A DNA stretch of 52,602 bases, taken from positions 1-52,602 of IMG/VR virus record IMGVR_UViG_3300001683_000042. The stretch is one strand, 5' to 3'. This document shows positions 1-52,602 of the stretch, piece by piece. The translations under genes and the position numbers were made by a program. Below the pieces are notes generated by a model. It was given only the letters and a program-made list of their open reading frames with translations, was not told where the DNA came from and did no database searches. This stretch comes from a virus. Numbering within the stretch: position 1 is the first letter of the stretch; every line of letters starts with the position of its first letter.

Positions 1-8
1 TATTTTTT

Positions 9-680
9 ATGCACAATAATTTGATAGCATTTTTATCATTAATAAAACAAAATAAATTACCGCAAGACGTTCAAATGGTATCCATAGGAGCATGGGACAC
101 ATCTCAATTAGATGTAAATTATTTTTTCATGTGGGATCAAGAAAAAATAGATATGTATAACAAATATACCCATGATACATTTGATTGTACTGTTAAGTAT
201 GTTGGTGCTCATTATGCATTTAATAAAAATAATAAATCTAAATACTGGGATGATTGGGCAAAAAAACGAAAACAGTATATAGATCATGGGTCTAAGGTTA
301 TGAGTTATAAACAACAACATTTATTTTTTGGTAGACCTGCTTTTAGTTTATTATCAGCAGGCAACGAATTAGGATCAGAAATAGATGGTTGGGATTTATC
401 TAAAGTTTGGATAACCCCAAGACAAGAAGAAGCATATAAGTCTGGTGCATTAGAAGATGAGCGAGCTATATTAGAAGATAGAACACCAAAAGAATATTTG
501 CAAGCTCTTAGAACTATTTTAGGTAGATTAACACACCGGCGTTGGTTAAATGATGTTTTTTGTGAGTATGCTTATGATTTAATTGATCAATATAAATGGT
601 TAGATCATGTAGGTGAATTGCGGGACTCAGATATAAAAGAGTCCCGCCAATATATAGAAAGTATAACTACTATGTTTTAA
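9..680 (+). CDS. Unrecognised protein, possibly 5'-truncated
   Basis: I do not recognise this 223-residue protein. The reading frame stays open to the left edge of the window, and no ribosome-binding site can be seen before the ATG, so the true start may lie outside. The product looks soluble: it is rich in Asp, Lys, Tyr and Trp, with no signal peptide or membrane segment. The C-terminal third looks helical, with a basic LTHRRW patch. It is the only + strand gene before the long minus block, and its stop overlaps by four bases the stop of the convergent gene at 677-1291. It could be the tail end of a larger phage gene. No function is assigned. Confidence 0.6.
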   Translation: MHNNLIAFLSLIKQNKLPQDVQMVSIGAWDTSQLDVNYFFMWDQEKIDMYNKYTHDTFDCTVKYVGAHYAFNKNNKSKYWDDWAKKRKQYIDHGSKVMSYKQQHLFFGRPAFSLLSAGNELGSEIDGWDLSKVWITPRQEEAYKSGALEDERAILEDRTPKEYLQALRTILGRLTHRRWLNDVFCEYAYDLIDQYKWLDHVGELRDSDIKESRQYIESITTMF

Positions 681-1291
681 AGTCCAGAACCTGGATCGTC
701 AACATCATACGTCGCTTTTATTCTGGCTGCCTTAGTCGCCGCAATACCTGCCTCTGTATCTGTTCCAGCCGCAACATCTTTATATGACTCCGCTAATGGA
801 CAAGTCCACTCTTGCGGGCCAGGCCAATCATCAGGATGTTTTCTTGCTACTAATGCGTCTTTAATTAATTGTTCGTGTTCGCCGGATTTAGTTCGACATT
901 CAGCTCTGTCTGCTAGTGCGGCAACAACGTCAGCATGAGTCCAATCACCTGCGGCGGTGTCTAATGCTTTTTCTAATTTCCAGCCAGATTCATTAAATCT
1001 AGCCTGTGCTTCTGCTTTTATTTGTTCGGCGGCTGCTAAAAATTGTGACACACGACCCGGCCAAACATCTGTTTCCCATAGTCTATCTAATTCTATTTTA
1101 ACTGCGTCATCAGTCCAGCCAGGAAATCTATCAAATATAATAACCGGATCTTCTGATTTATTAATGCCGAATCTAGATGGCAAAGTTAGGTCCTGTCCTT
1201 CTTGGCTATGTAAGTGTGCAGGTAAATCAAATTCGCCGTCGTCATGAATTTGTTTTCCTATATTTTTTGTATCAAAGTCTATTTTTGCCAT
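677..1291 (-). CDS. Unrecognised GC-richer protein at the end of the tail-fibre block
   Basis: This 204-residue acidic protein has no family I recognise. It starts at an ATG with AAGGA about 8 bases upstream. The N-terminal half has short acidic and Trp-containing stretches (FPGWTDDAVKIELDRLWE), followed by an Ala/Glu-rich helical segment around residues 80-130. It lies directly downstream of four tandem fibre genes, the place where many phages keep a tail-fibre assembly chaperone, so that role is possible, but only from position. Its base composition is visibly richer in G+C (gcc, gcg and cgc codons) than its neighbours, which hints at separate acquisition. Two late-promoter-like boxes sit in the 82-bp gap upstream, so it may be transcribed on its own. 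Confidence 0.65.
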   Translation of the reverse strand: MAKIDFDTKNIGKQIHDDGEFDLPAHLHSQEGQDLTLPSRFGINKSEDPVIIFDRFPGWTDDAVKIELDRLWETDVWPGRVSQFLAAAEQIKAEAQARFNESGWKLEKALDTAAGDWTHADVVAALADRAECRTKSGEHEQLIKDALVARKHPDDWPGPQEWTCPLAESYKDVAAGTDTEAGIAATKAARIKATYDVDDPGSGL

Positions 1292-1314
1292 TTGTAATCC
1301 TTTTACTTACAATA

Positions 1315-1322
1315 TATTTATC
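1315..1322 (-). promoter_or_regulatory. Late-promoter-like box GATAAATA
   Basis: On the minus strand this reads GATAAATA, one mismatch from the T4 late box TATAAATA read by gp55. It is 23 bases upstream of the start of the 677-1291 gene. A second, exact box lies about 40 bases further upstream. Confidence 0.4.
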
Positions 1323-1357
1323 ATTTGCAATTCGATGCAATGCAAAGTTCTTTTATA

Positions 1358-1365
1358 TATTTATA
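1358..1365 (-). promoter_or_regulatory. Late-promoter box TATAAATA
   Basis: This is an exact minus-strand TATAAATA, the T4 late promoter consensus. It lies in the gap between the fibre gene ending at 1374 and the gene starting at 1291, so it would drive the latter with a leader of about 60 bases. A late sigma factor (gp55) is encoded elsewhere in the window. Confidence 0.55.
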
Positions 1366-1373
1366 CCTTTCAT

Positions 1374-3320
1374 TCAGAAGATCGGCACCACAGTTGGATA
1401 GTTTGTTGTATGTGCCATTATATCCAAATGACGACCTACATTATTATTCTTCCATGCCGCCTGTGTACCATCATGCGGCGCAACTTGATACCAAATATAA
1501 CCCTCGTGTGCAGTTCCAGAATCCCAATTATCTCCTCGATGAACATAAAAATCTTCTTCTCCAAACGCTACTACTTGCCAACCATGGGTAGTATCATCCG
1601 CTTGTTCTCCTTGGGCCCATGCACTATTCTTTTTATCAATAATCCAACTTTTTATACCACATCCTAATCCATAATATTGAGTAAACATATATACTAGTTG
1701 TTTATTTCTACTCATTACAATTCGTTGCCCATACGGTCCTGAATCTCTTCCATATGTTGTACCATTTAAAGTATGTGAATCTAATGTTGTAAACGTACCA
1801 ATAGTAACCAAACAGGCTTTAATTTCCATTCCGGTTCCTCCAGTACCAGTATTATCTATTGTAACAACAGGATGAGGTTCAACACTATAATCATAATGAC
1901 TACCACCATCAACTACAGTTGTACTCGTTCCCCTTCCCTTTGTTACTGTAACAGTACCTGTTGCTTTTGTTCCGGCAACATCTGTTGGATTTGCAATAGT
2001 AATAGTCGGAGCCGAAAGATATCCTTTACCTGGTTTAGTAATAATAAGACGATATACTTTATTGCTTGGTTGGTCGCCGGTTACTTGGGTTGATTTATCT
2101 CGCCATGTATTGTCTATTATTCCTAAGTTAAAGCTAATATTTAAATTCATCATAGTAGCATAAACTTGACCATCATCTGTCATGGTAAATTTACCAGATC
2201 GTTGTGATTCTGCGTATGAAGAATTAAATCCTGTTCCCCAGGTAAAATATATATAAACTGCATTTTCTTCTTTTAATACATCTTCTAATGCAGTTAATCT
2301 ATCTATTTTAGGAACATTAGTATAAACTTTCATAATGAAACTCGCAATACCTTCTGTTAATTGATTAGCAACCGTAAGTTCTTGTCTTGTTTTATTGTAA
2401 GTTAATGTTCCATATCCCGATAGAGGCTTGGTACCTGGGTCTTCATTGTACGTAATTTCAAACATAGAAGGCGAACCTCTATGTTCATACATAAACCACG
2501 AATCGTGACTTGCCCATGTTACATGGGTACCAGGCATCCATTTTTCTCTTAAATGAACATAATGCCCTTGATATTTCATATAAGTTTGTCTATGGTCTAA
2601 ATCACACGAACCTACCTCAATATTTTCATATCTAAATGCGTTTCCATAATCATGAAATCGTTCTGTTGGCATAGCCCCATGGCCTATTTTAATTCTATAA
2701 TGTCCGACTTCACCTACAGCATCTGTTCTACTTGGGTGTTGTTCGCCTGTGCTTGTATTGCCTGTGGTAGCATGACATTGAGTTTTTAACCAACAATGAT
2801 TATTATGAGCACCCCAATTTTTATGGTGGCCAGAATATAGACCTGTTGTGTCTCCGCCATCTCCACCTGTATACCAATGGGAGCCTTGTGATTTATATGC
2901 TCTGCGTTCATATGGTCTAAAATATTGATCATAGGTAATACTTCCACCAGTATAATTACTATGAGCACTCCATATAGCAAATTGAGGTTTTGCTTCGTCG
3001 CGTGTCCCTTTGTAATTTTGATAGTTTGTATAAACACCCATTTCTCCGTCGGATCGTGTTTGTTGTTCTCTATGAATTCCGCCACCTAATGGTGAGACTT
3101 CCGAAGTAGATGTAGATTGAGTGGCTCGTTCTCTATCAAGTCCACCTTCATTTAACTCAGCATTTTCTAAATTAACTCTACCTTTATAACTTTCTTTGGG
3201 ATTAGATTCTATTTGATCTAATGCTTTAGCCAAAAAGCTAACATTTGAGGCAGTAGAAGTAGATGCTAAGTCATATACTCTATCTATCAATTTTTGTTTT
3301 ATATTGTTGAAAGTTGCCAT
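1374..3320 (-). CDS. Tail-fibre/adhesin-like protein, paralogue 1 of 4
   Basis: This 648-residue protein belongs to a family of four tandem genes in this window. The N terminus carries a short helical motif (KQKLIDRVYDLA, then FLAKALDQI) like that at the start of many marine phage fibre proteins. The middle is rich in His, Trp, Tyr, Gly and Asn, with NNHCW and TQCH stretches and a GEVGHYRIKIG segment shared with the other copies. The C-terminal third holds VMSRNKQLVYMF, GLGCGIKSWII and a terminal TNYPTVVPIF. It is the longest copy; around residues 410-490 it has an extra Thr/Gly-rich beta region (SAPTITIANPTDVAGTKATG) that the others lack. RBS is AAGGA. It is probably a receptor-binding fibre or fibre-tip protein, inferred from context and composition. 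Confidence 0.7.
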   Translation of the reverse strand: MATFNNIKQKLIDRVYDLASTSTASNVSFLAKALDQIESNPKESYKGRVNLENAELNEGGLDRERATQSTSTSEVSPLGGGIHREQQTRSDGEMGVYTNYQNYKGTRDEAKPQFAIWSAHSNYTGGSITYDQYFRPYERRAYKSQGSHWYTGGDGGDTTGLYSGHHKNWGAHNNHCWLKTQCHATTGNTSTGEQHPSRTDAVGEVGHYRIKIGHGAMPTERFHDYGNAFRYENIEVGSCDLDHRQTYMKYQGHYVHLREKWMPGTHVTWASHDSWFMYEHRGSPSMFEITYNEDPGTKPLSGYGTLTYNKTRQELTVANQLTEGIASFIMKVYTNVPKIDRLTALEDVLKEENAVYIYFTWGTGFNSSYAESQRSGKFTMTDDGQVYATMMNLNISFNLGIIDNTWRDKSTQVTGDQPSNKVYRLIITKPGKGYLSAPTITIANPTDVAGTKATGTVTVTKGRGTSTTVVDGGSHYDYSVEPHPVVTIDNTGTGGTGMEIKACLVTIGTFTTLDSHTLNGTTYGRDSGPYGQRIVMSRNKQLVYMFTQYYGLGCGIKSWIIDKKNSAWAQGEQADDTTHGWQVVAFGEEDFYVHRGDNWDSGTAHEGYIWYQVAPHDGTQAAWKNNNVGRHLDIMAHTTNYPTVVPIF

Positions 3321-3331
3321 TTATTTTCCTT

Positions 3332-5149
3332 TTATATAATTGGTATCAATGTTGGATATGTTGTATAATGAGGAACAGTTGACGCCATTGCTCTTGACAT
3401 TTCAGTTCGCATCCATGTACCTGTATTATGGTCTTGTCTCATAAGATATAATCGATACGATGCGTCTGGTCCGTGTTTATTACGAGCATAACTAGCAACA
3501 AATCCTTCTTCACCAAATGGACCCCATTGACATCCATCTGATGTCTGTCGAACATACCATGCAATTTGATGTCTACTAAATCGTCTATCTATAATCCATG
3601 CAGACATACCGCAACCATAATTATAATATGGTGATTGCAAAATAACATTTCTATGATTTCTACTCATAATGTTAACATGGCCACATCCTGCAGATGTACC
3701 ACCTGGATGAGTTCCGCCTGCTTCTCTTCCATAAATATCATTACAATAATGATAATCCACTACGTCGGTTCTATTATCATACCCTATCACATCTTCATTT
3801 AAATATTCATCTTGGTTTTTATAACCTGCCATTGCCGCGTGTTTGTTCCAAACAGGAATAAAACCATCAGCATAATAATCATCATCAGTTACACCATCTA
3901 CAGTATATCTATTACATCTATGTAAAGAATGGCATGTACTATGAGTGATACTCCAATAAATATCACCAGTATCTACCATTACAATTTTCATACCTTCTCT
4001 ACCTTCTGCTCGTTGACCTGGATCATAAAGGGTTTGTGCAAATACAGATCGTCCTTGTATACCATATTCTAGACTATATCCGTGATCACTTGTAGGAGTG
4101 TAAGTACCTCGAGCGCCACCATCTTCCATTCTAGTTTGCATTGTTGCTGATGTAGCATTATCTAATGCAACATTTATATCAGTAGATAAATTAATATCAG
4201 GTACATTTTTATAAATTTTTGTATCAAAATAATAACCAGTACTGCCTTCCTGGTCTGTAACGGCATTATTTCTGTTTAAAACTGCTAATTCTTTACGCTC
4301 TGCATTATGTGTTAAGGAACCGTATGCGGCAGAATCCCCATTTACAGTAGCTTTTTGAGAATAATCTAAGTTAGCCGCTCCCGGCAAAATCTTTTTATTT
4401 CGTAATCTAATAGATTGATTTTGATATATTAGATATGTATATTTGTCTGTTGGTTCGTAGTTACCAGTTTCTACTTGTTCGTTTCTTTTTTCATGTCGCG
4501 GCCCAATACCACTTGATTGGTTATTTTCATTATTCCAAAAATTAACTGCCAAGCATGCCGCCGGCCCGCCTAAAATTAAATTACTATTACCATGCGGACC
4601 ACATGTATCTGCACCATTATTATAACAATGACTACTACTTGTAGTACCAGCAGTATTAAAATAACAATTATTACCATTCCAAGAAAAACATGCACTTCGT
4701 TGTCCTGTTGACCAAGGTCCCCACATTCCACCAGTTTGTCCACCATAATGATGGCACCATGTCCAGGTAGAATTACCGCATGGTTCGCATTTCTCATCAT
4801 AAACTGTTACACCGCAAGACCAACTATAATGTGAAGTATAAATACCAAATTGAGCAGGTGATGAATTTCTACTGTCTTGTTGGCCACTGTTCCATCCTGG
4901 CATTGCAGTATGAGGTACTTCCTGCTGTCTTGGTCGTATTCCATAACAATCAGGACCTGTACCATCAGTATATGTATCTTCTTTAACTTTTTTGTTTAAC
5001 ACTTCTAGCGATTTAGATAGGTATGTTAAATCTTTTACTGTAGTACTAGAATCAGCACCTAATGTATTAATTTTATCAATTAATTTTTGTTTGACTATAG
5101 ATTCTTTTCTAGGTATTATTTCATCTACTCGTTCTTGGTTGTAATTCAT
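3332..5149 (-). CDS. Tail-fibre/adhesin-like protein, paralogue 2 of 4
   Basis: A 605-residue paralogue of the flanking fibre genes. It opens with a longer lead-in before the shared motif (KQKLIDKINTLGADSST, then LTYLSKSLEVLN). The central region is the most Cys-rich of the four (CGVTVYDEKCEPCGNSTW, GNNCYFN, SSHCYNNGADTCGPHG). The shared C-terminal block follows: IMSRNHRNVIL, YGCGMSAWIIDRR, GPFGEEGF and a final YPTLIPII. Only 11 bases separate it from paralogue 1, and an AAGGAAT ribosome-binding site precedes the ATG, so the four genes are likely co-transcribed. The Cys and His residues could bind metal or form disulfides; this cannot be settled by eye. A host-attachment role is inferred. Confidence 0.7.
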   Translation of the reverse strand: MNYNQERVDEIIPRKESIVKQKLIDKINTLGADSSTTVKDLTYLSKSLEVLNKKVKEDTYTDGTGPDCYGIRPRQQEVPHTAMPGWNSGQQDSRNSSPAQFGIYTSHYSWSCGVTVYDEKCEPCGNSTWTWCHHYGGQTGGMWGPWSTGQRSACFSWNGNNCYFNTAGTTSSSHCYNNGADTCGPHGNSNLILGGPAACLAVNFWNNENNQSSGIGPRHEKRNEQVETGNYEPTDKYTYLIYQNQSIRLRNKKILPGAANLDYSQKATVNGDSAAYGSLTHNAERKELAVLNRNNAVTDQEGSTGYYFDTKIYKNVPDINLSTDINVALDNATSATMQTRMEDGGARGTYTPTSDHGYSLEYGIQGRSVFAQTLYDPGQRAEGREGMKIVMVDTGDIYWSITHSTCHSLHRCNRYTVDGVTDDDYYADGFIPVWNKHAAMAGYKNQDEYLNEDVIGYDNRTDVVDYHYCNDIYGREAGGTHPGGTSAGCGHVNIMSRNHRNVILQSPYYNYGCGMSAWIIDRRFSRHQIAWYVRQTSDGCQWGPFGEEGFVASYARNKHGPDASYRLYLMRQDHNTGTWMRTEMSRAMASTVPHYTTYPTLIPII

Positions 5150-5161
5150 TTTTTATATTCC

Positions 5162-6586
5162 TTAATAATTCATTGGTACTAAGCACGGATAATTTGTTGT
5201 CCACCAGCCGTTATTATCTATTTGGCCGCCTGTGTCTGTTTCTACCCATGATCCGTCTGTTTCTTTTTGTATAAAACATATCACGGATTGAGCTCCTGGC
5301 CAATCCCAGTTATGATTTCGTGATATTACAAATCCTTTATCACCATATGGTCCTACCTGAGCACCATGAGTTGTGGTTAGCCAATTATATCCATTTGCAA
5401 AAGAATTTCTGTCTTTACTAACAATATAACTTATCATACCTTTTTGATACTGATGATAGCTAACAAATAGATATACATTTTTCTTATCTCTACTTTGAAC
5501 TAACATGTGTCCGTGCCCACCACTTTGTGCCTGACCATAATTAGTAGAATGCACCGCTGTTTGATTATGGGTACCATAAGTAAGAGTTGTATCACCGGCA
5601 TCTCTTGTTAATTTTACAATATGAAGATACGCAGTGGGCTCATGTGTTGTTACGTACATTGATCCATCATCACATAATACAATTTTATTATTTTCGTATG
5701 TTTCTAAATCGCCCGAATTATATCCATCAGCATGTACATAATCTAATGATACAGAGCCAGCTTCTGCCGCAGTTAAAACAGCACTTAAATCTGTTTTTCG
5801 ATTTATTTCTGGTATAGTTTTATAAATTTTTACAGTAAATGTACTTGATGATAATTGTCTGTTAAGAACAACCAATTCTGCGAGTGATTTATTATAAGAA
5901 ACACCACCTCGATTACTGTTAGTATTATTGGCGGTATTATGTGAGCTTAGTGACGTATGATCATGTGCTAAATGCCGCAAACGTAACTCTACAGTTTGGT
6001 CTTTATATTTTAAATAACATTCTCTGTCATCTAATTCTGCATTACCTGCATAAAAATTTTCAGTTCTATAATTATCCCCCGCTTCCCCGGCTCTAATGGA
6101 TTCTAATGCTCGATAACCACCAATCATTCTATAATGACCTAACTCACCTACAGATGTAGTACCATTTATATAACATTCTGCTCCGGACGGGCAGTGATCA
6201 TTACATCTATAATAACAATTATTGTCTGCCCATTGTTCTTTGAATCCTCCACAATAAACACCATTCCATCCTCCATCGGCAGTATCTTCATAACTACTAT
6301 GCCAATATCCTCGCATTCTAATTGGATATGCAAATTCATCTACAACTGTCATTCCGCCACCATGACTGTGATGTGAAGACCATATTCCATATTCTGGTCT
6401 AGTATTTCGATAATGATAATCTGGTGGAGGCTTAATTGGAGTACTTTCATCTACCCCTGTGTTAACGGTAGTTAATGCATCTGTTAAGAGTATAGTATCG
6501 GATGCATCCGTGGATGCAGTTTCGGCTAATACTTGTATTCTATCTAATACTGCATCTTTTGCTTGTTTAATTGTTTCATTACTCAT
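5162..6586 (-). CDS. Tail-fibre/adhesin-like protein, paralogue 3 of 4
   Basis: The shortest copy at 474 residues. Shared landmarks appear in order: an N-terminal helix (KDAVLDRIQVLAETAST), YGIWSSHHSHGGG, the NNCYYRCNDHCPSG cluster, SVGELGHYRMIGG, a VVLNRQL segment matching AVLNRNN in paralogue 2, VQSRDKKNVYLF, YQKGMISYIVSKD, GPYGDKGFVISRNHNWDW and a terminal NYPCLVPMNY. RBS is AAGGTG. Compared with paralogues 1 and 2 it lacks inserted loops rather than ends, which suggests a common scaffold with variable loops. A fibre role is inferred from family resemblance and from its place beside a giant fibre gene. Confidence 0.7.
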   Translation of the reverse strand: MSNETIKQAKDAVLDRIQVLAETASTDASDTILLTDALTTVNTGVDESTPIKPPPDYHYRNTRPEYGIWSSHHSHGGGMTVVDEFAYPIRMRGYWHSSYEDTADGGWNGVYCGGFKEQWADNNCYYRCNDHCPSGAECYINGTTSVGELGHYRMIGGYRALESIRAGEAGDNYRTENFYAGNAELDDRECYLKYKDQTVELRLRHLAHDHTSLSSHNTANNTNSNRGGVSYNKSLAELVVLNRQLSSSTFTVKIYKTIPEINRKTDLSAVLTAAEAGSVSLDYVHADGYNSGDLETYENNKIVLCDDGSMYVTTHEPTAYLHIVKLTRDAGDTTLTYGTHNQTAVHSTNYGQAQSGGHGHMLVQSRDKKNVYLFVSYHQYQKGMISYIVSKDRNSFANGYNWLTTTHGAQVGPYGDKGFVISRNHNWDWPGAQSVICFIQKETDGSWVETDTGGQIDNNGWWTTNYPCLVPMNY

Positions 6587-6598
6587 AGTTAAATCACC

Positions 6599-8146
6599 TT
6601 AATATGTTAAACCGTCTTTATGTAAAGGAACCACAGCCGGATATTGTGTACTATGTCCTTGCGAATCCATTTGAGCACCTACCCAATAAGACTCAAAATG
6701 TCCTTTTGGATTTTGATATGCTATTCTTGATGTTTTATTAAGACCGCCCCAGTCATTCCAATCTTGGGCATGATGTATATAAAAATCTGCATCTCTAAAT
6801 GGACTTATTTGTATGCCATGTGATGTTTGTTGACTCCATAATTCAGGATATTCTCTTGATGTATCTCTTGAAATAATCCAGCCACACATTCCTGAACCAT
6901 AAAAATAAAATGGCCCATACATACATACATTTCTTTTATTTCTACTTTGAACAATTCTTACACCTGCGGCTTTATTGTCATGAGCACCATAACAATTGCT
7001 ACAACGTTGTGTTTGTCTTGTTTCAAATCTTATTGCCCTGTCATCTCGTTGTCTAACCAATCTTGCTAATGTATAAGAGTTATATGGATTTTGAGTTATT
7101 ACAAAAATAGATCCATTATCAACTAAAGTACATTTTTGTTGCCAATGTGAACCTTTATAATTAGTATTCATACCATAAACCCAATTAAAGTATAAATTTT
7201 TTGCAGTTTTATCGTCTAATACTTTTTCTAAGTTGGTTGCACCATCAATTTGTTGAATACCATAATACATTCTTACCCGATGTCTATTCATTTGGTTGCC
7301 GTCCAAGGCGTCCATTTGTCCACCGTTTGTAATAGCATTCCAATAACTGCTATTTGTGCTTGATAAATGATGGCTTGCATAATCCATTACAGGTTGAGCA
7401 GGATTAATAAAACATGCTTCTTTACGTTTTCTATTAAATGAAGTACAACCATAATTGTTACCTGTTTGTCCAGGTATATGTTTGGTTGATGTTGCTGAGG
7501 CTCTACCATGTTCTGTCATAAATCTATTAACAATGGCGGCTTGATTATGAATATAGTTAACATAGTATCTATTATCACGAACTTCCCAGGATCCAATTTT
7601 GGAATTCTCTAATTGTCTAAAATCACCTAAGTGAGAATGATAATAACCTATATGACCACCTTCTCCCATTTTAAGTCTAAAATGGCCAAGTTCACCTACT
7701 GCATCTGTTCCATTAATATAACAATGATGTTGATGTGAGTGACATGTAGTATCTAACCAACAATGATTTCCACCATATGCGTATGCTTCTGTTGATCCCC
7801 AACCATGGTGTCCAAAAAGTCCGTCTACACCACCATTATAACAATGATACCCCATAAAATGGGTATTATCGTAAATATCCAAATTACTATCATATATAAT
7901 AGATCCACCGCCTTCATGACTATGATTGTGCTGTCTACCACACCAAATAACAAATTCTGCATCTCGTTCAAAATATAACTCGTTTGATCCTCTCGGATGT
8001 TGGGAAAATATTCTATCTTCAGGAATTACCTCTTGCACATTATTAATTGCTTTAGCAAGTTGAGATACCTCTGTTGCGTTTGCAGTTACCACTTTACTAT
8101 CTATTTGATCTAATAATGTTTGTTTTGTTGTTGTACCTGTTGCCAT
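6599..8146 (-). CDS. Tail-fibre/adhesin-like protein, paralogue 4 of 4
   Basis: This 515-residue member is the first of the four to be transcribed and lies 11 bases downstream of the 2024-residue fibre gene. The N terminus (KQTLLDQIDSKVVTANATE, then SQLAKAINNVQ) is the clearest match to the lead motif seen in marine phage fibres. It contains FVIWCGRQHNHSHEGGG, NHCWLDTTCHSHQHHCYIN, AVGELGHFRLKMG, VQSRNKRNVCMYG, YGSGMCGWIISRD and QYPAVVPLHKDG. The histidine clusters recall the metal-binding HxH motifs in the T4 gp37 fibre tip, though that is only an analogy. An AAAGGAT ribosome-binding site is present. Likely a fibre tip or adhesin. Confidence 0.7.
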   Translation of the reverse strand: MATGTTTKQTLLDQIDSKVVTANATEVSQLAKAINNVQEVIPEDRIFSQHPRGSNELYFERDAEFVIWCGRQHNHSHEGGGSIIYDSNLDIYDNTHFMGYHCYNGGVDGLFGHHGWGSTEAYAYGGNHCWLDTTCHSHQHHCYINGTDAVGELGHFRLKMGEGGHIGYYHSHLGDFRQLENSKIGSWEVRDNRYYVNYIHNQAAIVNRFMTEHGRASATSTKHIPGQTGNNYGCTSFNRKRKEACFINPAQPVMDYASHHLSSTNSSYWNAITNGGQMDALDGNQMNRHRVRMYYGIQQIDGATNLEKVLDDKTAKNLYFNWVYGMNTNYKGSHWQQKCTLVDNGSIFVITQNPYNSYTLARLVRQRDDRAIRFETRQTQRCSNCYGAHDNKAAGVRIVQSRNKRNVCMYGPFYFYGSGMCGWIISRDTSREYPELWSQQTSHGIQISPFRDADFYIHHAQDWNDWGGLNKTSRIAYQNPKGHFESYWVGAQMDSQGHSTQYPAVVPLHKDGLTY

Positions 8147-8157
8147 TTTTTATCCTT

Positions 8158-11100
8158 TTAGGGTGTATCTGGTGAAGCTGTTCCTGCTACCCGATTATTA
8201 TCTAATGTTTCCATAATAGCTGAAACTAATTGTTGGGTCAGAAAATTATCTTCAAAATATGTTTTAGTAATCAAACTTGTGTTAGTTGTTACCGCCGCAT
8301 TAGATTGCGGTTCTCCTGCGAAAACAACTTTACCGGTATCTGAATTTAACTGTAAATCCGTACCTGACGAAGCTACTGTTGAAATTGTTGTGCCTGATAT
8401 AAATAATGATCCAACTGTTGCAGTATTTACCCCAATGTTGCTCTCACTACCACCTAATTGGTCAGATACATATGTTTTAATTGCTTTTTCTGTTACTAAT
8501 GCAGTATCTGAGTTACCGCTTAATGTTCCATCTATTGAAAATTCATTAACTGTTGCTCCTGCACTTAATCCTAATTCTTGTACACCAACCAATGTAAAAT
8601 CTTCTACATTCATTGTTGCTTTTTTAGATGATTGTTGTACAGAAAATAACCCACCTACATCAAAATTACCATCTTGGTCTGTTGCTGTATAAAATACTCT
8701 TCCACCAGCTCCCTCTAGAACTTCTTTTGTTGGGTCGGCCGCTTGTGTTGGTACCCCGGGATAATTAGAAGTAACAAAATCTCCTGTTCCTATACTTAAA
8801 AAGTCATGTCCTGTTAATCTACAACTAGAATATTCTTCTCTAAATTGAATACTTGTTCCATGAATAGGTGAACTTGCTGTTGTCATTTGCGGAGATATAT
8901 GTATTAATGCTGTACCATTGGCACCTCCTGAATTAGTATATCCTATCACATTAGTCACAGTATAAAATATTGGATTAGTTCCTATTTTTATATTTGATCC
9001 GTCTTTAGGTTCAATATGTAAATTTTTCACATACATATAACTACCAGTTTGTGATACTTGTGCATATCCATCGCCTGTTATACTTGCTATAGTTGTTCCT
9101 GGAGTAAGTAACCCTTGTGTCATACCAGCCGGATAACCACCACCACCTGATGTTCGTGACCAAACTGGAATACCATCAGCGATATTAAGTGTAGCATTAT
9201 ATGCAGAAAGTGTAGTAGCATCTGCAGCCGGATCAACTATAGCCAACGTTGGTAAATCAGTTGTATCATATCCTTGGCCTGAATTTACAATAAGAATTTC
9301 TTCTACCTCATTATCTGTCGAAACTTGGCAATGTAAATAAGCCGCAGTTGTCGGAGCCGCTCCGCCTGTTAAAGTTACAGTTGGAACAACTTCATATTGA
9401 GAAGTAAGGTCAGGTATTAGGGTTGGATCTCCTGTCATAGAAGTCCATAGACCATTTAATGTTGCTATTTTTGTAGTAAAATCATAAGATCTAATAGTAC
9501 CATATTGACCTGCGGCTGTTCCACTTAGAATATTAACTGTCATTCCTATATAATCATTTGCTGGTATTGTATTAGCCGCTGTTAATTGAACAGTAGCAGA
9601 TGTTGTAAATGTTAAAGTAGAACTTCCAGTTATTGTTGCGGCCGCTGATATAGTAAAAGTAGCCGAATCAGGAATTGTAACAATAGTTGCACCAGTTGGT
9701 ATGCCAGTTCCACTTACTTCCATTCCAACTACTAGTGAAGATGTATTGCTCACCGGAGTTATTGTGGTAGTACTTGCAAGAGAGCAGAGGATTGTAAATC
9801 CTGCGGCTGGATTTGTTCCTGATTGTGCATTACCAATATATCTATTAAGATCTATTATATTATTTGATGCAGTTATTCTTGTTATACCATTATTACTGTA
9901 CGATCTTGCAAATGTAGCCGCTCCACCAACCGCTGAGGTTCCTGCATCAGGATCGCCTGGAGCAGAAAATGTTACATCTGCGGTTGTATATTCTTCACCA
10001 GCATACTGAAATTCCATTCGTATAACTTTACCTGTAGCCACATCAACTACAACTCTATATGGTAATGCTTCGCCTGTTCGATTATCTATATTACCAATTT
10101 TTTGTGCTAAGTTTGCTTCTGTTTCAAAATTACCTTCAGAAGCTGATCCATATTCTCCATATGAATTACCTCCACCAGTAGAATGTATAATTCCACCATT
10201 AGTAGTTAAATAACCTACGTGATTATAATGTGTAAATACCGATACTGCCTCAATTCTTCCTTTATTTGTTGCAAATAATCCAAAACCATCTGAGTTTATT
10301 TGAGTAAAGTCGTTTGTGCAAAAACTTTGATACTTACCGTATGGTGCATCGTACCCATCACAATATATTCCTCCGCCACCATCATTGATTGAAACTGCAT
10401 TTTGTATAAATGGAGATTTTAAGTTAATTGCACCATTTGGATCTAATCTAAAACACACACCTTTAACTGTAGGTTGAACAGGGGGCGATTGACCTAGAAC
10501 GTCACTTACATTACCTGTTAGACCTCTAAATGTAAAGCCATTAACAGTTATTGCATCGTTGCAATAAAACATTGCAACTTCATTATTAGGACGACCTGCA
10601 CCTAACATAGATATCCCAACTCCATTACCACCATCATCTTCCATATTAGGTTCTATAAATGTTGTACGTTTTTCCTTACCATGAAGGCCAACACCTGCTG
10701 GAATTACCATTGGTAAAAATTCTTTAAATACACCCGGAGCACACATAACTTGATCACCTGATCTTGATCTTTGCAGACAATACCTTATTGATTTAAATGC
10801 CGCACTAGGATTCTTACCCCAAGTAATAATACCAGTTACTTGTCCATATACATCAACCTTTACACCATTCAATACTAACTGCCAGCCTTCATTTATTTCG
10901 CCAGTTGTATCATTTATTGGAGTAACTGTTGCTCTTTCTTTTATGGCCATAAATATTTGATACATTGTTTCATCACCACCATAATTAGAAGTTGTTGTAA
11001 CATCTGTATTACCATATAATCTATCTTTACCATAAAAAACACTAACATTATTTGGATCTACTGCTGACACTTGATTAATAGTTTCCGAAGGAGCAAGTAA

Positions 11101-14100
11101 TATCCATGGAGCCGATACAGTACCACCTGTCGATGGAGCATTTGTACCAGCATTAGTAGCATCTATACATTTATACCATCTTGATTTATTCGTAGCAGGA
11201 TGGGTAGTATCAGTATATGATACCATTTGTCCTAAAATATATGTACCTGCACTTGCCCACGCTGGTGGTGCCCACCGACATACTGAACCTGCTGGATATG
11301 TTGTGCCTCCTGCATAATCTGAAACACCTGAACCTTGTATTTGTCCGGCCGCTACTGCCGCTACTGCATTGGTTATAATGGTTGCTTGATCAGTTCCAAT
11401 ATCATTAAATGCAGTTGTATAATCCACTGATCCGTTGGCTATAGAAGGCAACGTGCTTGCAAAGCCTGGTGCAGAATTAGAAGTTACAGCAGATTCTATA
11501 GTTTGTAAATTTGTATCAACTATTGTACTTTCTGCACTTGTACCTGGAGTTCCTGAAACATTTTGGGTTAATATTAATTGTTCAGGCGTCCAAGATGTGT
11601 CTTCTTCTATAACAAATTTAAGAACGTCTGCCATGTAATTATATGCTAATCCTGTGGTTTCTCTATGAGCGACAGGTATTTGGGATGCTCCGCCATCAAA
11701 AAATGAATGAGCACAAATAAATGTTCCAAAATCTCCTCCGTACATTAAATCATAACTTAAAGCATCTATAAAATATTTAGAGTCTCGTGTACATTTTGAT
11801 GCATCATGAACATAACCAGCACTACTGGCAACAGATGCTACCGCTGCCGCTATTATTGTTACTTGATCAGTTCCTATATCTGTATATGGAGTTATGTGAG
11901 TTGAAGTAGCAACATCTGGATATGTAGCCGCCGGTATACCTGCAGAACTATTAGCAGTAATTGCATCTTCAATAATTTGCATTAAATCTTGACATATTGT
12001 ACCTTCATCAACAGTTGCGGCTGTACCACTTACATCTTGCGTTTCGGTATTTCCTGTTTGAGGTGTTACTGCTGTCTCTTGAACAATATCATTGGCAACA
12101 GATGCCATATGTTGATATGCTAAAACAGTTACATTTCTTTCGACGGCAGTTGTTAATTGCGATACACCTCCATCAAAAAATGCTTTAGCCATTAAAGTTG
12201 TTGCACTTGTTCCACCATACATTAAGTCATAAGTTAATGCATCTACAAGATAACCGGAGTCTCTTGTACATTTCGCTGAATCATATGTACTAAAGTGAGT
12301 TGAATAATTAGTGGTTACCCATCCGTTTACATCGGAGGCAATAAAATCTTTATTTAATTGTAATTGGGATCCACCATTTTTTCTATCTGTCCAATCTGCT
12401 CTACCAATATTAAAATCTGGATAAGTTAAAACATCAGCATTACCAACACCATTATCTATAAGATCTTTTATTTCAGCATATGCGGCAACTATTGCAGTTT
12501 CTGCCGCGCCAGTTACATTAGTTAATGCTATTACTGCCGTTTCCGAATGATCAATAGCCTCTTGAACTCGTACTTTATCTGAAGAAACTGCATATAATGC
12601 TTGATTAAATCTAATACCTGTATTAACTGCCATCCAATTTGTGCCAATTGCCATGTCATATTTTGCGGCATCAACAACATACCCTAAGTCTCTTGTACAT
12701 AAATCTTGTTCTGCTTGTGTCATTGCACCAATATAATCTTCTATCCATGCATTAACTTCTGCGACTATAAAATTTTTATTTATTTGCATTTGGGCGACTG
12801 CATTTTGTTTATTTGCTGATGCGCCAAAAGCCGGAAAAGATGGTTGATCTGCCGCCGGAAGACCGTTGTTTATAATATCTACCACTTCATCAAATGCTTG
12901 TGTTACTTCTAAAACTATATCATTGTTTGTTGCAACACTAGTAATAGCAAGGGTTGCTGTTTTTGCATTATCAATTGCACCTAATACTCTTATTCTATCA
13001 ACCGTTGTTACATTTACTCCATAATTCATTCTATGACCGACTATATGTTGCATATAATTTGAACCTATTATCATGTCATATTTTGCGGCATTCATTACAT
13101 ATTCTAAATCTCGTGTACAAAATGTTTGTTCGCCAGATGTCATGGTTCCTGTTGACACCACACCCGGACTATACATAAGATTTTCTTCATCTGATCCTTT
13201 GTGAGCATCAACATACCATGTATATGATTCATCATCTGGATCCCAATGTATAGGAGTATCTTGTCCTTCATCTGCTCGTAATTTCCACCCTTTTGGTCCC
13301 GCACCTAATCTTGTGTTAGTGGAGGTTCTTATCATTATGTCACCAGAGGTGGTCATATTAGAAGCTGTATCACCTGCGGCAAGGGTATCCCAATAAGCAG
13401 AAGGCGGTTTTGTCGGAGAAGTTGAAGTTCCGTCTCCTGTATGTTCGTCTGTACAAATAAACGAACTATTTGTTTCTTTGGCCACATCACCTAAATAATA
13501 AGTTGTCGCACCGCTCCAATCTCCTTGAAATTGAAATCCTGTAGTTAATATAGTCCAATATGCCGCGTTTGTAATTGTTTCGTTGTATGTTGAAGAATTT
13601 GCATCGGTGTCTTGTATTGTCGGTGAATTACCAGTTGTGTCTACTCCTGCTACATAAACATAACCATGTCGAGTTACAACATCACCTGGATTATATGCTG
13701 TACCTGCATTATATTCGCCTCGAACTTTAAATCCTGTTGTAACAACTTCCCAATATGTAGTATTTGTCGGTAAATTACCTATTGAATCTTGATTTGCTGT
13801 ATAAGTATAACCACCATATGTAACAACATCCCCAACTTGATATTGTGTTGTATTATCATATGAATCTTCAAATTCTAAACCAGGAACAAATAAAGTAAAT
13901 TTAGCAGAATTAGTTGCCCAATCTGTGGCTGAAGTGTGATGAGCATTACATAGATATAAATTTGCTCCCCAGCGTACTATATCATTATTTTTATATGCTG
14001 TAGTTGCTTGCCATGCTGTACTAGCCGAATCGTAAGCAAAACTCTCAGTATGTAATGACCAATATGCATTACTATCTAAGTCTACATAAAAATCGGCATC

Positions 14101-14232
14101 AGAACTATGATTAATAATACATACATATGTATTACCTCCATATTTAATAATGTCGTCTATAATATATTGTGTGGCGGTAACCCAGTCACCTTTCCATTTA
14201 AATTTTAATCGTCCTAAAATAAAATCAGCCAT
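8158..14232 (-). CDS. Giant tail-fibre/baseplate adhesin with carbohydrate-binding-like and beta-helix repeats
   Basis: A 2024-residue modular virion protein. Residues about 8-285 hold five copies of a roughly 50-residue module (W..tT.Y..gDiv.ygG..Y.c...H.s......YW), like small carbohydrate-binding domains common in marine phage fibres. About residues 365-850 contain four copies of a CTRD-Y-D/NA-YDM/L-G unit (CTRDLEYVMNAAKYDMIIG and similar). Around 1170-1330 is a Gly-rich stretch with pectate-lyase-like beta-helix character (VGISMLGAGRPNNEVAMFYC). The C terminus has fibre motifs such as GTLSGNSDTALVTEKAIKTY. It probably binds surface glycans. The nearest late box, AATAAATA, is 28 bases upstream of the ATG. 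No catalytic residues could be assigned. Confidence 0.8.
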   Translation of the reverse strand: MADFILGRLKFKWKGDWVTATQYIIDDIIKYGGNTYVCIINHSSDADFYVDLDSNAYWSLHTESFAYDSASTAWQATTAYKNNDIVRWGANLYLCNAHHTSATDWATNSAKFTLFVPGLEFEDSYDNTTQYQVGDVVTYGGYTYTANQDSIGNLPTNTTYWEVVTTGFKVRGEYNAGTAYNPGDVVTRHGYVYVAGVDTTGNSPTIQDTDANSSTYNETITNAAYWTILTTGFQFQGDWSGATTYYLGDVAKETNSSFICTDEHTGDGTSTSPTKPPSAYWDTLAAGDTASNMTTSGDIMIRTSTNTRLGAGPKGWKLRADEGQDTPIHWDPDDESYTWYVDAHKGSDEENLMYSPGVVSTGTMTSGEQTFCTRDLEYVMNAAKYDMIIGSNYMQHIVGHRMNYGVNVTTVDRIRVLGAIDNAKTATLAITSVATNNDIVLEVTQAFDEVVDIINNGLPAADQPSFPAFGASANKQNAVAQMQINKNFIVAEVNAWIEDYIGAMTQAEQDLCTRDLGYVVDAAKYDMAIGTNWMAVNTGIRFNQALYAVSSDKVRVQEAIDHSETAVIALTNVTGAAETAIVAAYAEIKDLIDNGVGNADVLTYPDFNIGRADWTDRKNGGSQLQLNKDFIASDVNGWVTTNYSTHFSTYDSAKCTRDSGYLVDALTYDLMYGGTSATTLMAKAFFDGGVSQLTTAVERNVTVLAYQHMASVANDIVQETAVTPQTGNTETQDVSGTAATVDEGTICQDLMQIIEDAITANSSAGIPAATYPDVATSTHITPYTDIGTDQVTIIAAAVASVASSAGYVHDASKCTRDSKYFIDALSYDLMYGGDFGTFICAHSFFDGGASQIPVAHRETTGLAYNYMADVLKFVIEEDTSWTPEQLILTQNVSGTPGTSAESTIVDTNLQTIESAVTSNSAPGFASTLPSIANGSVDYTTAFNDIGTDQATIITNAVAAVAAGQIQGSGVSDYAGGTTYPAGSVCRWAPPAWASAGTYILGQMVSYTDTTHPATNKSRWYKCIDATNAGTNAPSTGGTVSAPWILLAPSETINQVSAVDPNNVSVFYGKDRLYGNTDVTTTSNYGGDETMYQIFMAIKERATVTPINDTTGEINEGWQLVLNGVKVDVYGQVTGIITWGKNPSAAFKSIRYCLQRSRSGDQVMCAPGVFKEFLPMVIPAGVGLHGKEKRTTFIEPNMEDDGGNGVGISMLGAGRPNNEVAMFYCNDAITVNGFTFRGLTGNVSDVLGQSPPVQPTVKGVCFRLDPNGAINLKSPFIQNAVSINDGGGGIYCDGYDAPYGKYQSFCTNDFTQINSDGFGLFATNKGRIEAVSVFTHYNHVGYLTTNGGIIHSTGGGNSYGEYGSASEGNFETEANLAQKIGNIDNRTGEALPYRVVVDVATGKVIRMEFQYAGEEYTTADVTFSAPGDPDAGTSAVGGAATFARSYSNNGITRITASNNIIDLNRYIGNAQSGTNPAAGFTILCSLASTTTITPVSNTSSLVVGMEVSGTGIPTGATIVTIPDSATFTISAAATITGSSTLTFTTSATVQLTAANTIPANDYIGMTVNILSGTAAGQYGTIRSYDFTTKIATLNGLWTSMTGDPTLIPDLTSQYEVVPTVTLTGGAAPTTAAYLHCQVSTDNEVEEILIVNSGQGYDTTDLPTLAIVDPAADATTLSAYNATLNIADGIPVWSRTSGGGGYPAGMTQGLLTPGTTIASITGDGYAQVSQTGSYMYVKNLHIEPKDGSNIKIGTNPIFYTVTNVIGYTNSGGANGTALIHISPQMTTASSPIHGTSIQFREEYSSCRLTGHDFLSIGTGDFVTSNYPGVPTQAADPTKEVLEGAGGRVFYTATDQDGNFDVGGLFSVQQSSKKATMNVEDFTLVGVQELGLSAGATVNEFSIDGTLSGNSDTALVTEKAIKTYVSDQLGGSESNIGVNTATVGSLFISGTTISTVASSGTDLQLNSDTGKVVFAGEPQSNAAVTTNTSLITKTYFEDNFLTQQLVSAIMETLDNNRVAGTASPDTP

Positions 14233-14259
14233 TGGTGTGATTCCTTATATCATTTAATA

Positions 14260-14267
14260 TATTTATT
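14260..14267 (-). promoter_or_regulatory. Late-promoter-like box AATAAATA
   Basis: Minus-strand AATAAATA, one mismatch from TATAAATA, 28 bases upstream of the giant fibre gene start. It is the only such box before the fibre cluster, so it may serve the whole fibre operon down to 1374. Confidence 0.5.
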
Positions 14268-14292
14268 CAATAATTTCTATTAAAATTATACT

Positions 14293-14733
14293 TTAAACTG
14301 CCGTTGACCCGCCAGTTGATGTATAAACATAATCTTGTTTGTATCTTGCTACTATTTTCCCATCAACATTTAGATAATAAAATAATTTTAAATTATCAAA
14401 TCTAAATTGATCATGGTTTTTGTTACTTATATTTGTGTCCCATGAATTTCTACCTGTTTCAGTATATCCAGGTTGAAGATTATTATATTCGGTTGTTCCG
14501 TCATCTAATGTACCATCTAACATATCGTCTAAACCATTAAATGCAAACCCATTACTATTTGTAAGTTCTACGGTCTCTGTTCCATTTAATTTTATTTTAG
14601 TATATGTTAAAAGACCATCAGCATCTCTTTTAAATCCATGATAAGCATAATCGTCGGATATTTGATTTACCCCTCCACTACCTGTAACAGAGCCTGCCGA
14701 AGGACTTAAATAATCAGAAAGATAAAGTGCCAT
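14293..14733 (-). CDS. Small virion-associated protein, unrecognised
   Basis: A 146-residue protein, probably structural, of no family I can name. I place the start at the ATG at 14733 (MALYLSDYL) rather than six codons upstream: GGAGA lies about 9 bases before it, and the ATG overlaps the upstream stop as TAATG. The body is rich in Asp, Asn, Gly and Tyr, with beta-type sequence (LTYTKIKLNGTETVEL; KLFYYLNVDGKIVARYKQDY), typical of marine phage tail proteins. It sits between the small fibre-like gene at 14733-15155 and the giant fibre, in what looks like a tail accessory cluster. Confidence 0.6.
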   Translation of the reverse strand: MALYLSDYLSPSAGSVTGSGGVNQISDDYAYHGFKRDADGLLTYTKIKLNGTETVELTNSNGFAFNGLDDMLDGTLDDGTTEYNNLQPGYTETGRNSWDTNISNKNHDQFRFDNLKLFYYLNVDGKIVARYKQDYVYTSTGGSTAV

Positions 14734-15155
14734 TAAAATATTCTCCAAGTGGTACCATTATAAGATAAACCAAAAGACGCATTATTGTAATCTACTAATA
14801 AATCGTCTGATAAATCCATAATTGTTTTTCCATTTCGTAAAATTATAACATTTAAACTTGCAAAGTTTCCGCCGCCATCTGATATACGAATTGCATCACC
14901 AGAATTTGGTGCGGCCGGTAATGTTATATTAACCGGATTAGATCTTGTGTCTACTTGAACATTTTCGCCAGCGGCAATTGCAAAATCTGCATTTTTATAT
15001 GTTACAGTTGGTTGAGCACCATGTAATGTTTTAAAAACTAAATTTCCCGCTCCATCTGTTGCAACCGCATCACCTGCTGTTGCTGTATTTGATGTTTTGA
15101 GAGTTGATGCTGTCACTGATTCGTTAGAAATTAAACTTGTAGTTTTTAATGCCAT
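14733..15155 (-). CDS. Short fibre-like virion structural protein
   Basis: A 140-residue protein of the compact beta type seen in many marine phage fibres. The segment GENVQVDTRSNPVNITLPAA, followed by a GD.IRI.DGGGNF stretch and NVIILRNGKTI, is the characteristic repeat of this fold. The C terminus (NASFGLSYNGTTWRIF) also ends like such proteins. The N-terminal part (TASTLKTSNTATAGDAVATD, then GAGNLVFK) resembles repeat units in long fibres. A GATAAATA box lies about 25 bases upstream. The downstream gene starts inside its stop codon. Likely part of a tail or capsid decoration. Confidence 0.6.
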   Translation of the reverse strand: MALKTTSLISNESVTASTLKTSNTATAGDAVATDGAGNLVFKTLHGAQPTVTYKNADFAIAAGENVQVDTRSNPVNITLPAAPNSGDAIRISDGGGNFASLNVIILRNGKTIMDLSDDLLVDYNNASFGLSYNGTTWRIF

Positions 15156-15179
15156 TATTCATCCTGTACTCCATATTAA

Positions 15180-15187
15180 TATTTATC
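15180..15187 (-). promoter_or_regulatory. Late-promoter-like box GATAAATA
   Basis: Minus-strand GATAAATA, 24 bases upstream of the ATG at 15155. It follows the hairpin at 15215-15237, giving a terminator/promoter boundary between two small virion genes. Confidence 0.5.
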
Positions 15188-15214
15188 TTTGAAATTTCTT
15201 TTAATGGGGATAAG

Positions 15215-15237
15215 AATGGGGCAAGATATGCCCCATT
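15215..15237 (-). terminator. Possible hairpin terminator after the 15251-15646 gene
   Basis: A perfect 8-bp stem (AATGGGGC with GCCCCATT, 7-base loop) lies 13 bases past the stop of the upstream minus-strand gene. It lacks a clear U-run on the minus side, so it may be a weak terminator or an mRNA 3'-end stabiliser. Confidence 0.4.
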
Positions 15238-15250
15238 ATAAAATAGATTA

Positions 15251-15646
15251 TCAATCGGTTTCGAAGTCGTCTGTACCTGTGAATGAAGCATCTGTTCCCG
15301 CTTCTTCCATTTCTACTGTAGTACCTGTACCTGTGAAATCCCAAGCTACTTGAACTCCGGTGTCACCTAATGTTACTCTTCTACCAGTAATTTTTGTTAC
15401 TTGAGAATATGTTGAGCCTTCTTTAACAGTAATACTCATATCACCTACTGCTAAAGTTCCTTGATTTTTATCTACTAATGCACAAACCATTGGATTTGTT
15501 CCATCTGTACATTTAAAGCGTTTTGAGCCAACTTGTTTAACAATCCAACCATTGGCTTCTGATTCACCTGTTGCTCTATATCTTACTTTAAAATCGGTAC
15601 CTGCATCGGGGGTACCAAAGTGTCTTTTATTAATAGGTCTTCCCAT
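15251..15646 (-). CDS. Conserved-type marine myophage virion protein (MGRPINK family)
   Basis: A 131-residue protein whose N terminus (MGRPINKRHFG) resembles a small protein that often lies near gp23 in marine T4-like phages; this is from memory. The start is placed at 15646 because AGGAGA lies about 6 bases before it, while the in-frame ATG nine codons upstream has no ribosome-binding site and falls in a structured leader. The body is beta-rich (GWIVKQVGSKRFKC; ITVKEGSTYSQVTKITGRRV), ending with an acidic Thr/Asp tail. It directly follows gp23 in the transcription direction, but a strong terminator and its own late-type box separate it from that gene. Possibly a head decoration or head-tail protein; the exact role is unknown. 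Confidence 0.65.
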   Translation of the reverse strand: MGRPINKRHFGTPDAGTDFKVRYRATGESEANGWIVKQVGSKRFKCTDGTNPMVCALVDKNQGTLAVGDMSITVKEGSTYSQVTKITGRRVTLGDTGVQVAWDFTGTGTTVEMEEAGTDASFTGTDDFETD

Positions 15647-15714
15647 TTGTTTCTCCTTTGTGGTTCTAGCCATCTACGGGGTGGGTAACCCCATAAACCC
15701 TTTCGGGGCAATAA

Positions 15715-15722
15715 TACTTATC
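15715..15722 (-). promoter_or_regulatory. Late-promoter-like box GATAAGTA
   Basis: Minus-strand GATAAGTA (two mismatches from TATAAATA) immediately past the gp23 terminator. It would produce a leader of about 60 bases for the 15251-15646 gene. That leader can fold a CCC-GAAA-GGG hairpin with a GNRA loop and a GGGG/CCCC hairpin before the ribosome-binding site. Confidence 0.35.
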
Positions 15723-15723
15723 A

Positions 15724-15756
15724 TAAAAAAAGGGTATATCCGAAGATATACCCTTT
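15724..15756 (-). terminator. Strong intrinsic terminator of the gp23 operon
   Basis: Read on the minus strand, a perfect 12-bp stem (AAAGGGTATATC, its complement, TTCG tetraloop) runs into a T-run of eight. It begins 22 bases beyond the gp23 stop codon. The UUCG loop plus U-tract is the classic T4-type rho-independent terminator, placed to end the abundant capsid message. Confidence 0.9.
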
Positions 15757-15777
15757 AGTAACCAATATAGTAACAGT

Positions 15778-16947
15778 TTACTGAAACTTAACGTTTGCGT
15801 TGGTAATCGCAATGTTTGCCAAATAGTCAGCGGCGTTACCTAAGGATGAAGCTTGATTTGAAAGCTCAACATAACCGTATCGTGTCATAAATGAAACGAC
15901 TGGTTCGAAGCTTGCAGGATCAAGTACAACCCCAGAGCTCATCAGCGGAATGTATGGGCAATAAAAACTTGCGGCATCCATTTCACCTGGGCCTTTGTAA
16001 CCAACCAGTACTGCGGCACTATCGGCTGCATACTGATTAACATAAACACGAACTGAACTATTTAAAGTTCCAACAAATTTTGTATTAGTTGGTGCTTCAA
16101 AAGTACCTTCAGTTGTTCTTGCGAACGCCGAAGTTGTTGCACTTTGAAGTATTGTTAATGCAAATGGACTAACAACCACCCAGTTACCAGCGCCACGTCT
16201 TGTACGTGCGGCGATGATATTAGCGGCTCTATTTACTAGAACTGCTAATGCGGCGTGTTCGTCACCAACAAAAGTTGCTGTACCTGAAACAGCGGCTTGG
16301 TCATATGTATCTACTGCTGTTCCTGATAAACTTGTTAATGAACTGATAATTTCTTGATCAATTTCAGTTGTAATCTCTTGTGCAAGAGCGGCCATTACTT
16401 CGGCCTCAACATCAATACCATGCTGGCTTTGGGCATCCTGAGATGCTTCAAAGGTCCAACGAGCGGACAGTCTGCGAGTTTTCGCTTCAACTGTTTGCTT
16501 CAAGATTTGGATTGACATTTTATTACCAGGAATACCTTCCAAAACGCCTGTGGCGCCTGGAGCGGCACTTGAACCTGGTGCACCTGAATAAGCGTTAGCA
16601 ATCTTAAATGGGCTCAATGCTTCTTCACCCGCGGTTGCTCCGTTATCTGTATCTGCGTATCTTACACGCAAAGTGTGAATTTGTCCTACTGGACCAGTCA
16701 TTGGTTGTACACCAATTAGCTCGTTTGCGATAACAGTAGGCATTACCCTTCTGATAACAGGAAGGATAACTTTGTTTAAAGTAGCAACGTTACCTGCATT
16801 AGTTGCGCCTGCACCAGCTGTTTCCATCAGTGCTTGACGTGTATTTTCTAATGTGGTTTCCATTACAACTCTTTTGTTGCCTTCAAGTCCTTCACACAGA
16901 GCGTCCTTAGTCGGTTGCCAGTTTGACTCAAATAGTGCGTCTGCCAT
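15778..16947 (-). CDS. 23: Major capsid protein gp23
   Basis: A 389-residue T4-type major head protein. The N terminus (NTRQALMETAGAG, VATLNKVILPVIRRVMPTVI, ANELIGVQPMTGPVG) is the classic gp23 signature, and FVGTLNSSVRVYVNQYA and YIPLMSSGVVLDP follow in the usual order. A likely prohead-protease site is after Glu42 in LME-TAGAG, matching the (I/L)xE rule for gp21. It is shorter than T4 gp23 (521 residues), as in other marine relatives. It lies immediately downstream of gp22, with ribosome-binding site GGAGA. Its mRNA is closed by a strong terminator. Hexamers of this protein form the capsid shell. Confidence 0.95.
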   Translation of the reverse strand: MADALFESNWQPTKDALCEGLEGNKRVVMETTLENTRQALMETAGAGATNAGNVATLNKVILPVIRRVMPTVIANELIGVQPMTGPVGQIHTLRVRYADTDNGATAGEEALSPFKIANAYSGAPGSSAAPGATGVLEGIPGNKMSIQILKQTVEAKTRRLSARWTFEASQDAQSQHGIDVEAEVMAALAQEITTEIDQEIISSLTSLSGTAVDTYDQAAVSGTATFVGDEHAALAVLVNRAANIIAARTRRGAGNWVVVSPFALTILQSATTSAFARTTEGTFEAPTNTKFVGTLNSSVRVYVNQYAADSAAVLVGYKGPGEMDAASFYCPYIPLMSSGVVLDPASFEPVVSFMTRYGYVELSNQASSLGNAADYLANIAITNANVKFQ

Positions 16948-16966
16948 AATTAATTCTCCTTAAAAA

Positions 16967-18103
16967 TTATAATCCTGCTAGTTTTTGTAGGTTAATAATC
17001 TCAGCCTGTGCATCGGTCGTTACCGGCGATACATGGATTGGTTTATTACCTGTTATCACAGTTTTCTGTGCTCTAGCTTTTGGCTGTACATTTTCTTTTA
17101 ATGTTTTTTTGGAAGCTGTACTTTTTGCTTCTTTTTTAACATTTTCATTAAGAACTGTTGGTAAATACTTCTCGTATTGTTTTTTAAGATTTTCTGTCTG
17201 TACTGTTGATAACAGATCTTCCATAATCTCTTTTCTATCTCTAGAAAGAGGTGTCAACAATTCTGATAACACTTTATCTCGTTTTGCAATATCTTCTGCT
17301 ATACGAGTTAGTTTTTGTGCTTCTGAAAGTTCTAGTTGTTTAGACGAAATTTGTACTTGCGCCTCTTCAATTGTTCCTTCCAGATCTTTAATTTTACTGG
17401 ACAGTTTTTTAACTTCTGTCCCTTCAGCTAAGTGACTTGTCATAAACTCTGCCGCAAAAGCTTCAAACATTTTTCTTCCAAAAGCATTCTCACGGGCCGA
17501 TTTGATATCTTCTTTCAAAGAACCAATTTCCCCTCTGAGTGTGCTTTCAACAATGTGTTCTACTTTCTCGGCTGCTTTTCTAACAAAATTAGCTTTTGTA
17601 TCACGTAAAAGTTGTTTTCCTTCCTTAACCAGTTTAACCTTCTGTTCTACAACAGATTGCTTATCTGAGTGGAATTCATTCAACTCTTTTGTTAACTGTT
17701 TCAAGACAAAACCTTCTAGTTTTTTAAAGTTTGTGCCTTGGGTGTTCCGATCCTCACGGAGTTCGGTTATTTCCTTCTTCAGAGCATTCATTAAGAACGT
17801 ATCCAATACTTCTGCATGTTCGCGCATTCTCTGTTTGTATTGAACTCGTGCCTCAATTAATGCACCTTTATCATGTGCAAATTCCTCAACCTCTTGCTTA
17901 ATAGCATCAGTTAACATGTTATCCATTGCTTCAACAATTTGCTCTTTATCGTTTGTGTAACGACCTGCAAATTCTTCACGGATTTCATTAGTAATCTGCT
18001 CACGAGCCTCGGAAAGTTTTACTTCCCAAGCCTCTGTTAATGAAGTTTTAACATCTTCCGACAGGACATCGCCACCTAATAGCTCTTCAAAAGCGTCTGC
18101 CAT
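16967..18103 (-). CDS. 22: Prohead core scaffolding protein gp22
   Basis: A 378-residue, almost entirely helical and charged protein that would form the core on which the gp23 shell assembles. Coiled-coil character is obvious throughout (Glu/Lys heptads around residues 20-330), and the LEGTIEEAQVQISSKQLEL stretch is typical. FGRKMFEAFAAEFMTSHL near residue 215 resembles the conserved centre of gp22. Position between gp21 and gp23 matches T4. Expected to be degraded by gp21 during maturation. Its first bases and leader are identical to those of gp23, which suggests a shared translation-initiation signal. Confidence 0.92.
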   Translation of the reverse strand: MADAFEELLGGDVLSEDVKTSLTEAWEVKLSEAREQITNEIREEFAGRYTNDKEQIVEAMDNMLTDAIKQEVEEFAHDKGALIEARVQYKQRMREHAEVLDTFLMNALKKEITELREDRNTQGTNFKKLEGFVLKQLTKELNEFHSDKQSVVEQKVKLVKEGKQLLRDTKANFVRKAAEKVEHIVESTLRGEIGSLKEDIKSARENAFGRKMFEAFAAEFMTSHLAEGTEVKKLSSKIKDLEGTIEEAQVQISSKQLELSEAQKLTRIAEDIAKRDKVLSELLTPLSRDRKEIMEDLLSTVQTENLKKQYEKYLPTVLNENVKKEAKSTASKKTLKENVQPKARAQKTVITGNKPIHVSPVTTDAQAEIINLQKLAGL

Positions 18104-18114
18104 AATTAATTCTC

Positions 18115-18744
18115 CTAAATTTTAAGACTGTCGATAAAACCGACAATCCCTTTAGTAAGGTGTTTTTGCGCTTTAACATCATACCGAACAGCCTCAGCCA
18201 ATTCCAACAATGATCCACTGTTTTTATAATTTTCCAGTCTTTCATATATTGGATCCGGATAAGCGTTCGGTGCGCTCGGTTGTGCAACAATATCAACTGT
18301 TACAATTTCAAAATCGGAGACCTTTCCACCCTCACTGACGTTTCCTGATCCCCTTGAACTAACACCTAGTTTAACACCACTCTCTAATAGTGTTTTAACT
18401 AGGTTACCCATAGGTGTTGGTAAAATTTTAAGTTTTCCGACTCCATCTGCACCATGCATATCCATCTCTTGGATTACATGAGAAACACGATCTAAATTAA
18501 CAGTTAGATCTTCTGGATGGTCGGCTTCTCCTAATACCGAATACCCTGAGCTAATTTTTTCTCTTAGCGTTTTTACCGCTTTATTAATTTCATTAATGGG
18601 ATATATCCTTGAATTTTGATTTTTTACATCACCTTGAATAAAAACTCCTCGCATGAAGAGATTTTTATCGCCGGAATCTCCAACAACAGATTCAACCTGT
18701 ATATTAGCCTGATCAAAGGTTAACTGTTCAACTAATATTCCCAT
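18115..18744 (-). CDS. 21: Prohead core protease gp21
   Basis: A 209-residue serine protease of the T4 gp21 (peptidase S78/U9-like) type. It would cleave scaffold and capsid proteins after head assembly. Visible hallmarks are GEADHP with candidate catalytic His76, LGVSSRGSG with the nucleophile Ser at 129 or 130, and the following DFEIVTVDIVAQPSAP, which carries the Asp region. FIQGDVKNQNSRIYP near the N terminus is also typical of the family. The order core-21-22-23 matches T4. RBS and start at 18744 are consistent with the family's N terminus (MGILVEQLTF). Confidence 0.93.
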   Translation of the reverse strand: MGILVEQLTFDQANIQVESVVGDSGDKNLFMRGVFIQGDVKNQNSRIYPINEINKAVKTLREKISSGYSVLGEADHPEDLTVNLDRVSHVIQEMDMHGADGVGKLKILPTPMGNLVKTLLESGVKLGVSSRGSGNVSEGGKVSDFEIVTVDIVAQPSAPNAYPDPIYERLENYKNSGSLLELAEAVRYDVKAQKHLTKGIVGFIDSLKI

Positions 18745-18749
18745 TTATA

Positions 18750-19625
18750 TTATGCTCCGCCTACAGAACCATCTATTGGCGATTTTTTGTTACTTGCTTC
18801 TTCACTGTTTTTTGGATCTGATACGTTTGATTGTGACTTACCGGCTTTTCCACCAGGTACATTTACATTACCTGCGTTATCTTCTTTTACAGAATTATCA
18901 CCGTGATCACCGTCAGAACCGTCATTTACTTTAACAGCAGTTCCGCCCATATCGTTTTTACTTGCTACAGGGGATTTACTACCTACAGCACCTGTTGATC
19001 CACCAGCGGCTGCAAAACCTGTTTCGCTCATGCTAGGTTCTGGAACATTTACTGCACCTTCACCTACTTGCTCATAATCAAGTTCTTCGTCTACTGGTTG
19101 TTCTTTGTTGCCGCCCATCATTAATGCATCTTCTTCTTCTGCATCAACCATGTCACTCATATCATCAACTGGTGCGTCCCCCATTTCATCATCCACAGGT
19201 TCTTCATCACCCATTAATTGAGCAAATTCGGCTTTAAGTTCGTCTAAAGCATCTTCTACATTCATGAAAGCATCTTCAACTGGATCTTCACCCATTTCAT
19301 CATCCATTGGCATTTCGTCGGCCAGTGGATCTTCTTCGGCTACTTCTTCTTGATCAATCATTTCGCTGTCAGTTTCGACTTCGTCTGCAAATTGATCTTG
19401 AATGTCTGCTTCTTCTACTTTTTCTTTGTCTTCGTCGTCGTCGGATTTTGCTTCCTCGACTTCTTCTTCTGTTGCTTCCTCGATCTCATCATCTTCGGTT
19501 GCAATTTCTTCGTAAATGCCTCGAGCCTTTTCCACAAATACATCATGAAGGAGGTCGCTGGCCTTCTCGTTTTCCTCGTTTATGATAAATTCGAGGACTT
19601 TTTCAAGTTTTTCTCTCGTGGTCAT
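18750..19625 (-). CDS. Acidic prohead core protein (gp67/gp68 position)
   Basis: A 291-residue, extremely acidic protein; residues about 40-190 are dominated by Glu and Asp (EEATEEEVEEAKSDDDEDKE). The C-terminal part is low-complexity Gly/Ser/Asn/Lys. I start it at MTTREKLEKVLEF (19625) because AGGAGT precedes that ATG, and the upstream in-frame start (19715) has no such signal. It lies between the portal and protease genes, where T4 keeps the small core proteins gp67 and gp68. Acidic character fits an internal core component that leaves before DNA packaging. The assignment rests on position and composition, not on a recognisable fold. Confidence 0.75.
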   Translation of the reverse strand: MTTREKLEKVLEFIINEENEKASDLLHDVFVEKARGIYEEIATEDDEIEEATEEEVEEAKSDDDEDKEKVEEADIQDQFADEVETDSEMIDQEEVAEEDPLADEMPMDDEMGEDPVEDAFMNVEDALDELKAEFAQLMGDEEPVDDEMGDAPVDDMSDMVDAEEEDALMMGGNKEQPVDEELDYEQVGEGAVNVPEPSMSETGFAAAGGSTGAVGSKSPVASKNDMGGTAVKVNDGSDGDHGDNSVKEDNAGNVNVPGGKAGKSQSNVSDPKNSEEASNKKSPIDGSVGGA

Positions 19626-19663
19626 ATAATTACTCCTAAAGAAAGCGTTTTTGAAACTAGTAT

Positions 19664-19671
19664 TATTTACA
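19664..19671 (-). promoter_or_regulatory. Late-promoter-like box TGTAAATA
   Basis: Minus-strand TGTAAATA, one mismatch from TATAAATA, 39 bases upstream of the acidic core gene start, in the 104-bp gap after the 86-residue gene. It could give the core-21-22-23 genes a separate late start. Confidence 0.35.
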
Positions 19672-19729
19672 ATTTGAGAGAGAAATATGCAAGAAAACGG
19701 TCTAAAAATCGCCATTCTTGAAGAAAAAA

Positions 19730-19990
19730 TTACATAGTTGGCGGTGGTGCTGGTGGGATTCCGTAAATTTCTTTAAAAAATTTGTATCTTTTATCAAGAT
19801 CTAACTTTTTTAATTTACGCATTTTCTTTAATTTATTCAAATGAGTGAGGGTTAATCTCGGACGCCGACTATCATCATATTCATATTTAGATTGATCATC
19901 AATTACTTCGTATTGTGTACCTACATTATCTGAATGAGGTGCTTCAGATAATTGTCTAAATTCTTTCATCATATCTACATAATTTTTCAT
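19730..19990 (-). CDS. Small prohead-core-position protein (gp67-like position)
   Basis: An 86-residue protein starting within the gp20 stop (TAATG overlap). The N terminus (MKNYVDMMKEFRQLSE) is a short helix; the middle is acidic (VIDDQSKYEYDDSR) and the C-terminal half strongly basic (LNKLKKMRKLKKLDLDKRYK), ending in a Pro-rich IPPAPPPTM. Its place directly after gp20 corresponds to T4 gene 67, a small prohead core protein, but sequence resemblance to gp67 is not visible to me. Co-translation with the portal is likely because of the overlap. Confidence 0.65.
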   Translation of the reverse strand: MKNYVDMMKEFRQLSEAPHSDNVGTQYEVIDDQSKYEYDDSRRPRLTLTHLNKLKKMRKLKKLDLDKRYKFFKEIYGIPPAPPPTM

Positions 19991-21714
19991 TATATTGTTC
20001 CTGGAGCGCCGGGTTGTTCATTTCCAGTAATTGGAGATGCTGTTCCTTCTGGAGCAGGCATTCCACCTGGACCTCCATCGGCCGGCAGTTCTTCGCCTGG
20101 TAAAAGTTCAGGTTCCATGGGTTGCATCATAGCTGGATCCATTGGTTTAACTCCAACTGCTCCTAATCCACCTATATCACCTTCTTGATCTAATTGTGTG
20201 TCTTGTTTATTATTTTCTTGTCTCCACATTTGCTCATTTTCAACCATTTCGTCTTCGGAAAGTGCCAAATATTTTTTCATTGCAAAACGTTTAGACATAA
20301 ATGGTGCCTCAGCAATTCCACTGAATACAGATGCTCTTGCTTGATCTACTTCTACTTCTCTATATTGACTAAAGCTCTGTGGCTCAGTAAATCGTAATTT
20401 AAACGTACCAGAATCAATATTAATTCCTTTCCATTTTAAAAAGAGTTTAAATTCTTTATCAAATGTCGGTCCTAATAATGCTTGTATACGTTGACAATAT
20501 TTTGTAAATCGAAATTCTTGAATAAATGCTGTTCCTACTCTTCCATCAACAAAACTAGCAGTTCCATCATCAGGACCAGTTGGGAGATAAGAACTAGGAA
20601 TTCTAAGAGCTCTTAAAATTTTATTAGTAAAATACCTTAAATCATCTATCTGTCCTAAGTTTTCGCCTCCTGGTAACACTTCAACTTTGGACCCTCTTCC
20701 TTCTGCTGTTTGTGCAAAAAAATAATCTTCCATTATAGAAAGAGGATTATAACTGGCATCCATAATTGTAGTTCCGCCGCCAGTCTTGTTAGGTATTCTG
20801 CGTTGGTGTATTTCATTTTTTACACGTTCTACAAAACCCATTGCTTTATGTGATGGCATGTTTCCTACATCTATATAAAATACTCTACGTTCTGGTGCCC
20901 GTTGTACTCTGTAAATTATAATCGAATCTTCTAACAGTTCTTTTTGCTTGTATGTTTTGAAAACCGAATCTAGAATGCTCTGTCCAAAAGGCCAATTAGC
21001 ATCCATGCCTTCTGTCATTCCTATATGTACCATATGATTTGCATCAACACCATATTCTTCTTGTTCTCCACCACCATAGCCACTTTGACTATGACCGCTC
21101 ATTGTACCATATGCACCTCTATCTATAATACCACCTCGTTGCATAGCAGTAACTGATGCAAATTGATCACTATGAGGAATAATATTTGATGCTGTTTTTT
21201 CTTGTAAATTTAATGCTAAATTACGAACAATATATTGTTCAGGTTCTTTACCTTTTGCTTCATTAATAATAACTTTTGTAACATCCATAGGATTGACCCA
21301 ATTCCATTCGTATGTTTCTGGATCACGGATAAAAAATTGGTCTCCATATTTGCATGTGTTTCTAAATATTCTCCAAATACGTTTATCCCAATCATTTAAA
21401 TTATTCCATTGTTCTAATGCTTTTTCTAATAATGCAACTTCTGTTTCTGTAGAATCTTCTTTCCATTCTACTTCAAATGGAATATTTGTTTTGGTGGCAA
21501 ATTGTGTAGAAAATTCTGCAATTGTATCTAATGCGGCATTAACTTCAGAATCTATATCCATTTGGTCATATTGAACATAGCGTTCAATTCTATTAGGTTG
21601 TCCTGTATAAACTTCGGGTAACCAAGAACCAAATTTACTTGCACTTGTATGTGATTGACCTACTCTTTTAGTATTTCCAAATTGGTATACTGTAAAATGT
21701 TTTTTCCAACTCAT
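19990..21714 (-). CDS. 20: Portal vertex protein gp20
   Basis: A 574-residue T4-type portal protein, the dodecameric channel at the head-tail vertex that nucleates head assembly. Signature stretches are visible in order: RYVQYDQMDIDSEVNAALD, WRIFRNTCKYGDQFFIRDPE, IIYRVQRAPERRVFYIDVGN, YNPLSIMEDYFFAQTAEGRG and FTNKILRALRIPSSYLP, followed by FVDGRVGTAFIQEFRF. The C-terminal 60 residues are Pro/Gly/Glu-rich and low complexity. Length agrees with the family (524 in T4). It heads the 20-core-21-22-23 operon and is preceded by a perfect sigma-70-type promoter and a late box. Confidence 0.96.
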   Translation of the reverse strand: MSWKKHFTVYQFGNTKRVGQSHTSASKFGSWLPEVYTGQPNRIERYVQYDQMDIDSEVNAALDTIAEFSTQFATKTNIPFEVEWKEDSTETEVALLEKALEQWNNLNDWDKRIWRIFRNTCKYGDQFFIRDPETYEWNWVNPMDVTKVIINEAKGKEPEQYIVRNLALNLQEKTASNIIPHSDQFASVTAMQRGGIIDRGAYGTMSGHSQSGYGGGEQEEYGVDANHMVHIGMTEGMDANWPFGQSILDSVFKTYKQKELLEDSIIIYRVQRAPERRVFYIDVGNMPSHKAMGFVERVKNEIHQRRIPNKTGGGTTIMDASYNPLSIMEDYFFAQTAEGRGSKVEVLPGGENLGQIDDLRYFTNKILRALRIPSSYLPTGPDDGTASFVDGRVGTAFIQEFRFTKYCQRIQALLGPTFDKEFKLFLKWKGINIDSGTFKLRFTEPQSFSQYREVEVDQARASVFSGIAEAPFMSKRFAMKKYLALSEDEMVENEQMWRQENNKQDTQLDQEGDIGGLGAVGVKPMDPAMMQPMEPELLPGEELPADGGPGGMPAPEGTASPITGNEQPGAPGTI

Positions 21715-21731
21715 ATATTATCCTATATCAA

Positions 21732-21739
21732 TATTTATT
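21732..21739 (-). promoter_or_regulatory. Late-promoter-like box AATAAATA before gp20
   Basis: Minus-strand AATAAATA, 17 bases upstream of the gp20 ATG and just downstream of the sigma-70-type -10. Together they form a tandem host-type/late-type promoter for the head operon. Confidence 0.5.
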
Positions 21740-21741
21740 AT

Positions 21742-21770
21742 ATTATACATTATTATTATCTTTTTGTCAA
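21742..21770 (-). promoter_or_regulatory. Perfect sigma-70-type promoter before gp20
   Basis: On the minus strand TTGACA (21765-21770), a 17-base spacer and TATAAT (21742-21747) match the bacterial housekeeping consensus at all twelve positions with ideal spacing. It lies between the tape-measure stop and the portal start, reading towards gp20. Confidence 0.8.
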
Positions 21771-21775
21771 CCATC

Positions 21776-24328
21776 CTATGTCACATATGACACATTGGCT
21801 CCTGGTTTACCTTGATTGTTAGTGGCTACTTTTTGTGCTGATATAGCGTTTGAGGAGGTTGCGGCGGCTGTTGTATCTATTGCACCGCCTTGAATTTCTA
21901 ATAATTTTCTTATTGCTTCTAATTTTAAATAAGAAGGATCAGTTTGTGCGGCGGCAAGTTTTGCTTGTGCTACATATCTAGTTCTTATTTCTTCTGAAGA
22001 TAATGATCTTTCTGCATCAGTTTTCTTCTGTACCCTGCCCATCATTTCATTAAATTCGGGATCATCGGGTGCAGTTGCGGCATCCATTGTATTATAACCT
22101 GCAATGGCACCTGCACCTGTTGCAAGCATCAGTAAAATAGGATTTGCTGTCATTATTCCCATTATGGCGCCCATAGCCGCACCACCTAATATACCTCCAC
22201 CACCTTTTGCTATTGCATTCGTAACAATTTGACCTAGTATTTTTTCATGCTCGTCTTCCTGTGCTTGGGTTGGCTTAGCAATGTCCGCATAGCGGTCTTT
22301 TTCAGCAGAATAGGCTTCGTGACCTTGACCTATTGCAGATACCATAGAAAATATGCCTGAGGCTGTACTTCCTCTTATACCTTTATATGCCCCTCCTTTT
22401 ACTCCGCCTTTAATTGCCCTTAATCCTGCTTTAGTAACCTCAGGCTTTCCGTTTACAACTTTATATTCTGTACCTTGGTGTTTAAATTTTTGTCCTTCAC
22501 TGTACGTATCACCACCTTTTATCTTAATACTTCTGTTGCCCGCCTTATCCCAATCTTTTTTTATATTTGCATCGGCGGCGGTCCTAGCCAACTTGTCTTG
22601 ATCTGCGCTTCCAAGGGTGGAGAGACCTAATATACCTGCGGCAAGAGCAGGCAGTCCTGGAATAGACATGCCAGCTCCTAATAAAAACTGTAAAGGATTA
22701 TCGGCAAGCATTTCAGCTACTTTTTCTGCCGCATCACCTGGCTTGCCTTTTGCAAACAGGCTAATTGCATCTGAAAATTGTTTAACTGAGCCTATTGCTT
22801 TATGTAGTTGTGTGGAAAGAGAACCTTCTGGTCCTACCAATGCCGTTGTTATACCCACTAATCCCGCTTGAAGGTTAGTTGTTATTTCTACCATTGCTTC
22901 GTTGGCTTTTAATACTGTTTCCCCTGCTTTATTGACGGCTGCCTTTTGCTTTATATCCTCTGCCCACATTGCCCGAGATTCTTTTGAGGTATCTCTTCCA
23001 TACATAAGCATATTAGCGGCCATATTTAATGATTCTTTTTGTTTTGCTAATAATGCATAGTTTTGGGTATCATATGCTCCAACTGATTCTTTTAATTTAT
23101 CATCAAATAATTTAAATGTTGCAGGATCAATTGCTTCCCCCGATCTTGCCATTTGATCCAAAACTGCACCTGCAGGTCCTAACATAGCCATAAACTCTGC
23201 ACCTTCAGCAGTTGCTTCTAATCCTCTACCTTGAGACTGTGCTACAATCCAAGCATCGATCATTGCATCTGCATTATCACCATATCGAGATTTCATTTCA
23301 TTTGTAATTAATTGTAAATTACTTTCAAATGTTTCTGCAGCCTCATCTTCACCTTTCATTCTAAGCATCATAGAATATGTTGATGCATCGGTTCTGTTCA
23401 TATTTTCTAATTGGGCTTTCATTAACTCTTTACGATTTCTACCTGTGTCGGCGGCATAAGCAGATACTTCTCCTGCTAATGCTTTGAAATTTTTCTTTAG
23501 ATTTGATGTTGAAACATCTGCTGTTATTCCTCGTTTTCTATCGGATTCTAAATATTCAGCTAGATATGAATCAACTTCTGTTACAGTAAATCCAAAATTA
23601 CCAAATTCTTGCATACTTGTTCGAACACTATGGGATAATTGGGCAAAGGCTAAAATACCTGGCTTAACTCCTTGTCTAGTCCATTTGTCCATTGCTGTGA
23701 CTGATTCATATGAAACCTCATTTAACCAATCTAATGTTACTGCATGTGTTCCGGCAATTCTTTCCATTTCACTTAATGGTACATTAAAACTAGCAACCGC
23801 CTCAGTTGTGGTAAGAATAGATGTACCTAAACCAAATCCCACATCGGTTAATCTACGTTGAGTATCAGCAAATTCGCCTACAACTTTTGTTGCTAATGCT
23901 ATACCTTGGCCTAATCCACCTGGCATCATAGCCAATGCATCGCCAATGCCTTTGCCTCCTACCATAGAAGCGGCAGTTCTTAAAATTTGTGCAGTTTGTC
24001 TAGGTAAAATACTACTTTGTTTTGAAGAAGCACTTACTAAATCTTTATGCTGTTTTTTCATTTGTTGCAAAGTCAAAAGACTATTTTTATTTGCTCTGTC
24101 TTGACTTCGTCTACTTGCACCGGTATTTGATGCCACATCTTGCATTTCAGCAAGATTGCTTCGTAAAATGCTCGCTTCTTGGTTTATACTCGAATCTATT
24201 GCGTCTAACCCATTTATTCGTTCTGCTTCTTGACTAGAAATAACCGATAATAGTTGGCTTAATGTATATTCTGTAGCAAAATCAGGAACTTCTACACTAC
24301 CTACTCCTGGAATTTGAATTTGAGCCAT
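21776..24328 (-). CDS. Probable tail tape-measure protein (gp29 counterpart)
   Basis: An 850-residue virion protein with the layout of a tape measure. The first 120 residues are helical with IPGVGSVEVPDF at the start. A long helical body contains MPGGLGQGIALATKVVGEF and many Ala-rich helices. Two hydrophobic, Gly/Ala-rich segments (PGLPALAAGILGLSTLG near residue 570; ILGGAAMGAIMGIM and a following hydrophobic run near 720) resemble the membrane-active stretches of tape measures. It is longer than T4 gp29 (590 residues). The divergent gene across the late promoter pair is gp26/gp51, tail assembly factors, which supports a tail role. No peptidase motif was found. Confidence 0.65.
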   Translation of the reverse strand: MAQIQIPGVGSVEVPDFATEYTLSQLLSVISSQEAERINGLDAIDSSINQEASILRSNLAEMQDVASNTGASRRSQDRANKNSLLTLQQMKKQHKDLVSASSKQSSILPRQTAQILRTAASMVGGKGIGDALAMMPGGLGQGIALATKVVGEFADTQRRLTDVGFGLGTSILTTTEAVASFNVPLSEMERIAGTHAVTLDWLNEVSYESVTAMDKWTRQGVKPGILAFAQLSHSVRTSMQEFGNFGFTVTEVDSYLAEYLESDRKRGITADVSTSNLKKNFKALAGEVSAYAADTGRNRKELMKAQLENMNRTDASTYSMMLRMKGEDEAAETFESNLQLITNEMKSRYGDNADAMIDAWIVAQSQGRGLEATAEGAEFMAMLGPAGAVLDQMARSGEAIDPATFKLFDDKLKESVGAYDTQNYALLAKQKESLNMAANMLMYGRDTSKESRAMWAEDIKQKAAVNKAGETVLKANEAMVEITTNLQAGLVGITTALVGPEGSLSTQLHKAIGSVKQFSDAISLFAKGKPGDAAEKVAEMLADNPLQFLLGAGMSIPGLPALAAGILGLSTLGSADQDKLARTAADANIKKDWDKAGNRSIKIKGGDTYSEGQKFKHQGTEYKVVNGKPEVTKAGLRAIKGGVKGGAYKGIRGSTASGIFSMVSAIGQGHEAYSAEKDRYADIAKPTQAQEDEHEKILGQIVTNAIAKGGGGILGGAAMGAIMGIMTANPILLMLATGAGAIAGYNTMDAATAPDDPEFNEMMGRVQKKTDAERSLSSEEIRTRYVAQAKLAAAQTDPSYLKLEAIRKLLEIQGGAIDTTAAATSSNAISAQKVATNNQGKPGANVSYVT

Positions 24329-24339
24329 AAAATTTACCT

Positions 24340-24347
24340 AATAAATA
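24340..24347 (+). promoter_or_regulatory. Late-promoter-like box AATAAATA before gp26
   Basis: Plus-strand AATAAATA with predicted start about 24353, leaving a 23-base leader carrying AAGGAGG before gp26. It is the mirror image of the minus-strand box at 24358-24365. Confidence 0.6.
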
Positions 24348-24357
24348 GAGTTATATA

Positions 24358-24365
24358 TATTTATT
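24358..24365 (-). promoter_or_regulatory. Late-promoter-like box AATAAATA before the tape measure gene
   Basis: Minus-strand AATAAATA with predicted start about 24352, leaving a leader of about 24 bases before the 24328 start. It faces the plus-strand box, and the two cover each other's transcribed strand. Confidence 0.6.
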
Positions 24366-24375
24366 AAGGAGGAAG

Positions 24376-25449
24376 ATGCCAGAAGATGCAAATGTTATAC
24401 TAAATGAATTTTATGACATTAAGGAATCAAAAGAACAAGTAGAACAATTTATAGAAAAATACAAAGACACTAAAGATGCAGAACCTGTTATAAAAATAGC
24501 AACACAAGCATTAGATAATTTTTTAACTACAAACAAAACTACAGTTAAAAAAGAAGAACCAATCGAAGAACCTATAGAAACCAAAGAACATAATGTACGG
24601 CATACAGTATTAGAAACAACTTCTACTAATCCGTTAATGCAGTATCATAGACCTCCGGGTGTTTATGTTGTATTACCAAGTATGGGTAATTTTTATACAA
24701 ATAAACCTGCGTTATCTAGTTTAAATGAAGTGCTCGTGCGACCAATGACTGCTAGAGATGAATTATTATTCAAATCGCCCGACATTTTAATGAATGGGGA
24801 ATCATTGATTGAAGTAGTCAAATCATGTGTTCCAGGAATTGAAAATCCTGACGAAATACCAGGACCAGATTTTAGTGTTTTAATGTTAGCAATAAGATTA
24901 GCAACATATGGTAAAGATATGCCCTATAGTGCAGGGTGTCCTGACTGTGTTAGTACAACCGAATTTAATGTAGATATTGAATTTTTATTAGATACTCACA
25001 TTACTCCTCTCGAAAAAGAGTATAAAGTAAACATAGATAAATTAACTGTATACATTAAACCATACGATCTTCGTTGCCAAATTAGATCTGCTTTAGCTAA
25101 TTTTGAACGGCAAGCAATTACTAATAATATTCTAGCCGATACCAACTCAACAGATTCAGATAAACAACTGGATCTCAGTAAATCATTAAAAAAAATAACC
25201 GAAATAACATATGAATTGATATTACGGTCAATTATAAAAGTTGATACTCCTAATCAAAGTATTGAAGATAAACAAATGATTGCTGAATGGTTACATGATG
25301 TTGGTAAAAAAACATTTGAAATTATTTCAAAAAAAATAATAGAAGCAACCGATATTGGTTTTAATAGTAGTGTAGAGTTTAATTGCAAAGATTGTGCTAA
25401 ACCTGTTCCTACTCTTGTTATTTTTGATCCGACAGTTTTTTTCGGCTAA
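24376..25449 (+). CDS. 26: Baseplate hub/tail assembly protein, gp26-like (T4_baseplate family)
   Basis: A 357-residue protein resembling the T4 gp26 family of baseplate hub assembly proteins. After an acidic, helical N-terminal region (to about residue 85) comes VVLPSMGNFYTNKPALS, VLVRPMTARDELLFKSPDI and LMNGESLIEVVKSCVPGI, the recognisable core. Two CxxC pairs (CPDC and CKDC, near residues 194 and 346) could bind zinc. AAGGAGG precedes the ATG. The stop is preceded by a T-TTT-TTC slippery run, and the -1 frame continues as a gp51-like extension, so a longer product of about 432 residues is predicted. It is divergent from the tape-measure gene. Confidence 0.8.
   Translation: MPEDANVILNEFYDIKESKEQVEQFIEKYKDTKDAEPVIKIATQALDNFLTTNKTTVKKEEPIEEPIETKEHNVRHTVLETTSTNPLMQYHRPPGVYVVLPSMGNFYTNKPALSSLNEVLVRPMTARDELLFKSPDILMNGESLIEVVKSCVPGIENPDEIPGPDFSVLMLAIRLATYGKDMPYSAGCPDCVSTTEFNVDIEFLLDTHITPLEKEYKVNIDKLTVYIKPYDLRCQIRSALANFERQAITNNILADTNSTDSDKQLDLSKSLKKITEITYELILRSIIKVDTPNQSIEDKQMIAEWLHDVGKKTFEIISKKIIEATDIGFNSSVEFNCKDCAKPVPTLVIFDPTVFFG
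25437..25443 (+). other. Candidate -1 ribosomal frameshift site
   Basis: The heptamer T TTT TTC sits in the zero frame of gp26 (X XXY YYZ form), two codons before its stop. A -1 slip here enters an open frame (25443-25673) that contains the gp51-like region. An 8-bp hairpin follows 21 bases later. Confidence 0.65.
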
Positions 25450-25463
25450 GGCTCTTACACACG

Positions 25464-25485
25464 TCTCCTGAGGATATTCAGGAGC
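25464..25485 (+). other. Hairpin downstream of the frameshift site
   Basis: CTCCTGA pairs with TCAGGAG (7 bp, extendable by one G-T pair, GATA loop) and is followed by CTTTTTA. It could stimulate the frameshift, although the spacing is longer than usual, or act as a weak terminator after gp26. Confidence 0.45.
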
Positions 25486-25496
25486 TTTTTAAAGAA

Positions 25497-25673
25497 ATGA
25501 AAGAGGATGTAAGGGCCTTTCAGAAACATATAATTGAATTAGTAGTATATTCAGAAGTTATTTCATATAATGACGCTTGGAATTTAACTCAAACCGAACG
25601 AGAATTATTTTTTGAGATTATTAAAGAGAAAATGGATGCAAAAGCAGGAAAGAAGAAAACTGATATGCTTTAA
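25497..25673 (+). CDS. 51: gp51-like baseplate hub assembly factor (C-terminal extension of gp26)
   Basis: This 58-residue reading frame begins at an ATG 48 bases after the gp26 stop and is very close in style to T4-like gp51, a hub assembly catalyst: a helical stretch (MKEDVRAFQKHIIELVVYSE), then ISYNDAWNLTQTERELFF and a basic tail. No clear ribosome-binding site precedes it. The same frame is open back to the slippery site in gp26, reading RLRLLHTSPEDIQELFKE before the ATG, so it is more likely made as a -1 frameshift fusion. Gene order 26 then 51 is as in T4. The stop overlaps the convergent HAD gene by four bases. Confidence 0.65.
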   Translation: MKEDVRAFQKHIIELVVYSEVISYNDAWNLTQTERELFFEIIKEKMDAKAGKKKTDML

Positions 25674-26191
25674 AAACCTAGAGCTTCTAATTGTTTAATA
25701 CTATTACTTGCTGAAGTATGATGTATTCCTGTTCCTCCGGCAGAATTCCATTCCTTAATATTTTGTTCATGATCATCAATTAATATATTAGGTCGGCCAT
25801 CATGTGATTTAGCAAAATGTTTTTTATCTGGTCGCTTAACCGCATATACACGATCTTTACTGATACCTAAGTTTTTTTCGCACCACATTGCTTTTTGAAT
25901 TCCTGGAGGAGGATCCCATATTAACCGAACAGCAGGAATAGCGGTTAATATATATGGTTGGAAGGTTGAAATAAATCCCCAAAGTTGGCTCATGTCAGGC
26001 ATAGGAGGTAACTCTGCCCAAAACATTTTATCTTCTGCTAATTGATCCCACAATTCGTGGCTACCTTTAACGTATCCATAACGTTTTGCAAAGTCGTAAC
26101 CTAATATTTTAGTTGCACCTTTAATTAAATCTACTAAAACTCCATCCATGTCACAATATATTTGAGGATAGTCAACATCAGTTAATTTCAT
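25670..26191 (-). CDS. HAD-superfamily 5'-nucleotidase-like phosphatase
   Basis: A 173-residue cytosolic enzyme of the haloacid dehalogenase fold. Motif I is CDMDGVLVDL, with nucleophile Asp14 and acid/base Asp16; motif II is YILTAIP; the acidic motif IV is ILIDDHEQN with Asp near 138. It resembles the short 5'(3')-deoxyribonucleotidase/phosphatase type (NT5C group) found in T4-like phages and would trim nucleotide monophosphates or similar substrates; the true substrate is unknown. Its leader contains a 7-bp hairpin (26207-26224) directly before an AAGGAAGG ribosome-binding site. It is the last gene of the minus replication block and runs into the gp51 stop. Confidence 0.8.
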   Translation of the reverse strand: MKLTDVDYPQIYCDMDGVLVDLIKGATKILGYDFAKRYGYVKGSHELWDQLAEDKMFWAELPPMPDMSQLWGFISTFQPYILTAIPAVRLIWDPPPGIQKAMWCEKNLGISKDRVYAVKRPDKKHFAKSHDGRPNILIDDHEQNIKEWNSAGGTGIHHTSASNSIKQLEALGF

Positions 26192-26575
26192 TTACCTTCC
26201 TTTAATGATGAGCTTACGCTCATCACGATATTTCATTACTTCGTAATTCATATCGAATTTCTATTATTACTATTTAACTATTTCCTGAGAGTCAAGTCAC
26301 ACTTAGCCTGTTTACGGCTAAGTTAACTATTTCCTTCGGACATAGCACTTTCTAATAGAATAACCATTTGAAAACGAAAATTTCGTTTTCAAGTTAATAG
26401 GTTAAGGCGGTTGGGCTGTACCTTTTTACATTCTGCTTATCCAACGCAGGTTTATATAAAGCAATTAGATCTACCTTATATACCTTGCAGGTTCCAAATT
26501 GTCAGGAGAGCCTGCTCGTTTTTTACAGTTTTTGCCAACGGAGATCCGAACGAGCGTACTCGTTCTCAACCGGTC
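26192..26575 (-). other. Structured non-coding region with many hairpins
   Basis: No credible gene is present in these 384 bases. I see at least five inverted repeats: 26207-26224 (GATGAGC, TTAC loop), 26226-26255 (CGATAT outer stem and ATTAC inner stem), 26301-26323 (ACTTAGCC, 7-base loop), 26368-26392 (about 11 bp, TTGAAAACGAAA) and 26548-26565 (GAACGAG, CGTA loop). An imperfect long stem spans 26447-26489. A 13-base direct repeat TTAACTATTTCCT occurs at 26274-26286 and 26323-26335. A weak sigma-70-like TTGACT lies at 26290-26295 on the minus strand. Possible roles are a structured RNA, a leader for the HAD gene, or a replication origin. Confidence 0.55.
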
Positions 26576-27106
26576 TTACGACAATTGAGGCTGTGGTACC
26601 CCTTCAATTGAGAGGTCTTTAATTGAGCCATTGTTTTGTTTTATAAATTCATTGTAGCCTGTGAAAATCCAGCCTTTGTAATGTACATATTGGTGTATAT
26701 AAAATGAGGAATTAAGTAAGTGTTTTTGGAAGCCTATGTATTTGCCTTTGCGGTTAAATTTTAGTATTAGTAAGTTTAAGTCTTTTTCTTCTGCCACATC
26801 TAGTAGTTGTTCTATCCATTCGTCTAATAGCCTAATGTCGTCTTTAAATAAAAATTGGTGAAAAGGAAAGTCGGCATACGACTTACATTCAACATTAAAA
26901 TATTTCCAATCGTCGGGTGGTATTATGTCTCCTCTGAAGGATTGTACCTGACCTTCGGATAAATATTCTTTCCGTGCAACGTTAGAGCCGCCAACATAAG
27001 CACCCGACGAAGGAGTTCTTACAAAGCTCTCATTGTATAAATCTGATAGTTCTTTTGCTACTTCTCTTTCAAATGAACTGCCTTTAGTTTTACTTTTACT
27101 TGGCAT
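26576..27106 (-). CDS. PD-(D/E)XK nuclease-like protein (Hjc/restriction endonuclease fold)
   Basis: A 176-residue protein with the order of residues expected in the PD-(D/E)XK fold: Glu13 in SSFEREVAKEL, Asp60 in FRGDIIPPDD, and the E-x-K pair Glu73/Lys75 in FNVECKS. The N-terminal GSSFEREVAKELSDLY together with RTPSSGAYVGG is typical of Holliday-junction-resolvase-like and related phage nucleases. It would act on DNA in recombination or packaging-linked processing, fitting its neighbours gp46 and gp47. The start overlaps the end of the upstream DHODH-like gene by 11 bases, so the two are translated together. Substrate is not known. Confidence 0.75.
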   Translation of the reverse strand: MPSKSKTKGSSFEREVAKELSDLYNESFVRTPSSGAYVGGSNVARKEYLSEGQVQSFRGDIIPPDDWKYFNVECKSYADFPFHQFLFKDDIRLLDEWIEQLLDVAEEKDLNLLILKFNRKGKYIGFQKHLLNSSFYIHQYVHYKGWIFTGYNEFIKQNNGSIKDLSIEGVPQPQLS

Positions 27107-27788
27107 TAAGTATTTTTAATAATTTCCAAGGTGTAAAACATACAGTTCCTAAACTGAAATAATCTGCACCTTTACTTTTATAATAGTGTACAATATCTAT
27201 ATGATTAATTCCTCCGCCTGCGATAATCTTCACTGAGGGAAAGTGTGTCTTTATGTAATCGATGTGTTTGATCGTATAACTTATCAATTCTCTTCCGCTC
27301 AATCCTCCGCCAGTAATAGGCAGGGTGTTGGAACAGTGGATCTGACCAAACCCAATGTCTAATAATCGTTTGATTTCGTCCTCTGTAGATAGGGGCGATA
27401 TTTTGGCTATACACCATTGTCTTTTATTATCCCAAAACGCATTGTAAAACTTAGTAACTGTGTTTGGACAACTTAGATTGAATTCTAAGTTTATATAGTC
27501 TGGTATTACTCTTGCAAAGTCTTCCCAATCAATTGGTAGCATTGCGGCAATGCTTATAATTTCTTTACCGTTGTTTTTGTATTTATTAAGTCCGTGTTTT
27601 ATCCCCGGATTACGGAGTCCTAATTCGTTTTTCCAACCTTTCTTAGAAAAATCATATCTAAGAGTTTTAAATAGTTGTTTAATTAGTCCTCGTCTATGCA
27701 ACATTGTGTATGTACCTTTAACACTAATTGCGTTTTTATGTTTAATATAATTGCCAAATGGTGCCGCTATAAAAAATTTATTTTGCAT
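27096..27788 (-). CDS. Dihydroorotate dehydrogenase-like protein (short PyrD)
   Basis: A 230-residue FMN-type TIM-barrel protein resembling dihydroorotate dehydrogenase, which makes orotate in pyrimidine synthesis. Evidence is the chain of motifs: GLRNPGI (residues 57-63), FNLSCPN (103-109) with the class-1-type catalytic Cys107, CIAKISP with Lys129, HCSNT near 153, GGLSGREL (161-168), IIAGGGI (188-194) and YFSLGTVCF (210-218). It is about 80-100 residues shorter than bacterial PyrD, with a reduced N terminus. Placed between gp46 and the nuclease in a replication operon, it would support nucleotide supply for phage DNA, if active. A related dihydrouridine synthase-like enzyme is a less likely alternative. 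Confidence 0.75.
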   Translation of the reverse strand: MQNKFFIAAPFGNYIKHKNAISVKGTYTMLHRRGLIKQLFKTLRYDFSKKGWKNELGLRNPGIKHGLNKYKNNGKEIISIAAMLPIDWEDFARVIPDYINLEFNLSCPNTVTKFYNAFWDNKRQWCIAKISPLSTEDEIKRLLDIGFGQIHCSNTLPITGGGLSGRELISYTIKHIDYIKTHFPSVKIIAGGGINHIDIVHYYKSKGADYFSLGTVCFTPWKLLKILNAK

Positions 27789-27811
27789 TGAGATCGTATG
27801 CCTCCGAACAG

Positions 27812-29545
27812 TTAAGTGTGTTCTAATATCTCCTTATCACAACTAAATGATGTAAAACCATCTTCTTTAATTACGTTTAGTATGTCGTCTACTCGCCCTA
27901 CGAGTTCGTCCTTATGTGATATTAAAAAAACATTTTTATTTCTTTCTCGTGTGATTCTTTTAAGCTCAGCCAGCGCAGACTCAACGCCAGTTGTATCCAT
28001 TCCTGAATCAATTAGTTCATCGATGAATAATAAATTTATAGGTGTGTTCATGGATTCAAAAATATCTCTAAATGAAAAACTTAAACCCAATATAAGCCTG
28101 TTTCGCTCTCCTCTTGACAAGTTATCAAAATCTAAGTCTCTACCATGTTCTGTAATTTCTACACTCATATCGCTAAGAAATTTAACATAATGTGGTAACC
28201 CTAGTTTTTGTAAATAGTATTTAAGTCTTGTATTCAAATATGCTAAGTTTTGGTCTATAATCTTCTTTCTTATGAAAGAATCTTTATTTGTTAGTAGTTT
28301 AAGTAAGAATTCTTGATGCTCTCTTAAATTATCTAGATCATTAATTCGAACCCAATTAATTTCCTGTAATCCTTTATTTTTTAGTGTTTCAATTTGATCC
28401 ACATATTGATTTGTTTCTGACAACTTATTTTCTAGTTGATTAGATAAAGTATCTAATGTTGTTTTATGATTATAGGCATCACTTATTTCATCGTAATGGG
28501 TATTTGGTTGTTTATCTAATTCTCCTAATTCATCTTTCTCTTTTTTATATTCTGTAATTTCTTTTGTATAATTTTTTAGTTTTTCTTTTTTTGTTTTTAA
28601 TAATTTTTTATGTAAATCATCATCTAATGGTTTCCCACATACATAACATTCGTCATCTTTTATGCTTGTTAGATCTTGATTTAACTTGGAGATTTTAGTA
28701 TCTATTTGTGCAATATCTCTGTCTAGTTGCAATATTTTTCTTTGCTTATCACTATATGCTTTTAAGTCTTTATGAGCTTGCAGTTCTTGTTCTATGTCTA
28801 TGTTAGATAATTCTAATAGTTTACCCTTTAACTCTTCTATATTCTCTATATGTTTTTTATCTCGTAAATCACTGCGTCTTTGCAAGTCTTTAATTGTGCT
28901 TTCTATTTGTTCGTTTGCTTGTTTTATTCCTCCTATTTTAAATTCTTCTTCCTTGTGTGCATCTTTTGTTTCCCGCACCAACTCTTTTAATAATGCCGCC
29001 TTTTCAGATAATAAAGTAATACCTAATAATTCTTCTATTAAGTTGCGTTGATCGTGTTGCCTCATAGCAAGGAATGGTTCTGTGTATGTATTGAGTGCCA
29101 TAACATGTTTGAACATATTATGAGTCATTCCAAGAATTTTATCTATTTGTCTTTGAGTTAATTTGCTCTCACCTTGCCCTTCATCTGTTTCGTCTATTTG
29201 TTCGGAATTATTAACATAAAATTTTAGTATACCTGGTTTGCGTCCTCGTTCAATTCTATAAGTTGTATTATTATGTATAAATTCAACCATGACAAGCATA
29301 TGTTTGCCGTTGGTTTTGTTAATTAAGTTATCACGTTTAATATTTGTTAATGGTATGCCAAATAAACCATAAGACAACGCATTAACAAGTGTAGTCTTAC
29401 CTGTACCATTGCGGGATCCGTCACCGCCTAAGTCTAAATTATTTCCAAGAACCAAAGTTAAACCGGTGTTGTTTAATATAACTCCTTGTGTTACATTACC
29501 AACACTCATGAAATTCTTGATGGAAATTTCGTTGATAGAAAGCAT
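27812..29545 (-). CDS. 46: Recombination endonuclease subunit gp46 (Rad50/SbcC-like)
   Basis: A 577-residue SMC-type ATPase. The Walker A motif is GSRNGTGKTTL near residues 43-53. The long middle is coiled coil and contains a zinc hook, CYVC, near residue 300. The C-terminal lobe has the ABC signature LSRGERNRL and a Walker B-type LLFIDELID followed by a D-loop region. With gp47 it forms the nuclease complex that resects DNA ends during recombination-dependent replication. The gene order 47 then 46 along the minus strand, 9 bases apart, matches T4. Length is close to T4 gp46 (560). Confidence 0.95.
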   Translation of the reverse strand: MLSINEISIKNFMSVGNVTQGVILNNTGLTLVLGNNLDLGGDGSRNGTGKTTLVNALSYGLFGIPLTNIKRDNLINKTNGKHMLVMVEFIHNNTTYRIERGRKPGILKFYVNNSEQIDETDEGQGESKLTQRQIDKILGMTHNMFKHVMALNTYTEPFLAMRQHDQRNLIEELLGITLLSEKAALLKELVRETKDAHKEEEFKIGGIKQANEQIESTIKDLQRRSDLRDKKHIENIEELKGKLLELSNIDIEQELQAHKDLKAYSDKQRKILQLDRDIAQIDTKISKLNQDLTSIKDDECYVCGKPLDDDLHKKLLKTKKEKLKNYTKEITEYKKEKDELGELDKQPNTHYDEISDAYNHKTTLDTLSNQLENKLSETNQYVDQIETLKNKGLQEINWVRINDLDNLREHQEFLLKLLTNKDSFIRKKIIDQNLAYLNTRLKYYLQKLGLPHYVKFLSDMSVEITEHGRDLDFDNLSRGERNRLILGLSFSFRDIFESMNTPINLLFIDELIDSGMDTTGVESALAELKRITRERNKNVFLISHKDELVGRVDDILNVIKEDGFTSFSCDKEILEHT

Positions 29546-29554
29546 AACTTACTA

Positions 29555-30580
29555 TTATACAGTCAGATTGTTATAAATGTCAACCAATTTCTTATTATCT
29601 ATATGGGTTGATTTGATAGTAGAAAGTTCATTTAATACTATTTGATCGACAGATTCAAATTTGGGAATCTCACCATCGGACCAATCTATTTCGTGTTCAT
29701 CTTCTCTTTCTGGTAATAATACTATTTCTCGTAAACCATATTCATCGGTAAACACTTGTTTAATATGTGTTGCTTCTTCATATGAAATATCTACGTCTAA
29801 TGTTACTCTTATATATGTTTTTGGTTTTAAATATTTTTCTGGATTGTCAATTAATTTACTAAGGTTAATTGTTTTAAAAGAAGGAGCATTAGGCCATGCA
29901 GTATATTGTGGTTCTTCTCCCCATTCTAGTATCATCATTCCCCTATCATCTTGCCATGTATCAGAATAATTATGAGGAAACGTATTGCCTATGTATATAA
30001 CATTTTTTTGTTGTTGGCGACTATGAAAATGACCAGAGAATACATATTCCTGATTTTTAAAATGTGTTTTTTGCAATTCTCCTGTATCAGGCATGGCCAC
30101 AAGTTGATTCATTTGAAATCCACCTAATTCAAAATGACCAAATATATACCTAGATTTTATACCAGGCATTTCCTTCCATTCATCTTGAACCAACCAAGGT
30201 ATTATGCTTACATCGCCTTCTGTAAAAATATCATTTATAATGTGTACATTATCATATAAACTACCAAATGCTACACTATTAATTTCACGTTTATCTCTAT
30301 AAAACAAATCATGGTTTCCCATTATTACAAAAACATTTGTAAATGCCTTAGATAAAAATTCTAAATTTGACATTGTATAATTCATAGTGCTAACATTAAT
30401 CGATGCTCTATGATGATGCCAATCACCTAGAAATATGCAAGTTTCACATTTTGCTTTTTTGGCTTGTTTAATAAACCATTTAACAAATTCTTCACAATCT
30501 GTGTTATGTGTTCTACTATTATTTCTTAAACCAAAATGTATATCTGTAAAACATGCTACTTTTTTAAATAGATTATTCAT
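29555..30580 (-). CDS. 47: Recombination endonuclease subunit gp47 (Mre11/SbcD-like)
   Basis: A 341-residue calcineurin-like metallo-nuclease. The five metal-binding motifs are visible in order: FTDIHFG (Asp13, His15), FLGDWHHHR, IMGNHDLFY, FGHFELGG and FSGHFHSRQ. These bind two metal ions in Mre11-type enzymes and hydrolyse DNA ends. It partners with gp46. The gene overlaps the upstream 2OG-Fe(II) oxygenase gene by four bases and is followed after nine bases by gp46, so they should be co-expressed. The C-terminal 60 residues resemble the capping region. Confidence 0.95.
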   Translation of the reverse strand: MNNLFKKVACFTDIHFGLRNNSRTHNTDCEEFVKWFIKQAKKAKCETCIFLGDWHHHRASINVSTMNYTMSNLEFLSKAFTNVFVIMGNHDLFYRDKREINSVAFGSLYDNVHIINDIFTEGDVSIIPWLVQDEWKEMPGIKSRYIFGHFELGGFQMNQLVAMPDTGELQKTHFKNQEYVFSGHFHSRQQQKNVIYIGNTFPHNYSDTWQDDRGMMILEWGEEPQYTAWPNAPSFKTINLSKLIDNPEKYLKPKTYIRVTLDVDISYEEATHIKQVFTDEYGLREIVLLPEREDEHEIDWSDGEIPKFESVDQIVLNELSTIKSTHIDNKKLVDIYNNLTV

Positions 30581-31329
30581 TTAATCTTATCGCCTTTTTT
30601 AGTTAATAAAACAGAATTAAAAGAAATCATAGTTCGTACACCTTCGCCCCGAAAAGGAAACACCGTATGCAATAGCCACGACGGCCACATAAAAACGTCA
30701 CCATTTTTGGGTTGAATCCCCCATGACCCATTATACATAGTATCTCCCGATCCTGGTGGTATCCAGTTTATAGTACCTTGTGGATATGGTACGTCTGGAA
30801 CATCTAAATATATTGCTCCGCTAACAGTTGCTCCCGAGTTTGAATGTTCGTGTAATATATGGAAATCTCCTGCTTTTAATTTAACGTACCAAACATCGTT
30901 TACTTGAGGTATTAACTCATTTCCTTGTTTTCTTATATTTTCAATAGCATCCAAATCACTTCGCAATGCAATATCATCCTCAACATGAGAGTTAATAATT
31001 TGACCAAAAGTTAATGTTAGATTTGTAAGTAATTCGTTAATAACATTATTATATTTTTTTTCTTGAAATTCGGGAGGTATAGGATACATTTCTCCATCAA
31101 CTATACTATTTTTTTGATTCTCTTCTGCTTTTGTTCCTTGAATAATTTGACCTTCTGCATTTAATTTATCTTTAATATCTTGTTGGTTACTAAGATCATT
31201 AACTACTTTTAATACTTCTTGTATTGTATTATTATTCAAAGACATATATAGCATATTAGGTCCAAACGGATTGAATGCCCTAACATTTTCTGCAATGTCT
31301 GGATTAAATTGAATTTTGCTGTGAAGCAT
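30577..31329 (-). CDS. 2OG-Fe(II) oxygenase-like protein
   Basis: A 250-residue protein with the C-terminal layout of a putative 2-oxoglutarate/Fe(II) oxygenase found in marine T4-like phages. The first metal ligand region is FHILHEHSNSGATVSGAIYL. A GDVFMWPSWLLHTVFPFRG stretch supplies a distal His, and the following GVRTMISFN gives the Arg that would bind 2-oxoglutarate. The N-terminal half is variable. It would hydroxylate or demethylate a substrate that cannot be inferred; nucleic acid or protein are both possible. It lies between gp55 and gp47 with stop/start overlaps on both sides, so it is expressed with early/middle replication genes. Confidence 0.8.
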   Translation of the reverse strand: MLHSKIQFNPDIAENVRAFNPFGPNMLYMSLNNNTIQEVLKVVNDLSNQQDIKDKLNAEGQIIQGTKAEENQKNSIVDGEMYPIPPEFQEKKYNNVINELLTNLTLTFGQIINSHVEDDIALRSDLDAIENIRKQGNELIPQVNDVWYVKLKAGDFHILHEHSNSGATVSGAIYLDVPDVPYPQGTINWIPPGSGDTMYNGSWGIQPKNGDVFMWPSWLLHTVFPFRGEGVRTMISFNSVLLTKKGDKIK

Positions 31330-32210
31330 TACCCTCCTAACTCTGTCATTTCTGCTACTCGTTCAGCCAGGTCTGCTACTCGTTCCATTCGTTCTTGGTC
31401 GCTCTCGCCCTCACGTTCTCTTCGTGTTGCTTCTGTTTTTTCAGCAATAGCAATCTGATGGGCCATTTGTCTAGTATAGCTAGGATTGTGACCTGCTTTT
31501 TCGAGTAAGTCGTCGCGAATATTTTGACTACGTTTTTCTACATTTAATACCCGAGTAAAGGAATTTGTTATTGCGGCAGTATAATATGCAAATGGATTTT
31601 GACTTTTACTTTCATCAAATTGTAATGAAATTTGTGATAATTGCAATAATGCTTGTGAGCGCATCTCGTCTACATAAGTATATCCTCGCCAATTTGATCT
31701 TGTGGCATATCGTTCTGTAAGTTTCATACACATATTAGCAAGTTCATCTGTCATGTAACCGTGGGTTACACAAAACTTGCCGGTTGATATTGTACCTTTC
31801 CAATGTGATCGTGCTACTTCTTTATATCTGTTTTTATTTGGATTCCAAACAAGATGTTTCCAAGGAGGAAAATTTACTTTAGCATGATGATCTGCTATTG
31901 TTTTCGGTTTATTTTTTCGTCCTGGTTCTAATGGAATATGTGAAAAATCATATACTCTATATACTATATCAACAGGATCAACGTCTACTTCTACATCTTT
32001 ATCAACTTGTAATCGTTTTTTACGATTAGTAATTGCTTCTTCTTTATGTTCGTCAGTTAATTCGTCTATATCTATTGTGTTTATGTGCTCTGCTACAATT
32101 AAATCATAATCTTTAAATTTATCATGAGTATATGCACTATATGTTTGTTTTGAAAAATGTATTTGTTTTAAAATATCTTTATTATTTAGGTAATTTCGTT
32201 TTGCAGCCAT
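31329..32210 (-). CDS. 55: Late-transcription sigma factor gp55
   Basis: A 293-residue sigma-70-superfamily protein that would redirect host RNA polymerase to late promoters. The conserved stretch runs YMTDELANMCMKLTERYA, NWRGYTYVDEMRSQAL and FDESKSQNPFAYYTAAITN, followed by SFTRVLNVEKR, which corresponds to sigma region 2 in gp55 homologues. It is longer than T4 gp55 (185), with an extended N terminus and a charged helical C terminus. I do not see the short hydrophobic clamp-binding end known for T4 gp55. The gene is driven by a strong sigma-70-type promoter, as expected for an early regulator. The late boxes throughout this window are its likely targets. Confidence 0.88.
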   Translation of the reverse strand: MAAKRNYLNNKDILKQIHFSKQTYSAYTHDKFKDYDLIVAEHINTIDIDELTDEHKEEAITNRKKRLQVDKDVEVDVDPVDIVYRVYDFSHIPLEPGRKNKPKTIADHHAKVNFPPWKHLVWNPNKNRYKEVARSHWKGTISTGKFCVTHGYMTDELANMCMKLTERYATRSNWRGYTYVDEMRSQALLQLSQISLQFDESKSQNPFAYYTAAITNSFTRVLNVEKRSQNIRDDLLEKAGHNPSYTRQMAHQIAIAEKTEATRREREGESDQERMERVADLAERVAEMTELGG

Positions 32211-32237
32211 GTATCTCCGTGGTTATTTACTACTATT

Positions 32238-32266
32238 ATTATACAGTATTAAGCATCCAAAGTCAA
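32238..32266 (-). promoter_or_regulatory. Sigma-70-type promoter of the gp55 operon
   Basis: Minus-strand TTGACT (32261-32266), 17-base spacer, TATAAT (32238-32243): eleven of twelve consensus matches at ideal spacing. The start would be about 20 bases above the gp55 ATG, which carries GGAG. It would serve gp55, the oxygenase, gp47, gp46, and possibly the DHODH-like and nuclease genes. Confidence 0.8.
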
Positions 32267-32277
32267 GAATTTTTGGC

Positions 32278-32285
32278 GATAAATA
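32278..32285 (+). promoter_or_regulatory. Late-promoter-like box GATAAATA
   Basis: Plus-strand GATAAATA, only five bases before the ATG at 32291. T4-type spacing would put the transcript start on or next to that ATG. It faces away from the gp55 promoter and would launch the + strand baseplate operon. Confidence 0.6.
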
Positions 32286-32290
32286 TTAAT

Positions 32291-32929
32291 ATGAGAATCC
32301 TTGAACTTTTTGAAGCAATTGCTAAAACGCCTGTTGTATTTTATGGGGGCAGATTTCAGCCTATGCATAAAGGACATTATGGTGTATATAAGCACTTAGG
32401 TGAAAAGTTTGGTGCTAATAATGTATTTATCGCTACTATGTTTGGCAAAAAACAACAGCAAGCACATGCGGCTGAAGACTTTTCATCTGATCCTTTTACT
32501 TTTCAAGAGAAAGCTGATATTATATCTACAATGTATAAAATACCAAAAGATCATATTGTAGAAACAATGCCATATAGACCAGACTTAACTAAAGTAGGAA
32601 GAGACCCTGCAACAAATTATGTTATATTAGCAGTAGGTGCCAAAGAAACAAATAGATTAAAGGTAGGAAATGTAATACAAGAGTATAGTGAAAATACGTT
32701 ACTAGAACCTTCTGTTGATTCAGAAACAGGACAAGAACGTGCATACAAATATATTGTACCTTCTCAGGAAGGTGGAATAAATGCTTCATCTTTTAGGGCA
32801 GATATAATACAAGAAAAGGACGAAAATAGAATGAGAGAACAATTTGATGATTACTTTGGTGGAATACAAGTTAATCCTGATGCTAGAAATAGAATATTTG
32901 GCATGGTAATGCGAGGAATTAGACGATGA
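32291..32929 (+). CDS. Nucleotidyltransferase-like (cytidylyltransferase/NMNAT superfamily)
   Basis: A 212-residue protein with the nucleotidyltransferase signature. VVFYGGRFQPMHKGHYG carries the HxGH motif (residues 26-29) that binds the nucleotide phosphates, and GGINASSFRADI near residue 180 matches the ISSTxxR motif. Such enzymes transfer AMP or CMP to a phosphorylated substrate, for example NMN or a lipid/sugar precursor; similar genes occur in cyanophages. I chose the ATG at 32291 because the upstream open frame is antisense to the gp55 start and promoter. There is no ribosome-binding site before it, and the late box ends five bases upstream. It overlaps the next gene (ATGA). Confidence 0.8.
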   Translation: MRILELFEAIAKTPVVFYGGRFQPMHKGHYGVYKHLGEKFGANNVFIATMFGKKQQQAHAAEDFSSDPFTFQEKADIISTMYKIPKDHIVETMPYRPDLTKVGRDPATNYVILAVGAKETNRLKVGNVIQEYSENTLLEPSVDSETGQERAYKYIVPSQEGGINASSFRADIIQEKDENRMREQFDDYFGGIQVNPDARNRIFGMVMRGIRR

Positions 32930-33561
32930 AAGATACACGAGCAAGGTTATCTTTGCCACAAAATAGTGATATACTAGAAACCAAGGGTGGAAAAATAAAT
33001 CCTATTTTGCTACCACTTAAAAAGTTTCACGGAATAATTTGGCCTTATACGCCAACTATTAATGTATCGCATCAAGCAGAATATGGTGAGTATGACATAA
33101 CCCATTCTAATTATCCTACTCAATATTTTTCTAAAAGTAGACCACCTAATTTACAGGTATCGGGGCCGTTAACTGCCCAAACTGCGGCAGAAGGACATTA
33201 TATGATAGCATGTCTTCATTTTTTACGTATAGTTACTAAAATGCACTTTGGGATGAACGATGAAAAAAGAGGAACACCACCACCTGTATTAAAGTTTAGT
33301 GCATATGGAGATTTAATGTTTAGTAATATTCCTGTTTTGGTTCGTTCTTTTGCATATGACTTAGGACAAGACATAGATTATATAGATGTTGAAACAGACT
33401 CGGCGGAAGCAGGATTTAACGATGGATTTAATACAAAAGTACCTACTATGCTGAACTTAGTAATTGATTTAGTAGTTCAACAAACTCCTAGTAAACTTAG
33501 AACAACATTTACTATGAATGATTTTAAATCAGGCAAATTAGTTAAGGATGGATTTATTTAA
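32926..33561 (+). CDS. Baseplate/tail-tube junction protein (gp48/gp54-type candidate)
   Basis: A 211-residue protein of a kind I associate with marine T4-like baseplate operons. A distinctive central region (ITHSNYPTQYFSKSRPPNL and the following TAQTAAEGHYMIACLHFLRI) leads to PPPVLKFSAYGDLMFSNIP and a C terminus (TPSKLRTTFTMNDF) suggestive of a tail-tube-like fold. It immediately precedes gp53. That suggests an initiator or cap at the baseplate/tube interface (gp48 or gp54 role), but I cannot prove it by sequence. Its first ATG overlaps the stop of the nucleotidyltransferase, and its own stop overlaps the gp53 start, so translation is coupled. Confidence 0.6.
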   Translation: MKDTRARLSLPQNSDILETKGGKINPILLPLKKFHGIIWPYTPTINVSHQAEYGEYDITHSNYPTQYFSKSRPPNLQVSGPLTAQTAAEGHYMIACLHFLRIVTKMHFGMNDEKRGTPPPVLKFSAYGDLMFSNIPVLVRSFAYDLGQDIDYIDVETDSAEAGFNDGFNTKVPTMLNLVIDLVVQQTPSKLRTTFTMNDFKSGKLVKDGFI

Positions 33562-33857
33562 TGGCAACATATAAACCTAATAGTATATACGCATTAACTC
33601 CAATGGATTCTGGTAAATTGGGGATTTGGGATGCACCCGAAGTTGTAATTACCGGAAATGAAACAACTACAACAATTTCACGTCACCATAGAAATCGTCC
33701 TGATCTTTTAAGTCATGAATTATATGGAACACCACAATTATGGTGGATTTTTAAAATGATAAATCCGGATAAATTAAATGATCCGGTTTGGGATTTTGTT
33801 GAAGGAGTAGAAATTTTAACTCCTAACCCAACAGAAGTAAGTGCATATTTAAGTTAA
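33561..33857 (+). CDS. 53: Baseplate wedge protein gp53
   Basis: A 98-residue wedge subunit. The gp53/LysM-like core is clear: RHHRNRPDLLSHELYGTPQL and WWIFKMINPD, followed by DPVWDFVEGVEILTP. This matches the family pattern of R-x-DLL-x-Y-YG-x-P-x-LWW...NP...DP...G. It is much shorter than T4 gp53 (196 residues), as in other marine relatives, retaining mainly the LysM-like half. In T4, gp53 joins neighbouring wedges around the hub. The ATG overlaps the previous stop as TAATG. Confidence 0.88.
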   Translation: MATYKPNSIYALTPMDSGKLGIWDAPEVVITGNETTTTISRHHRNRPDLLSHELYGTPQLWWIFKMINPDKLNDPVWDFVEGVEILTPNPTEVSAYLS

Positions 33858-33872
33858 CAAAGGAACCAAGTT

Positions 33873-35348
33873 ATGCCTAATGACCGAGCTGAAGCTTTTT
33901 ATCAATCAATGTCAGATGCACAATATGGCCCTCGAAATGAAGGTGGATCAGGTCCAGATGGCAGAATAGATTATTCAAGCGGTGGGAAAGATAAAAATAG
34001 TTTTGCACCAAAAGATTCTATAAAATATTCAACTAAAGGATTTTTGGGAAATGCCTTGAGCTCAATGCCTTCTGCTACCTATTACACTAGATTAAGTATT
34101 TGTCATCCAACCATTGTACATAATTTATCGTTAAACAATAAGAAAAAAATAATAATTGCAGAAACTGCAACTACTGCAATATTTGCAATTACAGATTTAG
34201 AAATAATTCATACTGTTAGTTGGAATAAACAAACTAGATCAGCACTAGGAATAGGAGCAAATATAACAATAGTCGAAACACATGGTGCGGCTCTTTTGGA
34301 TTATATTAATAAAGCATGTAAAGATTTAGGTATTAAATCACCTAAAGAAGCAACCTATTTATTAGAAATAATGTTTAATAATGGTAATGCAGAAAATGTA
34401 GAACCAGGTCAATCCGCATATTATTTTGTCTACCCAATTCAGTTTTTAAACATGAATATATCTATTAGTGAAAAAGGCGGCCAATATAGAATTTATGCAC
34501 AAGAGCCAGGAGTAACAGCATATGGCGGACAAGTAGGACCCACAATAAAAAATGTATCAACTATTGCCGCATCATCTTTAGGTGAATGGACTAAAGGATT
34601 CCAAACTTTTTTAAATGACTGTGCTAAAGATGAAGTTAAATCAAAAGCACATTTTATTAGAGATGAATATTATATTAAGATAGATGACGCATGGAAAGAT
34701 TATAAATTTTCTAACTTAAAAAATGCATCAAAAGAAAATAATCAATCAACACGATCTCATATAGATAATTCTAAGTTAGTAATTCAGATAGCAAAAGGTT
34801 CTCGTATTCCCGATATATTAAATTCTATAATGGGAGCGACAGAAGAATTTCAACGAGTTAAAACTACCGAAGGTGGATTTATGCGTGAAATGGGTACAGA
34901 TGGAAAAATGACTAATTCAAAAAGTATTCCGGAAATTTTTCGTTTGGTTTGTGATATGAGATTTGGGGATTATGATATATCACGAAAAAGATATTCAAGA
35001 AAATATTTGTATTCATTCGAATCATATAAAGACGCAACAGTATATTCCGGAGAACTTGCAACTCAGTTTAATGATAAAGATGTAATGAAAGACAAAGTAA
35101 CTAAGTTATTAGAAGAACAATTACTTACAAAACGATATGATTATAATTTTACAGGATTAAATACAGAAGTATTACAGTTTGATATAAATTTTGATCTTAC
35201 ATATTTTAGATCTATTCCTATTAGAGATGGTCACCAAGCTCAACTAACAGCGGTAAATGATAGCCACCTCATGACAACGGGGTTAGGTCCAGAAGGTAAA
35301 GAAATTAGGATCTTAGAAAATATATTGGCAAAACATATGGTCCTTTAA
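33873..35348 (+). CDS. Baseplate hub-like structural protein, N-terminal part
   Basis: A 491-residue tail/baseplate protein. Landmarks are IAKGSRIPDILNSIMGATEE and, near residue 430, YDYNFTGLNTEVLQFDINFD, a segment I associate with cyanophage baseplate structural proteins. It may be the gp27 hub counterpart because it precedes the gp5 spike, but this is an inference. RBS AAGGA. The frame ends abruptly (ILAKHMVL) just as the -1 frame opens into DLRKYIGKTYGPLSDQGLIY and the next coding region. That suggests the two reading frames are parts of one protein separated by a frameshift or indel near 35307-35346. Confidence 0.7.
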   Translation: MPNDRAEAFYQSMSDAQYGPRNEGGSGPDGRIDYSSGGKDKNSFAPKDSIKYSTKGFLGNALSSMPSATYYTRLSICHPTIVHNLSLNNKKKIIIAETATTAIFAITDLEIIHTVSWNKQTRSALGIGANITIVETHGAALLDYINKACKDLGIKSPKEATYLLEIMFNNGNAENVEPGQSAYYFVYPIQFLNMNISISEKGGQYRIYAQEPGVTAYGGQVGPTIKNVSTIAASSLGEWTKGFQTFLNDCAKDEVKSKAHFIRDEYYIKIDDAWKDYKFSNLKNASKENNQSTRSHIDNSKLVIQIAKGSRIPDILNSIMGATEEFQRVKTTEGGFMREMGTDGKMTNSKSIPEIFRLVCDMRFGDYDISRKRYSRKYLYSFESYKDATVYSGELATQFNDKDVMKDKVTKLLEEQLLTKRYDYNFTGLNTEVLQFDINFDLTYFRSIPIRDGHQAQLTAVNDSHLMTTGLGPEGKEIRILENILAKHMVL

Positions 35349-35359
35349 GTGATCAAGGA

Positions 35360-36148
35360 TTGATATATGGTGCAAATCCTCAGGATGCCGATGATTTAGA
35401 AAAAGCACAGGCGGCTCTTGCAAGCGAAACTTCTACAAATATTAGAAAAGGTAGCGGACTGTACATTGAATCATATACATTACCTTCAACTCAGGAAAAT
35501 ATTTCATTCCATACACTTTCATCGGATACTGTTGATAGTGGTAATGCTTTACAACAAAATGTAACACCCGACAAAAGCACAGGACGAATAAAATTAGGTA
35601 ATATGTATATGGAATTAACAGGCGGTTCAGAATTATCAGAGATTAATATAGAAATTAAAGGAGATCCATATTGGTTAGGTATGTCAAATTTAACTAAACA
35701 ATTTAGAAACGCAAGTACTGGCATAGCAGAGTTTGCAATATACGAACAAGGTGCTCCTATGTTTTGGTTAAATGTGAATAGTCCGGTTGAACCAGATCCA
35801 GATACAGGAAAAATGGAATTTGTAAACAATGTAACAATAAGTGGAATATTTAAAGTAAAAAATGTTATATCTCGATTTGTTAATGGTGCCTTTACCCAAT
35901 CATTGGAAGCAATTCGAGATATTTCAACTAATTATGAATTGGCCCGTTCTACTTTATTAAAATATACAAGTGAACAAGAAATTAGTTTAGCAAACCGTGC
36001 GGTAAAAGAGAAAGCCTCGCACCAAGATGCACACTCAGATGATGAAAAAGGACGAGGCCGACCTCAAGAAACGTTTAATCGGGAAAAGTTTGACGACCTT
36101 CAAAGAAATGCCAATCTTGAATCAAAGGGATATGAAGAAAGGAGTTAA
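35360..36148 (+). CDS. Baseplate hub-like structural protein, C-terminal part (frame -1)
   Basis: A 262-codon reading frame open back to 35309. The only nearby start is a TTG at 35360 with AAGGA touching it, too close to serve as a ribosome-binding site, so independent initiation is doubtful. The upstream in-frame stretch reads GKTYGPLSDQGLIYGANPQ and looks coding. The body (ELSEINIEIKGDPYWLGMSN; VTISGIFKVKNVISRFVNG) is typical of the C-terminal half of long baseplate proteins, and the last 50 residues are charged. I read it as the continuation of the preceding gene in the -1 frame. Whether this reflects programmed frameshifting, a real mutation or an assembly error cannot be settled here. 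Confidence 0.6.
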   Translation: MIYGANPQDADDLEKAQAALASETSTNIRKGSGLYIESYTLPSTQENISFHTLSSDTVDSGNALQQNVTPDKSTGRIKLGNMYMELTGGSELSEINIEIKGDPYWLGMSNLTKQFRNASTGIAEFAIYEQGAPMFWLNVNSPVEPDPDTGKMEFVNNVTISGIFKVKNVISRFVNGAFTQSLEAIRDISTNYELARSTLLKYTSEQEISLANRAVKEKASHQDAHSDDEKGRGRPQETFNREKFDDLQRNANLESKGYEERS

Positions 36149-36781
36149 ATGGCAACATATAAAACACAATTTGGAGAAAAACCACCAGTAGGTAGTTACG
36201 CAGGTTTTGGAGAAAGACCCGATAAGGATGGTAATTGGTCTTTTTCTAGCACCGATGATATTGGAACTAATATTGAAATAGCAAGATTACATCCTAAGTT
36301 ACGAAACTTTGCGGCAACTTTTGTTAAAAACGCAAAAGCTCATTCAAGTGTTTATGTTATTAAAATTGTAACAGGTGTTCGACAATTATCTAAACATAAA
36401 GAATTACGTAAAAAAGATACACTTAAACACAATTATAAAGATAGTCATCATTTAACTGGTACTTCATTTAGAATAGAAGTTGTTAGTATTAATAGTGTTT
36501 CAAAAACAAAATATTTGCACGAGACCGATGGATCTATAACAACTACAAATGAAGCACATTGGAAAGAAATAGGACAACTTGCAGAAACTCAAGGATTTCA
36601 TTGGGGTGGTAATGGTGGAGATAATTTATTTCAACAATATGCCAATGCCAATTATGGTAAAGGATGGAATAAAAATTATTTTGAATTTAGAGATTGTGGG
36701 CGACGTCGGGGAGCAAAAAAATATTGGTCTAGAGTTAAAGATGCAGACCAATGGTTTGAATTGGGGTGTTTACCGGAATGA
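36149..36781 (+). CDS. Degenerate M15 (VanY/endolysin-like) peptidase in the baseplate cluster
   Basis: A 210-residue protein with the outline of an M15 D-Ala-D-Ala or L-Ala-D-Glu peptidase. HPKLRNFAATF, IVTGVRQLSKHKELRKK, and SHHLTGTSFRIEVV (residues 99-112) follow the family's SxHxxG pattern, and FHWGGNGGDN and WNKNYFEF match the end. Of the zinc ligands, His101 is kept. The Asp expected at 108 is Arg, and the His expected in the HFE triad is Tyr177. It is therefore probably not an active zinc peptidase and may serve as a structural or peptidoglycan-binding component. It has AAAGGAG before the ATG and overlaps gp5 (ATGA). Confidence 0.6.
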   Translation: MATYKTQFGEKPPVGSYAGFGERPDKDGNWSFSSTDDIGTNIEIARLHPKLRNFAATFVKNAKAHSSVYVIKIVTGVRQLSKHKELRKKDTLKHNYKDSHHLTGTSFRIEVVSINSVSKTKYLHETDGSITTTNEAHWKEIGQLAETQGFHWGGNGGDNLFQQYANANYGKGWNKNYFEFRDCGRRRGAKKYWSRVKDADQWFELGCLPE

Positions 36782-38016
36782 TAACAAAAGAATTTACAAA
36801 AATGACGGAAGCCGAAGGAGCTGGGGTACAGATTAAATCTATGCCTTATATATATAGGGCATATATTAAACGATCATTAGATAAAGCCAACATGGGTAGG
36901 TTGCAAGTTTATATTCCAGAGATTGCACATCCTACTAGAAAAGATACTTGGATTAACGTTAGATATTTGTCCCCGTTTGCTGGTGCATCTAATCCATATT
37001 CAATAAAGCCAATGTCTACAGCATTTAAAGATACCCAAACTGCTTATGGTTTTTGGATGGTTCCGCCCACAATAGAAACAGAAGGTTTAGTAGGTTTTAT
37101 TAATGGTGATATAAATGAAGGCGTTTGGTTAGGATGCTTCTTTCAAGAAAATGTTAATTTTACTGTACCAGGTATTCCATCTGCAATGACATATGAAGGA
37201 CCAGCACCAGGCGCAGAAAAAAACAAATATGATAAAAAACCAGAGCTCCGCCCTGCTCATAAACCAATGAAAGAGGCTCTTGAAACACAAGGACTTCTTG
37301 GCGGAGAAAACGGTGACCACAATGATGCGATTAGAGGAACCTGTACTAGTGGTGCTAAGAGAGAAAGCCCTAGTAAAGTGTTTGGAATATTAACTCCAGG
37401 ACAACATCAATTTGTAATGGACGACGGCGACGATGCTGGGGTTGATAAAGGTATACGATTACGAACTGCTGGTGGTGCTCAGGTACTACTTAATGATGAA
37501 AAAGGTATAGTTTACATTATTAATAAACGAGGTACAGCATGGATAGAACTTACCAATGACGGTAAGATGGATGTGTTTTGCACAGATGATATATCGTATC
37601 ATTCACTTAAAGATTTTAATTTACATGTAGATGGTGATATTAATATACAATCAAAAGGAAGTATAAAAATACGAGCAGAAGGAGCCGACGGAATTAATAT
37701 AAATGCTACTACTGGTGATTTTCAAATGAAGACTGCTGGTAATTATATTATACAAGCAGATTTAGACGGAAATCTTATAACAGCAGGTGGAACAGTAGTA
37801 AAGGCCGCAAGATTAGATTTACAAGGTGGTAGTGCAGTAGAGGCAGAGCCGCCTGAAATGATTTCATTATCAGACAATGTCAGTGTATTAGATAGTGTTT
37901 GCCCACGAGTACCAGAACATGAGCCTTGGTTAGGACATGAAGATAAAAGATTAATACCACTAGGCGAAGGTTTAAAACCTGGATTTGCTGCCGGTGGAGG
38001 ACTAGGGATTAATTAA
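36778..38016 (+). CDS. 5: Baseplate central spike, gp5-like without lysozyme domain
   Basis: A 412-residue spike protein. I start at 36778 (MITKEFTKM), where ATG overlaps the previous stop as ATGA; a GTG four codons upstream is less likely. The N-terminal OB fold is visible from about residues 20-130 (YRAYIKRSLDKANMGRLQVY; TEGLVGFINGDINEGVWLG). A VgrG/gp5-type repeat region follows (GGAQVLLNDEKGIVYIINKR, then VDGDINIQSKGSIKIRAEG), forming the needle beta-helix. The lysozyme domain that T4 gp5 carries between these parts is absent; a lysozyme-like domain instead begins the next gene. The C terminus is Gly-rich (GLKPGFAAGGGLGIN). Confidence 0.85.
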   Translation: MITKEFTKMTEAEGAGVQIKSMPYIYRAYIKRSLDKANMGRLQVYIPEIAHPTRKDTWINVRYLSPFAGASNPYSIKPMSTAFKDTQTAYGFWMVPPTIETEGLVGFINGDINEGVWLGCFFQENVNFTVPGIPSAMTYEGPAPGAEKNKYDKKPELRPAHKPMKEALETQGLLGGENGDHNDAIRGTCTSGAKRESPSKVFGILTPGQHQFVMDDGDDAGVDKGIRLRTAGGAQVLLNDEKGIVYIINKRGTAWIELTNDGKMDVFCTDDISYHSLKDFNLHVDGDINIQSKGSIKIRAEGADGININATTGDFQMKTAGNYIIQADLDGNLITAGGTVVKAARLDLQGGSAVEAEPPEMISLSDNVSVLDSVCPRVPEHEPWLGHEDKRLIPLGEGLKPGFAAGGGLGIN

Positions 38017-41000
38017 TGGCAACTAGATATAAAGAATTACCGATAGAGATTAACTATGATGATCAATCATTATCGAAACAATATTCGTCTACTCCTGTAA
38101 ACACAAAATCGGCCTCAATAAGTGATGCCGGTCTTGATTTTATGTTAGGCAAAGAATTATATCGCGGACATCGCCATTGGGATGGTAAAAAATATGTAAT
38201 GGGTTATGGTTATAGCGGTAGTGCCTTTTCTAATGGTATTACCGAAACAAATGCATATAGATTATGGATAACAGATGTTACTAAGGCACAAAACAATCTT
38301 CGCAAACGACTAAACAATAGTCCAGAATTTGTCTTACAACACCAATGGGATGCTTTGGTTAGTATGTTTTATGATACCGGTTCAATAGATTATACTACAA
38401 CCGAAGGATATGAATTTGATTTAATTTATTTCATTCAAAAAGGTACCATTGATCAAGTATCATCTGCAATACAAATAGATAATAGAAAACCTTCTCGTAG
38501 AGTTGCAGAAGCATCATTATTTAGATTATGCAATTATGGTAATATGAAACCTAGGTCATGGTTGCGAAATGAAGGCATTCAACATATAAGAAAAAACTAT
38601 CTTGCTCTTAAAGACAAAGATGGTAATATTGATAAAACTGCCCAACAACAAGCACAATATGCTTATTATAAAGAAGTTAACAAATTTATAAAAGATATAT
38701 CAGAAATTGATAGGCGCAGAATTATTAATTTAATAAAACAAGAAACAGATACTACAATTGATTCTAGTACTCCTATTGAACAGTATGTTGTTAGAACTAC
38801 TCCTGAATCGGAATACAAAAAGTTAAGTACATTAATTACAACCACAACAACTACCGAAGCACCGTTTACTAGTTTACCTATTACGTATACCCAATCAGAA
38901 TCGGGTTCTACTGCTGGCGGAGGTGGCGGTGGGTCAAGTGAAGGCGGCGGCACATCTACACATTCACATATTGTTGCACAATGGTTGCCACCAGGCGGTG
39001 CAGAAGGACAATTTATAAACCATTTGGGTTCGTGGTCAACTCCTATAGGTTCTGGCGATAATTCATTTAATGGTGTATTTGCAAATTTAACTGAGAGACC
39101 GACAACTATTGCTGGGTATGGTATATTAGATGCATTTATAGGAAACTATAATGATTTAACAAATAAACCCGATTTGTTTAGTGGCAGTTATGATGATTTA
39201 ACAGAAAAGCCAAGTAATTTTACTGGAGCATCTTCATCTACAAGTGGAGCATATGGATTTGTTCCAAGTCCTCTAGCCGGCGATCAATTAAAATATTTAA
39301 GTGCCACAGGTATTTGGTCAGTACCACCTAATACAACATATGTTAATTCAGATTGGAACCATGATCTATTAACTAATTTTTCGGAAGACGAACATATAGA
39401 TTGGACACAAGATCAATCAGGGATTCCTAAAGAAATACATGTAAGCAATTATGCTGGCGGGTCTCCTTTTGGAGGAGCAACATCTAGTACAGACGGAACA
39501 GCAGGAACAGTACCTGCACCGGTAGCAGGAGATGAGGTTAAATTTTTAAAAGGTGATAGAACTTGGTCTGTAGTTGCTAGTTTTGGAGGGGCAACATCTA
39601 GTACAGACGGAACACCAGGAACAGTACCTGCACCAGTAGCAGGGGATGAGCTTAAATTTTTAAAAGGTGATAGAACTTGGGCAGTAGTTACTAGTTATGA
39701 TCAAACGTTAAACACAACAGACGATGTAACATTTGATGACTTAATTGTTAATGGTAATCTTACAGTTAACGGAACAGAAACAATAGTTAATACTTCTAAA
39801 TTAGAAGTAGAAGATCATACTATAGAAATAGGCAAAGTTGCTACTCCGACAAATGATACAGCCGATGGCGGCGGTATTATACTCAAAGCCGCAAATGATA
39901 AAACTATTACTTGGAGCAAAACCACAGACATGTGGGGCTTTAATACCTCTGTAAATATCGGTGGACTAGTTCATATATCAACTGAACAAGGTTCTACTCC
40001 AGCCCTACCTGCAGACGGAGACGGCGGATATTTTTATACAAAAGCAGACGGAAAACCATATTGGATAAGTTACGAACAACTTGAAATAGATTTAACCGAC
40101 ACAGGATCTTTAACAGGATTATCTGATACCACAATAACAACGCCTTCGTCAGGTCAAGTATTAACATGGAACGGAACTGCCTGGATAAATCAAGCAAGCT
40201 CCGGTGGTGGTGGTGGTGGATCTCCACTAACAGTAGCAGAAATAAACGACCCTAGTTCTAATGTTAGTGTAGCATCTGTAAGTCAAATACAATTTGATGT
40301 AGACAGCGGATTTGCTTTAACTGATTTAACTGGTGGTGTTGTTAAAGTTGCAATGGAAAGCACCTTTAAAAAGTGGAATGTATCAGGACAAGATACACTA
40401 ATAGCAACAGCAGTTGACGAAGTTACATTAGCACAAGGTGCCGGTATAACATTAACTACAACAGCACCACCAAGTACCACACAAACTTATTATGTAAAAT
40501 TTAGTAGTGGCAAATATATTTTTGAAGATGCAACAGGAATTGTTGGAGCAGGTAATGCTATTACATCTTTTAATTTTGTAACTGGTGGTACTTATATTTT
40601 TGATACAAGTAATTCAACATTAGTACCCACGTCTACACAATTTGAACTTTCAACAACAACAGACGGAACACACAACTCAGGTACAAGATATGCAAATGGT
40701 ATTACATATGGTGATTCGGGTGGTAGAATTGCTGATGGTACCGCAGGAGCATTTTTACAAATAAAAGGAAAGAATGATACTGCTACAACTTTATATGATT
40801 ATAATGAAGATTCGAGTGGTTCAGGAGATGGTTCTGGAGCGACTATAACTGCTCAACAAAAAACACTAACAATTGCATCAACTTCGAGCGGAACTTTAGC
40901 TGGTTTGTCCGATACAACTATTACTAATGCCCAGGATGCTCAAATTTTAACATATAGCAGTGGAAGTTGGATTAATGCGGCACTCGGGGGGATTGATTTA

Positions 41001-43493
41001 ACAGATCTATCTGTAACAAATGTAACTGCCAATGCAGTATCAACATTAACATATAATAATCAAACAGGTGTTTTTACATATACACCTTTAGCTGAACAAG
41101 ATCCAATATTTCTTGCTTCACCTGCATCAAATGTAACTACAACCAAAATAACAAATTGGGATACTGCCTATCTATGGGGAGACCATGATGCTGAAGGATA
41201 TTTAACATCGTATACAGAAACCGATCCTGTATTTGGTGCTCATGTTTCATCAGGAATAACTCAACAAAAAATTACTAATTGGGATGCCGCACATGGATGG
41301 GGGGATCATGCCTCTGCAAATTATTTCGACATAGATGATGACGATTTAGCTGACATAAGAGATGTTGATTTATCAAGCATGAATACTGGTACTAATGGAT
41401 ATTTTTTAAGATGGAATTCTACTGCTCAAAAATGGAAAGAAGAAATTATTGTTATACCAACAGTATTAGATGATTTAACTGATGTAGATACAACTACAAC
41501 AACTCCAGTACTTAATCAAGTATTAAAATATGATGGTACAAACTTTACTCCTCAATTAGATACTGGACAAAATACATTAGCAGGATTAACAGATACAGAT
41601 GTTACCGGTGTATCAAATGGTAAAATTTTATCATATTTAAATGGTACTTGGGAATTAGATGATCCACCATTAACAGGCGCCACAACTATAACAGGGCTAA
41701 ATGATACACCTGCAAATTACACAAATGCCGCAGGGTATTTTGTAAAAGTTAAATCAGATAGTACAGGTATAGAATTTGTTAGCGAATCATTTTTAACAGA
41801 TATAACTGCCGAAAATTTAACTGATTTAATTGATGTTACTCCTGTGTTATCTGCCAATAATACAGATATCATGTATTACGATCATCCTTCTACTTCATTT
41901 AAATGGAAAAAATTTGAACTTAAAAATTTATCAGATTTAGATATACCAGGTTCATCGGAAAACTTACAAGGATTATATTATAATCATTCTACTACTTCAT
42001 TTAAATGGAGAGATTATAAATTAACAGCTCTATTAGATGTAGCAAGTTCGGCGCAAGCAGATAACAAGAAAGTACTTTATTATGATTATCCAACTAATTC
42101 ATATAAATGGAAAGCATTAACTATATCACAAATAATAGATGTAGATACTCCTGTACAAAGCAACGATGGTAATTTCTTACAATATGATTTTACAAATAGT
42201 AAATTTATTTGGGCAGATACAGGAAATGTAAGTGTTAGAAATGAAGGCATAATAATAACAAATGCTGTAGGAAATCTAGATTTTGTAGGTGATGGTGTAA
42301 ATTCGACTGCAACAGGTGATGCTGTTACTATAACTATAGACGGAAATCCAACATTTATAGGACAAACAGATTCGCCATCCACATATACAGGTAGTGTAGG
42401 GAAAATGTTAATTGTTAACCCCAATGAAACAGGAATACAATTTGCAGAGATTGGTGATGTTAATACAACATTTCTTCTACTAACCGATGTCATTCCTACA
42501 TCGTTTACTGGAGGAGAAAATAAGTTAATAACGGTTAACTCAGGCGGAACCGGACTTATATTCACAGATAAAACTTTTATTAGTTTAGATGATACTCCTA
42601 GTACAATGACTAACCAAGGTGGAAAATATATTGCTATTAAAAATAATGCGACAGGATTAGAGTTTGTTAGTCCTCCTGTTCAAATTGATACATTTTCCGC
42701 ATTACAAGACACTCCTGGTATATCAACAGGAGATTCAGGAAAATATATAAAAGTTAATACAGGCGGAACTGCATTAGAATTTGTTAGTGCTCCGGTAGAT
42801 GTTACAACATTTATTGGATTAACTGATACACCTAGTACACTAAGTGGCCAAACAGGAAAATATCTAAGAGTTTCTACAAGTGGTACAACTTTAGAATTAA
42901 CAGATGCACCTGCTGGTACACTTTTAGAATTAACCGATACTCCTGTTTCTTATGTAGGTTCTACGGGTTATTTGTTAACAGTTTCTGCACAAAATACAAT
43001 TCAATTTACAAATAAAACCGCATTAGGATATGTTGGAGAAACTGATTTAACAAATTATACAGTTGGCAATATTATTAGTACAGATAATGTAATTGAAGGA
43101 AATACAAATAAATATTATACTGAGGCTCGTGTTGATACGAATATTGGGAGCAAGAATGTAAGTGCTCTTGCTGATGTCGATTATGTAAATGCTCCAGTTA
43201 ATAATGATGTATTAATATGGAACGCGACAAACGGAAAATGGGAGCCAGGTGTTGCTCCGAATACTTCATCGGGTGAAGCAAATACTGCATCTAATGTTGG
43301 TACAGGGTTAGGTGTGTTTAAACAGAAAGCAAGCCTTGATTTAGAATTTTATAAACTTTCAGCAGGAACAGGTATTTCTGTAACACAACAGGGTAATAAT
43401 ATACAAATAGGTAACCTAGCAGTCAGTGGACCAGGCGGAAGTGCTTATATAGAAGAAGATGATGCAATTGCATTTGCTATTGCATTCGCATAA
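38016..43493 (+). CDS. Giant tail fibre with N-terminal T4-lysozyme-like domain
   Basis: An 1825-residue fusion. Residues about 35-195 resemble T4/gp5 lysozyme (GH24): GKELYRGHRHWDGKKYVMGY places Glu47 and Asp56 nine residues apart as in T4 lysozyme (Glu11, Asp20), and FRLCNYG follows. The Thr26 and His31 equivalents appear to be Val61 and Tyr66, so activity is uncertain. A Ser/Gly/Thr linker near residue 300 (TAGGGGGGSSEGGGTSTHSH) leads to over 1400 residues of fibre repeats: GDxxxFLKGDRTWxVV twice, and many L-DT/DL units (LSDTTITTPSSGQVLTWNGT). The end is DDAIAFAIAFA. It starts inside the gp5 stop (TAATG), consistent with the lysozyme having moved from gp5 to the fibre. Confidence 0.8.
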   Translation: MATRYKELPIEINYDDQSLSKQYSSTPVNTKSASISDAGLDFMLGKELYRGHRHWDGKKYVMGYGYSGSAFSNGITETNAYRLWITDVTKAQNNLRKRLNNSPEFVLQHQWDALVSMFYDTGSIDYTTTEGYEFDLIYFIQKGTIDQVSSAIQIDNRKPSRRVAEASLFRLCNYGNMKPRSWLRNEGIQHIRKNYLALKDKDGNIDKTAQQQAQYAYYKEVNKFIKDISEIDRRRIINLIKQETDTTIDSSTPIEQYVVRTTPESEYKKLSTLITTTTTTEAPFTSLPITYTQSESGSTAGGGGGGSSEGGGTSTHSHIVAQWLPPGGAEGQFINHLGSWSTPIGSGDNSFNGVFANLTERPTTIAGYGILDAFIGNYNDLTNKPDLFSGSYDDLTEKPSNFTGASSSTSGAYGFVPSPLAGDQLKYLSATGIWSVPPNTTYVNSDWNHDLLTNFSEDEHIDWTQDQSGIPKEIHVSNYAGGSPFGGATSSTDGTAGTVPAPVAGDEVKFLKGDRTWSVVASFGGATSSTDGTPGTVPAPVAGDELKFLKGDRTWAVVTSYDQTLNTTDDVTFDDLIVNGNLTVNGTETIVNTSKLEVEDHTIEIGKVATPTNDTADGGGIILKAANDKTITWSKTTDMWGFNTSVNIGGLVHISTEQGSTPALPADGDGGYFYTKADGKPYWISYEQLEIDLTDTGSLTGLSDTTITTPSSGQVLTWNGTAWINQASSGGGGGGSPLTVAEINDPSSNVSVASVSQIQFDVDSGFALTDLTGGVVKVAMESTFKKWNVSGQDTLIATAVDEVTLAQGAGITLTTTAPPSTTQTYYVKFSSGKYIFEDATGIVGAGNAITSFNFVTGGTYIFDTSNSTLVPTSTQFELSTTTDGTHNSGTRYANGITYGDSGGRIADGTAGAFLQIKGKNDTATTLYDYNEDSSGSGDGSGATITAQQKTLTIASTSSGTLAGLSDTTITNAQDAQILTYSSGSWINAALGGIDLTDLSVTNVTANAVSTLTYNNQTGVFTYTPLAEQDPIFLASPASNVTTTKITNWDTAYLWGDHDAEGYLTSYTETDPVFGAHVSSGITQQKITNWDAAHGWGDHASANYFDIDDDDLADIRDVDLSSMNTGTNGYFLRWNSTAQKWKEEIIVIPTVLDDLTDVDTTTTTPVLNQVLKYDGTNFTPQLDTGQNTLAGLTDTDVTGVSNGKILSYLNGTWELDDPPLTGATTITGLNDTPANYTNAAGYFVKVKSDSTGIEFVSESFLTDITAENLTDLIDVTPVLSANNTDIMYYDHPSTSFKWKKFELKNLSDLDIPGSSENLQGLYYNHSTTSFKWRDYKLTALLDVASSAQADNKKVLYYDYPTNSYKWKALTISQIIDVDTPVQSNDGNFLQYDFTNSKFIWADTGNVSVRNEGIIITNAVGNLDFVGDGVNSTATGDAVTITIDGNPTFIGQTDSPSTYTGSVGKMLIVNPNETGIQFAEIGDVNTTFLLLTDVIPTSFTGGENKLITVNSGGTGLIFTDKTFISLDDTPSTMTNQGGKYIAIKNNATGLEFVSPPVQIDTFSALQDTPGISTGDSGKYIKVNTGGTALEFVSAPVDVTTFIGLTDTPSTLSGQTGKYLRVSTSGTTLELTDAPAGTLLELTDTPVSYVGSTGYLLTVSAQNTIQFTNKTALGYVGETDLTNYTVGNIISTDNVIEGNTNKYYTEARVDTNIGSKNVSALADVDYVNAPVNNDVLIWNATNGKWEPGVAPNTSSGEANTASNVGTGLGVFKQKASLDLEFYKLSAGTGISVTQQGNNIQIGNLAVSGPGGSAYIEEDDAIAFAIAFA
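39468..39680 (+). repeat. Direct repeat, about 99 bp, two copies
   Basis: Copies at 39468-39566 and 39582-39680 (period 114 bp) are nearly identical at the DNA level and encode GGATSSTDGTxGTVPAPVAG plus a following DExKFLKGDRTW. They lie in frame within the giant fibre gene, so the repeat number could change by recombination without breaking the frame. Confidence 0.85.
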
Positions 43494-43503
43494 TGGATAA
43501 AAT

Positions 43504-43836
43504 ATGGCCAGTTTTTTTAAAAATGCAAGTCATACAATTGCTGTAGCAGATACAGATGAAACAATGTATACAGCCAATCAATTAAACCAAGTTTCGGCAA
43601 TTATTCATGGTTTATATATTGCTAATAAACATGCTACATCAAATGTACAAATTACATTGAAAGTGTATGACGATAGTGCTACTTCAGATATGGTAATATT
43701 ATCTAAGGTACCAATACCACCAAACACAACGTTGAGTTTGGATAAATCTATTAATTTAGAAGCCGATGATTCATTAAAAGTGGCGGCAACACACACAGAT
43801 TGCGAAATATTTGCAAGCGTTTTGGAGAGAACATAA
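43504..43836 (+). CDS. Small virion protein, unrecognised beta-type
   Basis: A 110-residue protein. The layout is a compact beta domain: an early TIAVADTDETMYTANQ, a hydrophobic IIHGLYIANK, then VQITLKVYDDSATSDMVILS, IPPNTTLSLDKSINLEADDS and a terminal CEIFASVLERT. Proteins of this size and pattern are common between fibre genes in marine myophages, and I infer a virion component. Nothing points to an enzyme. Its stop overlaps the start of the dehydrogenase-fibre gene as TAATG, so the two are made together. Confidence 0.6.
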   Translation: MASFFKNASHTIAVADTDETMYTANQLNQVSAIIHGLYIANKHATSNVQITLKVYDDSATSDMVILSKVPIPPNTTLSLDKSINLEADDSLKVAATHTDCEIFASVLERT

Positions 43837-45914
43837 TGTATTATGGTCAAAGATATGAAGCGGTTTTATCCGCAGTTGACTACGATGATATACAAAATAT
43901 TCCTGACTTCCAGTATGATTCATTTACTGGTCCAGGAACTTCATTTACCCTAACAACAGGTTCTCCAAAAGATGTTGCGGCATTGGATGTAACAATAGAT
44001 GGAGTAACACAAAAACCCGGAGTTGATTATAGTATAACAAATTTAGCAAGCGGAACACAAATTGCATTTAGTTCGTCATTAGAAGCAGGCGAAACTGCTG
44101 TTGTAGTATATAGAGCAATACCAGGATCAAGTCAAACATTAGCATATACAGAACAATTTACCGCTGTTCAAAATGATAATTCTCCTGTATTAGGAGGAGA
44201 TTTAAATTTAAATGAAAACAAAATTATATCTGCCACAAATACCGATTTAAAAATAGAAGTAGGAGCAGGCGGCGAATTAAAATTAAATGAGCAGACATTT
44301 CCTTCAGCAGACGGTGTATCTGGTCAATTTTTAATGACAGATGGTACAGGTGCAATAACATGGCAATCACCACCAGGTGCAACCGGCGGTGAAGCAAATA
44401 CCGCAAGTAATGCAGGAACCAATCTAGAAGGAACAGGCATATTTAAACAAAAAAGTAATATTAATTTCGAATTTAAAAGATTAATAGCAGGCGATGGTAT
44501 TGTTATTAGTGATGAAGAAAATTTAATAAGAATACGAACACCTGACTATCAACTTAATAAATTGGACTATGGTATAATACCTGCAGATTATGGCGATTTA
44601 GGAACAGCAACAGCAGAACAAGATTATGGTTTTGTAGCAGATGATACAGCCGTTAACTTAACTGAAATTTTGGGTCTATCGGCGAATCTAGAATCACCAA
44701 GTGCTTTAACAAACAATCACTTTGATGATAGAATGTATATTGCTGAACAAACAGGTAAAATTAAAGTATATAAAGGTGAGGTTGTTTTGCAAACACCATT
44801 GCTAGATATGACATCAACAACTAATTCAACACCTGTTATGCTTCCTTTGGCTACTTCATATGATGAAAGAGGATTATTAGGTTTAACATTTCATCCAGAC
44901 TTTGAACATAATGGGTGGTTTTTTGTTAATTATTCTGCGGCAAAATCGGTAGGTACAGATCATCCATATATTGGTATAGGCATAGATCACGAAAGTATTA
45001 TAGCAAGATATACTGTTACAGATCCGATAAATGATGATGTTGCAGACCCTACGTCTGGAATAATTATTATGCGATTTGATCAACCTGCTGTCAATCATAA
45101 TGCTGGATATATGACATTTGGGCCCGATGGTTATATGTATATAGGAACAGGCGATGGCGGAGCAGGGCCTCAACAACCAGCACCAGAACACAATGCTCAA
45201 ATGAGAACTAGTCCATTAGGAAAAATTTTAAGAATAAATGTGGATATAGGTTCTGCAGAATATGGGAATTATGCTATACCATCTGATAATCCATTTAAAG
45301 ATCATGCAGAGTTTAAAGAAGAAATTTTTGCATTTGGATTTAGAAATCCATTTGGAATGAGTGTAGACCACGTAACAGGAAAATGTTGGGTTGGTGATGT
45401 TGGACAATATGAAATAGAAGAAATTAGTATTGCTAAAAATGGAGGCAATTATGGATGGAATCTTATGGAAGGTACCTTCTTATATGATGTTGAAAAAGCA
45501 ATTGAGATTGCTACTCTCGCAGGTACAGATGTTGAGACATATTTGAATGGCTTAGAAAAACCTGTAGCAGAGTATCCACATTTTAATTCCCCTAGGGGAA
45601 TTAATGGACTATCAATTATAGGTGGATTTGTTTATAGAGGATCAGTTTGTACAGAATTAATAGGAAAATATGTTTTTGCTGATTGGACTACTGATTGGTC
45701 CAATCCTGAAGGAAAAATATATTACTTAAAAGAGCCGATACCAGATATATATCAAATACATCAATTAAACCCATTAGCAATAGATTTTGGTGTACAGTTT
45801 GTTACGGGATTTGGCGAAGATGTACATAAAGAACTATATGTTATAACACGATTAACATATGATCCGACAGGCCCCGGAAAAATTTATAAACTTGTAGGAC
45901 AAACAGTTGCATAA
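43836..45914 (+). CDS. Virion protein fused to a PQQ glucose/sorbosone dehydrogenase-like beta-propeller
   Basis: A 692-residue fusion. I start at 43836 (MYYGQRYEAV), within the previous stop; an ATG 12 codons upstream lies in that gene. Residues 1-100 are a fibre attachment-like module (FTLTTGSP; VTIDGVTQKPGVDYSI). Around 184-240 is the GEANTASNAGTN module shared with neighbouring fibres. From about 275 on is a GSDH/HHIP-type six-bladed propeller: ERGLLGLTFHPDFEHNG, NHNAGYMTFGPDGYMYIGTG (His near 421 matches the catalytic His), SPLGKILRINVD, FGFRNPFGMSVD (Arg near 500), GGNYGWNLMEG and GKYVFADWTTDW. Those conserved residues leave sugar oxidation or PQQ binding possible; sugar recognition alone is equally possible. 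Confidence 0.85.
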   Translation: MYYGQRYEAVLSAVDYDDIQNIPDFQYDSFTGPGTSFTLTTGSPKDVAALDVTIDGVTQKPGVDYSITNLASGTQIAFSSSLEAGETAVVVYRAIPGSSQTLAYTEQFTAVQNDNSPVLGGDLNLNENKIISATNTDLKIEVGAGGELKLNEQTFPSADGVSGQFLMTDGTGAITWQSPPGATGGEANTASNAGTNLEGTGIFKQKSNINFEFKRLIAGDGIVISDEENLIRIRTPDYQLNKLDYGIIPADYGDLGTATAEQDYGFVADDTAVNLTEILGLSANLESPSALTNNHFDDRMYIAEQTGKIKVYKGEVVLQTPLLDMTSTTNSTPVMLPLATSYDERGLLGLTFHPDFEHNGWFFVNYSAAKSVGTDHPYIGIGIDHESIIARYTVTDPINDDVADPTSGIIIMRFDQPAVNHNAGYMTFGPDGYMYIGTGDGGAGPQQPAPEHNAQMRTSPLGKILRINVDIGSAEYGNYAIPSDNPFKDHAEFKEEIFAFGFRNPFGMSVDHVTGKCWVGDVGQYEIEEISIAKNGGNYGWNLMEGTFLYDVEKAIEIATLAGTDVETYLNGLEKPVAEYPHFNSPRGINGLSIIGGFVYRGSVCTELIGKYVFADWTTDWSNPEGKIYYLKEPIPDIYQIHQLNPLAIDFGVQFVTGFGEDVHKELYVITRLTYDPTGPGKIYKLVGQTVA

Positions 45915-45923
45915 GGAAATAAA

Positions 45924-48776
45924 ATGAGTACAGAAGTAAAATTTAGAAGAGGAAGTACTACCCAACATGCTACATTCACGGGAGCGTTTGGCGAGGTAAC
46001 AGTAGATACTGATCTTAATACATTACGAATACATGATGGTTCCACTGTAGGTGGTCATAGAATACTATTACATAGCGAATTTGTTGCAACAGGAGCAGGT
46101 ACTGTAACAGAAATAGATACAGGCATAGGGCTAACTGGCGGACCAATTACTTCATCAGGTACATTGGAATTAGATTCTGCTACACAAACAACCCTTACAA
46201 ATTCACAAACTGCTTATAGTTGGGGCGACCACGCAACTTTTAGTTACCTAACTAATATACTCAGTCAAAATGTAGGTAATTTGGTAAACGTTAATGACAC
46301 AGGAATAGCAGATGGCCAAATACTTCAGTATCAATCTAATGTAAGTCAGTATTTACCTATAGATTTACCAACTGGAGGAGGAGGCGGGGGAGGTTCTGCA
46401 GATTTTACAGGACTTACAGATACTCCAAGTAACTATACAACTGAACAATATAAAATTTTAAGAGTCAACACAAATGAAGATGGATTAGAATTTGTAGAAA
46501 ATACAGGAGAATCAAACTTAGCATCTAATAGAGGTGCTGGAGAAGGTCTAGTATTTTATGCAAAAGATAATGCTACCGGCGATTTACAATTTAGAAGTAT
46601 AAGAGCTGGTACAGGAATGTCTATATCACAAACATCTAATGAAATTACAATTGATGCTCCGAGTATAACTTATACTGCCGGAACAGGATTAGACGTAAAC
46701 AATAATGAATTTTCTATTGAACCTGGTTATATAAAAACTTCAGGCGATTATACTATAGGTGGTGACATAACATTTTCAGGAAGCACAGTATTTCAACAAC
46801 AACTAACATATGGAAGTCAAATTGTTATAGATCACCCAGCCGCTGTTGATAAAGAAATATTTTTTAGAGGTAAAATAATCGATGCTTCAAATGATTTTGT
46901 AGAAATGTCTAATGCTACTACATCAACTTCTCAATTATCGCCTTGTGTTAGAGGTGGTGTTGAATCTAGTACATCTATTGCTAGTATGAGTGTAATAGGT
47001 GAAGTCCCAACTGCAAAGGATACCGGAATTTATCCTATGATGGATTTTGTAGTTAAAAAAGGTGGTGATGTTACTGATTATTCTTATGGAGTAGAGGCGG
47101 CAATTGCAGTAAGACCGTTGTTTGATTTTAAAAACTATACTACCAGTGTATTAACAATAAAACCAACCGGAACAGAAATAGCCGCAGGATTAACTGTTTT
47201 TGGTGGTACTTCAATTCCTTATAATTTAAAATTTAAAAATAGTTTTTCATTGAAAAGTGGATTAGAAAGTGCAATCGACGCTTCAACTTATCCTGGTTGT
47301 GTTGGTGTTGCAAGTAATGAGTTATATTTTTCAGCAACTAGTAATAGTGGAGAATGGTTAAGAGTAGCAAAATCAACAGAAGTTCCATCAGGCGTATTTT
47401 ATAAAATTACAGCAGATGCTGGTGGATCTGCAGAAGCAACAAGTATTACCGATGAACTTACAATTGAAGGTGGTACTGGCATAGATACCTTAAGAGCAGG
47501 AAATGTTATTACAATTACAAATACTGGTAGCGGTGGAGGTGGTGGAGGAACCACACAAGATTTATGGGCAACTATAAATGCTGATGCCGGAACGGCAACG
47601 GCAAATAGTTCTACCGATATATTCACAGTTACCGGCGGAACTAATATTACAACTAGTATTACAGGAGACGAACTTCTAATTGATTCATCTTTTGCCGCAG
47701 ATATATTTAAATCCGTTGCTGTTGCAAACGAACCTACTATTATAGCGGCAGGATTAACAGATACATTAACATTTATTGCAGGCACAAATGTTACAATAGA
47801 TACTAATGCAACTACCCAAAGTATTACAATTAATTCAACTGCAACAAGCGGAGGCGGCGGAACAACAACAACCGCATTTGGTACAATTAGTGTTCAAGGT
47901 CAGACAGATGTTGTTGCAGATAATGCCACCGGAGCAGGCGATACGTTAACATTAATTGCTGGAACTGGAATTGCTTTATCAACAGATAATTCGGCTGATA
48001 GTATTACAGTTACAAATTCTTCTCAAGCCACATCGGCATTTTCAACTATAGCAGTATCAGGACAATTAGATGTTCAAGCAGATTCGGCTGCAGATACATT
48101 AACATTAGAAGCAGGTTCTAATATTACATTAACCACTGATTCCGTAACAGATAAAATAATAATACATTCGGCCGCAGTAAGCCAAGACACATATAAAAAT
48201 ATTGCAGTATCGGGACAACTTACTCTTACTGCAAATCAATCTGATGATACCGTAACTTTTGTAGAAGGTACGGGCGTGACTATTACTACAAGTTCTGCAA
48301 ATGATACTGTTACCTTTGCGGCGGCGGCGGCAACATTTGAACCAAAAACCGTTGCGGCTAGAACATTTTTTGTTCAAACACCATCATATCATTATGTAAT
48401 GTCAAATACAGATTTTGGGGTAGATGACATTCCGGTAACAGGTAATAATTTAAGCAACGGTACCGCAGTAAGTCCTACAATATACGTTATTGGAGGGCAT
48501 ACATATGCATTTACATTAGATACCACAGGGCATGGTTTTATGATAAAAACAGCCGCAGGTGAAGGAATTACAGGACAGCAATCCGTGTTTAATACAGGAT
48601 TACGACATCTTGATACTTTAGGTAATTGGACATACGGCAACACGGCTCAAGGAAACGTTTCGGGTACTTTATTTTGGACAGTACCTCAAGTAATAAGCGG
48701 AAATTATATATATCAATGTATTCTTCATGGAAACATGTTCGGTACAATAGTAGTTATAGATGTAACAACATTATAG
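45924..48776 (+). CDS. Tail fibre with Mtd-like N terminus and cupredoxin-like C terminus
   Basis: A 950-residue fibre. Residues 1-50 (TEVKFRRGSTTQHATF, FGEVTVDTDLNTLRIHDG) match the N-terminal domain of the phage major tropism determinant (Mtd). A Gly-rich linker (GGGGGGGSADFTG) and the GESNLASNRGAGEGLVFY module follow. Several repeats of the form A(G/D)xxTxxxDxxxDTLTxxxGTN...TI occupy residues about 480-800. The last 150 residues contain GHGFMI (His870), then YQCILHGNMFGTIVV with Cys932, His935 and Met938, the ligand set of a type-1 copper site. This is a candidate metal-binding tip. RBS AAGGAAAT precedes the ATG. Confidence 0.75.
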   Translation: MSTEVKFRRGSTTQHATFTGAFGEVTVDTDLNTLRIHDGSTVGGHRILLHSEFVATGAGTVTEIDTGIGLTGGPITSSGTLELDSATQTTLTNSQTAYSWGDHATFSYLTNILSQNVGNLVNVNDTGIADGQILQYQSNVSQYLPIDLPTGGGGGGGSADFTGLTDTPSNYTTEQYKILRVNTNEDGLEFVENTGESNLASNRGAGEGLVFYAKDNATGDLQFRSIRAGTGMSISQTSNEITIDAPSITYTAGTGLDVNNNEFSIEPGYIKTSGDYTIGGDITFSGSTVFQQQLTYGSQIVIDHPAAVDKEIFFRGKIIDASNDFVEMSNATTSTSQLSPCVRGGVESSTSIASMSVIGEVPTAKDTGIYPMMDFVVKKGGDVTDYSYGVEAAIAVRPLFDFKNYTTSVLTIKPTGTEIAAGLTVFGGTSIPYNLKFKNSFSLKSGLESAIDASTYPGCVGVASNELYFSATSNSGEWLRVAKSTEVPSGVFYKITADAGGSAEATSITDELTIEGGTGIDTLRAGNVITITNTGSGGGGGGTTQDLWATINADAGTATANSSTDIFTVTGGTNITTSITGDELLIDSSFAADIFKSVAVANEPTIIAAGLTDTLTFIAGTNVTIDTNATTQSITINSTATSGGGGTTTTAFGTISVQGQTDVVADNATGAGDTLTLIAGTGIALSTDNSADSITVTNSSQATSAFSTIAVSGQLDVQADSAADTLTLEAGSNITLTTDSVTDKIIIHSAAVSQDTYKNIAVSGQLTLTANQSDDTVTFVEGTGVTITTSSANDTVTFAAAAATFEPKTVAARTFFVQTPSYHYVMSNTDFGVDDIPVTGNNLSNGTAVSPTIYVIGGHTYAFTLDTTGHGFMIKTAAGEGITGQQSVFNTGLRHLDTLGNWTYGNTAQGNVSGTLFWTVPQVISGNYIYQCILHGNMFGTIVVIDVTTL

Positions 48777-48788
48777 GAAAATTTTTAA

Positions 48789-51700
48789 ATGAGTAGAACG
48801 GTAGTAACAGGCAAAACATTTGACACAAACCCCGATATTTTAGGAAATGCAACATTTTCTGGAGTAGAAGGGTTAACTATACCTATTGGTTCGACTGCAG
48901 AACGCCCTATCACCCCTTCGGAAGGTGTTATACGATATAATGAAACCACAGGTAAATTTGAAGGATATTCTAAAGATCCCAATGATAATACTCAAACACT
49001 TTGGGGATCTTTAGGCGGTGGAGCATTATTAGATTTAAGTGATATAGATGAATCAGGATTAGTAAATGGTAATTTACTTAAATGGGATAGTGTTTTAACT
49101 AAATTTGTTCCTACCGTCGGCGGAGCTATAGATAATATACTTGTTTCTGGACAGCCGAATTTAACAATACCAGCAACTGGCGATCTTGAATTCGTTTCTG
49201 GCGCAGGAATTCAATTAACAACTGATCCAAGCAATGGTAAACTTACCATTGCCTCTACTACCCAAGCAAATTTATCTGTAGATCTTTTTACAGGTGACGG
49301 CAGTACTAACGAATTTACATTAACAAGAGTTCCTCCATCACCTACAGATATACTTGTATTTGTTGATAGTTTATACCAAGCACCTTCATCATATACTATT
49401 GTAGGTACCAATCCTGCTAAATTAGTTTTTCCAGAAAATGTCCCAAATTTATTAGATATTACTGTTACATTTCTTAATTTAGATACTATACAAACAGTAG
49501 TTCAAGATGGAAGCATAACACCTGCAAAATTATCAGCAAGTACATATTACATAGATACATTTTATGGTGATGCAAGTACCAAAACATTTACTTTATCTCA
49601 ATTAGCAAGCACACCAAATCAATTATTAGTAATAATAAATGGAGTACTTCAAGAACCAGGTGCAGATAATGCTTATTCGGTTACAGGAACACAAATTACA
49701 TTTACAACTGCTCCTTCATATAATGCTCTTATAAAAGTAAGATTTTTGGGCGCAACATTTAACACGGCTAGTTCTATATCTCCAGATGCAGTTGGCATAC
49801 CTGAAATGGATATAAGTGGATCAGGAACAACAGGACAAGTATTAGGATTAGGATCATCGGGTGGTTTAATTTGGATATCACCTGACTCTGCAGATTTTAT
49901 ATATAACAACCAAACATTTACCAATGCTACTAGTATTGAATTTAATGTTGCATCTGGGTTTACTTTAACTGAAGGGAATCCTGGTGTATTAACAGTAGGA
50001 TTTGGTGATTATCTCACTACAGTATCTGTTACCGGTCAACCTACTATTTCCATAGATTCTTCGAGAGAATTAGAATTTATTGCAGGTCCTGGGGTAGGCA
50101 TAACAACCGACAATACTGTAGATGATAAAAAAGTTACTTGGTCAGTTTCGGTAGGAGCAATTACTGAAGATATATTGCCTGCAACTACATCTACTTACGA
50201 TTTAGGTTCTACTAGTAACGTATGGGATACAGTACATACAAATACTGTAGATTTAGGAAATATAACATTATCAGAAATTATAGGCGCTTTATTAATTCCT
50301 CATAGTCTTAAATTTGGTGGATCATATCCAATTGTATTAACAGCAACAGCAAATGGTTTAGAATTAGAAAAATTAACTATTGGTACTCCTGCTCAAATTT
50401 TAGCAGGTGAGCATGTAACATTAACTGCTACTACTGGTAAGTTAAATTTACCTGCAGAGAATATAGGTTTACCAGAATTAGATGTAAGCAATAGTGGAAC
50501 AGCAGGACAATATTTAAGTACGACAGGTAGCGCCTTACAATGGACAACAGGATTAACCGCAGTAACAGCAGGCACGGGATTACTGCTTCAAGGCGGCGGG
50601 ACTACTATAACATCTACAGGAACACTAATAGTAGACCCACAAATTTCCCAGGATGCTCTGCAAGGCGTTGTTGCATATGGTTGGGGGGATCATACTAGTA
50701 TAGGATATTTAACAAATATTACATCCGAAAATTTAACCGATTTAACAGATGTTAACACAGGTACATTAGGCATAGTTCATGATGGTTGGGCATTAGTATG
50801 GGACCATTCTACTTCAAAATTTATAGTAGCAAATACGACAGGTAACTGGTTATCAGGTACTGTAGCAGGTTCAATTTATTATGGTGGCGGACGAGTAGGT
50901 GTAGGTACAAGTACTCCATTAGGATTGCTTCATATTAATCAACAGGAATCAAGTCCATCTGATCCGTTAATTATACAGGACGGAGCATACAGACCTTTAT
51001 ATATTCCTGCAGGAGGTATGTTAACTTCCCAAACAGGTATACATTTAGAAACAGATTATGCTAGTTTAAATCCACCTACTGCGCCTACTACAGGAGGAAT
51101 ACTTTATTTTAAAAATGGGTTGCTACATTTTGTTTCAAGTACTTCACCAGAACAAATAATAATTACAGGCGCAGAAACCGCATTACCGAATGTTACTTCA
51201 ATTGGTACTACTGCATCACTTAAATTACCAACTGGTACAACTGCACAACGTGGCCCAACAATTCAAGGCGGTATTAGATACAGTACTGAATTAGCCACAT
51301 TTGAAGGATATGATGGCTCTAATTGGGGATCACTTGGCGGAATTATAGACGTCGACCAAGACACCTACATAACAGCAGAAGCAACCACTGATTCAGATGA
51401 TTTAGATTTTTGGACAGCAGGTACTAAACGAATGACAATAGACCAAACCGGTGCTGTTACAATTACTGGTACAGATGCTCTTGTTCTTCCTGCTGGTACA
51501 GATGCACAACGTAATACTGCTATACAGGGTGGATTTAGATATAACACAGATACACCCGGATTTGAAGGATATGATGGAACCGAATGGGGAGAAATAGGTG
51601 GATCTGCATCAGCATTAATAACTGAAACAACTACGATGCTAAGAGGACCATATGCTGAAACTATGCTTTTTTCAGATGCTTTTACCCTCGGAGGAGATAT

Positions 51701-52568
51701 TACATTAACTGATAATCTTTTCTTAGCAAAACTAGGCGAAGACGGTAATGATATTACCCTTTCAGATGATGGTAATTCTAGAACAATAACTGGTCAAGGA
51801 ACGATTGTGCCTGGAGCATTGTTTGATAGCTCATTTGCTATAGCCACTACCGCACAACCAAATATAACACAAATTGGAACTACTGCATCAATTAAAATAC
51901 CAACTGGTACAACTGCTCAAAGAGGAACTCCTTTAGCTGGCGGAATTCGATATAATACTACATTGGGTTCTTTTGAAGGTTATAGCGGATCTAATTGGGG
52001 ATCACTTGGCGGACTTATTGATATCGACCAAGACACCTACATAACAGCAGAAGCAACTATAGATAAAGATAGTTTAGATTTTTGGACTGCTGGCGTACAA
52101 CAAATGAGTATAGATTCGGCAGGTATTGTTAGTCTTTTTTCAACTGCATCAATAAAAGTACCAACTGGTACAACCGCACAACAAGGAACTGCAACAACTG
52201 GCGCATTTAGATTTAATACAACAGATACTAATTTTGAAGGATATGACGGAAGTGCTTGGAAAGCGGTCAAAGGCGTTACTGGAATAAATGACAACTCAAC
52301 TTCTGTAGCAATAACTATTGATTCTTCTGAAAATGTAGGCATCGGTATTGCAAATCCAGGAGCTTACAAACTTTATGTAAATGGTGATATTTACTGTGAT
52401 GATATTAGTACTTCTGATATAAAAATGTGCAATGATAGACCAAATCATCCTGGTAATGAAATCGATGGCACAAAAGGTTCATGGACGTTTCAGGAAGGAT
52501 CAGAAAATATGTACTTAATAAATAGGAAGAGCGGAAAACGTTACAAATTAAAGCTAGAAGAGGTCTAA
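48789..52568 (+). CDS. Tail fibre with repeated TGTTAQR/GFEGYDG modules
   Basis: A 1259-residue long-fibre-type protein. At least five copies of the module (S.K.PTGTTAQRG....GGIRYN....FEGYDGSNWGSLGG) are recognisable, the first near residue 30 and the rest after about residue 795. Between them are beta-type segments common to phage fibres (VDLFTGDGSTNEFTLTRVP; FYGDASTKTFTLSQLAST) used for trimeric stems. The C terminus (NVGIGIANPGAYKLYVNGDI, then CDDISTSDIKMCND, ending SGKRYKLKLEEV) looks like a fibre end, but without the usual S74 autoprotease. AGGAAAA ribosome-binding site. Likely a long tail fibre used for host attachment. Confidence 0.75.
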   Translation: MSRTVVTGKTFDTNPDILGNATFSGVEGLTIPIGSTAERPITPSEGVIRYNETTGKFEGYSKDPNDNTQTLWGSLGGGALLDLSDIDESGLVNGNLLKWDSVLTKFVPTVGGAIDNILVSGQPNLTIPATGDLEFVSGAGIQLTTDPSNGKLTIASTTQANLSVDLFTGDGSTNEFTLTRVPPSPTDILVFVDSLYQAPSSYTIVGTNPAKLVFPENVPNLLDITVTFLNLDTIQTVVQDGSITPAKLSASTYYIDTFYGDASTKTFTLSQLASTPNQLLVIINGVLQEPGADNAYSVTGTQITFTTAPSYNALIKVRFLGATFNTASSISPDAVGIPEMDISGSGTTGQVLGLGSSGGLIWISPDSADFIYNNQTFTNATSIEFNVASGFTLTEGNPGVLTVGFGDYLTTVSVTGQPTISIDSSRELEFIAGPGVGITTDNTVDDKKVTWSVSVGAITEDILPATTSTYDLGSTSNVWDTVHTNTVDLGNITLSEIIGALLIPHSLKFGGSYPIVLTATANGLELEKLTIGTPAQILAGEHVTLTATTGKLNLPAENIGLPELDVSNSGTAGQYLSTTGSALQWTTGLTAVTAGTGLLLQGGGTTITSTGTLIVDPQISQDALQGVVAYGWGDHTSIGYLTNITSENLTDLTDVNTGTLGIVHDGWALVWDHSTSKFIVANTTGNWLSGTVAGSIYYGGGRVGVGTSTPLGLLHINQQESSPSDPLIIQDGAYRPLYIPAGGMLTSQTGIHLETDYASLNPPTAPTTGGILYFKNGLLHFVSSTSPEQIIITGAETALPNVTSIGTTASLKLPTGTTAQRGPTIQGGIRYSTELATFEGYDGSNWGSLGGIIDVDQDTYITAEATTDSDDLDFWTAGTKRMTIDQTGAVTITGTDALVLPAGTDAQRNTAIQGGFRYNTDTPGFEGYDGTEWGEIGGSASALITETTTMLRGPYAETMLFSDAFTLGGDITLTDNLFLAKLGEDGNDITLSDDGNSRTITGQGTIVPGALFDSSFAIATTAQPNITQIGTTASIKIPTGTTAQRGTPLAGGIRYNTTLGSFEGYSGSNWGSLGGLIDIDQDTYITAEATIDKDSLDFWTAGVQQMSIDSAGIVSLFSTASIKVPTGTTAQQGTATTGAFRFNTTDTNFEGYDGSAWKAVKGVTGINDNSTSVAITIDSSENVGIGIANPGAYKLYVNGDIYCDDISTSDIKMCNDRPNHPGNEIDGTKGSWTFQEGSENMYLINRKSGKRYKLKLEEV
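51200..52125 (+). repeat. Duplicated fibre-stem cassettes within the 48789 gene
   Basis: Two cassettes of roughly 250 bp, near 51200-51456 and 51876-52125, share long DNA stretches, including an identical run that begins CGACCAAGACACCTACATAA at about 51353 and 52024. They encode DQDTYITAEAT and a following DxDFWTAG. A third, partial copy lies between them. Confidence 0.75.
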
Positions 52569-52602
52569 ATGGTCGACTTAGTAATTAGACCTACAATTGG
52601 TG
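52569..52602 (+). CDS. Start of next gene, truncated by the window
   Basis: An ATG directly after the fibre stop opens a frame (MVDLVIRPTIG) that runs off the end. The short distance and no intergenic gap suggest it continues the same operon. Too little is present to identify it. Confidence 0.5.
   Translation, partial: MVDLVIRPTIG

Follow-up and report, generated by a model that had tools for sequence, protein, structure and literature searches.

Genes of the tail-fibre locus

The window, by which we mean the whole stretch of viral DNA analysed here (52,602 nucleotides), is a linear virus fragment of 52.6 kb. Its major capsid protein shares 74% identity with the one from Sinorhizobium phage Phosso and 66% with its counterparts in PA5oct-like phages, and another head gene also matches the PA5oct-like group; these matches place the virus in a jumbo T4-like myovirus lineage. 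The open reading frame that concerns us (43836-45914) sits amid a series of genes for tail-fibre and baseplate proteins, as judged from Pfam and PHROG matches:

36766-38016, plus strand: baseplate hub/tail lysozyme-like gene, the first of the tail-fibre run (phrog_13211, 2.3e-37)
38016-43493, plus strand: long fibre protein, 1825 aa (phrog_9729 tail fiber, 1.6e-47)
43504-43836, plus strand: small virion-locus gene directly upstream, 110 aa (phrog_1276), kept in all six relatives
43836-45914, plus strand: fibre-propeller gene, 692 aa, with an ATG start and an open frame; same fusion in contigs L003-L008
45924-48776, plus strand: downstream fibre protein, 950 aa, with an Mtd_N N-terminus and a gp9-like C-terminus
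48789-52568, plus strand: another long structural protein of the virion, 1259 aa (phrog_6005 virion structural protein, 6.6e-76)

The ATG of the fibre-propeller gene shares one base with the stop codon of the upstream gene (TAATG), with GGAGA directly 5' of it, and the 110-aa product of that upstream gene is 82-88% identical in the six relatives (L058-L063). The downstream fibre protein matches phrog_677 (baseplate wedge tail fiber connector, 6.6e-25) as well as Pfam Mtd_N (2.9e-13; 45924-46050, at its N-terminus), and its gene was recovered whole in four relatives (59-72% identity), with its start in a fifth. The 1825-aa fibre protein carries an N-terminal lysozyme-like domain (Pfam Phage_lysozyme, 2.8e-5).

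A GSDH-type propeller joined to a fibre module

The product of the fibre-propeller gene divides into two parts:

43836-44546, plus strand: N-terminal fibre/anchor module, residues 1-237 (phrog_2710, a paralogous stretch, relatives' identity, dN/dS)
44547-45911, plus strand: C-terminal GSDH/HHIP-type beta-propeller, residues 238-692 (Pfam GSDH, AlphaFold2, Foldseek, identity, dN/dS)

A preliminary description of this DNA had read the gene as a GSDH-family propeller joined to a phage fibre module, and the domain searches agree. Pfam GSDH (PF07995), the glucose/sorbosone dehydrogenase family, matches residues 296-556 at 1.6e-36, with 126.7 bits where the gathering cut-off is 25; the similarity of this predicted protein to GSDH is far beyond chance. 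The signature motifs listed in that description, HNAG..FGPDG, GTGDGG, SPLGKILRI, GFRNPFGM and NYGW, all occur and in that order. Residues 1-237 have fibre-type matches only, and these are weak (phrog_2710 tail fiber, 1.1e-5); one part of this module, residues 143-233, is 40% identical (2.2e-10) to the C-terminal end of the previous fibre protein in the series. The propeller module is ordered from about residue 266, and the protein stops at the last propeller strand, with C-terminal EGF repeats absent from both the sequence and the AlphaFold2 model.

The same fusion, in one reading frame, is present in six other IMG/VR contigs (L003-L008), making seven in all, which rules out an assembly join of two genes, a possibility that the preliminary description had raised against its own reading. 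Base composition is also even throughout the fusion region. No module swaps were found at the locus: searches with the N-terminal module and with the genes beside it brought up the same propeller-bearing viruses, plus L069 (IMGVR_UViG_3300004369_000006), a different virus that matched the downstream fibre gene distantly and in part (31%, residues 540-798).

Predicted fold and nearest structures

AlphaFold2, run on residues 238-692 with a 38-row alignment, returned a confident propeller (pLDDT 85.1, pTM 0.87). With this model Foldseek ranked the animal Hedgehog-interacting protein (HHIP) first (7pgm, 6.5e-27, 24% identity), followed by soluble glucose dehydrogenase (sGDH; 5min, 4.5e-20) and then by aldose sugar dehydrogenases (3a9g, TMt 0.84). 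These matches, together with the pTM, support a predicted six-bladed fold of the sGDH/Asd class, a class also represented by sGDH 1c9u and the aldose sugar dehydrogenases 2g8s, 3a9g and 3das. The structural comparison with glucose and aldose sugar dehydrogenases thus bore out the expected likeness to six-bladed glucose dehydrogenases, with HHIP ahead of them. HHIP is the nearest solved protein by sequence as well (2e-23 in a single-sequence search and 1.3e-63 in a profile search), with the whole propeller aligned, and dehydrogenase sequence matches are limited mainly to roughly the first four blades.

Although HHIP (7pgm, 2wfx, 3ho4) is the best match in both sequence and fold and shares the E-R motif and the His with the window propeller, it has H-D at R503-N504 and lacks both the W of the D-W pair and an equivalent of N422. 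It also has EGF repeats, an N-terminal CRD and Hedgehog ligands of its own, and no fibre module. Among the top solved Foldseek neighbours are HHIP complexes with heparin and with a sulfated-sugar mimic (7pgm, 7pgn). The propeller-bearing C-terminal part of HHIP binds heparin, heparan sulfate and chondroitin sulfate with low micromolar affinity, at sites on the surface of the propeller and the EGF repeats that exclude the central pocket (PMC8660895); because these heparin sites are on the surface, HHIP is an analogy only and no proof of binding in the pocket.

Uncharacterised cellular GSDH proteins from Thermoplasmatota, Desulfobacteraceae, Bacteroidota and Verrucomicrobiota (L009-L039) are 33-47% identical to the window propeller. 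They have the same pocket signature, D-W included, and likewise lack the PQQ-carboxylate ligands of sGDH, but they stand alone or are fused otherwise, and their reading frames showed no phage fibre module. The sole strong viral matches in BFVD (3.6e-30 to 4.5e-18) are GSDH-domain proteins of Pithovirus/Marseillevirus LCPAC/LCMAC, which, unlike the window phage, are giant viruses of eukaryotes. Three of the Pithovirus LCPAC proteins (A0A481Z6G2, A0A481Z5E4 and A0A481Z663) are GSDH-type propellers near the window fold.

Pocket residues and the PQQ question

The sequences of sGDH and YliI were verified against their PDB entries and aligned with the propeller family (38 members). The residues of the pocket and its surroundings are these:

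44865-44870, plus strand: E344-R345 pocket motif, at the position of sGDH Q76 (E344 = Q76); invariant in viral copies
45096-45098, plus strand: H421, equivalent to sGDH His144, the catalytic residue; present in all 38 family rows and in every viral copy
45342-45347, plus strand: R503-N504, equivalent to sGDH R228-N229 (quinone oxygens); in all viral copies, H-D in HHIP
45396-45407, plus strand: D521-V522-G523-Q524, with G523 aligned to sGDH G247; invariant in viral copies
45579-45581, plus strand: H582, invariant in viral copies; tentatively a counterpart of AA12 His539
45681-45686, plus strand: D616-W617 in the signature GKYVF[AG]DW, near the place of sGDH K377; invariant family-wide

In sGDH the site of G247 binds Ca. 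In likening the propeller to a PQQ sugar dehydrogenase, the preliminary description had noted that the catalytic-type His and Arg are retained, and the alignment to sGDH upholds this for H421 and R503, with N504 besides. The name 'PQQ sugar dehydrogenase' itself fares less well. While the GSDH fold and the catalytic-type residues stand, the PQQ-carboxylate ligands of sGDH (K377, R406, R408) have no counterpart in any of the 38 aligned family members, viral or cellular; in the last two blades the alignment may be off by a few residues, and there is still no conserved Lys or Arg at the aligned positions. The NCBIfam model for PQQ-dehydrogenases (TIGR03606) scores only 59.7 bits against a cut-off of 434.55, Pfam at E <= 0.01 returned GSDH alone and no match to TrAA12 (PF22807), and HHIP is the closest solved protein. 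Given the missing ligands and the TIGR03606 score, the label 'PQQ sugar dehydrogenase' is not established for this propeller, and a canonical PQQ enzyme was rejected on the same two counts.

A fungal quinoprotein pyranose dehydrogenase of family AA12, however, binds PQQ without K377, through R273, R430, N431, H363, H539, H560 and R621 (PMC6881789), and it remains PQQ-dependent even though it, like HHIP, lacks several PQQ residues (PMC4133262). Since the cellular relatives also lack the carboxylate ligands and AA12 dispenses with K377, there is still room for enzyme activity. A weak profile alignment to AA12, made through an AA12-like bacterial protein, keeps the equivalents of H363, R430 and N431 and perhaps pairs H539 with H582, while R273, H560 and R621 were not found in it. 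An equation of R345 with AA12 Arg273 was considered and dropped, as the spacing and an AA12-like locus (L070) suggest that Arg273 lies in an earlier strand.

Conservation of anchor, tip and pocket

Between the window and its fibre-clade relatives, the N-terminal module is 75-91% identical and the propeller 60-68%. Within this clade dN/dS is 0.01-0.24 for the N-terminal module and 0.08-0.39 for the propeller, both well under 1 and indicative of purifying selection. These comparisons show the familiar combination of an anchor that stays fixed and a tip that changes; as in tail fibres and tailspikes, a structural N-terminal module bears a variable tip within a tail-fibre locus.

When 25 distinct viral rows from four virion-protein contexts are compared, 61 of 423 propeller residues (14%) never vary, among them E344, R345, H421, N422, R503, N504, D521-Q524, H582, D616 and W617. 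Because the pocket is invariant in the viral copies even though R503-N504, N422 and W617 are lost in HHIP, these copies appear to keep a pocket, beyond a mere scaffold. On the other side, 19 of the 92 positions that the cellular proteins conserve are altered in one or more members of the fibre clade, including some in a loop beside the pocket, and in the window this loop is off the family pattern, with Q replacing D at 446.

The propeller in other predicted virion proteins

Contig scans found the GSDH propeller in three further structural-protein contexts besides the fibre fusion. In L046 it lies in a 484-aa protein with a different, unrelated N-terminus; in L047 it is C-terminal in a baseplate-wedge-like protein at least 2,390 aa long; and in L048 and its relatives it is inside baseplate-wedge proteins, mostly of 2,300-3,100 aa. 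Outside the propeller, L047 and L048 match phrog_17744, a baseplate wedge subunit. The 28 contigs examined with a wedge-embedded propeller form 18 clusters at 95% identity. The wedge-embedded form is in its own right a widespread architecture, found in at least 18 distinct uncultured phages (L048, L074-L099). The idea of a virion-borne propeller, put forward in the preliminary description, gains from the presence of the same domain inside the predicted baseplate-wedge proteins of other phages, and by these family matches the propeller is a recurrent virion module across four virion-protein contexts.

In a tree with cellular relatives, the propellers of the window, L003, L004, L007, L008, L046 and L047 group together with full support, and those of the wedge type make up a clade of their own. 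A single viral clade was not rejected (p-AU 0.207), so we claim neither one nor several acquisitions.

Comparison with known phage proteins

Propellers on the fibres of phages and injection systems are already in the literature. In K1F-type phage endosialidase tailspikes, for instance, a beta-propeller on a phage tail protein acts on a host glycan; that propeller is a sialidase-type hydrolase, of a different family from the GSDH type of the window. In the literature searched, we found no virion protein described as bearing a GSDH/HHIP-type propeller. Likewise, 50,697 cultured phage records held no clear member of the propeller family and, for cyanophages, no propeller match; the few matches, weak and partial, came from a faecal record without annotation and from four Acinetobacter 'phage' records in which the gene is annotated as yliI. 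The yliI-like genes of these Acinetobacter phage MD-2021a records (CAKLQH020000008.1, CAKLQF020000012.1 and two more) are probably chromosomal.

Proposed role and alternatives

The reading that we favour, and hold to be moderately probable, is that this is a structural tail fibre whose propeller tip adsorbs to the host by way of a surface glycan in the conserved pocket, with catalysis left aside. In this uncultured jumbo myovirus the gene product would serve as a structural tail fibre, or as something like a short tailspike: residues 1-237 would attach the protein to the tail and build the shaft and residues 238-692 would form a six-bladed GSDH/HHIP-type propeller displayed at the tip; in adsorption this tip would engage the host surface, its central pocket holding a sugar of the surface glycan. 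We infer the virion location, the glycan binding by the pocket and the adsorption role, the first and last of these from gene context and family matches. As the pocket is intact in many uncultured phages, the propeller probably grips, and might oxidise, a host-surface sugar, plain binding being the more likely of the two. Cellular family members conserve the pocket residues as well, however, and these residues may be partly structural.

Alternatively, the protein could be a working virion oxidoreductase that, with PQQ and Ca2+ or a different cofactor bound in its pocket and H421 acting as the base, oxidises host-surface or capsule sugars and so aids adsorption or alters the receptor. That H421, R503, N504 and G523 correspond to H144, R228, N229 and G247 of sGDH and are invariant in the viral copies speaks for such an enzyme, as do the loss from HHIP, a binder, of the Arg-Asn pair that these copies keep, the precedent of AA12 enzymes, which bind PQQ without K377 through a partly different ligand set (PMC6881789; PMC4133262), and the tentative pairing of H582 with AA12 His539. 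Nevertheless we consider it unlikely: there is no counterpart of sGDH K377, R406 or R408, an acidic residue (D616) is invariant near the place where basic residues hold the PQQ carboxylates, TIGR03606 falls far under its cut-off with a TrAA12 Pfam match absent, the pocket-side loop of the window differs from the family (446 D to Q), and a PQQ enzyme would require an external cofactor and an electron acceptor. A broader version, to which we give decidedly little credence, is that fibre tips and wedge proteins of uncultured myoviruses oxidise the sugars of the host surface upon contact, by means of PQQ or an unrecognised cofactor in a pocket unlike both known quinoprotein types. If true, a virion oxidoreductase would be the redox-acting counterpart of phage depolymerases.

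We rank behind both of these, as improbable, a protein-binding module or purely structural spacer as in HHIP, with pocket residues kept only for folding. HHIP, the nearest solved structure, does have a protein ligand, and a position inside baseplate-wedge proteins suits a structural or assembly role; yet the viral copies keep the Arg-Asn pair, the Asn that follows the His and the Trp of DW, all lost from HHIP and none needed by a spacer, and the tip diverges faster than the anchor. Finally, an assembly chimera, or a host-derived metabolic gene adjoining a fibre gene, is rejected as next to impossible: although GSDH/AA12 genes have been reported as viral metabolic genes, with viral AA12/sorbosone dehydrogenases classed as auxiliary metabolic genes (PMC6460857), here a single open frame lies beside the same neighbours in seven contigs, with even composition.

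That fibres and baseplates use this propeller repeatedly, with the pocket strictly conserved, suggests that these phages have a host-surface target or a chemistry in common, which could be tested with one recombinant domain. Moreover, viral 'sugar dehydrogenase' genes catalogued as metabolic helpers may be structural proteins.

Other features of the window and its relatives

The C-terminus of the downstream fibre protein (48294-48776 in the window; 8377-8856 in L064; 8365-8844 in L067) looks cupredoxin-like, with an H, C-x2-H, M pattern of the type-1 copper kind invariant in three relatives. A PDB sequence search with this region returned nothing, and its structure model is poor (pLDDT 43). 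It is related to the gp9 C-termini of cyanophages, in which the propeller is unmatched. On these three grounds a redox pairing of the propeller with its neighbour was set aside, and the resemblance is recorded as an observation only. L047 has two cupredoxin-like stretches (YYYCTAHSEKAG and YYYCHNHAAMGGQM) N-terminal to its propeller in the same polypeptide. Elsewhere in the window, positions 27812-30580 encode nuclease subunits like SbcC and SbcD, and near position 32000 the GC and AT skews flip sign where the genes turn from mostly minus to plus.
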